This document shows, one piece after another, positions 1 through 64,000 of a stretch of DNA of 64,000 bases (its first letter is position 1; the number at the start of each line of letters is the position of its first letter). The position numbers were made by a program, and so were the translations under genes. The stretch covers positions 496,001-560,000 of the forward strand of contig OY979725.1 in the NCBI GenBank assembly GCA_963855995.1, given 5' to 3'. The stretch is from Muricea muricata. Lineage: Eukaryota; Cnidaria; Anthozoa; Malacalcyonacea; Plexauridae. The notes under the pieces were generated by a model. The model had not been told where the DNA came from and made no database searches. It was given only the letters and a program-made list of their open reading frames with translations.

Positions 1-3000
1 CAAACTCTTTACCACTAGACCACTAGTTCATGCTTGAACTTGAAATGAAAATTATTCACTTTAACCAATTTTTTTCTTTTTAATTGAAGCTAAAATTATT
101 GCAAAAGGTTTGCACCAGAATTGAACCCGAATAACAGGTAACTTAACCCAAACTCTTTACCACTAGACCACTAGCTCATGCTTGAATTTGAAATGAAAAT
201 TATTCACTTTAACCAATTTTTATTCTTTTTAATTGAAGTTAAAATTATTGCAAAAGGTTTCCACCAGAATTGAACCCGAATAACAGGTAACTTAACCCAA
301 ACTCTTTACCACTAGACCACTAGCTCATGCTTGAACTTGAATTGAAAATTATTCACTTTAACCAATTTTTATTCTTTTTAATTGAAGTTAAAATTATTGC
401 AAAAGGTTTCCACCAGAATTGAACCCGAATAACAGGTAACTTAACCCAAACTCTTTACCACTAGACCACTAGCTCATGCTTGAACTTGAAATGAAAATTA
501 TTCACTTTAACCAATCTTTTTTCTTTTTAATTGAAGCTAAAATTATTGCAAAAGGTTTGCACCAGAATTGAACCCGAATAACAGGGAACTTAACCCAAAC
601 TCTTTACCACTAGACCACTAGCTCATGCTTGAACTTGAAATGAAAATTATTCACTTTAACCAATTTTTATTCTTTTTAATTGAAGTTAAAATTATTGCAA
701 AAGGTTTCCACCAGAATTGAACCCGAATAACAGGTAACTTAACCCAAACTCTTTACCACTAGACCACTAGTTCATGCTTGAACTTGAAATGAAAATTATT
801 CACTTTAACCAATTTTTATTCTTTTTAATTGAAGCTAAAATTCTTGCAAAAGGTTTCCACCAGAATTGAACCCAAATAACAGGTAACTTAACCCAAACTC
901 TTTACCACTAGACCACTAGTTCATGCTTGAACTTGAAATGAAAATTATTCACTTTAACCAATTTTTATTCTTTTTAATTGAAGTTAAAATTATTGCAAAA
1001 GGTTTCCACCAGAATTGAACCCGAATAACAGGCAACTTAACCCAAACTCTTTACCACTAGACCACTAGTTCATGTTTGAACTTGAATTGAAAATTATTCA
1101 CTTTAACCAATTTTTATTCTTTTTAATTGAAGCTAAAATTCTTGCAAAAGGTTTCCACCAGAATTGAACCCGAATAACAGGTAACTTAACCCAAACTCTT
1201 TACCACTAGACCACTAGTTCATGCTTGAACTTGAAATGAAAATTATTCACTTTAACCAATTTTTTTCTTTTTAATTGAAGCTAAAATTATTGCAAAAGGT
1301 TTGCACCAGAATTGAACCCGAATAACAGGTAACTTAACCCAAACTCTTTACCACTAGACCACTAGCTCATGCTTGAACTTGAAATGAAAATTATTCACTT
1401 TAACCAATTTTTATTCTTTTTAATTGAAGGTAAAATTCTTGCAAAAGGTTTCCACGAGAATTAAACCCGAATAACAGGTAACTTAACCCAAACTCTTTAC
1501 CACTAGACCACTAGTTCATGCTTGAACTTGAAATGAAAATTATTCACTTTAACCAATTTTTTTCTTTTTAATTGAAGCTAAAATTATTGCAAAAGGTTTG
1601 CACCAGAATTGAACCCGAATAACAGGTAACTTAACCCAAACTCTTTACCACTAGACCACTAGCTCATGCTTGAACATGAAATGAAAATTATTCACTTTAA
1701 CCAATTTTTATTCTTTTTAATTGAAGTTAAAATTATTGCAAAAGGTTTCCACCAGAATTGAACCCGAATAACAGGTAACTTAACCCAAACTCTTTACCAC
1801 TAGACCACTAGCTCATGCTTGAACTTGAAATGAAAATTATTCACTTTAACCAATTTTTATTCTTTTTAATTGAAGTTAAAATTATTGCAAAAGGTTTCCA
1901 CCAGAATTGAACCCGAATAACAGGTAACTTAACCCAAACTCTTTACCACTAGACCACTTGTTCATGCTTGAACTTGAAATGAAAATTATTCACTTTAACC
2001 AATTTTTATTCTTTTTAATTGAAGCTAAAATTCTTGCAAAAGGTTTCCACCAGAATTAAACCCGAATAACAGGTAACTTAATCCAAACTCTTTACCACTA
2101 GACCACTAGTTCATGCTTGAACTTGAAATGAAAATTATTCACTTTAACCAATTTTTTTCTTTTTAATTGAAGCTAAAATTATTGCAAAAGGTTTGCACCA
2201 GAATTGAACCCGAATAACAGGTAACTTAACCCAAACTCTTTACCACTAGACCACTAGCTCATGCTTGAACATGAAATGAAAATTATTCACTTTAACCAAT
2301 TTTTATTCTTTTTAATTGAAGTTAAAATTATTGCAAAAGGTTTCCACCAGAATTGAATCCGAATAACAGGCAACTTAACCCAAACTCTTTACCACTAGAC
2401 CACCAGTTCATGTTTGAACTTGAAATGAAAATTATTCACTTTAACCAATTTTTATTCTTTTTAATTGAAGCTAAAATTCTTGCAAAAGGTTTCCACCAGA
2501 ATTGAACCCGAATAACAGGTAACTTAACCCAAACTCTTTACCACTAGACCACTAGTTCATGCTTGAACTTGAAATGAAAATTATTCACTTTAACCAATTT
2601 TTTTCTTTTTAATTGAAGCTAAAATTATTGCAAAAGGTTTGCACCAGAATTGAACCCGAATAACAGGTAACTTAACCCAAACTCTTTACCACTAGACCAC
2701 TAGCTCATGCTTGAACTTAAAATGAAAATTATTCACTTTAACCAATTTTTATTCTTTTTAATTGAAGTTAAAATTATTGCAAAAGGTTTCCACCAGAATG
2801 GAACCCGAATAACAGGCAACTTAACCCAAACTCTTTACCACTAGACCACTAGTTCATGTTTGAACTTGAAATGAAAATTATTCACTTTAACCAATTTTTA
2901 TTCTTTTTAATTGAAGCTAAAATTCTTGCAAAAGGTTTGCACCAGAATTGAACCCGAATAACAGGTAACTTAACCCAAACTCTTTACCACTAGACCACTA

Positions 3001-6000
3001 GCTCATGCTTGAACTTGAAATGAAAATTATTCACTTTAACCAATTTTTATTCTTTTTAATTGAAGTTAAAATTATTGCAAAAGGTTTCCACCAGAATTGA
3101 ACCCGAATAACAGGTAACTTAACCCAAACTCTTTACCACTAGACCACTAGCTCATGCTTGAACTTGCAATGAAAATTATTCACTTTAACCAATTTTTATT
3201 CTTTTTAATTGAAGTTAAAATTATTGCAAAAGGTTTCCACCAGAATTGAACCCGAATAACAGGCAACTTAACCCAAACTCTTTACCACTAGACCACTAGT
3301 TCATGCTTGAACTTGAAATGAAAATTATTCACTTTAACCAATTTTTTTCTTTTTAATTGAAGCTAAAATTATTGCAAAAGGTTTGCACCAGAATTGAACC
3401 CGAATAACAGGTAACTTAACCCAAACTCTTTACCACTAGACCACTAGCTCATGCTTGAACTTGAAATGAAAATTATTCACTTTAACCAATTTTTATTCTT
3501 TTTAATTGAAGTTAAAATTATTGCAAAAGGTTTCCACCAGAATTGAACCCGAATAACAGGCAACTTAACCCAAACTCTTTACCACTAGACCACTAGTTCA
3601 TGTTTGAACTTGCAATGAAAATTATTCACTTTAACCAATTTTTATTCTTTTTAATTGAAGTTAAAATTATTGCAAAAGGTTTCCACCAGAATTGAACCCG
3701 AATAACAGGCAACTTAACCCAAACTCTTTACCACTAGACCACTAGTTCATGCTTGAACTTGAAATGAAAATTATTCACTTTAACCAATTTTTTTCTTTTT
3801 AATTGAAGCTAAAATTATTGCAAAAGGTTTGCACCAGAATTGAACCCGAATAACAGGTAACTTAACCCAAACTCTTTACCACTAGACCACTAGCTCATGC
3901 TTGAACTTGAAATGAAAATTATTCACTTTAACCAATTTTTATTCTTTTTAATTGAAGTTAAAATTATTGCAAAAGGTTTCCACCAGAATTGAACCCGAAT
4001 AACAGGCAACTTAACCCAAACTCTTTACCACTAGACCACTAGTTCATGTTTGAACTTGAAATGAAAATTATTCACTTTAACCAATTTTTATTCTTTTTAA
4101 TTGAAGCTAAAATTCTTGCAAAAGGTTTCCACCAGAATTGAACCCGAATAACAGATAACTTAACCCAAACTCTTTACCACTAGACCACTAGTTCATGCTT
4201 GAACTTGAAATGAAAATTATTCACTTTAACCAATTTTTTTCTTTTTAATTGAAGCTAAAATTATTGCAAAAGGTTTGCACCAGAATTGAACCCGAATAAC
4301 AGGTAACTTAACCCAAACTCTTTACCACTAGACCACTAGTTCATGCTTGAACTTGAAATGAAAATTATTCACTTTAACCAATTTTTTTCTTTTTAATTGA
4401 AGCTAAAATTATTGCAAAAGGTTTGCACCAGAATTGAACCCGAATAACAGGTAACTTAACCCAAACTCTTTACCACTAGACCACTAGCTCATGCTTGAAC
4501 TTGAAATGAAAATTATTCACTTTAACCAATTTTTATTCTTTTTAATTGAAGTTAAAACTATTGCAAAAGGTTTCCACCAGAATTGAACCCGAATAACAGG
4601 CAACTTAACCCATACTCTTTACCACTAGACCACTAGTTCATGTTTGAACTTGAAATGAAAATTATTCACTTTAACCAATTTTTTTCTTTTTAATTGAAGC
4701 TAAAATTATTGCAAAAGGTTTGCACCAGAATTGAACCCGAATAACAGGCAACTTAACCCAAACTCTTTACCACTAGACCACTAGCTCATGCTTGAACTTG
4801 AAATGAAAATTATTCACTTTAACCAATTTTTTTCTTTTTAATTGAAGCTAAAATTATTGCAAAAGGTTTGCACCAGAATTGAACCCGAATAACAGGTAAC
4901 TTAACCCAAACTCTTTACCACTAGACCACTAGTTCATGCTTGAACTTGAAATGCAAATTATTCACTTTAACCAATTTTTTTTCTTTTTAATTCAAGCTAA
5001 AATTGTTGCAAAAGACTTTCTCCAAAAATGAACCCCAATAACAGATAACTTACGCCAAACTCGTTACCACTAGACCACTCGCTCATGCTTCAGCATAAAA
5101 TTAAAATAATTGACTTTAACCAATTTTTTCTCTTTAATACTCAAACTAAAATTGTTGGAAAAGACTTCCTCCAGAATTGAACCCGAATAAAAGGAAAACT
5201 TAGGCCAAACTCTTTGCCATTAGACCACTCGCTCATGCTTGAGCTTGAAATTAAACTAATTGATAACAGGCAACATACACCAAACTCTTCAACACTAGAC
5301 CACTCGTTCACGTTTGACCTTGAAATGAAAATTATTGACTTTCACCAATATTTTTCTCTTTAATTCAAGCTAAAATTGTTGCAAAAAGCTTGCAACAGAA
5401 TTGAACCCCAGTAATATGTAACTTGCGCCAAACTCTTTACCACTAGACCACTCACTCATGCTTGCGCTTGATATGAACATTATTGACTTTAACCAATTTT
5501 TTTCTCTTTAGTTCAAGCTAAAATTGTTGAGACAGACTTCCTCCAGAATTGAACCCCAATAACAGGTAACTTACACCAAACTCTTCAATATTAGACCACT
5601 CGTTGACGTTTGACCTTGAAATGAAAATTATTGACTTTAACCAATATTTTTCTTTTTAATTCAAGCTAAAATTGTTGCAAAAGGCTTGCAATAGAATTGA
5701 ACTCTAAAAACAGGTAACTTACGCAAAACTCTTTACCCCTAGACCACTTCCTCATGCTTGAGCTTCAACAGAAAATTATTGAATTTAACCAATTTTTTTT
5801 CTCTGTAATTCAAGCTAAAATTTTTACAAAAGACGTCCTCCAGAATTGAACCAGAATAAAAAGTAACATACGCCAAACTTTTTTCCACTAGACCACTCAC
5901 TCATGCTTCAGTTTAACATTAAAACTATTGAATTTAAGCAATATTTTTCTCTTTAATTCAAGCTAAAATTGTTCCAAAAAGCTTGCAACAGAATTGAACC

Positions 6001-6928
6001 CCAGTAACAGGTAACATACGCTAAACACTTTACCACTAGACATCTTGCTCATGTTTGAGCTTGAAATTAAAAAAATTGACTTCAACCAATTTTTTCTCTT
6101 TAATCATAAACTAAAATTGTTGCAAAAGACTTCGTCCAGAATTGAACCCGAATTTCAGGTAACTTACGCTAAACTCTTTACCACTAGACCACTCGCTCAT
6201 GCTTGAGCTTGAAATGAAAATTATTCATTTAACCAATTTTTTGTTATTTAATTCAAGCTAAAATTGTTGAAAAAGACATCCTCCAGAATTGAACACAAAT
6301 AAAAGGAAAACTTAGGCCAAACTCTGTACCACTTGACCACGCCCTGATGCTTGAGCTGTGAATGAAAATTATTGACTTTAACTAATTTGTTCTCTTTAAT
6401 CATCAAGCTAAAATATTTGTGAAAGACTTCCTACAGAATTGAACCCGAATATCAGATAACTTCCACCAAACTCTCTACCACTTGACCATTCGCTCATGCG
6501 CGAGTTTGACATTAAAATTATTCACTTTAACCAATTTTTTTTCTATTTAATTCAACCAAAAATTGTTGAAAAAAACTTCCTCCAAAATTGAATCTGAATA
6601 AAAGGAAAACTTAGGCAAAACTCTTTACCATGCACTAGGCCACTCGCTCAAGCTTGAGCTTGTATTGAAAATTATTGACTTTAACCAATATTTTTCTCTT
6701 TAATTCAAGCTAAAATTGTTGCAAAAGACTTCCTCCAGAATTGAACCCGAATAACAGGTGATTTATGCCAAACTCTTTACATCTAGACCACTCGCTCATG
6801 CTTGCGCTTGAAATGAACATTATTCACTTTAACCAATATTTTTCTCTTTAATTCAAGCTAAAATTGTTGCAAAAAGCTTGCAACAGAATTGAACCCCAGT
6901 ATCAGGTAACATACGCTAAACTCTTTAA
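1..6928 (-). repeat. tRNA-like tandem satellite, inverted block
   Basis: Head-to-tail units of 148-149 bp fill this stretch; successive copies start at 1, 149 and 298. Roughly 33 copies up to about 5000 are nearly identical. From about 5000 to 6928 the units are strongly diverged and slightly shorter. On the - strand each unit reads TGGTCTAGTGG (box A), about 32 nt, then GGTTCAATTCT (box B), which is tRNA spacing. The box A side resembles the 5' half of tRNA-Glu. A run of four T follows about 10 nt behind box B, as a Pol III terminator would. The acceptor ends do not pair, so this is not a working tRNA. The array is cut by the window start. Confidence 0.95.
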
Positions 6929-9900
6929 ATTCCGGAGGAAGTCTTTTGCAACAATTTTAGCTTGAATTAAAGAGAAAAACTTGGTTAAAGTCAATAATTT
7001 TCATTTCAAGTTCAAGCATGAATGAGTGGTCTAGTGGTAAAAGTTTGGCGTAAATTACGTATTATTCCGGCTCAATTCTGAAGGAAGTTTTTTACAACAG
7101 TTTTAGCTTGAATTAAAGAGAAAGTGTTGGTTAAAGCCAATAATTTTCATTTCAAGTTCAAGGAGAACGAGTGGTCTAGGGGTAAAGAGTTAGGCGTAAG
7201 TTAAATGTTAATCGAACTCAATTCTGGAGGAAGTCTTTTGCAACAATTTTAGCTTGAATTAAAGAGAAAAAGTTGGTTAAAGTCAATAATTTTCATTTCA
7301 AGCTCAGGCATGAAGAAGTGGCCTAGTGGTAAAAAGTTTAGCGTAAGTCACCTGTTATTCGGGCTCAATTCTGGAGGAAGTCTTTTGCAACAATTTTAGC
7401 TTGAATTAAAAAGAAAGTGTTGGTTAAAGTCAATAATTTTCATTTCAAGCTGAAGCAAGAACGAGTGGTCTAGTGGTAAAGAGTTAGCATAAGTTACCAT
7501 TTATCCGGGTTCAATTCTGAAGGAAGTCTTTGCAACAATTTTAGCTTGAAGTAAAGAGAAAAAATTGGTTAAAGTCAATAATTTTCATTTCAAGCCCAAG
7601 CATGAGCGAGTGGTCAACTAGTAAAGAGTTTGGTTGAAGTTATCTGTTGTTCGGGTTCAAATCTGGAAAAAGTCTTTTGCAACAATTTTAGCTTAATGAT
7701 TAAAGAGAACAAATTAGTTAAAGTCGATAATTTTCATTTCAAGCTCAAGCATGAAGAAGTGGTCTAGTGGTAAAAACTTTGGCGTAAGGTTCCTGTTATT
7801 CGGGTTCAATTCTGGGGGAAGTCTTTTGCAACAATTTTAGCTTGAATTAAAGAGAAAAAATTGGTTAAAGTCAATAATTTCATTTCAAGCGCAAGCATGA
7901 AACGAGTAGTCTAGTGGTAAAGAGTGTGGCGTAAGGTACCTGTTATTCGAGTTCAATTCTGGTGGAAGTCTTTTGCAACAATTTTAGCTTGAATTAAAGG
8001 GAAAAAATTGGTTAAAGTCAATAATTTCATTTCAAGCTCAAGCATGAAACGAATGGTCTAGTGGTAAAGAGTGTGGCGTAAGGTAGCTGTTATTCGAGTT
8101 CAGTTCTGGTGGAAGTCTTTTGCAACAATTTTAGCTTGAATTAAAGAGAAAAAATTGTTTAAAGTCAATAATTTTCAATACAAATTTAAGCATGAAGAAG
8201 TGGTTTAGTGGTAAAAAGTTTAGCGTAAGTCACCTGTTATTCGGGCTCAATTCTGGAGGAAGTCTTTTGCAACAATTTTAGCTTGAATTAAAAAGAAAGT
8301 GTTGGTTAAAGTCAATAATTTTCATTTCAAGCTGAAGCAAGAACGAGTGGTCTAGTGGTAAAGAGTTAGCGTAAGTTACCATTTATCCGGGTTCAATTCT
8401 GAAGGAAGTCTTTGCAACAATTTTAGCTTGAATTAAAGAGAAAAAGTTGGTTAAAGTCAATAATTTTCATTTCTAGCTCAAGCATGATCGAGTGGTCTAG
8501 TGGTAAAGAGTTTAGCGTAAGTTACCTGTTAGGCAGGCTTAACATTGGAGAAAGTCTTTTGCAACAATTTTAGCTTGAATTAAAGAGGAAAAAAATGGTT
8601 GAAGTCAATAATTTTCATTTCAAGCTGAATCATGAGCGTGTGGTCTAGTGGTAAAGAGTTTAGCGTAAGTTATCTGTAATTAGGGTTCAACTCTGGTGGA
8701 AGTCTTTTGCAACAATTTTTTAGCTTGAATTAAAGAGAAAAAAATGGTTAAAGTCAATAATTTTCATTTTAAGCTCAAGCATAAAACGAGTGGTCTAGTG
8801 GTAAAGGATGTGGCGTAAGGTACCTGTTATTCGAGTTCAATTCTAGTGGAAGTCTTTTGCAACAATTTTAGCTTGAATTAAAGAGAAAAAATTGTTTAAA
8901 GTCAATAATTTCATTACAAGCGCAAGCATGAAACGAGTGGTCTAGTGGTAAAGAGTGTGGCGTAAGGTACCTGTTATTCGAGTTCAATTCTGGTGGAAGT
9001 CTTTTGCAACAATTTTAGCTTGAATTAAAGAGAAAAAATTGTTTAAAGTCAATAATTTTCAATACAAGTTTAAGCATGAAGAAGTGGTTTAGTGGTAAAA
9101 AGTTTAGCGTAAGTTACCTGTTATTCGGGCTCAATTCTGGAGGAAGTCTTTTGCAACAATTTTAGCTTGAATTAAAAAGAAAGTGTTGGTTAAAGTCAAT
9201 AATTTCATTTCAAGCGCAAGCATGAAACGAGTGGTCTAGTGGTAAAGAGTGTGGCGTAAGGTACCTGTTATTCGAGTTCAATTCTGGTGGAAGTCTTTTG
9301 CAACAATTTTAGCTTGAATTAAAGGGAAAAAATTGGTTAAAGTCAATAATTTCATTTCAAGCTCAAGCATGAAACGAATGGCCTAGTGGTAAAGAGTGTG
9401 GCGTAAGGTACCTGTTATTCGAGTTCAATTCTGGTGGAAGTCTTTTGCAACAATTTTAGCTTGAATTAAAGAGAAAAAATTGTTTAAAGTCAATAATTTT
9501 CAATACAATTAAGTTTAAGCATGAAGAAGTGGTTTAGTGGTAAAAAGTTTAGCGTAAGTCACCTGTTATTCGGGCTCAATTCTGGAGGAAGTCTTTTGCA
9601 ACAATTTTAGCTTGAATTAAAAAGAAAGTGTTGGTTAAAGTCAATAATTTTCATTTCAAGCTGAAGCAAGAACGAGTGGTCTAGTAGTAAAGAGTTAGCG
9701 TAAGTTACCATTTACCCGGGTTCAATTCTGAAGGAAGTCTTTGCAACAATTTTAGCTTGAAGTAAAGAGAAAAAATTGGTTAAAGTCAATAATTTTCATT
9801 TCAAGCCCAAGCATGAGCGAGTGGTCAACTAGTAAAGAGTTTGGTTGAAGTTATCTGTTGTTCGGGTTCAAATCTGGAAAAAGTCTTTTGCAACAATTTT

Positions 9901-10350
9901 AGCTTAATGATTAAAGAGAAGAAATTAGTTAAAGTCAATAATTTTCATTTCCAGCTCAAGCATGAGCGAGTGGTCTAGTGGTAAAAACTTTGGCGTAAGT
10001 TTCCTGTTATTCGGGTTCAATTCTGGGGGAAGTCTTTTGCAACCATTTTAGCTGGAATTAAAGAGAAACAAATTGTTAAAAGTCAATAATTTTCATTTAA
10101 AATTTCAAGAATGAACGAGTGGTCTAGTGGTACAGAGTTCGGCATATGTTACCCGTTGTTCTGGTTCATATGTCTTGGTGGTCATTTGCAACAATTTTGG
10201 CTTGAATTAAGGGAGGAAAATTAGTTAAAGTCAATAATTTACAGCGTTTGCTTCACTCATGAACGTGTGGTCTAGTGGTAAAGAGTATGCTGTAAATAGC
10301 ACTTATTGTCGTTCTAATCTGATGGTAACTATTTTGGCTTGAATTAGGGA
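6929..10350 (+). repeat. tRNA-like tandem satellite, direct block
   Basis: The same repeat continues in the opposite orientation after a sharp junction near 6928. About 23 copies of roughly 140-150 bp are moderately diverged. In one copy box A lies at 7760-7770, box B at 7803-7813 and a TTTT at 7824-7827. A D-stem of three pairs and a T-stem with four of five pairs can be drawn, but no acceptor stem. Copies decay towards 10350, where the repeat fades into unique sequence. Blocks of several units recur almost unchanged (for example around 7370-7500, 8230-8360 and 9560-9720), which points to segmental amplification. Confidence 0.93.
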
Positions 10351-13300
10351 GAAAAAATTTGTTAAACTGAATGATTTATGTTATGAGCGCAAGATACGAT
10401 ACTTTTGCTGGGAATCCATTATCAGGGGGTGTTAATTTATTTTTTTTGAATTGTCAGAAAATAAACCTGGTGTGTGTGACGTACGATTTCGTGACAAGTA
10501 TCCAGCGGAGAAGAGTGCAATCTATTCTTGGGAAGAGGTTTGTGTTTTGCTGAAATTTTTCATTGCAAACACACTGTGGGACTATTTTCGTTGTAATCTT
10601 TTCTGATTGCAGAAAAACATGTTTGCTTTGCCCAAGAGTCTCAAAAATTTCAATACAGTGGTCAATCTAATTTGATGGTGAGAACATATTTTAGTCTAAT
10701 TTCATTAATTTAGCTCATAATTGTTGGGTATATTAATGCTAGTTATACAGTATATATATTTATATATATATTTTTAATTATCTTACGCTTTGAGGAAACT
10801 TAGAATGGTTTAATACATAGTTGATGCATGTTTAGAAAGCCCTAAATTGACTCTAGTATTCTGCGTCCATGGCGCCAATTGTCTTCTCATGTCGACGACT
10901 GAAGAAAAGCCCGAGGGCAGAATGAAGCGGTCAAAAAGTTACTTTTAGGAACCAGTGCAAGCTCTCTATATACATGACCAATGCATATGCACAAGGGATC
11001 CATATTTCTCCTATTTCTTGCATTTCATTAGTTTCTCAATTGATCAACTTGACAGAACTTTGGTTTTCTTTGATATATGTATAGTACTACTAAAGATAAA
11101 CGAATTATAACTATGAGAACATTTTGTCAAAGTTGAAAAATGACTGCATAAACGCCTATTCGTTGTATTAGACCGATTTATGTTTAAAACACGGTTCGTA
11201 AGCTGAAATTGTCAATAACTCTTTAAACATGAAAAACGAGAATTAAAACAAACAGCTTTTGACGGATCACGTTTTAGGATTATATGATTGTTTTGGACAC
11301 AAGAATTGCTTCCAATGGTATTATTATCACGTTAATCTCACTTAGAGTTAACAAAAAACCCCAGAATAGATCACGAATCAAATATTTATAGGGTTAAGTA
11401 ACGACCAAAACACATGTTTAGGTTACTCATTTGAATACTGACTAAAGCACATCTTTAATTTCTGCGGAGAATCTCGTACATCTATAGCATGAATATTTTC
11501 TTCAGGGGTTTTAAGTGCGTGCAGAACTCAAACAAGCCGACGTTTTTCTATGCAAATTTTTTGCAGTTATATTTATCCCTCTGACAGATAAAACATTATT
11601 TTTAGTCATAACAATAGTTGCATTAAAACTATAGCTGTCAGCAATAAAAATATGCAAATCATAAGTTTGTAGTAGCGAACGAAATGTTAAGCATAAGATA
11701 TGGTTTAAAAAACAAGATATTTCACACATAGGCGAAACACAACCGAGGATTTTCACTTGGTAAAGCAAGAATTGCGAGCATTTTATTTAAATAGCTTCAA
11801 AAACGATCTATTTCAGACCCATTTTGTCAGGCGAAGAAATTTCCAGTATAAATGTTTATACCGAGAGAATCAATCAATTTAAGAACAATTTAAATCGACA
11901 CGGATCTTCAATTATCACGTATATACTGGAGAGGCTCATGAGCAACCCCTCCCCCACCCCTCCCCCAGTGGGCCCGTCTTTATAGGAGGATCCTGGTAAA
12001 ATAGAAGCTAGGAATCAGGAACCCTCTGATAGGAATAAGCAACATGGCTTAAAAACAGTGTTTTCTTGTTTGGTTATACATTTAGGAAGTATATATATGC
12101 TATAGGGTAACCAACATATTACTAGTCAGTTTAATAAGGAACATTGCTTAGAAAGAATGGTCCCTATATAATGCTGTTTACCTACAGGCAGCAAGAAGGA
12201 TCTATACTAGTCAAAAACGTGACAAGAAAACGATGTTTCGTCTCCCCCCCTCCCCATAAAGATTCCGTTCATACACGGGACCGGATCGCGTGATCATGCA
12301 CGCGACAACGAGTTCTGTCAGTTTCCGGTCATATTTACATATGGTCAGTTGTTATTAAATTCTAAAAAAGTTTGACTATTTGGGGGCCATGCTCGTCTTG
12401 AAACTAGTCAATTTGATACCGTCATCATGCACAACGGGGTCCAGAAGACATGGCTTGGAAACAATAGTATATGTCCCAAGCTTGTCCCAAACATAACTGG
12501 CAAACAGACTTTCCTGGTTTCATTTTTTTCGAAAATGTTTCCTCGCCCAGCTGTCAGATGCCTGCTAAGATACAACGTTAAACAATTTGTTTCTAGTAAA
12601 CGTTGCATTTTATTTTTGTGCTTGACCTTTTTTAATGCCATCGGCTCACCGTTCCAAATTGGAGGGCGGCGGTTGTATATGAAAGGCGGTGGTATGTCGG
12701 TCACCAGAGAGTTGCTATGTTGCAGTCAACATGGCAACAGTTATTATCACTTGCGGTTGGCCTACGTCCCAGCTCACATTTGGAGATGTCGTTAAAACAC
12801 TTGTGCTAAGCATAAAATTTTGATCACTTAGCTATTAGCCATCCGGAAAAGACTTGGGAGGAAAAGAGATTTGTCTTCTACAAAGATATGTGCAGTTCAA
12901 CCATTTAGGTCTTTACATGTATAATTCGCTAAATTGAATACATCTCAAATCTCCATGCATTTCTTAAAAAACCCCAGGTTATTCTAACTTTAAGCATAAA
13001 AAGTGCGATACATATAACGAGGTTGATTCCTTAGCATAATCTTTAGAACAAAAGTAGCTTTCCTATTTTATTTTAATTGATAACGTCAAAAAGAGGGGGT
13101 TAGCTTTCAATCCTAATTTATAATTAATATAATACTTTTGCCAATGACAGCTGCTTTTTTGCGATGTCCAGGGCAACTAATACATTACGAAGACATTTAT
13201 AGCTTTTAAAAGTGCACGCGCATGTTGCATGTCAGAAAATCATAGCCCCGGTTTTGAGAGTGTTTTCACTTGGAATAAGGCATTGCGTAGCGCTACAGCT

Positions 13301-13897
13301 ATCGCATTTCCAAGCCGCCTTTAAGCTAATTCTATAAATAGACTGATTATACGTCGGACTTAATCCGTCTTTCATCTTGAATTCGAGCGACACTATAAAT
13401 TACAATCATAATTTCATTGGGGATTTTGCTTAAGAAGAAATATTTCTGGTCAGAGTTGTTGTAGAACACGTTTGACAGGCTACTACAAATGTTTGAAATC
13501 AACAAAACTCTGTTGTTGATGACCTCTTACAGGTTTTGATGAAGGCCGATGTTGTCAAGGCAACGCGGGTAATTATGGCAGTATCGAGAACGACGTAATT
13601 AAATATTCAGTATAACAAAACGTTACCAGCCAAGTGAGGACGGCTGAAAATGAACGCCAGCCCATAAGCGGACTATCTTGTGTCGTTTTCTAATCATTGT
13701 TTAGGAACTTGATACCGTGAAGTGTTCCGAAGAAGAGTTGAGTTCGGAGACGGAGTTGCCTTACTACTATCTGCGTATTGATCGGTTGCGAAGGTAAGAA
13801 ACATTCAGAAACAGTGCGTATCTAACAGAGATAATTTCGCGCGAGTTATGTCTAAATTCCCTCAAGTTCCTTCTGCCGTGGTTATCGAGGATTAAAA
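10351..13897. other. intergenic region upstream of the WDR86-like gene
   Basis: I recognise no gene here. Overlapping open frames near 12408-12795 exist on both strands and match nothing I know. The stretch has AT-rich tracts (10745-10775), C-rich tracts (11945-11970, 12245-12257) and a TATAAATA at 13333-13340. A strong donor-like GAAG/GTAAGA at about 13791 and an AG just before the start codon could bound a short 5'UTR intron; this is a guess. Confidence 0.5.
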
Positions 13898-16759
13898 ATG
13901 GGTTGTGCCAGCTCGAAAAAGGTTTCCCCGCCAGGATCAGCAGATGCTACAAAGAAGAAGACAAAGGACAAATCATTTTTGCTAAAAACATTGGATGAAC
14001 ACACGGGCGCGATTAACAGCATCTGTTTGTCTAACGACCGACAAACCATAGTGACTGTCTCGGAAGATCATACTGCTCGGCTATGGGACATGAAAATGGA
14101 AGAATGCATTGGAGTTTTGGAAGGACACACTAGCTACATCACGAATTGCTGTGTTTCGGACGATCATGTTTTCACGGCGTCGGCTGATTACAGCATCCGA
14201 AAGTGGGATTTAAAAAGGTGCGAATGCTTGCACGAGTTTAATGGGCACACGTCGACCGTTAACAAGATTATCTATTCGCAAGGCCTGCTGTTCTCTGGCT
14301 CATACGACCGCACAGCCCGAGTCTGGGATGCAAGAAGCGGCGATACGTTGAAAGTATTTGAAGGTCATCAGCGAAGTTTATTTCCCTTGCTGTTAGTCAG
14401 CAATTCCAAAACGCGTCGAGCGCATGTTGATTTGGACAGCAACGATGATATATTAATCACCGGATCTGCCGACTATACTGCGAAATCTTGGGGGATGAAT
14501 TCAAATCAGTGTTTGGTAACCTTTAAGAAGCATACAGGGGCGATCTTGGCGCTGGCAGTTGACTCGAACAATAAAACGCTGTTCACTGGCTCGACCGATA
14601 CGACAATATGTATGTGGGATCTCCTGTCAGGGCGACATCTCAAAACACTTGTAGGCCATCTCTCCACAGTTCTTAATCTACAGGTATATACTTTAAAACA
14701 TAGTTTAACCTCCTTTTTAGCAGGTTTTTATAGATGCACGGTTTTGCGCATTCAGAGCCTGATATACTCAAATAGGAACAGGCTACATTGCTGAAATCTG
14801 ACGATCGCGAACAGCTGAATTCGAAATAAATTTACAAAATGTCGGTTTGCTGAGTATGCTTAGAGTCCCAATTTTACCTATCACGCGCAAACGTTGTTGT
14901 TTTCATATAATATTAAACCTGGGTTGAGAGGTATCTTAGGCAATGCCGAAGCCAACGTTATCTGCCAGTGAGCGTATACTTCAGTCTCAGGCCGAAGTAG
15001 AAACAGCTAGCGAGGAAGTTGTTTGTGTTAAAAACGTCAAGCCATGTAAATGAAAAATATTTAACAAATTTTAGCAGCACAAGGAGCTTCAGTTTGTTTG
15101 TTGGTGTGCCTGAACTTATGCAGCTTATTTTGTCAATATGTTTTCCCCCGATGACCAGCTTTACATATGTAGGAAAATTTTTAACAGTCGGAGTTTTGTT
15201 TCAAAGATACTTCTAATCAAGTGGAGCAGTTTCAATTCGGTTTAAGTCAGGAGGACTTAAAGTCTTAACCAAGATTCTGGAATGTTAAAATATTCAAGAA
15301 CATACAATTAAAATTCGCTCATCGATTTCTTTATTATAATAACTCAATTTTTTTCCATATGTGTAAGACCTTCGCACCACAATCCTCCTATAAAATAGTT
15401 TTATTCGACCGACAGGGCTCAGTGTAATGATCATGATAGTAGATTTTGTAACATTACTGTACTATTACAGCTTTCCAAACTGGTTTTCACGCTAACTATA
15501 AACATAAAAGGCTTTTGAAGGGAAACAATAAAAAAACTTAAAAAGAGTTTATGTAAACTACTGCAAATGTGTAGGAGGATCGTAGATTATTTTCGCGTGC
15601 AAATAGCATGTTTTAAACATAAACATCAGACGTTTAAACATATTGCGATGCACCCAGGGAAGCGTCACAAACTCGAGCTAACACTTGCTCGTACTCAGTT
15701 AAAAGTACATAAAACGTCATAAATGCTTTTGGGTGTCTGATGCATTAAGAGGTTTCGCTCGAGAGTTCTGTCCCTATCGTTTGGTAGGATCATATATGTC
15801 ATTCTCTGTAGAGTAAGATAAATTTTGAATATTAAATGCGTTTATATTGAAATCGATATTTGCTGGCCAATTTAAAGAACTGTGTTGTTGTTTGATAAAG
15901 CAAATTAAAGTCGGAAAAGAGCTGTCAAGCACAGTAAAAAACGACAGGATTTTCTATTGCATATTTGATGTACTACTATCCTCATTGATCGGGTCATTTT
16001 TCACAATGCTTTTAAATTAGGTACACATTGTGTCTGCAAGCCTTCTGAGAACTTTATTATTTACAGTCGGCAATGGGATCTGTGAACATTTTATTTCCAT
16101 TATTTTCGAATTACATATTTACCCGACACATTGACACTGCTTGTAAATTAAAATGAGCAAAAACCTTCATCCTCATATCGCACGCAAGATGATTTGCATT
16201 TATAAATGTGCAATCGATCTATCTAAAACCAAAAAATTACAATAATTTTTGCTAAGAACGCTTCATTTTTTCGAGGAAATGCATCAACGTTGCAGTTAGT
16301 TTGATAAATGTGCGATAAACTTTTGAAAATGTGGAATAGGTGCATGAAAAGTTAAAACTTCGTTGTTGCAAATGTAATTACAGATGACGGCAATTTTTGA
16401 ATTTAATTTTTCTATAATGGTCATCACAAAGATATATGAATATGTTTACGTGATTGGCTCGCTCTAACAATGAAACACAATAGAACTAATTGGAAAAAAA
16501 TACCCGGTCGTAGTTCCATAAACGTTTTGAACGTTTACGTTAAGCGCAGTTTAGTCCAACAATGATTTATTAAAGGATTGTTAAGTGACTTGAATCAGTA
16601 ATATATTGCTTTGTGTTGTGGACAAGCTTACTACGTGACATTTCAATGACATTTGAATTCTCTGTGTAAAATGCGAGTAAACAAATAGATTATAGTGTGT
16701 ATTCAGCCTAAACAATATTCATAAGGTTTTGAGGTTTTTGCACGATTATACATTTTGTT

Positions 16760-16855
<96 letters not shown>

Positions 16856-18924
16856 ATGAGCTTGTTGGGGTTGTTACAAAAACATTTAACAGAGTGCTCA
16901 ATGGATAACCAGAGCATTATATTAATTGAGAATAACGACTCAACAATTTGTATTTGGCATCTTTATTACTAATAGTTTCGTACCACTGATGTGGCACTCA
17001 TCATGGCTTATTTATCTGATGAGTGCCACATCAGTGGTACGAAACTATTAGTAATAAAGATGCCAAATACAAATTGTTGAGTCGTTATTCTCAATTAATT
17101 CTTCTAGCCGGTAAATGTTGGCCTGGACAGAAACTCCCACGCCGACTTTGTGACATTCGTCAACCAATCGCTTGATTTAATTTGAAAGACTAACTCATCC
17201 GCGATTAGTATAATATCTAATAATAATATATCGACGCTGAGCAGGAAATTTCATGACTTGTAAATATCTCTCGAAGTAGTATTTCCGGTGTTGCAAGTGC
17301 ATTAAACGCACCCAAGGGCATGAGATAAAGTTCTCTATGTATAAATGAAAGTCATAAATAAACAAAACCTCGATATTTGAGTGGGAGGAACAACTTCGCG
17401 ACGAAGAAACTTCCTGCCCAAAGTGCCTTGTTTAAGCATTTTAGATTTAGAAATATCCTACGTGCCTATTTATATATATCTATACAAATACTTGAAAAAC
17501 TTTAAGCAAATGTTTCGTTTAAATTTCGCTTTCCTGTCCATAATGTGAGCGGGAACAATTATCTTTAATTTTTCGTGGGATGTAGTTTTCTGGCGTCCTG
17601 ATGAGCAGATGTCTTCGACTCGCTTACGTCACACTGCGTCGGCGATATACCAGCAGCTGTGGTATAACCTTGGCAAAATATAACTTAGTATTTAGAGGAA
17701 TATGTAACACTGAATGTAATCCACGGGAAAACCATGTATAATTAAGACTGCGGGAAAAAATTCTTTTACAAACCAACTGTTTTTCACAGTTAACGAGTTT
17801 AATAACATTTGAATATCCGGGCATGCTATTCATCTCAATGCTAAACTGTGTATTGCCCAGCGACGTCACTCATTTGAAGTACTCCATGATGAGTCTAATA
17901 ATCCATGTGCCCAGTGACAAAAGTAGTATTAAGTAATAAAAAGAATTCTAAAAAGGTATTATTAGGTAGTCAAAGAAATCAGTTATATAAATAAAGTATT
18001 TTAACCTTTTTTCCTGTAGGTCAACAACAAATTACTGTTCTCCTCCAGTTCAGACAAAACTGTGCGATCTTGGGTTGTCGAGTTTGGAGATTGTACAAGA
18101 ACATTTAAAGGTCATTCTCACACCGTTGCATGTATGGTGGTTGAAGATGACTTAGGTAAGCGTTGATTTCTTACAACGCTCAGAATTGAAATATAACTCC
18201 AAAAAAGTAACATTAAATCTTCTTCTTATTTTTATAGTCTACACTGCTTCAGGAGATGGAACCGTTCGTGTTTATAATACCAAATCTGGATCTTGCAAGA
18301 GAGTTTATAAAGGACACGAGCACGCAATAAATGCTTTAGTGGTAAGTGCGAATGATTTGTAGCTAGCGTGTCAAATCGTATCCATGTCTGCCTCCCAGTC
18401 AGGTTGAGTCGTATTCATTACTTACTCCTATTTAATGCCTGTCATCTCTTAATATTGAACGTATCTTTACCATGAAACTCGAACGGATTCCTAGGAAGTC
18501 ATGCTTCCCAAAGGTGGACAAACTAAAAAGCATTACTGATTATTCCTCTTTCTCAGTTAGCCGGGGCGACAAACCACTTAACCAGGAAACATTAATGTTC
18601 CTTAACCATGTTTTCGCAATGTGCATGGACAAAACAGGAAGGACTGGAAATAAGAGTTGATTACACCTTCGAGTGTTGGGAGTTTATGAGATTCATTTGT
18701 TATAATAAATAAATTTCCAATTCACGATAGGTTTATTTCGCTTAATAATTTTCAAATTGCAATTCTCGCAGGTCCACAAAAGAAAAATCATCACAGGGTC
18801 ACATGACCATACCCTACGGATCTGGGATGGATCAAAACTCCGAGATGACGAGGAAGATGATGACGAACTTATTGAAGTGGTGACGTCAAATGGAAGCGCC
18901 GTATCAAACACGACACTGAGATGA
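13898..18924 (+). CDS. WDR86: WDR86-like WD40 repeat protein, N-terminally lipidated
   Basis: Four coding exons: 13898-14683, 18020-18155, 18238-18341 and 18772-18924, about 392 codons, with phase kept at every junction. The protein is almost entirely WD40 repeats, with GH...WD cores such as GHTSTVNKI and SYDRTARVWD, and should fold into a beta-propeller scaffold. Order and wording of the repeats match vertebrate WDR86 (about 376 residues). The first residues MGCASSKK form a textbook N-myristoylation site (G2) with a palmitoylatable C3 and trailing lysines, so membrane attachment is predicted. The C-terminus is acidic (DDEEDDDE). The molecular role of WDR86 is poorly known. The open frame past 14683 runs into intron. 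No poly(A) signal was obvious. Orthology is inferred from memory of the family. Confidence 0.9.
16766..16851. repeat. TA dinucleotide microsatellite
   Basis: About 43 uninterrupted TA units in the first intron of the WDR86-like gene, 70 bp from the perfect foldback. Such tracts can extrude cruciforms and are often polymorphic in length. Confidence 0.97.
16921..17099 (+). repeat. perfect foldback element, 82-bp arms
   Basis: Left arm 16921-17002 and right arm 17018-17099 are exact reverse complements over 82 bp, with a 15-nt spacer. The absence of any mismatch suggests a recent event. The right arm plus spacer carries the hammerhead ribozyme on the + strand, so the unit is probably a ribozyme-bearing retroelement (retrozyme or SINE-like) joined to an inverted partner copy. 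Confidence 0.95.
17004..17065 (+). ncRNA. type I hammerhead self-cleaving ribozyme
   Basis: All conserved core parts are present in order. CTGATGA lies at 17016-17022. Stem II pairs 17023-17029 with 17034-17040 (seven pairs including one G-U, loop ATCA). GAAA is at 17041-17044. A minimal stem III pairs 17044-17046 with 17050-17052 (loop ATT), giving a GTA cleavage triplet with the cut after 17053. Stem I pairs 17011-17015 with 17054-17058, then an internal loop, then 17004-17007 with 17062-17065. The three-pair stem III matches the short-stem-III type I hammerheads known from animal retroelements. The mirrored copy on the other strand lacks the core C3 and should be inactive. Structure was drawn by hand. 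Confidence 0.85.
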
Positions 18925-19855
18925 AACGCTTCTTTTTTGTACTTTATTGAGCGGTTTGACCGTTATTTCTACACGTTTAAACGTTATTTCTACACGTTTT
19001 AACACGTAAATCCTTTGACGGCTGTTTGCACACGTTTTCCACGCTGTGTCCCGAGAAAATGTGGCTAAAAATTTTCATCGTTTCAAATATGAATAATAAT
19101 GACACCATAGCAGCAGTCACCTTAGCAACTATTACGAATCAGCACATTGTAGAGGCTGTTTAGAAGCTCTGGGCGAAGCCTTTAAGAACGGAGTATTCTC
19201 CATGGTCAAACATACTGAGTAAGAACCAATGAATTCCTAAGACACGCTCAAAACTAAAGTATAGCACCATTGTACAAAATTAACACCACAAGTCGTTTTT
19301 AAGAAGGAACATCAATTTATTTTAGTTTGTCCTCAATTGATCTTCCCGTCTGAAGCTAGTGCATCACGTGATTGCCGATTTTGAGATTTCCATTTCTTAA
19401 AATGGCTTTAATGGTTGAGAGTGCTTCGCAAATGGTATCAAACGTAGTCAAATGTAATCTGGCGTTACAATCAGTATTTTATATTTATTTTTATTTATTG
19501 CACGCTTTTGCGGGAAGTTCAATGAGTTAATAAAGTCATTTAGCATCTTTTAAATATTATATATTGTGCAGCTTTGAATTTCTTTCAAGTCAACGTCTCT
19601 TTGAGCGTGTTGTTTATCTTCTTCCTTGACTTTATACCCATAACCTCAAAGGCACAAATAATAGGTTTAGGTAATTAGAGATTAGATTGGGACACTAATC
19701 TATATAGACTAGATTAGAGACTAGATTTAGCACTGATCTCTAATATGAAATGGACTTGGAGTGCAACAGTGCAATTTCTCTCAGTCTCAGACTGCAAGGA
19801 GAAAATGTCGCGCGCGCCATATTGTAAAATCGCACGTGTAATTCAATAATGGAAG
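18925..19855. other. intergenic spacer between the WDR86-like gene and WDR43
   Basis: 930 bp with no recognised gene; it must hold the 3' end of one gene and the promoter of the next. A nested palindrome cluster sits at 19674-19744: outer arms ATTAGAGAT and ATCTCTAAT, inner arms CTAATCTA and TAGATTAG. Its function is unknown; it could be a small foldback element. Confidence 0.5.
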
Positions 19856-19863
19856 ATGGATAG
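19849..19863 (+). promoter_or_regulatory. uORF overlapping the WDR43 start codon
   Basis: An ATG at 19849 opens a four-codon frame that stops at 19861-19863, running across the main ATG at 19856 in another frame. Such an arrangement usually lowers translation of the main frame or relies on leaky scanning, if the transcript start lies upstream. Seen directly; the effect is inferred. Confidence 0.5.
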
Positions 19864-22800
19864 CAGAATTTGCCGTTGTAAATTTGAAAATGAGGGCCGT
19901 TTTTTCGCTCTGATAACTCCAGATGGACGCCTGAAGGTTTGGGATTGTACAAATGGGAAGCTCAAGCATGATATAAAGCCAGACTGCAATCAAGCGGGCT
20001 CGGGATTAACTTGTCTTTCATGGCGAACCAGTTCGAAGTTAAGATCGGTAAGACGGATTACAAGTTAAATTTTTATGTTAAGGATGTTTATCATGGCCAA
20101 TAATACGCAACTTTTCTTTTAGCTTTACAGTGGCTTTTATGGTAAGTCCAAAATGACCGTAAAAGCCTAAAATTTTGGACTTTAGAGAGCTACCACAAAG
20201 ACATTTGTATTTTGTGATATACATTGAAATGTTGATCTTTGTTTCTTGAGATTTCCCTGCGTTTCGTCGACTAGTTTTATAGAACGGGTGGGAGGGGGGT
20301 AATATTACGTTGCTTTCCTTCTAAAAATACTGCTCAGCAAGTAGAACTTCCAGTAAATTTTAATTTCAAAAATAGTAACAATTACTGCTTGCTCATTTTA
20401 ACATGGGTCAGACTGCATTCCATGAGCTAATTTGCTGGAGAATCTAGCCTTGCATTGTAAAATTTCTGCATAAAAATAAATACTGCAAAAATTGCAATCT
20501 TTGCAACTTACGATGCTACTCTTTCTACTCTTAAGAGATGTTAATTGCTGAAGTATTTTTGAAATGTGAGGAAGGTATTGGCAAAGGGAATTAATGAAGA
20601 CATAATTGAAGAGCAGAATTGCATTGAAAGTTGCAAGATAAATTGCAGCAGGTCACAATGACACAAAATAAGTAAATAAGTAATGAAAACATGCGATGAA
20701 AGAAAATAATGAAACAAACAAAATAATGAAAATACCTTTTATGGTGTTTCCCCTGTACAAAATTGACAATCCCTCCCATCCCATCCCTGGACACAGTAGC
20801 ATAGCCAGCTTGATGATTTAGTTCTCCTATGCAAATATTTTCATGCTCATTGACTGTGAAAACAATGAATTTCTAAAGAAATGAATAATTATAATGATTT
20901 GAAATTTGCATAACGGGACTGAATTATCGAGCTGTCTATGCCAATGCCTGGACATCCTATCCAAATCAAGATGTTCTCTAAAATAACCCCCCCCCCCCCC
21001 CCACCCTTGCTCGGTGGCAGAAATTTCTTCTTGTGGGTGGATTATGATCTTTTTTGCAATGACCCATTTTACATGTATGGTATTCTCAAAGGTATCTGGG
21101 TGAATTTTTGAAACTGCCTGTGGTATAGGTGGCATTTCCTGTGGTATCTCAGTCAATTTTTGAAACATACATAATCTCCTGAACTTGCTTGAAACTTAAA
21201 ACAAACGACTAAATAGTTCTTCTTTTGTGGAAAAATGTTGTAAGACCAGTGAAGACATATGTTATAGCATTTGCAGAGTTTAACCTATAGTATTTTATAT
21301 ATATAGTACTTAACCCCAGTTTTTGAAACCTTGCAAGATCGAAATAGAATAACAGGGTTGGTTTTAAATGGAGTAAAATGTCATACTTGTTTTCTTTATT
21401 TTTTTCTAGAAAAGAAGAAAAAGGAAGTCAGATGCTACACTACTGGAACAGACTTGTGAAGTTGGTTTTGGCAGTGCGAGTGGAAGTGTGTTTATTTTTG
21501 ATATCTTGGTTGGTGAAATAAAAACCCACCTGGTAAGAACTAAAAATTTAGTATATCTAATGTAGTTGTGATGTAGCATAGGATGCTACATGGTATAAGT
21601 GTTAGTACAGTAACATATTACATAGCCTTTGATAGCTTATATTTGTATTAATTGCCTTGACTTTTGTCTTTTTTCACTGGCAGAAAGATGGACATGCCGA
21701 CAAAGTGAATGATGTAAAATGGAATAAATCCACAGACCTGCTGTATTCTTGCTCTGACGACAGATATATTACTGAATGGGACGTTGAATCACAGGAAATA
21801 AAATGGTTAGTGAGGATTAAACCATGCTTGTATATTTGTAGTCAGCCGTCTGTGGCTCTATAGATTGTACTGAGACCCTTGTGGAAGTGGGGGAATTTTA
21901 TGAAGGAATAGTATTTTAGGAGAAAATTATGGCTGTGACTAACATTCGGTTTCTTTTTCAACAGTAAATGGAAAGGTGATAAAACAAGTGTGCATTCAAT
22001 TCAAGTTAGTCCTAAAGGCGATTGTTTGTTATCTGCGGGCAGAGATATTCGATTGTGGGACCTTGAAAAGAAAGAAGTGTTACAAGTAAGCTTATTTGAA
22101 ATACCGGTAGTTTGATTACAAAAAGACTCATTTAATATGGCTGCTCTGTGTCCCCATTTATTATCTGTAGTAGACCAGTGCTGGGTTTTTTTCAGAAATT
22201 TATTGGACATGCCACATCTATATCGGAATTGTTATTCACACCATTGAAAAATGAAGGGTCATCACGTGATTGCAAAACAGATGGTTATTACTTCTTGTCT
22301 GGAGCAGAACAAGATAGATTTGTTAATGCTTGGTAAATTAAACTTGTATTTTTACTATAAAACTATTCCTCCTCAAGGCACTGTAGAGCAATAGTCTAAA
22401 TCAGTTGAAAGTTATGGAGGTACTTAACTTTGATATATTTTGTTCTAGGAAAGTAGACCTTGAATCAAAAGACAAGAGCTCAATTTTATCATTCTCTCTC
22501 TCTGATGAGCCATTATCATTAAAGCTATCGCATTATCCTGATAAAGAAAAAGTTAGTTTAATAGTTATTAGAAAATGTGGATTGTTTACCGAATGTTTCT
22601 TTTATTGTTATGTTTATTTCATTTTATTTCAATTCCTTAGCCATTACACTTAATTGTTGTATCAAAAGATGGACAATTACATTTATTTGAACAATCACTC
22701 AATGGGTATGATAGTCAATTAGACTCTCACGTTTACTTCAATGTTCTCTGCACATACTCAAGTGATGTCTAAAATTCACTGTAGACATGTTAAAAAGCCT

Positions 22801-25800
22801 GTGAAACCAAGAAGTACATTACAATTTGCAACACCAGGAGCTAAGGTATGTAAAGCAAGTTTATTTTGAGTAGAACAGAAACTACCACATTTCCTGTCAA
22901 TCTGTAATTTGATGTTTAAATATCTTTACGTAGAATGCCACACCAGAGCCTGTTCCGATTATCTCAGCTTGTTTTGTTGAAAGCTCTGAACCATCAATAC
23001 TGCTTGCATATGGATCAGCCGTAAAACCACAGTTCGAAACATTAGTAAGCATTTGCTAATTTGATAGTTTTGTATTGCACTGGACATTAGTCCTTTTTCA
23101 TCTGATGCCTTTCCTGTCACAGGGTTGGTCTAGCTCTTCTAAAAGTTGTGTCCTCATTTGCAGAAATATGAATCTCTAGAAAAGAGCGTGTGTTTAGTTC
23201 GCGATTATCGTCCTGGTCTGTTACTTCGTGAGGAAAATAACAACCAACAAACGCAAAGTAGAAATAAAGCTGTCGTGAAAAACGATCTTTTAACAACACT
23301 CAGTACAGAAAATATGGTACTAGCTCGACCTTCATGTGGAGAAACTGTTAGTGGTGCTCAATCCACGAGAGAGGCTTCCACAGCCCAAACTCCAAGTCAA
23401 GAGGTTAGTTTAATCTTTTGTACATCTCATGGAAAAATCATTTGAAATAACACAGGATTAGTTGACAAATGAATTAAAAATACTAACAGAACATCTGTTT
23501 TAAGCTAGGTCCTATAAAATCTCTATGAGGAGTTCATTTCATATCATATAGTTGTATCATTTAAAACACTGTTGTACCTTCCTTTTACTGTTTACTCTTT
23601 ATTGCCTTGTGTAGTTATCAATGGAAGATCGTTTAAAAACAATGAATCTGACACCTTCCACTTCCGACCAACCAAAGTAAGTCATTTGTAGAAAACTAAG
23701 AATTTTAGTATTGTGTTTAAGGTAGACTTGTTCAAGATCATAAAAACTTTGTTTCCTACTAAAAATAGGGTTGACAGACGCAGTAAACCAAAAGCTGGCT
23801 CGCAAACTCAAGTGCTTATTCAGGCTTTGAATAGTCAGGACAAAAACCTGTTAGAGGTATGCGGAATGTAAATAGGTTTAGCTTTGTCATTGTGACCAGC
23901 AGAATAAATAAAGTCTGGTAGTGTCTTGTGACAACAAAATTTATTTGATTTTTTGCAGGATGTTCTTCGCATTAGTTCAAAGTCAAAAATCATTGAAACC
24001 ACATTAAGAAGACTGCCTGTAAATTATGTCATTCCATTCACGACTGAGGTGTGTTTACACTTAGTGGCGTCTGTGTTTGTCTGTTTTGCCTCTTCTCTCT
24101 TGTCTGTATTGAATTTGTAATTTGTTTTCATTTGCAGCTAGTTCAGCGAATACAGCAATCACCGTCCAGGTTTGTTGAATCTGATCAAAGTTAGACAGGG
24201 ATTTAATGTTTCAGATGTAGGGCATTGTGGAGTATGTTTTTGTTTTTTGAACATGATGGTTCACTGTTGGTATCATTCTGTAATACCGTAGTTTTGTACA
24301 TTGGTAACATCTTCATAGAACAAATGATGAATTGAATATATCAATGATAGGAATTGCCGTCAGATTTAATAATGCTGACAGTATTATATTCTGATGTTCT
24401 TGTGCTACATGTTGTTATGGGATTAACTCCAGTCTGAATGGTCAATTTTTAATTAGAAACTGAAATTTTCAATTAGAAAGTGAGATTAAATAGGACAGTA
24501 GAAGCCTTTCATCTTTAACACTCATTTGGTCATGTTATTGCAGAGGATCTCATCTCATGCCCTGGATCAAAACTATTTTAACCGTTCACATGTCATATCT
24601 TATGTCTGTAAGTGTTGAATATGATTAGTAATAAAATCTAAAAACTAACACATTAGTTATTTTGGGGACCACTGAGTATTTTTATAAAGTCCAAAAAGCC
24701 GTAACTCCGAATAAAGACAAGATTGTTGTTGTGTAACACACTAGAATGGATAAGTAAAGTTACATTTTGTGTGTATCACTGAAGCGTATACGAACATCAT
24801 TCAACCTCGTTATTGTAATCTGTAATTTCTGACAGAAAATCACCTTGAACCACAATTTAGACTGCAACTCATTCAATACATCTCTTTAATAAAGTTTCTT
24901 GTACGTTTTCATAGTAAATTTATTATTGCAAGTACAATACTGTATTATTACCATTATCAGCAGTGATGAAGGTCAGAGCTTACTGATCGAAAACTTTGCA
25001 GAAACAAATTCACGTGTTGTCACTACAAAAGTATACTAATATCTCTATCTAAGTTTTAGCGACACATTTGTAATCAATATTTTACGATTTCCTTCCAAGG
25101 TTCCGAACTTAGTCGAGTCGCTCGGTGGTTTGTATCAGTTGCTTGAATCAAGAGTTGGTGTATACAGTCGTTTATGTAAACTACAGGGACGTCTGGACTT
25201 AATGTTGGCCCAAGTATGTGTGTTTTAAGAAGAAAATCTCGCCATATTTCCGTTGTATCATCGCGTTTATGTATTGTGTTTTGTGCGTTGTTAATTTGAT
25301 CCTACTCGTTGGCAGAAAAACAGGATACAATTTGCCTTTGTGGTAGTTATGTCCAACTTCATGCAAGCGAAGTTGATAGGTCCAGCAATACAGGTCTGGG
25401 CTCTAACCATAGAAATAAAAGATATAGAATGCGCGCTCCTATCTATTTTCAGGTAAACAAATGACGCCATATTAAAATTCAAAATGGCCGATTTATAAGG
25501 GCAAATTAAACTCGCCCCACTGTAATTCGCATAGACCGCTCCTCGGACAAATCCAACATGGCGGATTTATAAGGGCAATTTTTTTTTCAATTTGGGTACC
25601 GGCTAGGTTACCAAGCACGCATTCTATATCTATTATTTCTATGGCTCTAACACTTTCGAGTTTATTAAATACCTAGTGAAAACGTAGTTATTGGAAAGGT
25701 AAATCTCTCAAAACCACCTTATCGGGATGAATGAATTAACCTACAACCTAAACTCGTCAGGCTTTGTCATTGGTCTTTTGAAGCAAAGGTCGTCACTGGT

Positions 25801-27409
25801 TGTAATTCGTTCGTTCGAAAACCAATTTCTATATTTCATTGCCTCTCATTGATATAGCCAATCACTCGTAAAGCCTGTTAGTAGATGCTCGTAGGGACCA
25901 ACCAAATCGTGATCAAATCTAATATTAAGGCTGTTTAACTAGGGATCCGACAAGTGACTTCAGAATGGGCAAAACGTTTTTGCACGTAACACAGGATATA
26001 AGCAGATACATTGGCTGAAAGAAATGATGATCTCAATAACTCAATGATAGGAATTGCCGTCAGAGCTTCTTGCTATGCTGACATGTATTGTGTCTGATCT
26101 TTCAACCAGTGTACGCTCGTAACGCTCGCAGAAATACAATTTATAAAACGAGGGAAACAAAATGCTTAGGACTGTGGTAAACCTTGCTAATACAACCAAC
26201 AAGTTGGATAAAGGCATGTATGTTTTTGTTCGTAGGTTTCAGCTCAGACAGAAGACGTTATGGACGAAGAACAGTTAGCTGAACCAATGATGGTTTACAA
26301 AGAAGACGGTTAGTTGTCTGATAGTTTGTAAGCGAAGTAACTCCCTGCGAAATTAGTAGCGATGAACCGAAATCCAGATCGGCCTACAATTCGAAATGAT
26401 GTTCCGATATCGCCAATGAGCCAGAACTGAAGTTTATTTGTTCACTGCGGCCAGATGTGCTGTAATAATCACTTGTTACGGTCGGTTGTGTTTAAATGAA
26501 TATAGGGCCGTTCGAACTGTACTCACAATCCAACATTTCAACGCTATGGTCTAGTATCGTCATCAGCTAGGGGTCTATTATGGTACAGCACTTCTGCTTG
26601 TGTACTCGGGAGATGAACTCTTTTGTGAAGAAGGTGACCATATTCTTTGTATGAGGCAAATGGCTACCAAAAGTGCCAGAAGCTATAATTGCTTATTTCA
26701 ATTCCTAAGTGAAGCTAATTTGCGGGGTTTTTTACTTGTGTTAAAGTTTGATATACAAGCTTTTACCAATGTTTCCGTCCGTAAAGGCACTGTCTACAGT
26801 TTGTATCGATTCAGAGCAACCATCCATTCAGTTCGGAATATCAGTTGTCGAAATATGGGTAATCGCGGGTATCGGTGCATTGCTAGAAATTTTCAAGTTA
26901 TTTTTCAAGTTGATATGATGTTAGTTTGATAGGAAGAGACTGATCTGATGATGTCACTTTCAATGATCTGATTCAACTTCAAGCTTTAACCAATCTATTT
27001 TTTATTGATTTTCCATACTTTTACTATTAACATGATTTTGGTTCGGTGTTCTTAGATTCAGATGAAATGTCGGATTTCGAAGAGCTAAATGACACTAGCG
27101 AAGACTCGGCCGAATCAATGGTGAGCATGAAGGCAGCGGCAAGCGAGGATTAGAGTTGATGGGAGTGTGCAGTGGAGCTGGGATGGATTTACTGGAGATA
27201 TTAAAATATTAGAGACAGCGTTTTTTACACGCTGGTGAAATCACGTATACTAGTTCTGGAAAGTGTGGCATAAGTTTACTGTTATTCTGTTTCACCCACA
27301 GACAGTAGACAATTCAGATGATGATGACGAAGGGAAGGCGTCCAGTTCCGAAGATGAACCAAGTGATTCAGAGGACGAAAATGACGGTGACGTTGACATA
27401 CGGGAATAA
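19856..27409 (+). CDS. WDR43: WDR43/UTP5, nucleolar ribosome-biogenesis WD40 protein
   Basis: Nineteen phase-consistent coding exons: 19856-20047, 21410-21532, 21684-21805, 21965-22085, 22196-22332, 22449-22551, 22641-22705, 22785-22845, 22934-23044, 23164-23403, 23615-23676, 23769-23856, 23959-24048, 24138-24169, 24544-24607, 25100-25213, 26236-26308, 27056-27120 and 27302-27409. They give about 656 codons (human about 677). N-terminal WD repeats ([30 protein letters not shown]) are followed by an alpha-helical UTP12-type domain ([19 protein letters not shown]) and a long Asp/Glu/Ser-rich tail, exactly the WDR43 plan. The family works in the UTP-A/t-UTP part of the small-subunit processome, linking pre-rRNA transcription to processing. 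The start ATG opens the first WD repeat. A very close match in order and spacing makes the call firm. Confidence 0.95.
20048..21409 (+). other. first intron of WDR43
   Basis: A 1.36-kb intron bounded by GTAAGA and TTTCTAG. Apart from a run of about 15 C at 20987-21001 I see no element or gene in it. A - strand open frame at 20827-21168 crosses the homopolymer and looks accidental. Confidence 0.7.
24341..24400 (+). repeat. dispersed repeat copy 1 (WDR43 intron)
   Basis: 24341-24364 is identical to 26041-26064 in a later intron of the same gene. Similarity continues in patches (ATGCTGACA, TCTGAT) for about 40 bp. It looks like two old copies of one short mobile element; no ends could be fixed. 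Confidence 0.6.
25408..25643. mobile_element. hAT-type MITE in a WDR43 intron
   Basis: A 236-bp insertion with terminal inverted repeats starting CATAGAAATAA (about 30 bp, two or three mismatches). It is flanked on both sides by the same 8 bp, GCTCTAAC, at 25400-25407 and 25644-25651. An 8-bp duplication with CA-starting termini fits the hAT superfamily. There is no coding capacity, so it must have been mobilised in trans. The interior repeats a GATTTATAAGGGC motif. Confidence 0.85.
26041..26110 (+). repeat. dispersed repeat copy 2 (WDR43 intron)
   Basis: Second copy of the element at 24341: 24 identical bases, then patchy similarity. It lies in the intron between coding exons 16 and 17. Confidence 0.6.
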
Positions 27410-27519
27410 ATGAAATATAATCTTATATCACAAATACTATACACACTGTAAAAAATTGTTTTAATATCGCATTGTGGTGCACGCCTTTTCAAAGTTTTTG
27501 TGTAGACATTGCTTTCATA

Positions 27520-27525
27520 AATAAA
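27520..27525 (+). terminator. poly(A) signal of WDR43
   Basis: AATAAA about 110 bp behind the stop codon, in AT-rich sequence. An earlier AATAAA overlaps the stop codon itself (27405-27410) and is probably not used. Confidence 0.55.
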
Positions 27526-27836
27526 ACTTTGAAAGGCTCTCAGTTCTTGTGGTGGTGATTAAAAACAATACGAAATATGCATTGTCTCTAGTGCTTCTCA
27601 AAAGAGCAAAACAGCTAGGTATTTACAATACGGTTTTGTGGAATAAATCTAAAATTCTCATTGTCTGGTAATTTTTACCTGTTTACCCTCTAGTACAATG
27701 GATCATTTCTCTTTTAGACTAACTTTCGAATTGGGAAAGTCTTTTAGCACTGCTGGAAAGAGCATCCTAAATTTAGTGCATGAAATGGTGACGTTTGGTT
27801 GAAAAACATTGTAAAATGTGGAAAATATATCCCTGT

Positions 27837-27950
27837 AAAGTTTGCAAAGTTTGTATACTCTTGTATTACGGGCGGAAAAGTGTATCAGATTTCGAAATGT
27901 GATTACACTTTTCCGCGCATAATTCAAGAGTATAAAAAATTCGCAAACTT
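27837..27950. repeat. foldback element with about 47-bp imperfect arms
   Basis: Left arm 27837-27884 and right arm 27904-27950 are near reverse complements (AAGTTTGCAA...GGAAAAGTGTA against TACACTTTTCC...CGCAAACTT), separated by about 19 nt. It has the shape of a foldback MITE; target duplications were not clear. Confidence 0.75.
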
Positions 27951-29666
27951 CACAAGTTTGTCCGAAAGGGGAATGGTCCGTTCAAAAACATGCATTACAG
28001 TCGTGCAAGTCGTGCTTTTTGTTCGCACCTTTACCACGTGGTCTGAAAATACGGAAAAGGACTGGCGCTAGTTGTAAAATAGACATGCATCGTCATGAAA
28101 TGCTACTTTCTTTCTTTCCATATTTCTATTTTCAATGTTTCATTTGAAGTCAGCTCATCTGGTAGTTCTTGAACTTTTTTAAACGATTTCCAGTTGAAAT
28201 TGTGCATGTTTTCGAAATTACCCGACATACACTAGGGAGTTACAGTAGAGTAATTCTAGTTGTTTAGTGCCATAATTTTTGCGGACTGCATGTATCGACC
28301 CCATTCGTGTGTTTGATATGAAAGTTTAAAATATACCACGGCAGGAACGTCTTTAAAAAAAAATTTAAGTTACGAATGTTATTTGCATTGCGTGAGAGCG
28401 CATATTCGTTATTATTTTTAGCAAAAAGAAAAGTCAATTGACCTGTTGTCTCGTCGTGCTCGTGAGTTTTCGTGCGTTTGCGTTTGTTTTGGTACCGAAA
28501 CGTCTATATTTTTTTTCCGATTGTTTTTACTAATGCGACGATTATACGGATTTCCATGGTTACACTTGAATATTGCCAAAAAAAAGGTCAAGCATTAAAT
28601 GTTTAAACGTTTTGCTTAGATTAGGATGCTTCTCGTCTATTCTAAAAAAACTGTAAACGCTTTAAGGTCTTCCTTGAGAGGCCTGTGCAAAGTTAGAATG
28701 AATTAACGATCCTGCAAAAAACCTGAATTGTGAAGGTGTTCCAAGTTGGAATAGCGCACTCTTCCCCGAGAAATAAGATGAAGTACTTGTTAAAAACACC
28801 TTACCAATTGTTTCCAGTGATAGATCAAGCATGTGCATATAAAATACTCTATTATCTCATTTTCTGATTCTCGTTACTCAGATTTGATCATTTTTAGTGT
28901 TGAAAATTTATGTCAGTACTTCAAGCGGTTAGTTTAAAGATTTTGAATTAGCATTGTGTCTAAATGTTGACCTTCTCCACACCCCCAATAAAAACGTGCT
29001 ACATTTAAGGACGGAAAAAAACTTAATGAAATAAATAACTCCATAAACGAACTAGACTTTGAGTGCAAAAGTCTTTCAGTTAATTTATCCTGTTTGAAAT
29101 AGCGTTCATTTTCGTTGCTAGTTAATTTTCCATGTTATTCATTCATGCAAGTGCACAAATAAATATTTAATAAGTAGATGCATTGACCTTTATTAACATT
29201 TGCCCTCGCGGGTGGCATTGCACCATTGTTGCAAATTTCTATATTCGTCCGAAAGTGAAATTAATGTTACCTTTGGGTTATTTCAAAACTGTCGAATTCA
29301 TTTCCATGGGGAGTAGACACGACAGTTTTTTTTTTCACAAAAAGAAAATTTTTTGTGTTCCAATGCTTCAAATGCAGCCTTTAGGATTAATTAATATAAT
29401 AGCAGTTTTTAAAGTCAAATCTACGGTTGCTATTGGATGTTTCATTAGATGCTGTGCCCTATTTATTTAAAATGCACCTGTAGCTTAATTTTATTTAGTT
29501 AATTTGCTGACGTTCGCATTTATTATTAGTTTTGTAGATGCAGTAGTTCAGAGTTAATTTAAACAAGTAGGTATACGCTGTTTTTATTGACACTGAAAAT
29601 TTAAAGCGTTGAACGCTGGTGAATTTTTTAAGTTCTTAAATGCATGTGTCTCTTGTTTCCTTACAG

Positions 29667-29759
29667 AAACATTTTGTTAACATCGGTAAAAAGCACATCG
29701 AAACTTGCTGAATTTTACACTCGTCGCCAGGCAGCGTTCGAGCGGCGTTTCAATACAAG
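29667..29759 (+). other. candidate 5'UTR exon of the receptor-channel gene
   Basis: Bounded by CTTACAG on the left and CAAG/GTAATT on the right, with no long frame inside. The first coding exon begins at an acceptor lying directly before its ATG, so an upstream noncoding exon must exist. This is the best candidate seen, but it is only a splice-site guess. Confidence 0.25.
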
Positions 29760-30731
29760 GTAATTAAAACATCGCTATATATTTCTTCGCTTTAACTGTA
29801 TTGTATTTAAGACACCGTAGCTTTGTCTTTTGCATCGACGCCGTTAACTCTGTCTTTATGTATATTGCTCGTACTTTACAGCATGATCAACTTGCTCCCC
29901 GAGTTTCCTACGAAAATAAAGCCTGTTTTAAGCGGTATTTGCGTGTTAAAACGCGAATGAATTCTTGACTTATTTCGCTGTGCACACTCGACCTTTAAAT
30001 CTTTGTATGGCGTGATCCTCTTGGCCTCGGTAAAACGAGAATAATAGAGTTTATGTGAGCTGGTAAGCGTTGTCAACGCTCAAATACAGCAAAATTTTAT
30101 CAACTGTCAAACATCCAAATTAAGCATTTGAACAGCTCAAAGGTCTGGCGAGAGTTGCACGAGAGTAAGCGATACGAGAAAGAGTTCGTTGATCAACTGG
30201 GTTAGACCCCGTTCAAATAGTTTCGGCAGAGTTTAAAAACGATATGAAACAATGTTTAGTTGTTGCATTCGCTCGATGAGGGCGTAGAAAAGAAAAACCG
30301 TAAGAGGTTGAAATAAAAGTATCGTTTAACAAACCGTAGTGGTTTTTTTACCGCTAGAGTTTTGTCGTGGTATGATGGGGTCTTATAAAGTATCTCACCA
30401 TCGCCCCTTGTTAAACACAAGCGATAAAAATATTTACTTTTTTTGTCCCGGCTGCACAATGTCGATGGATCAAAAGACATTTCATGTATATATGTGTATA
30501 GCTAATATATATTAGTAAGATTTATGTTCTGAGCAAATAAAATGAATGTCAAAAATAATTCCTATGCAAGTGTGTTTGAGCAAAATGTCACTTGGAAAGT
30601 AAGCTGGGATTTGGCGTGTATCCTAAACTTTATTTTATTCAGTCGACGAATGCACAGTAGCCCCGACTTCGTTACTTAATTCGTGCGTGGACTCTGGCTT
30701 TGTTTGAGAATTTCTTTTATTTGTCTTGCAG

Positions 30732-33700
30732 ATGAACATGCGTTTTGTGTATGTTTGGATGATAATTTTCTCGTTTGATGGAGTTACCGGTACTCCTGGA
30801 GCAGGATCAGCAGGTATTTTATGCTCTATTACAGCTACGCTCGAGGAGACGCAATTAGTAATGATGAACTGAAATGATATGAACAGAATTGAACGTTTCG
30901 AGTGAACCCCTTCATCGGACAAATTGCCCACTACTATAAATTCCCGACAAAGGACGCTAGAATTCTGTTTTATTGTTTCTGATAGCGAAAGATCCTATGT
31001 TTTTGTGTGTTTTTGGCTGCACTATAGCTACCGACACGGCCAATGTTACATCCATCCATCCATTACCTCCACAACGAAGAGCTTTAGCTTCCAATCTCGA
31101 TTATCTGCTCATGATTTTAACGCAATTGTATCTTTCAATTCGCAGCAAGCTTATTTTTCTGCTTCCTTGTACATGCTCGACGATCTGAGATATTGGAAAA
31201 CATTGAGTTAAATCGGAAAAATATATGTTCGCGTTTCTATTTTACCAGTGTCCGTAGTGCAGTCAAAAGCACAAAAATCCATTTGATCTTTTTACCTCAA
31301 ACGATATTATTAACAGAATTCGATGTTTCGAGCAAAGGTTTTGTCGTTGATAGTCAAATTCTGTGTATATCATTCAAGGTAGTGAGAGATCCTGTGTTTT
31401 TGCGTGCTTTACTTTACCAGTTGTCATTAGTAACGTAGAGATGTCGATCGTCATGGCATAAATATTAATTAAAGTAGTAAACCTTGCCTACGTATACGTA
31501 GAACACCAATTGGGGAATCACATACTTTCTTGTGCTATTTGTCCAATCGGAACTTATGTTGTATAAAGCTAGATCTGATTGTTTGTGTGTGTGGGAGGGG
31601 GGGGGGGGGAGGCAATAATTTGTCACAAACTCGCAATCTGATTTTGCTGGGAAACTGGTTTTGTTCAATATGTTCAGGCAGTTCAGATGAATGGATGAAG
31701 TTGGAGTGTATCGGCAAGCCAGGCAACTGTTTACAGAGTACAGATAGGAAGTTAAGTATATCGTCCTGCGTGAAAAATGATGAAAACCAACTATGGAAAT
31801 TGGAAAAAGATGGCAAGTTGGTTAGTCATTCCAGTTATGGCAGTGCTAGACATTGTGCAGATCCAGATAGTTTACGACTCAGCGATTGTGCACGATCCAG
31901 CAATTGGACCTGCCTACCATTCGCATTGAAAACAGATCAAAACAACAGTTATCTGGGTGTCGCTGATTCGGGTTCGGGTGACGATGGACATGTGGATTTA
32001 AATCTTATCAAAGAGGATAGAAGTGACAGCTACATGCGCGCAATGTGGAGACGATTTGGCGATCCTACCAGGACCATTTGTGGTGGTAAGATTTCTGTCG
32101 ATAACACTAAAAATCAGTCTGAATTATTTAAAGAATTTTTGAAATATATACCACCGTAAACCACCGGGTTTAAGCTTTTGGTTTATTAAAATTCGTAAGC
32201 ATTTTAAGGTAAAGCCTTTTGCAGATCTTGCTTTACGTTGGAAATATTTTAACTAACCAAGATATTTTAGCTGACCATTATGGATATCTATCATTACAAG
32301 TGGGGGCACGCACAAGTGGGCTAACTAAGTTTATCAGGAGTAATGAGCTTGTTAATTTGTCTTAATGAGCCTGACTTAATGAGCTTGTTAATTTGCCTAA
32401 GATGGTCCCTTTGGTAATAGTTTAAAAAGTTCTTTAAATGAACTAAACGTTTAGTACCAACGTTCTTTAAGATTGATGTTTACAGCAGGCGACTAATTTT
32501 TAATCCCATTCCAAACCAATTTTCGACAAAGTTGTAGCCAATGCATAGTTTGGTTTGAGTGCACAAATTCTCAACTTTTAAACAGCTAAAAGATAACCTG
32601 AAAGACGAATTGAAATTTGCTGTTTGTGATTAGCAGTTAGCAAACAGTCAATAATTGCCTGCCTTGTGTAGCTACATACATTATTGTCCAACTTGTATAC
32701 TGTGTTAGTTAGGCTGTGCATATGGCTGTACGTAAATTTTGCAACAGTACACTACGAATGATATACTTTGCCAATGTGTTCGTGTTTCTTTCTTTGGAGT
32801 GTTGAACAATTTCCAATCCGTTTTCCAGCTAGTTTTGTGCAATAGCTAACTAAACTAAGTACCTAACTTAATGGGAGAATGGGAGTTGTGTATTGGTAAT
32901 TATGATATCTGTAGTGTACATTTTCAATATATGATAATTTATTACAGAAGGCATGTGGCTCATATATTTGCGGATTAAATGCAACTATTCAAGTTTACAA
33001 AATTGACAAGGATGTTTTACGTAATAACATCAAATCTGGGCAGACCTTAACACAGACTTTAAACCTAAACAACGAAACAACAACCCCAAGTTTCTAATCT
33101 TGTTTAAATATATAGCACAATTTAGTTTATTATAGTACAATTTGAATTTAGCTAAGGATTTTATAATGAACACCTGTTGTTTTATCTCCACATGCGGATT
33201 ACATATTCTTTAGAGAAGTGATACCATTCTTTTCTTCAAGCTATCAGCAATTTTCATATTTTTGTTCAATTCGCGTTTTTTAAGGTTCGAAGTTACACTG
33301 GGATTTGAAAGGCTCAAGTAGGATCTGGTCAGGCCATTGCTCCACTTGTGGTCTTTTTGCAAACTCTGGAGCATTACTGCCATTTAATGCCACAAAGATG
33401 CTTGGTGATTTAAGAGGTACTTGCTTTTCCGATCCAGATATGTGCTCACATGGTCTGTCTTTCGAGTTATGGCTGTGGTTTGCGGATTACGACCTCAGAA
33501 AGAATTCAACTACCAAAAGTATAATTCTACAAAGCGGTACGGAATCGTCAAGAGGCTATGAGCTCTCAGTTGTAAACGCAAGCATGACGTTTACAGTTTA
33601 TAGTGAAGATAGCATCTCGGAAAGTTCTTTGGAGATCAGGGATTTCGAACGTTGGGTGCACGTCATTGGGGTTTGGGTGAAGAGTACGAAGATGGCACAG

Positions 33701-36700
33701 TTGTTTGCGAATGGCGTTGACGTGGGCTGTGTTGTTATGCGGAATCCTGAAGAATCCGTGGGAGGCGAGCGTGGAGATCTACGGCTCGGACCAGTTTCGA
33801 AGATTGGTTTTGGCGAAGGTTTTCTTGTAGCTCGTAATCTGTCCATTTGGTCGCGGACAATGAATGGTACAGAACGGCGAAAACTGCTTAATCAATGTAA
33901 GTCCTGCTTTAATCCCCAAACAAAAACATAAAATTGCACAATAAGATGTTTCCACCATCAGAGGTACCCCTTCACAAAAAAATATTGATCTAAATTTTTC
34001 AGCTGCATTAGCAATACCGGACGACTGGACGACATGGTCAAACTGCACCACGAAATGTGAACAGAAACGTTGGAGAAAAACAAGCGAGGCTCTTCAATTT
34101 AATGTAACAATTACCGAAACTCGATTATGCTACAATACTCGTCGATGTGGTATGTAAAATTTGTATTGGAAACATTGGAATTTAACAGATTAAGATCCCA
34201 AAGTTCTCAGCGACCCTTGTGGATCGAATATTGTGTTTAACCTCATTGAGATGGCTGGGTTAGCGCTAAGTTTGCCCACTGTCTGTATTTCTACACGTCT
34301 GCTGCAAACAAGATTTTTGAAGAAATATTCTTAGGTGTAGGAATGTGAACACAGTTTATGATATGGCATTTGTAAACTCCGAACGCTCATTGGCTAGGAG
34401 CCGCGTTGGTATCACTCAACGTCAACACTGAAGTATTTCGTGACCACTTGATGCTTGTCTTGTCCGATTAATATGAATCTACTTTTTTTTTATATCTGAG
34501 GATGGTTCTGAAGTAGAATTGAAACACTGCGTGTCCTCAAAGACAAGCACCAAGTCTTAACAAAAATTTTTCGTGCACTTAAATTGGATAAGATCCATTA
34601 CCAATTCGCCGTTGTTTCGATAGCTCAATTGGTAGAGCCGCGGACTAGAAATTCGAAGATGCGAGTTTAAATCCCGCTCGGGTCAAGGAGTTTCTCGTTG
34701 CTCTCTGCAGTGTCAAATTAAAATGAATCCAATATGCAAATGTATTGCCACATTTTAAATGTGTTTGTCCCTTCTTTACTTAAGGTTCAAGAATCGTGTA
34801 TCCATTGGACGAGAAAAGTTCCTTAAGATGTCATAGATGTCGCCAACTTAATGCAAGCTCTGCCTTGATTCTACCAATAAATTCAACAAGAGATCTGGAT
34901 AATTACAAAGAAACGTGTTTGAGCCAGCCTGAGCATTGTGTCGATGGAATGACATTTGAAATCTGGCTTTGGTTTGCCGAGTACGAAAACAGCGGAGGGC
35001 CAAACGGCAAAATCTTAACAGCTGGGCAATTTCAATTGTCAGTTACGAGAAACAATTTGGCATTCACTGTCTTTCCTTACTATAACCGTAAATGTACAGC
35101 AGTAACAGTAACTGGTACCAACAAATGGCTTCATGTCGTTGGTAAATGGGTCAAGTCGTCGAACAGCCTGAGCTTGTATGTAAATAGTCTGATTTCGGTG
35201 AAGGATTCTTGTATCCGGGAGAACCAGTACGTTGATAATAGCAAATTACTGCTGGGACCAATTTCGAAAGACCGTCGAGGTTACATCATCGCTAAAAACT
35301 TGTCCATTTGGATGCGGGCACTGAATGCCTCAGAGCTGGAAAATCTCATGAACTCTAGTAAGTATTTGGACAAACAATAATCTCAAGCTATATCAGATGC
35401 GATAGGCCAGCCACTGCATAGCCTGACTTGGTTTTCTCTCTGCTAAGCTCATGGTTTTCCCATCTTACCTGGCGAATATGAACATATTTTGTGATTGGCT
35501 TTCTAAAGTAATAATAATCGTTTATGATTCGTTCTATTGTCTTTTATTGTTTTAACCAATCGCAGCGCCCGATGGCGACCCCTAACTCCTTCTTAACTGG
35601 ACTATGAAATTTCTTTCAGGCAGTCCTGGTTTACCTCAATCGTGGTCGCATTGGACAGAATGTAATAACTGCAAAAAAACCCGCTCTCGGCATTATCCTG
35701 CATCTAATTTGTGGATTAACGAGACGGGAATGTGTTGTGGCAATTGTAAGTGTTTGTAATATGTTTAAGATACGTTTTTCAAACAAGCTACGAGCACCGC
35801 TTGAGACATCAGCTCAAAACAACACGGACGCGAATGTTGTAAATGGCTTGTGAAATTCTCTAGTTATATAGATCTATATTGGCGAAGTAATTTTGAGTTT
35901 AATTTCTCTGTAAAACAAGAGAAATCTCAAACACATATATAGAATACAGACTCCTTGTCACCCTCATGGTTCCTTTTATCCATGAATCCTGCTGATCTGA
36001 CCGTGAGTAAAAGGCCTGGAACAACTTGCAATTACATTAAATTCTGCGTGCGGTAGAATTTTCCACCAAATTTTTTTCCGTTTCAGCAACTTCGCCACAA
36101 AGAACAAAGCCTACACCGACAGGTAAGCAGCATTAAAAAGTAGAACACGCATATGTTTCGCCGGTGCAGTAGTTCTCTCGAATTATTCTTCTGAACTGAT
36201 CTTCGTGAGATGCCCCACAACAACTTGTGGACACGAGCCATTCTACCCAATTTATGTTTGTTTGAGTGAAATACTTACATAAATTACTGTGCAGGCACTG
36301 CACTGCAGAGTGATACAAACTTCAACTCATCTTATCGTGTATATTTGTTGTAGCAACCTTTTCAAATTCACCTTCACAAACAATACAAAAAGCAAGTTCA
36401 TCATCAATAGCACCAACCCCAGCTGGTAAGACGCGGTCTTTTATCGCTGACTCTTTCAACTTTCTATCCAGTTTTCAACGATTTCTTCACTCCCCTGCCT
36501 ACATCCCTGATGAGGACCACCGTTAAGGTTTTTACAAAGTAGCATATTGCATGAATTATACACTACAGTCTACATGTCCAAAAACAGTAATCGAAGTGAG
36601 TGTCACAGTAATAAACACAGCTCATGCACGTATATATTAAAAATATATATTTGAAAGTCTGATTAACTGATGGCGAATGCAATCTGTTATGAATTTCATG

Positions 36701-39700
36701 TGTACTTTCGGGGGCTCGAAAATTCGGACAACTCAAAAAAACAACTCACGCAAAAAATAACTCCAACAACGTCAAGATGAACAGGTAAAGAGCGCAAAAT
36801 GTAGTCTTCTATCTTGGGCCTTTTCAAAAGGTTTCGTTTTCTAAACTTTACTGCTGAGTTTAGAATTTCTTGACAATTTCTATAACCTAAATATGGTGCC
36901 TTTTTTCACCATCTCAAACACACATTCTCTATTGAATAAGGTGGAACTTTAGGGGTGTATGGGGGGGGGGGGGGAGGGGGGATGCAGGGCGTTACCCTCA
37001 AGTATTTCAAATATTGTGGAAATATTCTTCCAAACTAATTGTGGAGTATACAAAAGTCATTCCAGTTTGAATATGAAACAAAATATCATTTAGCATCAAA
37101 AAGCTAAATACAGTCTAAGTTTTTTTATAGTTGCATGACATTCGTAATAATTTGTATAGGCCATTGGCTAAGAGTGTATTATCCTATTCGACTTCGTATA
37201 CATTGCATAGACTGCAGTCTGCGCGCCCGTACAGAGGAAAAATGAGTGATTGAAACAAATTGTTTTCCGCAGAGCACAAAAATCGTGTGTGCAAGTACAT
37301 TAAATTCTGCGTGCGGTAGAATTTTCCACCTAATTTTTTTCCGTTTCAGCAACTTCGCCACAAAGAACAAAGCCTACACCGACAGGTAAGCAGCATTAAA
37401 AAGTAGAACACGCATATGTTTCCCCGGTGCAGTAGTTCTCTCAAATTATTCTTCTAAACTGGTCTTCGTGTGATGCCCCACAACAACTTTCTATCCAGAT
37501 TTCGACGTTTTCTCCTCCCTCCCCGGCCCTGGCTCCGCCGCGGACACGAGCCATTCTACCCAATTTATATTTGTTTGAGTGAAATACTTACATAAACTAC
37601 TATGCAGGCACTGCACTGCAGGGTAATACAAATTTCAACCCATCTTACCGTGTATATTTGTTGTAGCAATCTTTTCAAATTCACCTTCACAAACAATGCA
37701 AAAAACAAGTTCAATAGCACCAACCCCAGCAGGTAAGACGCGGTCTTTTATCGTTGACTCTTTCAACTTTCTATCCAGTTTTCAACGATTTCTTCACTCC
37801 CCTGTCTACATCCCTGATGAGGACCACCGTTGAGGTTTTTACAAAGTATCATATTGCATGAATTATACACTGCAGTCTACATGTCCAAAAACAGTAATCG
37901 AAACGTTTTGGCTGTAGCTCTAAAATAATGGTAAATACTGTGTGTGATTGCTCATCTAAACTCCTGTTTGCAATTACAAGTTTCAACCTAAATTTATTAT
38001 TTATCTTTCTTTCAGCAACTTCATCACATGGAACACACAAAACAGTTTCAGTAACGTTTAAACCTACGGGTAATTAAGGAGCATTGAAATGTAGTCTTAT
38101 ATCATAGATGTTCTCACCAGCTTCCATTTAATATAAGATTCGCTATGGTCAGTTTAGATGAACGGAAATTCTCATAACAAAATTTCTTTAACCCAAGGTT
38201 TACGGTGTTGAATGTTTTACCATCTTCAACACCTTGTCAGCATTCCTCGAGAGGCGAACATTAGGAGTGTCTGAGGTTTATATAGCGTCAATCATGTTAA
38301 TTTTCTGTCGTTCTAGGTCCATCTAACTGCATTGGAACGCTCGAAGACAAAATTCTAAAGGGAAAGAAAGACTTTTGCAAAGATGGTTGGCTTGTGATCC
38401 TCAATCGAACGTCTGGAAATTTAAATTTTAATAAAAATTGGGCAAATTATAAGAATGGCTTTGGCGAACCTCGTGACGAACACTGGATTGGAAATGAAAT
38501 GCTTCACAATTTAACACACGAACAAAATTACAAGCTCAAGGTCTATTTTAACCATAATCTAACCACGTCAAGTACATGTGGAGTCTTTCGTGTCGCTTCA
38601 GAGGAAAACAAGTTTGCTTTGAAGCTTTCTCTCTGTAAAGGACCAGCAGCTCATGCCTTAAGTTATTCGGACGGCGCAAAGTTCTCGATTCGTGATAATG
38701 ATAACAGTGGTGAAAAGAACTGCGCCAAAAATTATGGCGGGTTTTGGCATAAAAACTGCACCAAAGTTCACTTTACCTGTCCACGTCAAGGAAGTAGATT
38801 CACGGTTTCATATTGGACGGAGAATGACGAAGTGGTTGAAAAACGCGCAGTAACAATGATGATAAAACCACATAATGAAAGTAAGTTCTGACGTTAACAA
38901 GTTGGGCAATCCTAGTGTTCTGCAGGACGTCTACAATTTATTTATATAAGGCTGTTTTCGTAGAGGGGGTGGGGGCAGAATTGGGACAAATACTGTAGAG
39001 CTAGGTGGAAAGAGAAGATAATATATACTATTTTTTCCCCAACACAACAACCATGGTCTTTTTGAAGAAAACGTTCTTGATTGTTGAAACACTATGCCGC
39101 ACTTACTCTGTCTCGTGATTCAATGATCTTTGCTTAATCTGTATATCTTTATAGGTTTCTTCGGAGTAGCCATAAAAATGAAATTTGTGAATGAGATATG
39201 GGATAACGAGTTATTGAATGTTGCCTCGCGCCGTTTCTTGCTCTTAGCGAGAAAGATTAAGAAAAATGTGAGTGTGATTAAACTTGACCACAAAGCTTTA
39301 CTAGTCTCCAGATCGATCATTACTTTGAATTATTGTTCATTTTCAGCTCGAAGCTGTTTACCGTGACGATGCAACGTATGTAGCGGCCACAGTCAATTCG
39401 TTCAGGTCAGTTGTTTTGCGTCCTTAAAGATTGAGTAGTACGGAACAACAAATTGATTTCCGAAAAACAATGCAAGCTTAGAGGACATTTTAGCCCAATT
39501 TTAGCCGAATGTCACGAGTTGTCTCCGGGTATTCTCGTTTCCCTCCTACAGAGAATGTTGGCACGTCAGAATTGTAGAATTTCTTTAGTTTCATCAATTA
39601 CCCGGTCTGTGGCAAATGTTTAATACACCCATTGTTCGTTTTGTACCTATTTGTTCAACTCCAGCCACTGTAGTCCATATAGTTAACAGTCAATAATCTT

Positions 39701-42700
39701 CAAAAAGGTATCCACCGAATAGGATAGAAATTCAGACATAAAAACGATGTCTACGATGAAAAAAGTAGTGTAATACACAACTTCATGTTGCCAACTGATG
39801 TCAGTGGCGCCACGAAGAATTACAAATTGCTGCTTCAATATTGACATTTCATGCATTAAATAACGTACGTATTTCGCTTAAATCGATATGGGTGTAACTT
39901 TGAAGATGTTTTCCCCCGATGAGCTTAATAAACCATGTATTGATTGTGGTAGAGTCGAAAAATATTGTTATAAATAGACACAAGTGTTACACGTTCACTT
40001 TGTCGTTCATGTTTCTTTGTCGATTTCAGAATTCGTAAAATTGACCAATCATAGCGAAGCACAAAAGTTCTAAACATTTGCACAGACCAGAATTACGCGA
40101 AATTGGTAGCTAGAAGTATTAATATTAGCTAGATGTAAATTGACTGGTTACTAAATTGGAGCTTTTCTTGTCATTCAAACATCGGTTTTAATTATCTCAA
40201 ACGTTATTGAAATCATATTATCCGTAACAAACGTCAAGTTGTTTTATGCAATAATTTATATGAGTCAGATCACTCAAGCCTTGAGGCCATGTCGATAGTT
40301 TTTTGACTGGTTTCAATTGATTTCTTACAGTCCAGGAAGTGTGATTGCCAACGTCACCCTCTCATACGTTTTCCTCAATGGCACGCAAATTACGACGCTG
40401 CTGCAAGACTTGGACAGTGAATTTCTTAATGGCGAGATGCGTGTGTCGTACAATTACAGCGATGTTCGTATCTTGTCAGGTAAGCCACGCGTCGTGCTAG
40501 TTTCTATTCCCGTCACAAAAACTACAGACTACACTTTCGGATTAGTTTAGTTTAGTGGGTTTGCGAAAGATTGCACGTAAGATGCATTACGGACCAAGTT
40601 CACAGTTGGTAGCAAGGAATGAAATCAGGACGTTTGTCCTAGCTTACAGTCAATGTGAAGGTTAAGTACGCACTGCTTGTCCTGAGTTGTCGACACGTTT
40701 AGAACAAGGTTATCAATTTATGTTTCGCTTTCGGTAACTAAGGCAACGGTTAGGGGTAGAAGAGGTTAGGGTTAGGCGTTTGATTAAGGTTAAGGGTTAG
40801 GGTTAGGGGATACTTGGGGATAGAGTCATATTAGTGACCGAAACATGAATTGATTACTTAGAACAACGTGTGTGTAGTTGGCTGCTAAGATATGAGACGA
40901 TTACTCCTATTTATCCCTTTCAAACATCGTATATACCACCTTGTACTCACATCCCTTCTGTACTGTCATAGAATGATCGAGTGATCGATAGTTAATCCTT
41001 GCTGAGCACGATAATAGTAAAGTTATAGCACGCTAATAGTAAAGTTATAGCATCATAATAGTAAAGTTAGTACAATAAAGTTAGTTTGAACAAGGAGTTA
41101 TATCTACGATAAGATATGTTGAGTGCGCAGTTGTATTGAGTTTATCTGTATTTTTTGCAGTTTCCAATGTTTGGCCGCGGATTAAAGAATTACACAACAC
41201 AAGTTCGACAAGCTTCAACGTCAGCTGGTATCGCTTCGATTATATGAGCGAAGTGAAAAAGTACAAAGTTTACTATCTATCGCTTGAATCACAAAAGTGG
41301 ATGGTGAAAAACGTTTCGAAGGATCTTTTAAGCGCTGAAATCCAAGGACTCAACCCGTTTACATCGTATATTGTTTATGTGGCTGCTTATTCAGGCCATG
41401 ACCTACCCAGTAATATGCATAATGTAAAAACTAATGAAGGGGGTAAGTTGAGCTCATTGATGTCTGCGGTTGACCAATTCATTTGCTCAAGTTTAGCAGT
41501 TCCTCAGATTAATTCCTCCCGTGATTCAAAAGTTCGTTAAAATGTTTACATTAAAATGCTTACAACTTCCTGTTTATTGACCATATTGACCAATCAGAAT
41601 GCTCACGAATAAGATATAGCATTCTTATTGGTCAATTAACAGGAAGTTGTGAAAACTTCAAGGCACTTCTTGAAAATTTTGAGGAATTGATTCGACAAAA
41701 TTGACTGTAACATAACTGCTGGTTCACCATTGTTTGTAAAACTTGTATAACCATAAGCAGCTCAATTCACTGTGCAGTTTCAGTAATGTATAGAAATCAG
41801 TGCGCACATGAACATACTTAAGTACTTACGAAGTATGAACACCTGAATATTTTATCTGTTTCTTAGTTCCCAAGGTAGGACCTGCTAATTTAACAGCTCA
41901 TTGGATCAAGAACAATTACAGCGTCCTAGTGACCTGGTCTCCCATCCCCCAATCATTGGCTCAAGGGCATATAACACATTACATCATTACTTACTCAAAC
42001 ACAACACACAACATAACGGAGACGACAGGTGAAAACTCGTTCGTTATGACCAGACTATCCATATTCACGGAGTACACTATCACCGTAGCTGGAGCGACGA
42101 GCGTGGGAAAAGGCAACGAAAGTACAATAGCCTACAGAACAAGAGGACTCCGTAAGTAGAATCCGATATAGATGGAAAAACTGCATAGCTATATTGCATG
42201 TAAGCCATTCTTTTTTAACCACATTTCTTTAAATTTAATCTAGCTCTCCCTCCTCCGACAAATTTGACCGCTATAAACACAACGTACTCAACGATAAATG
42301 TATCCTGGATTCCCATCCCAGATGAACCTATTTTTGATAAAGTTTTTGACTACAGATTGTACTATTATGATCAAAACATGATGAGAAGAAATTTTACTGT
42401 TCCTGCAAACCAGACTGCAATCACCATCACTGGTGTTGAAACGAATCAAGCCTATGACTTTACTGTTATGGGTTTGGCATTTGGAGAGCGAGAAGGCCGT
42501 CGAGCAAGCACAAGCGCCATCATTATACATATCACAGGTAATCAAGAGAAACTGCCTTTAGTCCAGCTGCTTTCGGTTGTTCAAAAGTCGGTTAGCTGAA
42601 CACTTGGTTTGGGGTAGGTTTGAAGGTGATTTCAAGCTTGTTTTTTTTACGTTTGGAAATATTTTTACACAAATCTTGTCTGGATCAATAGTAGTTGTAG

Positions 42701-45700
42701 TTTTTGAAGTTTTGAAATAAACAGACATATCGGAATGCAAAAACTAGGATCCACGGCTAGCACTAACCCAGCTGTGAACGACTGGCCTGATGTTAAGAAA
42801 TGTCGTATTTCTCATAGCATGTGATAAGCCTTGCGTTAAACTATCAGTGACTTACTTTTCGTTTAACACTTCATAGCTCCACCAGATCCCCCAAAGAACC
42901 TTAATTGTACCGGAATATCCCCGTACACCATCTCCGTTGGCTGGCATGATTTCTCGCTAAAAGAAGCTGGCGGATCGCTCACAGGTTACAAGTTGAGATA
43001 TAAGCTCAAAGGTGACCCGGGTAATAAGAGCGAGGTTGAACTTAAGCCACACCCGCCTTGGTATACCTTGGAAAACTTGCCAGTTTTCACAGAATATGAA
43101 ATTGAAGTTTTGGTGGAAAATATCAAAGGTCGAAGTACTTGGTCGAACATAACTTGCAGGACTGCTGAAGGAGGTAAGCTTTGCGAGATCATTCATGGGT
43201 TTTATGTGACATCGTAGATCTCAATCGGCCACAAGTCGATAACGACGCAGTCTTCTGCGTGAATCAGATGAATTCACATCACGCAGTCACGAAATAGTCA
43301 TTACATATGATTGGCTAAGCGATTGGGCAGAGGATGGTATTTTTCCTGGAGTTAGAGTTCTGGTATTTATAGACTTTACTGTAGGGTAATGGCATAATGT
43401 GAAACTCAAGAATAACTATTATTATAATGAGTTTGTTTCAAATCATGTAGTGCCAATCGTTATTCCCCGAGGTTTGCAAGCGCAAAGCTATATTGGCGAA
43501 ACGTTTATTACACTGTCCTGGGAACACATCCCAATCAATGGCACTCTAAGTGGATACAGGGTACTCTATCGCAAGATCGCAGAGGCTGGCAAAAAGATTA
43601 AAGATGCGAAAATGAAAAGTTTAAAAGTTTCAGCAAGTGTGACCGCAGCCCAAGTTCATGGGCTCGATCCATATTCGAAATATTGTTTCCAGTTGTCGGT
43701 TTTTAACGAGCATTTTGATGGAAAACTGAGCAGCTCAGCTTGTGCAGGTGAGGAAGGGTTGTATTGTCACTCAACCTTCGTGTATAATCCCTTTCAGTTT
43801 ACCCTTTGTCTAACAGAAGGTAGATCTTCTTCAATTTTTGTCCATTGCATTGTGAAAATCATACTATGTTTGGCTCCATTTGTCCTCACATGTGGATAAA
43901 CATTTTGTTTGTTTACCTGTAAGTTAGTTATTTTTTGGACAAAAATACAAACTACATCCATTGTACAAACAATGCGTCCTAGGACTCAGGAGACTCAATC
44001 GATGCACTTTTATTCACAGAGACTTGTCGTTGTCCTCGAACGTTTTACACCAACTGGTTCCTGTTCGATCCTTACGTAGTGACGTCGAGGTCTGGCATAT
44101 TCCCTCCCCTCGTGAAGAGTATGGTCAAAGAGGCATGCGGTCCCTGCAAAGCGTACAACGACACGGTGTTTGTCAACTTCACAACGGACGGAAAAGGTGA
44201 AATGGCTCGAAAGAACAGCTCAAAGCTCGTTCAGCTTGTTAAAACAGAAGATGCAACTCAATTCAGTTACCCCGTACCAGGCCCGATAGCGGGTTCAGGA
44301 TCCTTTATACCAGTTGTAGACGGTCCAGAGTCTGTGTTTATTACACGGAAACCGGTGACACACATTGTCGCTCAGACAGCCATTGGAACAACTGTTATTA
44401 ATACACTGCCGTTGTTCGCATTCATGTTCCTCGTCATGCTTCTTGGTGGGATACTAATGTGGGCAGTGGTAAGCGCAGATTTATTATCTTTCTTGCTTGC
44501 CAGATTATGATAAAGATCAATACCCAACAATGCTTTGAGTAAAGGCATAAAAGCAAGATTTAAAATAGAAAATATTTATCATGTGACGTTTCGTCTTAAC
44601 TTAAGACATCTTCAGACAAGTGGATAATATCAATGTCTTGGGTTAAGACGAAACGTCACATAACAAATATTTTCTATTTTAAATCTTGCTTTTATGGCTT
44701 TACTCAAAGCATTATGTCGGGCATTGATCTTTATTATAAGAATACGTTTTCCGCCTGGCACGTCTCTGGCTACCAGATTATGTTTATTTCGTAACACAAC
44801 TTGTAAAAACATTTGATTTGGTTTGGCATCGTGCGTTTTTGTTCCATTTTGTTTCTGTAGGAGTTCAGAAATGAAAACGAAGCATTCCCGAAAGCTTTTC
44901 ACAAAGGCGCACAGCAAGGATTCTGGTGGGCTTTTGTCTCGGTTACCACAGTTGGGTAAGCAGTAAATGTACTATTCTTGGTTTAGGTATTTCTGTTAGG
45001 GTTGACACCCACCCGTACTAACAGACTTCGTGAGTGTATATTATGACAATGAAAGACAGTAAGCTATAAAACGGGTCATAAACCATGATGACTGCATGTT
45101 GTTTTAAAAGTGCAATTGCAAAGCCTGATCATTGTAGGTTGGTATTTACCCCGTTCGTTGCATGTTGCGTGCAGAATTCTTTCCCATCCTTTCTGGAATA
45201 CTTTCTCTTCTTAGTTACGGAGACAAAGTTCCAAACTCGATAGCGGGGCGTGTGCTGTCTATGATATGGATTCTTTATGGAACCGTTCTTGTTGGTCTCA
45301 CTACGGCCAGCCTGACGATGGCTTTGAACACGGTGTTTGTTGTCACATCCACAGATGTAACGATAATATATGGCGCTCAGGTGAGAGTAAATGGCTCTAT
45401 TGTATTGCAATTGTCAAAGTTCCCCTCTTCATGGGGGGGGGGGGCTCATGTGTCTCATTGGTATAGAGCGTATCACGTGAGATTGACGAAATTAGACTGT
45501 CTCTTTCGCATCAGCGCACAAAGGAAACAATGCATTATTCACCGGTGAATAACAAAAAAAATCACGTGCGCTTGTCTCGGGTCCACGAAACCTACTGTTT
45601 TTCTCGGTCTCGGTCAATGAGTGTTATAGATAAATTGGTCTCTTCCAAAACTTTGTTTCGTGTAAATTTTGAGCTGGTTAGTCACTTTCGTTAAATAATT

Positions 45701-47452
45701 CATTCACGCAATATTCTTGCTTTGTGTTGCTGATATGTATCTAGGTTGCTGCGATTGAAAACAGTTTAGAAGTCCAGCTTGGGTTGAAAAAAGGAGCTCA
45801 CATGAACGAAGGTATACAGAATTCTCTGGTAGCACTGATCCTTGGATAATCTAAGTTAGCGCGGGGCAATATATAGGGGAGTTAATGTGACTTAAGACGA
45901 GGGTTTGCATGAAAATTCCTTAGCTCTCGTGTTCAGAAAACCCCACAAGTACTGGAGTTGGACTTCTCCGAGCAAAGATACTTTTCTGAATTCCATATAG
46001 GAAGAAACTATTCAGATGTAAACTCCATCCTGCAAGCACTTGAAAATGGTGATATCGATGGTGCTTTGATTGATAAGCTTACGGCGGCTCGTATCGAGAA
46101 GCTAAGCAATCCTAACTCTGTCTTTGAGATCAAGGATGAATTTCCTCAGCCATCAACCTACGGTATATTCCTGTCTGGCCCTGCTACCAAATTACAAAAG
46201 AAATTTCGACAATATTTACGGAACAATGCAGGTGCTGTTGTCGATCGGATTAAAAACCACACCAAACCATTGAAGGTGATTATAAAGAAGAAATGAAATT
46301 TAGCCATATATAGACGATAGAAGATATACATATAAACGTGTTAGTTGTGGTTTGCAAAATACAAAAGAGTGCTCAATAACATATAGATAGAGCAAAATGT
46401 ATAATCGTATTAATATATACAAACCTTGTGTCGTCAATCTTGCTATATCAATACTGTAGCATGTTTTTAACAACTTGTTCCAGAATCATAACCACCACCA
46501 TTATTACACAGCTGTCATCGTCACCACACCGAACTAAACGAACGTTCTTTGCGTGAATTTCCCTGTAGACAAAAGAAGACTCCACAGCAAACCAAAAAGA
46601 AGATGAAACAGAGGCGCCGTCCGAAAGCAATATCATTTCAGGATCATCGCCAATGTTCCTAACCCTCTTGTTGTGGCTAATTGGAGTTCTAATCTTCTTC
46701 TACATGATAGGCCTTGCTTGGCATTTTCTCTATTACAAACATGTGGCCAAAGTCGCGAAGAACAAAGGTAATGTCATACACTGCTAATTTTTGTTATCTT
46801 AGCCAAGTCATTTTATTAAAGAAGAAATGCAGTGAAACTCTACTGACTTAGGTACTGACTCTGCAGTCGCTGCTGACGGGACTGACTGACTATGTGGTTA
46901 TCCATCATCAAAATAGACTTGAACAGTCGTTCACTAAAACGACCATTTACAAACACAAGAAAATACAGGTTCGACGTTATCAGTCGATGCCTTTTGTCGG
47001 GAAGTTAGGATTGGACGCGTAGTGAAAGAAACCGTACTTGCTTGTGCTTCTGAACCACGACCTACACTGACAGCGTTGGTTTATTTACAAGCACAACCGC
47101 TTCATTAGAACTGCTTCCAAAACCCTGGCTTCCTTCTTGGAATTGAGCTCCATTAACTCCAGCTACAATATTTAACTCCAGCTACAATATTTAACTTCAG
47201 CTACAATATTTAACTCCAACTACAATATTTAACTCCAGCTACAATATTTAACTCCAGCTACAACATTTAACTCGACTCGTAATCACTTTTTCATTTATAG
47301 TCTGTGCTGCGCGGGAAAGCAAAACGGAGATTTCGTCGTTGAAGGATTTCGCGACAGAATTTCGTGAAGATACGTTCCAAAAACTACGAGATATGAAATA
47401 TCGTCATGCTCGAGAGTTGAGGGTTCTCTGCAAGTTTAAAGGCAGCGTATAA
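30732..47452 (+). CDS. adhesion-ectodomain, potassium-filter glutamate-receptor-like channel
   Basis: Twenty-seven coding exons give one continuous frame of about 2,011 codons; exon limits are in the four segment entries below. Order by approximate residue: signal peptide 1-24, beta-trefoil-like 28-163, ConA/LamG-like 164-367, TSP1-like 368-416, ConA/LamG-like 417-607, TSP1-like 608-649, Ser/Thr/Pro linker 650-737, fibrinogen-related 738-925, SEA 926-1032, five FN3 1033-1517, S1-like 1518-1640, M1 1642-1667, pore 1686-1704 with TTVGYGD, M3-equivalent 1710-1735, S2-like 1755-1895, M4 1923-1951, cytoplasmic tail to 2011. The topology is that of ionotropic glutamate receptors, but the filter is that of potassium channels and the usual amino-terminal domain is absent. 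The ATG directly follows an acceptor (TCTTGCAG). Many N-x-S/T sites support an extracellular location. I know no named family with this order; ligand and function are unknown. Two genes wrongly joined is unlikely, because phase is kept throughout and neither part has its own start or stop. Confidence 0.82.
34450..34560 (+). repeat. foldback with degenerate hammerhead-like core
   Basis: CTGAGGA at 34496, a hairpin 34504-34520, GAAAC at 34521 and a neat stem III (ACAC/GTGT, loop TGC) followed by C resemble a hammerhead core. However, an extra T follows the first box and stem I does not pair next to the core. Arms GCTTGTCTT and AAGACAAGC enclose it. It is probably a decayed Penelope-like or retrozyme-type terminal fragment. 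Confidence 0.4.
34612..34740 (+). mobile_element. tRNA-derived SINE fragment
   Basis: In the intron after receptor exon 4. Box A TAGCTCAATTGG (34621-34632) with a perfect D-stem GCTC/GAGC, box B GAGTTTAAATC (34663-34673), and a T-arm with four of five pairs. The anticodon and acceptor stems are broken, and unrelated sequence follows, so it is a tRNA-derived SINE head or tRNA pseudogene and not a working tRNA. It is not related to the satellite at 1-10350. Confidence 0.65.
36033..36595 (+). repeat. segmental duplication, copy 1 (linker exons 7-8)
   Basis: A 563-bp segment including two linker exons and their introns is repeated 1,263 bp downstream at 37296-37902 with about 90-95% identity. 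Exon limits and phases are kept, so the duplication lengthened the Ser/Thr/Pro stalk without breaking the frame. Confidence 0.93.
37296..37902 (+). repeat. segmental duplication, copy 2 (linker exons 9-10)
   Basis: Second copy of 36033-36595. It carries a GC-rich insertion of about 55 bp at about 37490-37545 in an intron, and exon 10 has lost two codons relative to exon 8. The first 11 codons of the first linker exon are unchanged. Confidence 0.93.
37350..40479 (+). other. receptor-channel exons 9-15: linker, fibrinogen-related domain, SEA
   Basis: Exons 37350-37385, 37667-37732, 38016-38069, 38317-38880, 39155-39267, 39347-39405 and 40331-40479. Exons 9 and 10 duplicate exons 7 and 8. Exon 12 is a full fibrinogen C-terminal domain: DGWLVILNR, NWANYKNGFGEP, HWIGNE, then SIRDNDNSGEKNCA, GGFWHKNC and the closing MMIKP. 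Exons 13-15 make a SEA domain with the cleavage-type turn PGSVIA. FReDs bind ligands such as sugars or proteins; SEA modules split themselves at G/S. Confidence 0.8.
40708..40857. mobile_element. MITE with telomere-like TTAGGG core
   Basis: A 150-bp insertion flanked by TTAGAACAA at 40699-40707 and 40858-40866. Terminal inverted repeats share ATCAATT(T/C)ATGTTTCG. The interior (40748-40812) is built of degenerate GGTTAGGG units. It sits in the intron between receptor exons 15 and 16. Confidence 0.75.
41012..41090. repeat. short tandem repeat (AATAGTAAAGTTATAGCA)
   Basis: Three to four imperfect units of about 20-22 bp containing AGTAAAGTTA, in the intron before receptor exon 16. No function is apparent. 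Confidence 0.7.
41161..43747 (+). other. receptor-channel exons 16-20: five FN3 domains
   Basis: Exons 41161-41442, 41867-42151, 42244-42537, 42877-43173 and 43451-43747, each one complete fibronectin type III domain of 94-99 residues. Each shows the conserved W in strand B (FNVSWY, VLVTWS, INVSWI, ISVGWH, ITLSWE), a Y-x-(V/L/I)-x-Y in strand C and a closing Y in strand F. Every exon starts and ends in phase 1. The repeats form a stalk between the SEA module and the channel. Confidence 0.9.
41562..41650. repeat. small foldback element
   Basis: ACAACTTCCTGTT at 41562 with a following ATTGACCAAT...AGAATGCT is mirrored by AGCATTCTTATTGGTCAAT...AACAGGAAGTTGT ending at 41650. Loop of about 14 nt. 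The left arm carries an internal repeat of ATTGACCA. It is a foldback MITE in the intron after receptor exon 16. Confidence 0.8.
44505..44740. repeat. foldback element with about 105-bp arms
   Basis: The intron between the M1 and pore exons contains arms 44505-44610 and about 44634-44740 that are roughly 90% reverse-complementary, with a loop of about 25 nt. On the - strand the loop side reads CTGAAGA, one extra T, a perfect six-pair hairpin, then GAAAC, as in the element at 34450. No complete hammerhead can be drawn. Confidence 0.8.
45381..45744 (+). other. receptor intron between M3 and S2 exons
   Basis: The intron contains a G-run (45434-45443) and a perfect 18-bp palindrome, TTATTCACCGGTGAATAA, at 45535-45552. 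Nothing else was recognised. Confidence 0.6.
47155..47275. repeat. minisatellite, about 20-bp unit
   Basis: Six near-identical units of AACTCCAGCTACAATATTT in the last intron of the receptor-channel gene, directly upstream of the final exon's acceptor. Confidence 0.9.
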
Positions 47453-48527
47453 TATCCAAGCACTTGAGTACATTGGTTTATCAACACTGTATTAAAATTT
47501 ATTGCGCTTAATAAATATTTGCACTCGTGAGAGTTTTGGTAGCGTCGCACTGGAAGGAGTTATGGACCAGTTTTGAGTACTGTAGAGTAGAATTTTTCCA
47601 ACATTTGAGGGCTTTTTTACAGTTAACTTCATTCAGATCTTTCGTTTCAGTTGAAAGCTTGCAAAGCCCAAAGTAGTCTTCATGCCCACCCACAGAAAAA
47701 GGTCTAAATTGTAGAAGACTAAACTACGAAAATAATACCATATACTAAGCACCGCTTTAAATGTATTAATATTGTACCTTTTGCACAGTTTACCTAAGCA
47801 GAGGCGTACCGAGCCAGGGGGGAGGGTGACACCATGTAAGTTGATTCGAAATCGTTGGTAAATTTATCAACAAAACAGATATGATCAGTAAATGGGAAAT
47901 GATGCAGAACACTCTCCTCTGACGAACAAGCAAAATGGTCTCGGTGTGCCCCTGAATACAGCACGCAATCTCTATTGTTAATATTTAATGACACTTATTG
48001 CTATTAAATCAGTATATTAAAAGTCACTTTTAACGTGTGTTGTTGTATTTTTGAAAGCTTCAAGACAATCCTGGGTCTGATATACTGATACCTGATATTG
48101 TTCATCGTTTGATTTAAGGTTATTTGGTGGTATATGTTTACAAGTATGGACCCATAAATGGAACATTACTATGGGAGAGGGGGTACATAATTGAAACATT
48201 TAAAACAGAGGGTGTGGTCCAGCCAGATCTAAGCAGCTTTAGTAAAATATTTATACATATGATTACTCTGCTTACATGGTGTTCCTGTCTCGTTTCTGAC
48301 ACAGAATAGGCAATTGTAAATGTTGTCGTTTGGGTACGCTGTGTTTCAAGAATCTGCTCTTGTTTCGAATTCCATCCACCAAACTGACATGGCACATTAG
48401 AATGACGTTCGACCGTTTAGTGGATGGAAATTAATGACTTTCAAGTTTGTCAAAATGAAAACAAGGAAATGTATCAATTGAGGATTATCTAAGTTTCTTT
48501 TCAAATTTTATGCATGTTTTCTGGTAG
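47453..48527. other. receptor 3' flank and PIKFYVE 5' flank
   Basis: AATAAA at 47510-47515 is the likely poly(A) signal of the receptor-channel gene. No gene is recognised beyond it. PIKFYVE coding exon 1 begins directly at an acceptor (TCTGGTAG before ATG), so its promoter and a noncoding first exon must lie in or upstream of this 1-kb spacer, but I could not place them. Confidence 0.5.
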
Positions 48528-51500
48528 ATGGAGGCAGAAATCAAAGAGGAGTGCTTTACGCTTACCTCGTTTGCCCCTCTTTCACCAGAAGATGAGAAAT
48601 CAGGTCTGCGAAAGTTTTTCAAAGGATTGAAGTCAAAAAAGGCAACAGTAGGATCGAAGTCGTCCTCAGATGACAACCAAAGTAGCCAGGTGAATTCGGC
48701 AGGAAATGGTCCACAGGTTTCATATGTTAGCAGTGATGCCACAAGAAACAAACAATTGTCAAAGAAAAACCCTGTTGTTGAAGGGCTGTATTCAAAGGAT
48801 GAGGGATCACAGAATAATTGTACACTGCAAGATCTAAACCAAAGCAAGATTGTTGCAGATCGTCATTCCAGGACGCCTAGTTCAGTATTGCGACGCCTCA
48901 GTCAGTTAGTGTTGCTGCAGGAGAAATCATATCCACAGGTATGCAAAGTTAAATTTGTTAAGAGGATGTTGACAAATAGATTTTGTCCTGAGTAAATGTG
49001 AACTTGTCCCACTGGGCACTTCCACTGAAAGAGATGGGCGAGGGGGGGGATGAATGGGCAATAAGGTAAATATAGTGCACGAGCAGCCAATCCGTATCTG
49101 GTTTACAATCATGAAATAGTAAAGCTTGTAAATCAAATACAGAGTGGATCCGAGTTTGCTATTTGTGAAATCTCTGGATGAAAAAATTGGTATTTTTTCA
49201 TAATCTAGCTCAAATCAATGAGTGATGTTTGGTTAGAGACTCAAACTTAAAGCCTGGTCCACACTTGTCATAAGAATCCAGGATGACTTTTTCTTTTGGT
49301 TTCCAATGTGATTGAGTCACTTCTATGCTGGCCATTGTAAAAACAATTAAACAATCTAATATTCACTTAGGTGATAGGGAGAAAATCTTCGATTCTTATG
49401 ACAAGTGGGTACCAGGATTAACATTTGTGTAAACAGGGAAAAAACTCTGTATGATTTACAGATCAAAACTGTATTTCTATTGTGTTTTCTTCATGTATTG
49501 CTAAATAATGAATTTCATAAAATTCATACAAATAAAAGTCCATAAAGCGAAATATTATCTAAGGCTTGGAGACTGTTGTGAGTGTTTTGTTTACAAATAA
49601 AGCACAAGCTGAATGCACAAGGAACGGAAAATTTTCTATACTGCACGAGGCTGCTGTATCGCCATTTTAGATGAATAATGCATGTTTTCTGTGCGTTATT
49701 GTCAATACTCTCTTGTTGCCAGGTAACAATAACACGTCATTGATTTTGACCAATCGGATGCGTGGATTTTGTATACTATCTGTATACCATAGCTTGATTG
49801 ACTTTGATTGTGAGTGTCTGAATTAATTGCTTCATAGTTTTTAAAATGAAATGACAACCTTGATCTACAGTAAGTGGAAATTAATATTTTAACAGCAAAC
49901 TCAAGGTACTGACAATCTGAAGAAATATTGGATGCCAGATGAGCAGTGTAAGGTCTGTTATGAATGTGGGCTCAAGTTTCATACATTCAGACGTCGTCAT
50001 CATTGTCGTCTATGCGGACAAATTTTTTGCAGTCGGTGTTGTAATGAAGTTGTGTCTGGTCACCAAGTTGGATATACTGGTAAAATACATGGCTTTACAT
50101 TTGATTTATCACAATTTGACCACCCACAGTTTATGCAAATTAGCTTTAAAGTCCTTGGGACTGCAAGGTACACCTGTGTAATTATGTCCGATGGTAATCT
50201 GTCTGGTTTGTGGTCACTTTGTGGTTACATTTGATATGATGTCTCAAAATCCATCAAAACTTTGCCCAAATGACCTGAATTGTCTAATGTAGTATTGCTA
50301 TGCTATCTGGGGTGAGTTTTGGTAATTTAACATAATGTGCCGGGAAGCTCATGCACTTGAAACTTTTCACAAATGACAAATAAGTCTTCTTGCGTAAACA
50401 TTGCCACTGAAAATAGAATTTAAGGAGTTTTTGTCGCCTCCACCATTACGTATCTGCTAATTCCTACACGGTCTATCCATTCTTTAGGAGTTTTTCGTGT
50501 CTGTATATACTGCAAGAAAATAGTATTGACATATACATCAAGTTCTGATGTTGACAAGAACTTAAAACAGCTCAAAGAAGATTTGCGTCTGGTGGGACAA
50601 CCAGATAGTACCAACCCTGCAATCAACATTCATGGCTGGAATGCTTTGTTTGACGATCCTGAACTCCATCGATCATTTGATGTTTTGGGTGTGAGCGCAG
50701 AAGAAGCAAACTTGCTGAAACAGGTTTGAGAATTGAATATTTTTGCTGTTTTGTTCATCTGAATAATTGTTCTTATAGCAATTCTATTAGGAGCATAGTT
50801 TACTACAGCAGGAAACCTAAACTAAACAAAATGGCTAACACATGCAAAACCATACGATCTTTCACCACCAATACCAAACGAAACATGCAGAATTTGATGT
50901 TTCAAGCAAGGGCCTTTCCTTGGGAAGTTACTGGTAGATTATTTACTGAGATTGCAATTATGCTTTTGTGTGTTTATGTTATGAAATATATTAGCTGTGT
51001 TTCATTTAGGATTCTTTCAAGGATTTGTGGCAACAAATCACAACTCCAAGAACTGGTCTAGAGTTCATGACTCACAGGATCAGACTGCGGACATATTCTA
51101 CTTGTTTTGTTAGTCGAGATCTTATCGATTGGCTGATGGTAAATAGAAAAGCCCCGAATAGGTGCGATATGGTGATCATGTTAATTCTAGTTGTGTCCTG
51201 TTTTATACTAAATCTTTGTATGTTTGCATGATCGTGAGCGTAAATACCAGTTTGATTTTGTGGAAACACCAGGTAGTGTACCACTATTTAAATCATAATA
51301 AATGTATGTTGTGTTTCTGCAAAATTACACTGATAAACCTTATAAGTTTTCATTCCAATTTTAGGGCTGTGGCTGTGCAAATTTGTCAAGGATTGTTAGA
51401 CTTAGGTTGGATTGAACCACTGAATGTGGCAGGCCCTGATTTCAGAGATGACTTCATGCTTTATATTCCTGGGCCTGTAAGTTTGAATTTGTTATTTTGC

Positions 51501-54500
51501 CATAGAGTGACTTGATTGCTTAATATTACTTCATCATTCTATATTTTCACTTTTTAAATTTTCTTTCAGAGAGCAAGTGGTGACATTTATCACCCATATT
51601 CTCGTTCATTTTCCCAAGCTAGCCAAGAAAATGAAGTGGGCAGAGGAAAACGAGAACCGATTTCATGGTTGTCTACCAGTTTTGATCAGGTCAGTTGGAG
51701 TTCTGTGGGAGCTATGGGTTTTCTCCCTGGGCAGGTACTCCCAGGCTATAGTTTTCCAGCCATTATAACAGGCTGATGTTATAATGGTTGTTTTGATCAA
51801 TAAATATTGAATTATAGCATTGCCAGTGTACTAGATAGTGCAGTTATGTTAGGATATAACAGGCTGATGTTATAATGGTTGTTTTGATCAATAAATATTG
51901 AATTATAGCATTGCCAGTGTACTAGATAGTGCAGTTATGATAGGCATATTAGGATCTTTCACTACAAATAAAAATCAAATGTTTCGAGTGAACTGGCAGT
52001 AAGTGATGGTTGGTTAAAGAGGCTAAGATACAGAATGGTTTGACAAAAAGCCCCTGTACCTAACTGATCTTCTATTGTATAGCCTGACAGTCTGTGCTTG
52101 ATCACATGAAAGTCACGTGATGGCTTGCTGTTTCTAGGCCTTTAACAAGGTCAGGTTGAGTAAAGCGTCCTGCGCAAAGCATAATTACCAAACTTATTTT
52201 GTTTCTTGAATTAGAGCGTTGCTGATGCTAGACGAGAACAGGGCTTTCACAAGAGTAACTCAACATGTAAGTCTTTCTAGATTGCTAACATGGATCTTGT
52301 AGGCATATTGTATCATTGTCATATTGCTCTCATTTCTGGGAAATTCTATTTTTTCCAGCAAAAATTGTCACTCAAGATCTTTATACTTCACCATCCCGGA
52401 TCAGGTCGTTATCTTGTGAAAGTTTCGCGGTGGTGAAAACGTCTTCTATTCCTAAAGACAATCCACCGGTAATTCTCTGATTCATGAGGGCATTCACAGT
52501 GCTTGTTTAAAACGTAGCCAGCGAGAACAAGATACATTCTTTGAACCCTCTAAGCTCTGGTTCTTATTTGTCGCCGACATTTGCGATTACCATTGTCGGT
52601 GATTACAGCAAAATCCTTTGGGAATTTTCTGCTTAAATAACCGACGATGAGTTATGTTGGTGACATATGAGAACCATGAAGTTTAGTTAAGGCAAGTGGG
52701 GCAAGGACATAAATTATTAACTCTTCTCTCAATTCTCATCCTATTTGGCCGACGATACGTTACCAATACGAAGATACGTTTACTAGCTTGAGAGGGTTGC
52801 ATGATTTGTTAATTCTTTACACTCCTGCCGGAACCTTTTATGCTTTCGTTCTCGCAACCTCTGGATCTTTCTCGCAACCTGTGTCAGTTCAGAATGTCCA
52901 CCCATTAAACCTACATCCAACATTTCCAAAGGCCTCATATGACCTGTGTCAAATGACTAAGCTTTCGATCATTAACACTCCTCATTGTGCTTTAATGAAC
53001 TTTTAGTGCGATCATGAAGAACATGTTCCAGAATGTCCCAAGACTCAATCACCAAGTCTTGATGTCTTTGTGAATATTGAAGACTGTTACGTACCCAGGC
53101 GTATGGTGTCCGAGGAAGCCAATGAAGAGACTGGCGCAGAGAACGACAATCCTGACGAGAGTAAACAGAATAATAGGATAACCGCCAAGGATCTCAAACT
53201 TTCGTTATCCATGGGGCGCGAGGAACACGAGGCATTACAAAAGTTGAGGTATAAAATATTCCTAGTACTTACGTAGGTCTAGTAAAAAGTCTAAAACAAT
53301 AATGAGTTCTGTTTGGAGTGTTAATCTGAGTCTATGGCAGGGCAAAACATTCTTGACTATGTGGCGGGAACGTATGAGTCTGGTCTGGCATTTTAATGGT
53401 AATAGATTTCATTCATATTCGTAGGTCAGGCATGTGTTTCCACCTCAGTATATGCATAACGTCGAGATAGATTAAAATCATGATCAGTGGGATTTTCCTC
53501 GTTCGTTCAAAACTTTTTTATTAAGTAAAGGGTGGTATGCAATTCTACTCCGCTGTCGGCTTGTTGCCGAAAGATTATTATTGCAGAACCTCGTGAGAAT
53601 TCATGACTTTTATGCTGTGTAAATACGTGAAACCAATGTCGTACCTGTCGCAGGAAAGTGTTAGTCAGAGTACAATGTCCTTTTTCCAAGCGCAGAAATG
53701 TAAATTCCACTCACATATTAACCGACCAAAATACCGGTGTATGTTTTGTAGCGATATCCACGATAAGCATATCTCTGCGTTTTTGGTTCAACTGTTGGAT
53801 CAAGTAGGCTTGAGCCAGTCGTGGAAAGATATTATTGAATCTCTTGCTATTAAAGTCTGTGAAATGGTAAGTCGGAATGAGCTCGTTTTTACTACGTACC
53901 TGTTGCATTCCTGCCAGAGGAGGAGTTCCCCCAACCCACTGCCCCAGCATTTTTACGAGAATCACTCCTTGTATAATTTCCGCGAAACTTTTTAAGTATT
54001 ATTTTCAATTTATTTGCAGGTTATACCAGATATTCAGGACGAGGGCGATATGGATATTCGACACTATGTGAAAATCAAAAAAATTCCTGGAGGGTCGCGC
54101 AGTGAATGTCGCATTGTCAGCGGTGTTGTCTGTACTAAGAATGTTGTTCATAAGAAAATGGCAACGGCAATCACTCAGCCACAAATTTTGATGCTCGCAT
54201 GTCCCGTAGAATTTCAGGTCAGTCTAGAACTCGGGAGAGGGACAGCAATCAAAACTACCATTGGTCCAGACAAGATTTCTGAGGAAGTCCAGCCTTATAA
54301 ATAATCTGCTGGAAAGTTTCTAACCAACTTTTTTCAACAAGCGGCCCATTGTTCTTGTCTTCATAACCAGCTTAGCGCTCCCCACTGTTTTAGTTTCTAC
54401 ATTTTCACATGTCCGTTAATCTGAAAACTTCAGAATCCAAAACTAGTCATAAATGATGCCTGATTTCTCGCAACGCTAAGACTAATTCTGACGTTAATCT

Positions 54501-57500
54501 AAACATTTTCAGCGAGTGGAAAACAAGATGGCGTCTTTAGATTCTTTGGTCTTGCAAGAACAGGAATTTCTCAAGAACATGGTGGGTCGTATCCTCTCAT
54601 TAAAACCAGGACTGGTGTTAGTGGAAAAGACTGTTTCGCGGTTAGCCCAAAGTATGCTCTTGGCAAGAGGAATCTCTGTGATGATTAACATTAAATCGGT
54701 AAGATTCGTTCAAGTAACAGACAGTAATGGGTCGCTTTATTATACTTTTAGTTTTACTGCGATATCTTGTGCGATTTTCTCCTTCTGAAAGATTGAATGA
54801 TTTGTGACATATATACAAGCATATAGAATAAGTACCATCAAGTAAAGCATAAGGAACAGTTACATCAACATGAGACAAACAATACAATAAGGAAGACGGC
54901 ATACACAAAGTAGAGTGACAGGAGAAAGGAACGGGACTTTCGTTCTAATTGATACAGGACTTTTGTCCCAATTGATTATATAATCTCAATGCTTGTATAT
55001 ACTTTATCCAGAGCCCGGAGGTACGTACTGTAATAACTTTGATTTATACAACTGATGAAGATAAGATTTAAATATAACTGAAGAAGTTGACACTTTGATA
55101 TGTTGTGGTAGAGTGTCCCAAACCTCAGCTGATCTGATGAAGAATGATTTCCTGAAGTAGTCTTGTTTGTGTTTGATCACCAAGTTAATTATTAGGATCA
55201 TAATAAGTTCACTTAGATCAATGTGCATTGTCTTTGACAGGAACTGATGTCAAGAATATCGCATTGTGTCAAAGGGGATGTGTTGCTGTCTTTGGATCAG
55301 GGTAGTCGACCAAGATTAGGAACATGTCAGAAATTCAAGATTGAGAAGTTTGTTTTCGAGGTACACATAAAAAAACATTAATAGAGTTAGTGTCGTGTCC
55401 GAAAGGGGTGAAGGGATGGGTGGAGGGTGGGTTGAGAGCGGGTGGGTTGAGGGTGGGTGGAGGGATGGGAGTGTTAAACGAGCGCCCAAAAGTTCATTGG
55501 TTAGTTGAGATTGTTAAAATTTCGAAAAGCCTCGGAAACGTTTGTCATTTTGGCAAAAGAAGTTGTTCTATGACTTTCCGTCCATCATGGGCCGGTTTTA
55601 AACCTTGAAATTCCCAATCTGGTGTTATGTTTTGATTCATTTCCATCAAGTTCGACGTTTGAAACATGTCCAAGAGTAGTAAATTGTATAACACTCGGAA
55701 TTAAACTTGTAATCGTTTAGGAACGAAACAGCTAATTTATTTTGTGTTTTGCTCAGAATGGTTCGACCAAAACATTGGCGTTTTTCGAAGGTTGCAGTCC
55801 TACACTCGGTGCTACGATAGTCCTCCGTGGAGCGAGCCGAAAAGAGCTGGCGAAAGTCAGAGACGTTTTGAGGTTCACGGTGTTGATTGTGTACAATTCG
55901 AAACTCGAGAAATCCTTTATCATGGACGAATTTGGCACGCCTTTTGTGCAGAAAACTGACAGCGAACAAGCTGCTGATGATTTGCGTGATAAGGTTAAGT
56001 TTAGCGTGGAGGGAAGTATGGCTTCGGACGAAGAGAATGCATACAGTGCAGAGCACTGCAGCGAGAATGAAGATTGCTTGGCGTTAAAAGATAACCATAA
56101 ATCTTCTGCGGAAGCGAATCTTGTTCGTTTGGAAAGAAATGTTGAAGAAAACACCGCAGCTACGACGAACAGTGAATTAATTTCTGACACCGAGAACAAT
56201 CCAGTTAGTTGCTCTGAGGAATCAGGCGAATCGCCTTCCGGTATCGTAACGAGTGAATCATTTCAACAGATTCTGGATAAGATATTGCTCAGTTCATCAC
56301 CACTGGTGAGGTACCCTCTACCCTACTTGCTAACTCCGGAAGGAAAACGGTGTGAGCTGCGTAAATTTATGAGTGGGGATATTTACTGGTCGCCATTATT
56401 CTTCGGCGAATCCTCGGCAGACCGAAGTTCGTCCGAAGACGAGGCCGACAGTTCCGAAGGAAAGAGCCGGAATGAACCTGTGTTTGTCAAACAAACGCAT
56501 CCGTTTGTTCATGCAGTGTTAGGAAAAGACGCTGTTGATACCAAGGTTTTGGAGCTACTAGCAAGTTTCAGGGCAGAGGGGGGCAGGGTGAGTCTAAAAA
56601 AACAAGACCGAAATTTTGCTATGTGCAACGGCATGGATAAAACGGACGGGACAAAAGGGAACAAGAGTGTCCATAAGTGGCCATCTGGGGATGCGTTTGT
56701 AGCCCCGGACGATGCTGAAGGGACTCAAGGGGATCAATCTAAGGAACAGTTAACACTAGTGGTAAGTTATTCAATTTATCAGCAGACATCTGCCAAATAA
56801 CTAACCTTCTAAAAAGCCTTAAGGATTAAAATCATCCGAGTAGTCGATACCAACACAATTACTGCGCTGTCATTTTCATTGTTTTTGTTATTTCTAGAGG
56901 GACTGTTTCGATCCATTTCTTCATCAGATGATTGCAGTAATGTTCAGCAGTTACTCGAGCGACTCTGGAAACTTTCCGAACCCTTGCATTGCGCCTTGGT
57001 AAGAATGATGAGACATGAACCATCCTTCCTTGTAGAACTCTCGTACTTCTTGTGTCGAATATGTTACAACCTTTGCTTTATCTTTACAGGACAGTATTCA
57101 TGGAATTTTACGCGAGAAATGATTTGACTTTAGGTTGTTTCTTGGAACGATACTGCTTCAGGTTAGATCCTTGAACATTTGTTACACCCGGAGGGTACTA
57201 GGCCGGAGGAGGGAAGAGCGCTGCCCTTAATTAAACCCGGAGTGCTTAACCTTAACTCGGTAGATCTGAGCCCACACTTTAAATAGTCTCATTGGCCTCT
57301 CTTCAGTCACAGTTTTTCGAGGATGAAATAGTCTTTGACAGGCTATAGATGTAGGCTTTCATAGGTCATATCTGCCAGCTAGATTCCTCTTTCATCAATT
57401 AATCTTTGAACAATCATCAGTTAGTCTTTCTCGCTGAGACCATTGAGAATTATTATTTTTTCTCTAGATCATCGTACGTTTGTCCTAATCCCAACTGTGA

Positions 57501-60500
57501 CGTCCCAATGGTGAAACACGTTCGATATTTTGCGCATGGCGACGGAGCTGTTTACATCAATATGAAAAATCTGGAGTCGCCCATCCCTGGTTTTTCAAAA
57601 ACTCTCTTGACCTGGAGCTGGTGCAAGCAATGCAAGCAGGTTATGGCCTTTCTAGCGCTGTAGTTAAGATACAGCGAGACCTTCACCTTTCTCGCACAAT
57701 TGTAATTGCTACAATAATAGAATTGTGATTGCTCGTCATGATACTTTGTAACATTTCTTGCAAAGGTAACTCCCATAGTCCCAGTGTCAACCGCAGCTTG
57801 GAGATTGTCTTTTGCGAAGTATCTGGAGTTAAGAATCTATGCGACGTGTTACAGAAGACGTTCTACTGAGGCACCATGTGACCATTCTTTGCATCGAGAT
57901 CATCACCAGTATTTTGCTTTCAATAACATTGTCGCCTCGCTCAAGTAAGTTCGCTTTCAAGACTGTTTCTCTCATATAGACCGTTGGACGCTTTGCCAAG
58001 CGAACATCTTTTTTCTTACTCTTATAAAATATTTATCTAATGTGAACATCTCTCTCTCTCTCTCTTTCTCTCTCTCTAAAACAGGCATTTCTCTCTAATA
58101 CAGACATCTCTCTCTTTAATACAGACATCTCTCCAGTACAGAACTCTCTAATACAGACATCTCTCTCTAGCACAGAATCTCTCTCCAATTCAGACATCTT
58201 TCGAATACAGAACTCTCTCTAGTACCTACCTTTCTTTAATAAAGACCTCTCCTTAAGACAAACGTCTAATACATATAGACACCTATGGCATTTAATACAA
58301 ACACCTCTGTAATGCAGACATGTAATACAAACATCTCTCTAATACAGACATCTGACATATATCTGCCTACGACACCTCTATAATACACACATTTTGACGC
58401 AATATTTCTTAGGTACGTGCCATGTAACATTTATGAAGTTCATCTTGCTCCATCAATTATAACAATCATCAAAGAAGAAAGACAGCCTCAGTTTTGGATA
58501 AAACATATTCAAGCTATGAGTGCAAGGTAAGGTATTTTGTGTTTGTGTATTTTTCATGATCTCTGGAGACCGAGATGTTTTTTGTTCTTTTCCACTCAGG
58601 GTGTACCAGCTTATCAATTTGATCAGCGATCGGATTGCAGCATTGAAAACCGAAGCCCATATTTCGAACTGTGTCGCTGATATTCAGGTAAGCATGGGGA
58701 AGTAGTCTATTCTGAAGGGTTAATGAGTCTGAATCTCGCGTGGAATCATACAGATATCGAAATTCAAGCCGGGAACAGTTGAGAAAAATTATCAACTATC
58801 GGTCCTTCGTTACGAATTGAACCTGCGCCTTTGTGATTTCGGCGAAATTGAAATAACGGATTTGATCCTTAGCTGACAAGAGGAAACCTAATTTACGATT
58901 TGATTCTCGGAAGCGGGAGAACCCATAGTTTTAAATTCTTCTCGACTGTAACCTGATCGCGTTTTGTCATGTGTATGATTCTCACTCCAGATTAAGACCA
59001 TCGAACATGCAACTATCCCACACCGAGGGATGTACCACAACATCACAAAAATATAACCTCTTGTTGGAACAGGTCGGAACAACCATTTCATACAATAGCA
59101 TTTCTTTCCATGTGCAAAACTGGTAAAATATGTTTGTTTAAAACTAGTAAGATATGTTAACTATTCAGCACGATAAAGGCCAACTGGATGAAAAGATTAA
59201 AGTGTTAGACAGTAAGGCAATGCTACTCCTTACTCCGCCATCGAGTCCAGGAGAGAGTACAGAAGGCCATCTGCTTGAGCCGCACGAAATTTCTGCGGTG
59301 GAATATGAAATTTTAGATGGAATCACCTTACTGAAGAAAATGATGTGTGAATACGGAGAAAAGTGGAACACACAGTAAGAAAAGATTAAGTTATCCCGTT
59401 TGAAAATCTTAGTTTGTAGTCACAGGAAACCTGGCCTATTTATGCTGGAGAGTTTAAATGTTCTCTCTGAAGATCTATCGAGATTATTCTTTTGTTGTCT
59501 AAGTAGTTCTATTAGTTTCAAATAAGCAACTCTTCTAATCGTCTCCTCTGGAAGAACTAAACTACCATTTCTCTTTACTTAGATTGGTTGAACTGTTGCA
59601 GTTAGAGAATGAAAAAAAGAAAATGAAGACTATGGAGGCGAAGAATTCAAATTCTACTCAGGTTTACAATCAAGCAGATAAAATTACTGTCCGTGCTATT
59701 TGCACGTAATGTTTTAACGGTAGTCAGTTGAAATTGACTATTATCTCGTTTTAATTTCTTTAGTCTCACGCGAGTCTTATTTTCTTTAGAATCCTATCGA
59801 GACTTCACAAATGACTGACGACAGCGTATTCGCAAACAGCAGCGTAGCTTCAGCATCTATCCAAGTGAATCCCTTTGCTATAGAAAATATCCCATCCATT
59901 CCTGAGAATACCCTTTCTAGCCCTGCAGACAAACAACCTTCGGAAGATAATGACAGGCAACATGCGCACGAAACCTCATCCGAATTTTCAGACAGCAATG
60001 CTATAACGGAACAGGGAAGCCTCGACGATAACTCGCTTTATGAAGACGAGCCCAGTGTTGATCTGTCTATTGGACAGCGGGGGCTTTCTAATAGCTCAAC
60101 TCAAAGTAAGTTTTGCTTTCGAAATTTCTTTCACGTCAAATCACTTCATGTGACTCTGGCATAGACTGATCCTAAATGTCACTTTATTTACAGAGTTTGA
60201 AAAGCACTCGAAGCTTTGGGCGACTTTAACAGAAGAAGGTATTGTGCCCTTCCTATTCTTAGGGGTTCAATTCTACATCGGCACACATCTGAGTGCATTA
60301 TGATATCATTTTTCAATTAATTAAGAGCAGCATAAGTATCAAGACAGTTGAGATTGACGCCCTCCAGATTTACTGCATAGTAGCGTAGTGAAATCCTTGA
60401 CCGGTTCATAGTTTCAGCATATATAAGATTAGAGCTATTCCGAAAATATGTATAATTTAATACACGATTAACAATTCAACTTTATATTTGGAATCTATCG

Positions 60501-63500
60501 ATTCATCTCCAGCGGTAATAAGCAAGATACGATTATTATAAGCAACATATCAACGTAATAAGCATAACAGAGCTCAAGTATGCATGCATTTCACTAAAGG
60601 TTGTAGCATGAAATATTCAGGTTACAATCGAAACCGTGGCAGGATATTTGGTATAATTGTACATTTGATGATTGCTTGTGACAAATAAAATGGTTTAGTG
60701 GCACAATTAGTGAAATACATTCCGAAAAAACACAAATATTTATTGCTAATTTTTTGTGTAATTTTAGTAAGTTCAACAATTAAAGACGTTCAGTATGTAG
60801 AAGGTGACGGAAATTATTTTACTTTTTACTCGAAATTCTCTTCTGTTACAGATCTTTTCTACTGACACAAATGGTCGGCAAATGAATATTGATAAGGTTT
60901 CGTTTCTTTTCCCTTAGACCGACCTGGTCCCAAGATGAAAAGAATTATTTCGCAGTTTTTACCTGGCGTGTCCTTTCGTTCTATTCCATCACCATTGTAA
61001 GTACAAGAAACTAACTTTGCCGGTGTAGTAGCGCAGTCAAAACTACACGAAAGATATAGTTTCTTTCACTGTACCTGAAACATATCAAGCGAAGGCTCTT
61101 TGGGAAGTTGACAGTGGTGGCAAAGGGACTTCGAATTCTGTGTCATCTTTTCACGGTTTCAGGGAGTGATAGAACGGGTATCTTTATTGTTCTAGCTGCA
61201 ATAAACTACAGTGAAAATTTTTGACTGTTATTGGAAATGAAACAAAGTATTTTCTGCGTGTTAATCAGTTTCTATTATGGTCTGTTCATGTTTGTTTTCA
61301 GTCCAGTGCACGAACATCATTTGTTGCCAGTCAGCGGGGAAATTCCTGTCGTTGTAAACGAAAGAGAGCCAACATCCATTATCGCGTACACATTGAGGTA
61401 ACTAACTCGTTCAGTAATCAGTTCTCATTAATGCTCTTTGAATTGAACCAAAATGACTTCTTGTTTTAAGTAGAAAATAACAACATATTCCCGTTGACTT
61501 GGGATACGAAACCTTTGAGGCAAATGTAGATTCATATTAATCTGACGCTGTAAGGAACAACAAAGCGAGACCATCTGAGTACCATGTTTGATATTTCATC
61601 ATGCTTTTGCCCTTGGGGTGTATGATCATGCATTTATCGTGCAAAAATTACACCTGTACCTTGAAGGGTGGTCGACAAACATGACTAAGACTAACACGAC
61701 TTAAGCACCCGACATATCATATAGTCATTAGAGCTGGCAAAGCAGCCCGCCTCCCCCCGTCTGCCAAGGAGCATGCTTGATTCATCCCGGGCGTAAACCC
61801 CATTATGAAATAATTTTGTTGCACCAACAGTAATCCGGCTTACCAGGCGCGGCTGCAAAAGATTCAGGAATCATTGGAGAACGATTCAGATTCATTTACC
61901 TACATTGATACTGAAAGTGATGGTGTTTCTGCACAGAGGTTAGTCATTAAAAGCTTAAAGATGTACGGTTTTTCTCCCTTTAACTGTCCTACAGTTCTTC
62001 CGTTGAAGATTGTATGTATTTTTAACAGTGATGGGAGAAGAACGAGGACCAGAACAAGATCGGAAGCCGAGACGCTAAGTAGTTCAAATTTAATGAATGC
62101 ACTAGATGGTAAGGATTTGGTGTTTGTGTATGTATGCTATTTTTTTATTGCTACTTTATATTCTTCATTTTGTATTTATCATTTATTTGTCCGTGTGTTT
62201 CGACTGTATTGTACTGTGCTCTTCTGACAGTAATATATAAGGCTGTAATATATGGCGGTAACGTTTTTGTGCAAGACCTTGGCATTGACTTTACACGGGA
62301 CTGTATTTGATTTGAAAGTAAATCACGGAGGTTTTCCACTGTGATGCAGTCAGTTCTGCTTTCACTGTGAGTGTACAAATTTCCTGGCTTCAAAAAAGCG
62401 ACAGTTGATCTCAAAAATACGATTTGAAATTTACCGGTTGTGGTTAGCGGGGCCGGTATCTTCATTGTTTTGGTTGGTGTAACTTTGAGGTTTTTTAGAT
62501 GACTTTGTGGAAAATTACTTCCAGTGGAGTGAGTTAGAGGACGAAGACAATGGTATCGAAGATACTGCGGAAAAACCTGAGAGGAATAACCTTGGCCTTT
62601 CCGGCGATGACAAAATAAGTAAAGTTGTGCAGGATGACGCGAGAATACCGAAAGAACAAGTACAAGAACCACGAAGTAAAAGGACGGATAAGGGATTCGA
62701 AAATAACACGAAACAATCTAGAGTTGAATTTGGCAATTCAACGGAGACTGACGCATCTCTGAGTGATAGCGTGAAGTCAAGCATAGACGAAAAAGACTCC
62801 TTGCCAAGTTCGTCAACTGAAGAAGATGTTGAATATCATATAAAGCATTGTGAGTATTTCATACCATACCATGCCATGCCATGCCATGCCATGCCATGCC
62901 ATGCCATGCCATGCCATGCCATACCATACCATACCATACCATACCATACCATACTATACCATACTGTGACATACTAAACGTTCGTCGTTCGTATTTAAGC
63001 ATTTTCAGATTCTTCTGCGAAATTCTTTTGCATTGTTTACTTTGGCGAGCAGTTTCGAAGAATCCGTGAGGCTGTGTTTCCAGATGGGGAGGAAAAGTAT
63101 GTTGCTTAATTACTTCCTAGCTCGACACCAACGAACGAAGCGGCTGTAATTTTCTCATAGAACAAACCAATTGTTCGAATTTCTAGATACATTCGGTCAC
63201 TTCAATATTGCTTGAAATGGCAGGTGACGGGTGGAAAGTCGGGTTCGTCGTTTTGTAAGACCACTGGTGAGTACCACCGGCCATAGGTTTACTTGTTTTA
63301 ATTAGTAGCCTTAAAAAGCTCATTTACCGCAATGTTTTCTGTTTGTTTATAGACGACAGATTCGTAATCAAAGGGATGTCCCGGCCAGAGGCTCAATCAT
63401 TTCTCAATATCGCTCCCTATTATTTCCAGTATATGGAGAAAGCTATCGAGGAAAAAGTATGCATCCTGTTTCATTTGCTATTTTTAAGGCCAAATTGTCT

Positions 63501-64000
63501 TCGAAAGGACTTAAACTCTCTTGTGACCTTGTATCTGATGTTAGTGGATGTGCTGTTTACATCGGTAACCATTGTTCGTTCGAAAGACAATTTTCCCTAT
63601 TTTTACGTTACCAACCCTTACATTTACCACAGGAAGTGTCCAGACCTTGAAAAGAAATATTTAAAAGTGTAAATGTGTTATTTTAGAGACCGACATTACT
63701 GGCAAAGATTCTTGGTGTCTACAGGATTGGATGCAATAGCAAACTAACCAACATTCCTGTCAGAGAAGATCTTCTTGTTATGGATAATTTGTTTTACGAC
63801 TGTAAGGTCGATCAGGTGAGTACTCTCTTCCACCACATTTGAACTATTTTTTCAAGTGGTTTAGACACAAACTACGGTACCTTGTTGTAGCATGTGCGGT
63901 TGACGCTGAAGATGTTAATCTGTTCTTAAAAATGTATGCTTTATACTTCAAGATTTTCGATTTAAAAGGATCCGTCCGCAGTCGTTATGTCCAAATGTCG
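48528..64000 (+). CDS. PIKFYVE: PIKfyve, FYVE-type phosphatidylinositol-3-phosphate 5-kinase (3' truncated)
   Basis: At least 34 phase-consistent exons encode about 1,926 codons before the window ends inside the kinase domain; exon limits are in the two segment entries. The enzyme phosphorylates PI3P to PI(3,5)P2 on endosomes and lysosomes, together with FIG4 and VAC14. Domains: FYVE at about 138-225 with YWMPDEQC and [20 protein letters not shown] at about 278-365; chaperonin-like (TCP1) domain at about 540-830 ([27 protein letters not shown]); the cysteine-rich CCR region ([16 protein letters not shown]); the kinase start with GGKSGSSF glycine loop and the lysine of DDRFVIKGM. The match to human PIKFYVE runs end to end, with divergent acidic linkers. 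Confidence 0.96.
49251..49418. mobile_element. MITE with TAA target duplication
   Basis: In PIKFYVE intron 1: a 168-bp element whose ends are about 27-bp inverted repeats (CCTGGTCCACACTTGTCAT against the mirror ending GACAAGTGGGTACCAGG). It is flanked by TAA at 49248-49250 and 49419-49421, as for PIF/Harbinger elements. It has no coding capacity. Confidence 0.75.
51764..51938 (+). repeat. 91-bp tandem duplication
   Basis: Two adjacent copies (unit 91 bp, second starting near 51855) differ by only a base or two, in PIKFYVE intron 6. A recent local duplication with no sign of function. Confidence 0.92.
54790..55228 (-). pseudogene. 3' end of a non-LTR retrotransposon (relic)
   Basis: On the - strand within PIKFYVE intron 12, 55228 to 55004 encodes a frame with [18 protein letters not shown] and a following FKSYLHQLY. 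This is the typical last motif of LINE reverse-transcriptase ORFs (FFxRxxxxWxxLP...FKxxL). AT-rich sequence to about 54790 would be its 3' tail. The copy is 5'-truncated and inert. Confidence 0.65.
58045..58390. repeat. degenerate CT-rich repeat (AATACAGACATCTCTCT)
   Basis: A (CT)n tract at 58047-58077 grades into about 15 loose copies of TAATACAGACATCTCTCT across PIKFYVE intron 18. The pyrimidine-rich strand is the sense strand and runs towards the exon 19 acceptor. Confidence 0.85.
62862..62968. repeat. pentanucleotide microsatellite (CCATG/CCATA)n
   Basis: About 20 units of CCATG and CCATA directly behind the donor of PIKFYVE exon 29. Apparent open frames through it are artefacts of the 15-nt periodicity. 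Confidence 0.95.

Follow-up and report, generated by a model that had tools for sequence, protein, structure and literature searches.

A predicted gene of the anthozoan Muricea muricata joins an adhesion-type ectodomain to a K+-type glutamate receptor channel

We analyzed a 64,000-nt stretch of the Muricea muricata genome (assembly GCA_963855995.1, contig OY979725.1, positions 496,001 to 560,000 of the forward strand; hereafter the window). The plus strand of the window carries a gene model of 27 exons at positions 30732-47452, on which all features below are located. All introns are GT-AG and phase-consistent, and the model contains no internal stop. Rebuilt from the sequence, it encodes 2,011 aa, which agrees with the continuous, phase-correct frame proposed in an earlier, sequence-only reading. 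One junction of that reading proved to be wrong: within S2, donor 45811 and acceptor 46001 fit paralog A, a related locus of the same genome, with a gap-free alignment of 114 residues (104 bits). The earlier junction, 45828/45937, was dropped due to its lower score (87.4 bits) and the 27 gap positions of its alignment to paralog A. The corrected gene product is 1,984 aa long, and poly(A)-type signals are found 3' of the stop codon at 47491 and 47510.

The ectodomain comprises about 1,500 residues and the adhesion part is approximately three times as large as the channel part. Exon 1 (30732-30813), the least certain of the phase-consistent model, contains the start codon and a signal-peptide-like stretch identified by eye (MNMRFVYVWMIIFSFDGVTG). 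When exons were searched singly against Pfam, exon 2 (31678-32085) resembled the beta-trefoil of Ricin_B_lectin (1.3e-4; 22.6 bits, under the cut-off of 29). Two LamG-like domains follow, at 33285-33896 and 34785-35357: the first matches Laminin_G_3 (6.2e-7; 30.1 bits for a cut-off of 27.6) and the second, without a LamG match of its own in the single-exon search, is 33% identical to the first (6e-37). Two short exons, a Cys/Trp-rich one at 34003-34149 and another at 35620-35745, look TSP1-like by eye, and neither presented a TSP1 match in Pfam when searched singly. Five small Ser/Thr/Pro linker exons come next (36087-36122, 36354-36425, 37350-37385, 37667-37732, and 38016-38069); one pair of linker exons is duplicated together with its introns (36027-36595 relative to 37290-37902, 87%). 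The remaining modules were matched by Pfam on the gene model: a fibrinogen C-terminal (FReD) domain (38317-38880; Fibrinogen_C, 4.6e-29), a SEA domain spread over three exons (39155-39267, 39347-39405, and 40331-40479; 3.6e-6, 27.5 bits for a cut-off of 26.4), and five FN3 domains with one domain per exon (41161-41442, 41867-42151, 42244-42537, 42877-43173, and 43451-43747; fn3, 1.2e-54 over five stretches). From the modules initially listed, the fibrinogen-related, SEA, five FN3, and first LamG-like domains are retained, the trefoil-like domain stays below cut-off, and the TSP1-like assignment, with no Pfam match, is unproven. The Pfam scan found no LIVBP-like amino-terminal domain in the ectodomain, and the earlier reading of an adhesion ectodomain in place of the amino-terminal domain of animal iGluRs is supported.

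The SEA domain of the window gene contains the sequence GSVIA, and GSV[IV]A was found in five of the six loci scanned, although this motif was itself the search key in the relatives. The motif-bearing exons of paralogs C and G (one each) had no Pfam SEA match, and the motif scan revealed no GSV[IV]A in paralog E. By sequence, GSV[IV]A is close to published motifs of SEA autoproteolysis: PMC6954182 reports that GSVVV or GSIVA leads to cleavage. Putative self-cleavage at G-SVIA, first considered an even chance, was revised to slightly less than even because the motif was the search key and because two motif exons lacked a Pfam SEA match.

The channel part starts with the S1 half of a ligand-binding-type domain and M1 (44020-44468). 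These are followed by the pore helix with the initial residues of the K+ filter (TTVG; 44861-44955), the rest of the filter (YGD) with M3 (45215-45380), the two S2 exons with corrected end and start, respectively (45745-45811 and 46001-46275), the M4 helix identified by hydropathy (46569-46767), and a cytosolic tail with the stop codon (47301-47452). The gene model, hydropathy, and bacterial alignments concur on the order S1-M1-P-M3-S2, with a pore that would be inverted in orientation, and the proposed order M1-pore-M3-S2-M4 around a TTVGYGD filter is thereby upheld. Pfam assigned Ion_trans_2 to the gene model (3.7e-13), and Lig_chan matched the window gene below its cut-off (18.2 bits with an E-value of 0.0023 in one scan and 19.8 bits in another, for a cut-off of 30.8). 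All 12 family members matched Lig_chan at E <= 1 (best 1.2e-7; 25.1 bits for paralog A and 17.9 bits for D). Two of the seven plain Kv pores of the same genome also matched it weakly, and Lig_chan alone was therefore dropped as proof of an iGluR.

From M1 through S2, the window gene aligned to bacterial GluR0-like K+ iGluRs with 92.8 bits, and the best scores of the 12 family members ranged from 75 to 97 bits (blastp); in the longest pieces, which spanned 200-330 aligned residues, identity was about 25-35%. For comparison, the window gene scored 48-59 bits against the seven Kv pores, with tblastn rather than blastp, and the four canonical iGluR exons of the genome scored at most 25.8 bits against any family member. 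By eye, the canonical pore-containing exons L144 and L146 present no GYG filter. The bacterial set was chosen by the pattern [MV]TTVGYGD and by similarity to the window gene (80 loci among the matches listed), and the five relatives submitted to Pfam all presented SBP_bac_3, Lig_chan, and Ion_trans_2. One canonical iGluR exon of the genome reached 73 bits against the same bacterial proteins, so kinship with them extends beyond the family.

In a pore tree built with 18 of these 80 bacterial loci and leaving out canonical iGluRs, the family grouped with the bacterial K+ iGluRs, apart from the seven Kv pores, at 100/100, and held together at 95/84. Hydropathy indicated only one helix before the pore and no Kv voltage sensor (S1-S4) was found. 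The tree and the topology rule out a plain Kv channel gene lying beside an adhesion gene. The window gene presents the TVGYG filter, the S1/S2 flanks, and the closest similarity of K+-type (GluR0-like) iGluRs, within a bacterial set picked by filter pattern. The initial description as a glutamate-receptor-type potassium channel is amended in that the membrane part lies nearer to bacterial K+-type receptors; the four canonical iGluR exons compared are more distant. If functional, the pore would quite probably be K+ selective.

The gene is a member of a family rather than an isolated case: the genome contains 17 related S1 exons, two of them with E about 0.02 (C10:955434 and C6:13866021), and 13 are located on contig C10. 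We stitched five other loci (paralogs A, B, C, G, and E) and, in all of them, FN3 exons lead into the channel on one strand, with recognition domains in four of the five. Paralogs A and B present FReD-SEA-FN3 x5-S1-M1-pore-M3-S2 in the same order as the window gene. Two FReDs precede the FN3 and channel exons in paralog C and a LamG-like domain precedes them in paralog G; FN3 and channel exons were found in paralog E among the matches listed. The head types identified by Pfam across loci are TSP1 (12 matches), Laminin_G_3, C-type lectin, F5/8-like, and fibrinogen-C, the last of which matches at least 156 exons of the genome. The head of paralog A contains a true TSP1 (2.8e-11), and Pfam matched neither its LamG-like exon nor the two adjoining exons. 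Heads vary between loci and the FN3-channel part is constant. Many head types are present, and a single contig of chromosome size carries most of them.

On C10, all 18 fibrinogen-C matches listed lie upstream of a channel S1 exon, on the same strand and within 50 kb (permutation mean 0.38; maximum 4 in 20,000). The same was observed for 17 of the 19 FN3 matches listed (permutation mean 0.41) and not for the other two. This permutation covers C10, used positions transcribed by hand, and treats matches as independent though several share one gene. The module order lies beyond chance, since it recurs at other loci and in view of the C10 permutation. Between paralogs A and B, dN/dS ranged from 0.06 to 0.47 in nine of the 11 exon segments with computable dS, and the filter reads G[YF]GD in the 12 joined family models.

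Whether the ectodomain and the channel belong to one gene depends on the junction between the last FN3 exon and the S1 exon. A stop or poly(A) site between 43747 and 44020 had been named as the mark of two genes. We found no AATAAA or ATTAAA in 43748-44019, and an unspliced read through this intron would stop at 43899. A rival explanation is that two neighboring genes, one for an adhesion protein, secreted or anchored, and one for a channel, were duplicated as a block and are wrongly joined here. Consistent with this, the corresponding intron of paralog B contains a poly(A)-type hexamer, an in-frame Met codon is present in an open stretch upstream of five of the 13 S1 exons, and the joined model is known from genomic sequence. 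However, the S1 exon starts at the same residue, with the same phase-1 AG acceptor, in all 13 loci checked (of 17). The intron of paralog A is just 90 nt long (C10:320620-320709), and neither this intron nor that of the window gene contains a poly(A)-type hexamer. Moreover, no signal peptide would be provided by an S1 exon standing alone, and by hydropathy the ectodomain is free of membrane segments up to M1. These observations render two genes highly improbable, and the locus very probably constitutes one gene encoding a very large receptor-channel subunit.

We then considered what this subunit might bind. The lack of an S1/S2 fold beside the pore had been named as a refuting result; profile comparisons do recover the fold for S2, and S1 falls within the shuffled null. 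The S2 profile matched six E. coli binding proteins (73.6%, score 37.7; null maximum 19.3 of 99 shuffles) and bacterial GluR0-like S2 (92%, score 41.3; null maximum 17.7 of 60), using a bacterial profile built from the 66 of 80 listed ORFs with fitting geometry. Bacterial S1, meant as a control, scored 29.9 as well. In the PDB, S2 gave six weak matches: the named iGluR homologue 2pyy, 8b5d and 4zv1, which we take to have the same binding-protein fold as 2pyy, and three unrelated structures. The AlphaFold2 model of S2 had a mean pLDDT of 80.2 and a pTM of 0.42. S2 very probably adopts the PBP2 fold. In contrast, the S1 profile scored below the null maximum against both bacterial S1 (16.5 relative to 21.6 of 60) and E. 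coli binding proteins (12.0 relative to 24.4) and found no binding-protein match in the PDB, a null result for the profile approach. S1 did align to bacterial proteins in single, gapped BLAST pieces in members A, C4a, and C4b; a PBP2-type S1 is weakly supported.

None of the 12 members matched Lig_chan-Glu_bd or SBP_bac_3 in Pfam at E 1, and none of the 16 Lig_chan-Glu_bd matches of the genome is located at a family locus. Given the lack of Lig_chan-Glu_bd in the members and at their loci, binding of glutamate is not supported by the sequences. The S2 alignment contains an invariant Gly after Tyr, and the Asp of GALxD is invariant across the 16 S2 exons aligned. S2 aligns onto GlnH at this Asp, presumably the place of the ligand-contacting acid in PBP2-type folds. 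By eye, no constant arginine was seen in the S1 exon alignment.

On balance, we lean toward a K+ channel controlled by recognition or force, combining a recognition head, a SEA domain, and an FN3 stalk with a GluR0-like channel. If expressed, four subunits would form a K+-selective pore in the inverted orientation of iGluRs, and the head would bind glycans, cells, microbes, or matrix. Self-cleavage of the SEA domain at G-SVIA may occur, in which case head and stalk would be held together non-covalently only. Binding to the head, or a pull on it, could change the stalk or strip the head off, and either would in turn bias the S1/S2 clamshell above the pore. The K+ conductance would then open or close, with a hyperpolarizing, inhibitory effect. 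The clamshell may retain the ability to bind a small molecule, though classic amino-acid binding is not clearly indicated. Cleavage and mechanical coupling are suggested by motif and anatomy, and control of gating by the head is a near-even proposition that we place just on the doubtful side.

Alternatively, the head of the single protein may do no more than position the channel, at contact sites or at the matrix, and gating would come from a small diffusible ligand bound by the clamshell, the mode of other K+-type iGluRs. The homology of the membrane part to bacterial K+-type iGluRs and the invariant GALxD Asp aligned onto GlnH are consistent with this possibility. However, the missing Lig_chan-Glu_bd match and S1 arginine argue against it, as do the strong differences between the heads of different loci, which suggest that recognition is under selection. 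We consider this alternative unlikely, though a serious competitor. It is also conceivable that the pore does not conduct and that the protein is an adhesion or immune receptor using its channel part as a membrane anchor or for subunit assembly. Some iGluR-type proteins, the delta receptors, pass hardly any current themselves or none at all, and the adhesion part exceeds the channel part in size. But the K+ filter is kept in all 12 joined models, and dN/dS between A and B is 0.33 in the pore, 0.10 in M3 (with dS near saturation), and 0.06 in S2, which makes a non-conducting pore improbable.

More speculatively, recognition- or force-controlled K+ channels of this type might form a class of 'adhesion channels': interchangeable heads would sit on a SEA-FN3 stalk that stays constant and cleaves itself, and this stalk would gate a K+-type iGluR by pull or ligation. 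Contact with prey, kin, symbiont, or microbe would yield an inhibitory K+ current; the heads, all feeding into one electrical output, would constitute a recognition repertoire that evolves through exchange of heads and through gene conversion exon by exon. We regard this generalization as rather unlikely at present. The family itself, with adhesion heads joined to a bacterial-type K+ pore, would mean that a K+-selective iGluR lineage has persisted and expanded in an animal, that the amino-terminal slot of iGluRs can accept recognition modules, and that a receptor for surface contacts can double as an ion channel. Such a family suggests that a potassium current could be under the direct control of cell-surface touch or recognition. 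The window gene is a candidate for contact recognition at the animal surface and offers a concrete protein on which gating of a K+ current, by head binding or by SEA cleavage, can be examined.

K+-type glutamate-receptor channels are otherwise best known from bacteria, and the iGluRs of animals are generally described as cation channels whose amino-terminal domain is LIVBP-like. We know of no such adhesion ectodomain on AvGluR1 of rotifers, which shares with the window gene a K+-type iGluR in an animal. A mention in PMC12226733 describes AvGluR1 (Janovjak 2011) as K+-selective and resembling bacterial iGluRs; compared by description only, it stands as the partial precedent previously proposed. 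Prokaryotic K+-type iGluRs (GluR0 of Synechocystis; 'Group 1' of PMC2950845) share the M1-pore-M3-S2 homology, the K+ filter, and S1/S2 around a two-helix pore. According to PMC6385376, GluR0 possesses neither M4 nor an amino-terminal domain, whereas the window gene adds M4 and the large adhesion ectodomain (GluR0 was compared by description, the sequences compared being those of bacterial relatives). Metazoan iGluRs, which PMC6307864 divides into AKDF, NMDA, Epsilon, and Lambda, share the order S1-M1-P-M3-S2-M4 but differ in that the Lig_chan-Glu_bd matches of the genome are found at other places.

The polycystin-1 family likewise combines a large adhesion head, a cleavable module, and a signaling membrane part. 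The same holds for adhesion GPCRs with SEA or GAIN domains (for example Gpr126; PMC6954182). In contrast to these, the membrane part here is a K+-type ion channel rather than seven helices: Pfam found no GAIN domain in the gene product, and Pfam and hydropathy found no seven-helix domain. We found no published description of an adhesion-headed K+-type iGluR in searches of open-licence papers. Nematostella proteins with ECM domains include ion channels according to the main text of PMC12549020, whose supplement may list relatives. The same text discusses fibrinogen-related proteins (FREPs) of a sea anemone as matrix, immune, or venom-like proteins; their common feature with the window gene is the fibrinogen-C domain, which is here placed on a channel.

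We rebuilt the ectodomain of the gene at 30732-47452 (+) from the raw sequence, which gave 1,517 residues from 20 GT-AG exons, with phase-1 modules nearly throughout. The 2,011 residues counted by the sequence-only reading were reproduced as a full model with one terminal stop, and poly(A)-type signals are found at 47491 and 47510, 3' of the stop codon. The S2 junction of that reading (45828/45937) required correction. In paralogs A and B of the same genome, the exon ending ...SKGA(L/F)VNKG closes on a phase-1 donor, with G-RNYSD opening the exon that follows; the window has an equivalent donor at 45811 and acceptor at 46001, which yields a model of 1,984 residues. The earlier S2 aligned to paralog A with 27 gap positions (87.4 bits), whereas the corrected S2 aligned over 114 residues without gaps (104 bits). 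The score against paralog D was 61.6 bits relative to 47.4 for the earlier version. Nothing was gained against the bacterial relatives L064 (27.7 versus 28.5) and L065 (9.2 versus 12.7), whose S2 alignments are short and local and begin past the junction or are trivial. Hydropathy of the 1,984-residue model (19-residue mean >1.6) placed M1 at 1638-1670 and M4 at 1890-1924, with a weaker M3 between them (about 1707-1742), and no hydrophobic segment was detected by this criterion in the ectodomain before M1, presumed signal peptide included.

Pfam matches in the window protein comprise fibrinogen-C (FReD; 4.6e-29), five FN3 (1.2e-54), SEA (3.6e-6) and Ion_trans_2 (3.7e-13). LamG was matched in one exon (6.2e-7), a second copy being 33% identical to the first, and the beta-trefoil match fell below the cut-off. 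Two exons had been read as TSP1-like, but Pfam found no TSP1 match in them. The Ser/Thr/Pro linker exon pair was doubled by a segmental duplication (36027-36595 and 37290-37902; 87%), and the intron preceding the second LamG holds a tRNA-Ser(AGA)-like sequence (34613-34686) that may be a tRNA-derived repeat.

Using the window's membrane part as query, we found 17 S1 exons among the matches listed in the 453-Mb genome (two with E of about 0.02). Thirteen of these are located on the window's own contig C10, whose 13.9 Mb amount to about 3% of the genome's length. Paralogs A (C10:308-324 kb) and B (C10:341-356 kb) both present FReD, SEA, five FN3, S1-M1, pore, M3 and S2 in order on one strand. 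Upstream of FReD, an F5/8-like domain was matched in both (4.4e-7 in A, 7.7e-7 in B) and TSP1 in A (2.8e-11); the other upstream exons had no Pfam match or one below the cut-off, one being LamG-like by eye. Paralog C (47.6-63.0 kb, minus strand) presents FReD (1.3e-50), a C-type lectin piece barely above the cut-off (1.5e-4), a second FReD, LamG (1.1e-11), the SEA motif, FN3 and the channel. Paralog G (12.47-12.49 Mb) presents LamG (1.7e-12), twelve TSP1 repeats in one 738-aa open exon (3202-5415 of L044, the stretch holding its head), the SEA motif and FN3, and paralog E (2.34-2.35 Mb) FN3 alone within the stretch examined. Comparison of these five loci indicates that the heads vary while the FN3-channel part is constant. 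Additional clustered pore-like exon matches were found on contigs C9, C16, C6 and C3 (e.g., C16:1574558-1601413 and C9:3187260-3219659).

The channel could alternatively be encoded by a separate gene, and the open stretch before the S1 exon indeed contains a Met codon in 5 of 13 cases, with none in the other eight. Of the 17 S1 exons, 13 were compared together with their upstream sequence, and all 13 share their first residue position ([EAD]TCxC), an AG acceptor before it and the phase. In paralog A, the intron from the last FN3 to S1 is only 90 nt long and its donor is the best-scoring one. The proposed check for a poly(A) site between FN3 and channel agreed with a single gene: no poly(A)-type signal was found in intron 43748-44019. 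The constant S1 acceptor and phase, the 90-nt intron and the constant FN3-channel association render it very unlikely, short of cDNA evidence, that the channel is a gene of its own.

We further analyzed the kinship of the channel part. Bacterial relatives were collected by scanning the species genomes of GTDB for [MV]TTVGYGD and confirming by tblastn; among the matches listed, 80 of 472 were kept. In the best bacterial ORFs, similarity to the membrane part of the window protein extends from M1 through S2 (L064: 92.8 bits, residues 134-317), and all five ORFs put to Pfam present SBP_bac_3, Lig_chan and Ion_trans_2, the anatomy of GluR0-like K+ iGluRs. This anatomy is termed 'Group 1' in the available part of PMC2950845, whose authors in 2010 knew the combination from bacteria only. 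All 12 family members match these bacterial proteins (best scores 75-97 bits); seven Kv pores from this genome scored 48-59 bits against the window by tblastn, which is not strictly comparable with the bacterial scores. A tree of 37 pore regions, canonical iGluRs left out, grouped the family with the bacterial set and Kv apart (100/100), and united the family at 95/84 with the long-branched bacterial L101 adjoining it, although the bootstrap had not settled. Four exons of canonical iGluRs from this genome, two including the pore and none S2, reached at most 25.8 bits against any family member, and the two groups hardly match each other. Since one of these canonical exons (L144) reached 73 bits against the bacterial set, kinship to these bacteria is common to the family and canonical iGluRs.

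A profile of 16 S2 exons gave six weak PDB matches (E 0.04-1.5): 2pyy is a named bacterial iGluR homologue, 8b5d and 4zv1 are presumably binding proteins of the same fold, and three are unrelated. With hhalign, a 15-row S2 profile matched six E. coli amino-acid binding proteins (73.6%, score 37.7), relative to maxima of 19.3 for 99 column shuffles and 15.3 for five other E. coli sets, and 18.8 for the reversed profile. Against bacterial GluR0-like S2 the profile reached 92% and a score of 41.3 (null maximum 17.7 of 60); bacterial S1, intended as a control, scored 29.9. AlphaFold2 gave the second S2 exon a mean pLDDT of 80.2 and a pTM of 0.42. The S1 profile aligned at the expected place, yet within the null, and for three members (A, C4a and C4b) single gapped BLAST pieces continue from S1 into the pore. 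Lig_chan-Glu_bd was matched by 0 of 12 members, its matches in the genome lying off the family loci, on C2, C5, C6, C7, C12 and C15 only. An acidic residue (GxxxD) is invariant in all 16 S2 exons, and no constant arginine was seen by eye in the S1 alignment. Based on these results for the binding halves, gating by amino acids is possible but unproven.

The scan, keyed on GSVIA or GSVVA, located this motif at five of six loci: within the SEA domain of the window and in exons belonging to A, B, C and G. It was absent from the examined stretch of locus E. The motif exons of A and B align with the window's SEA domain, itself a Pfam match, and that of C only at E 0.03; the single motif exons of C and G had no Pfam match. 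In the available part of the Gpr126 paper (PMC6954182), autoproteolysis is attributed to GSVVV or GSIVA, and the cleaved SEA halves hold together until pulled apart by force. Given its place between a binding head and the channel, a recognition- or force-controlled K+ channel would be the simplest working model for the protein, by inference.

No account of this architecture was found in the open-licence literature searched. The K+-selective animal case in the available part of PMC12226733 is a rotifer receptor; GluR0 is described without NTD and without M4 in that of PMC6385376, and that of PMC6307864 uses none of the terms potassium, GYG or selectivity filter. The parts are already known; for their combination and for the family, no description was found in this literature.

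Paralogs A and B (C10:308-356 kb) present dN/dS of 0.06-0.47 in the nine exon segments with computable dS, which is saturated in FN3-3 and FN3-5. Adjoining exons range from dS 0.05 to saturation and identity per exon from 60% to 98%; some introns align and several do not. This mosaic resembles the outcome of gene conversion or exchange acting exon by exon. Elsewhere in the window, positions 1-10286 are occupied by about 10 kb of satellite with a 147-149-bp unit, which reverses at ~6927 (by eye, from consensus units) with the GC skew switching to match. Downstream of the gene, the ORFs at 48528-50234 (+) have, by eye only, the look of a PIKfyve-like FYVE-finger lipid kinase.
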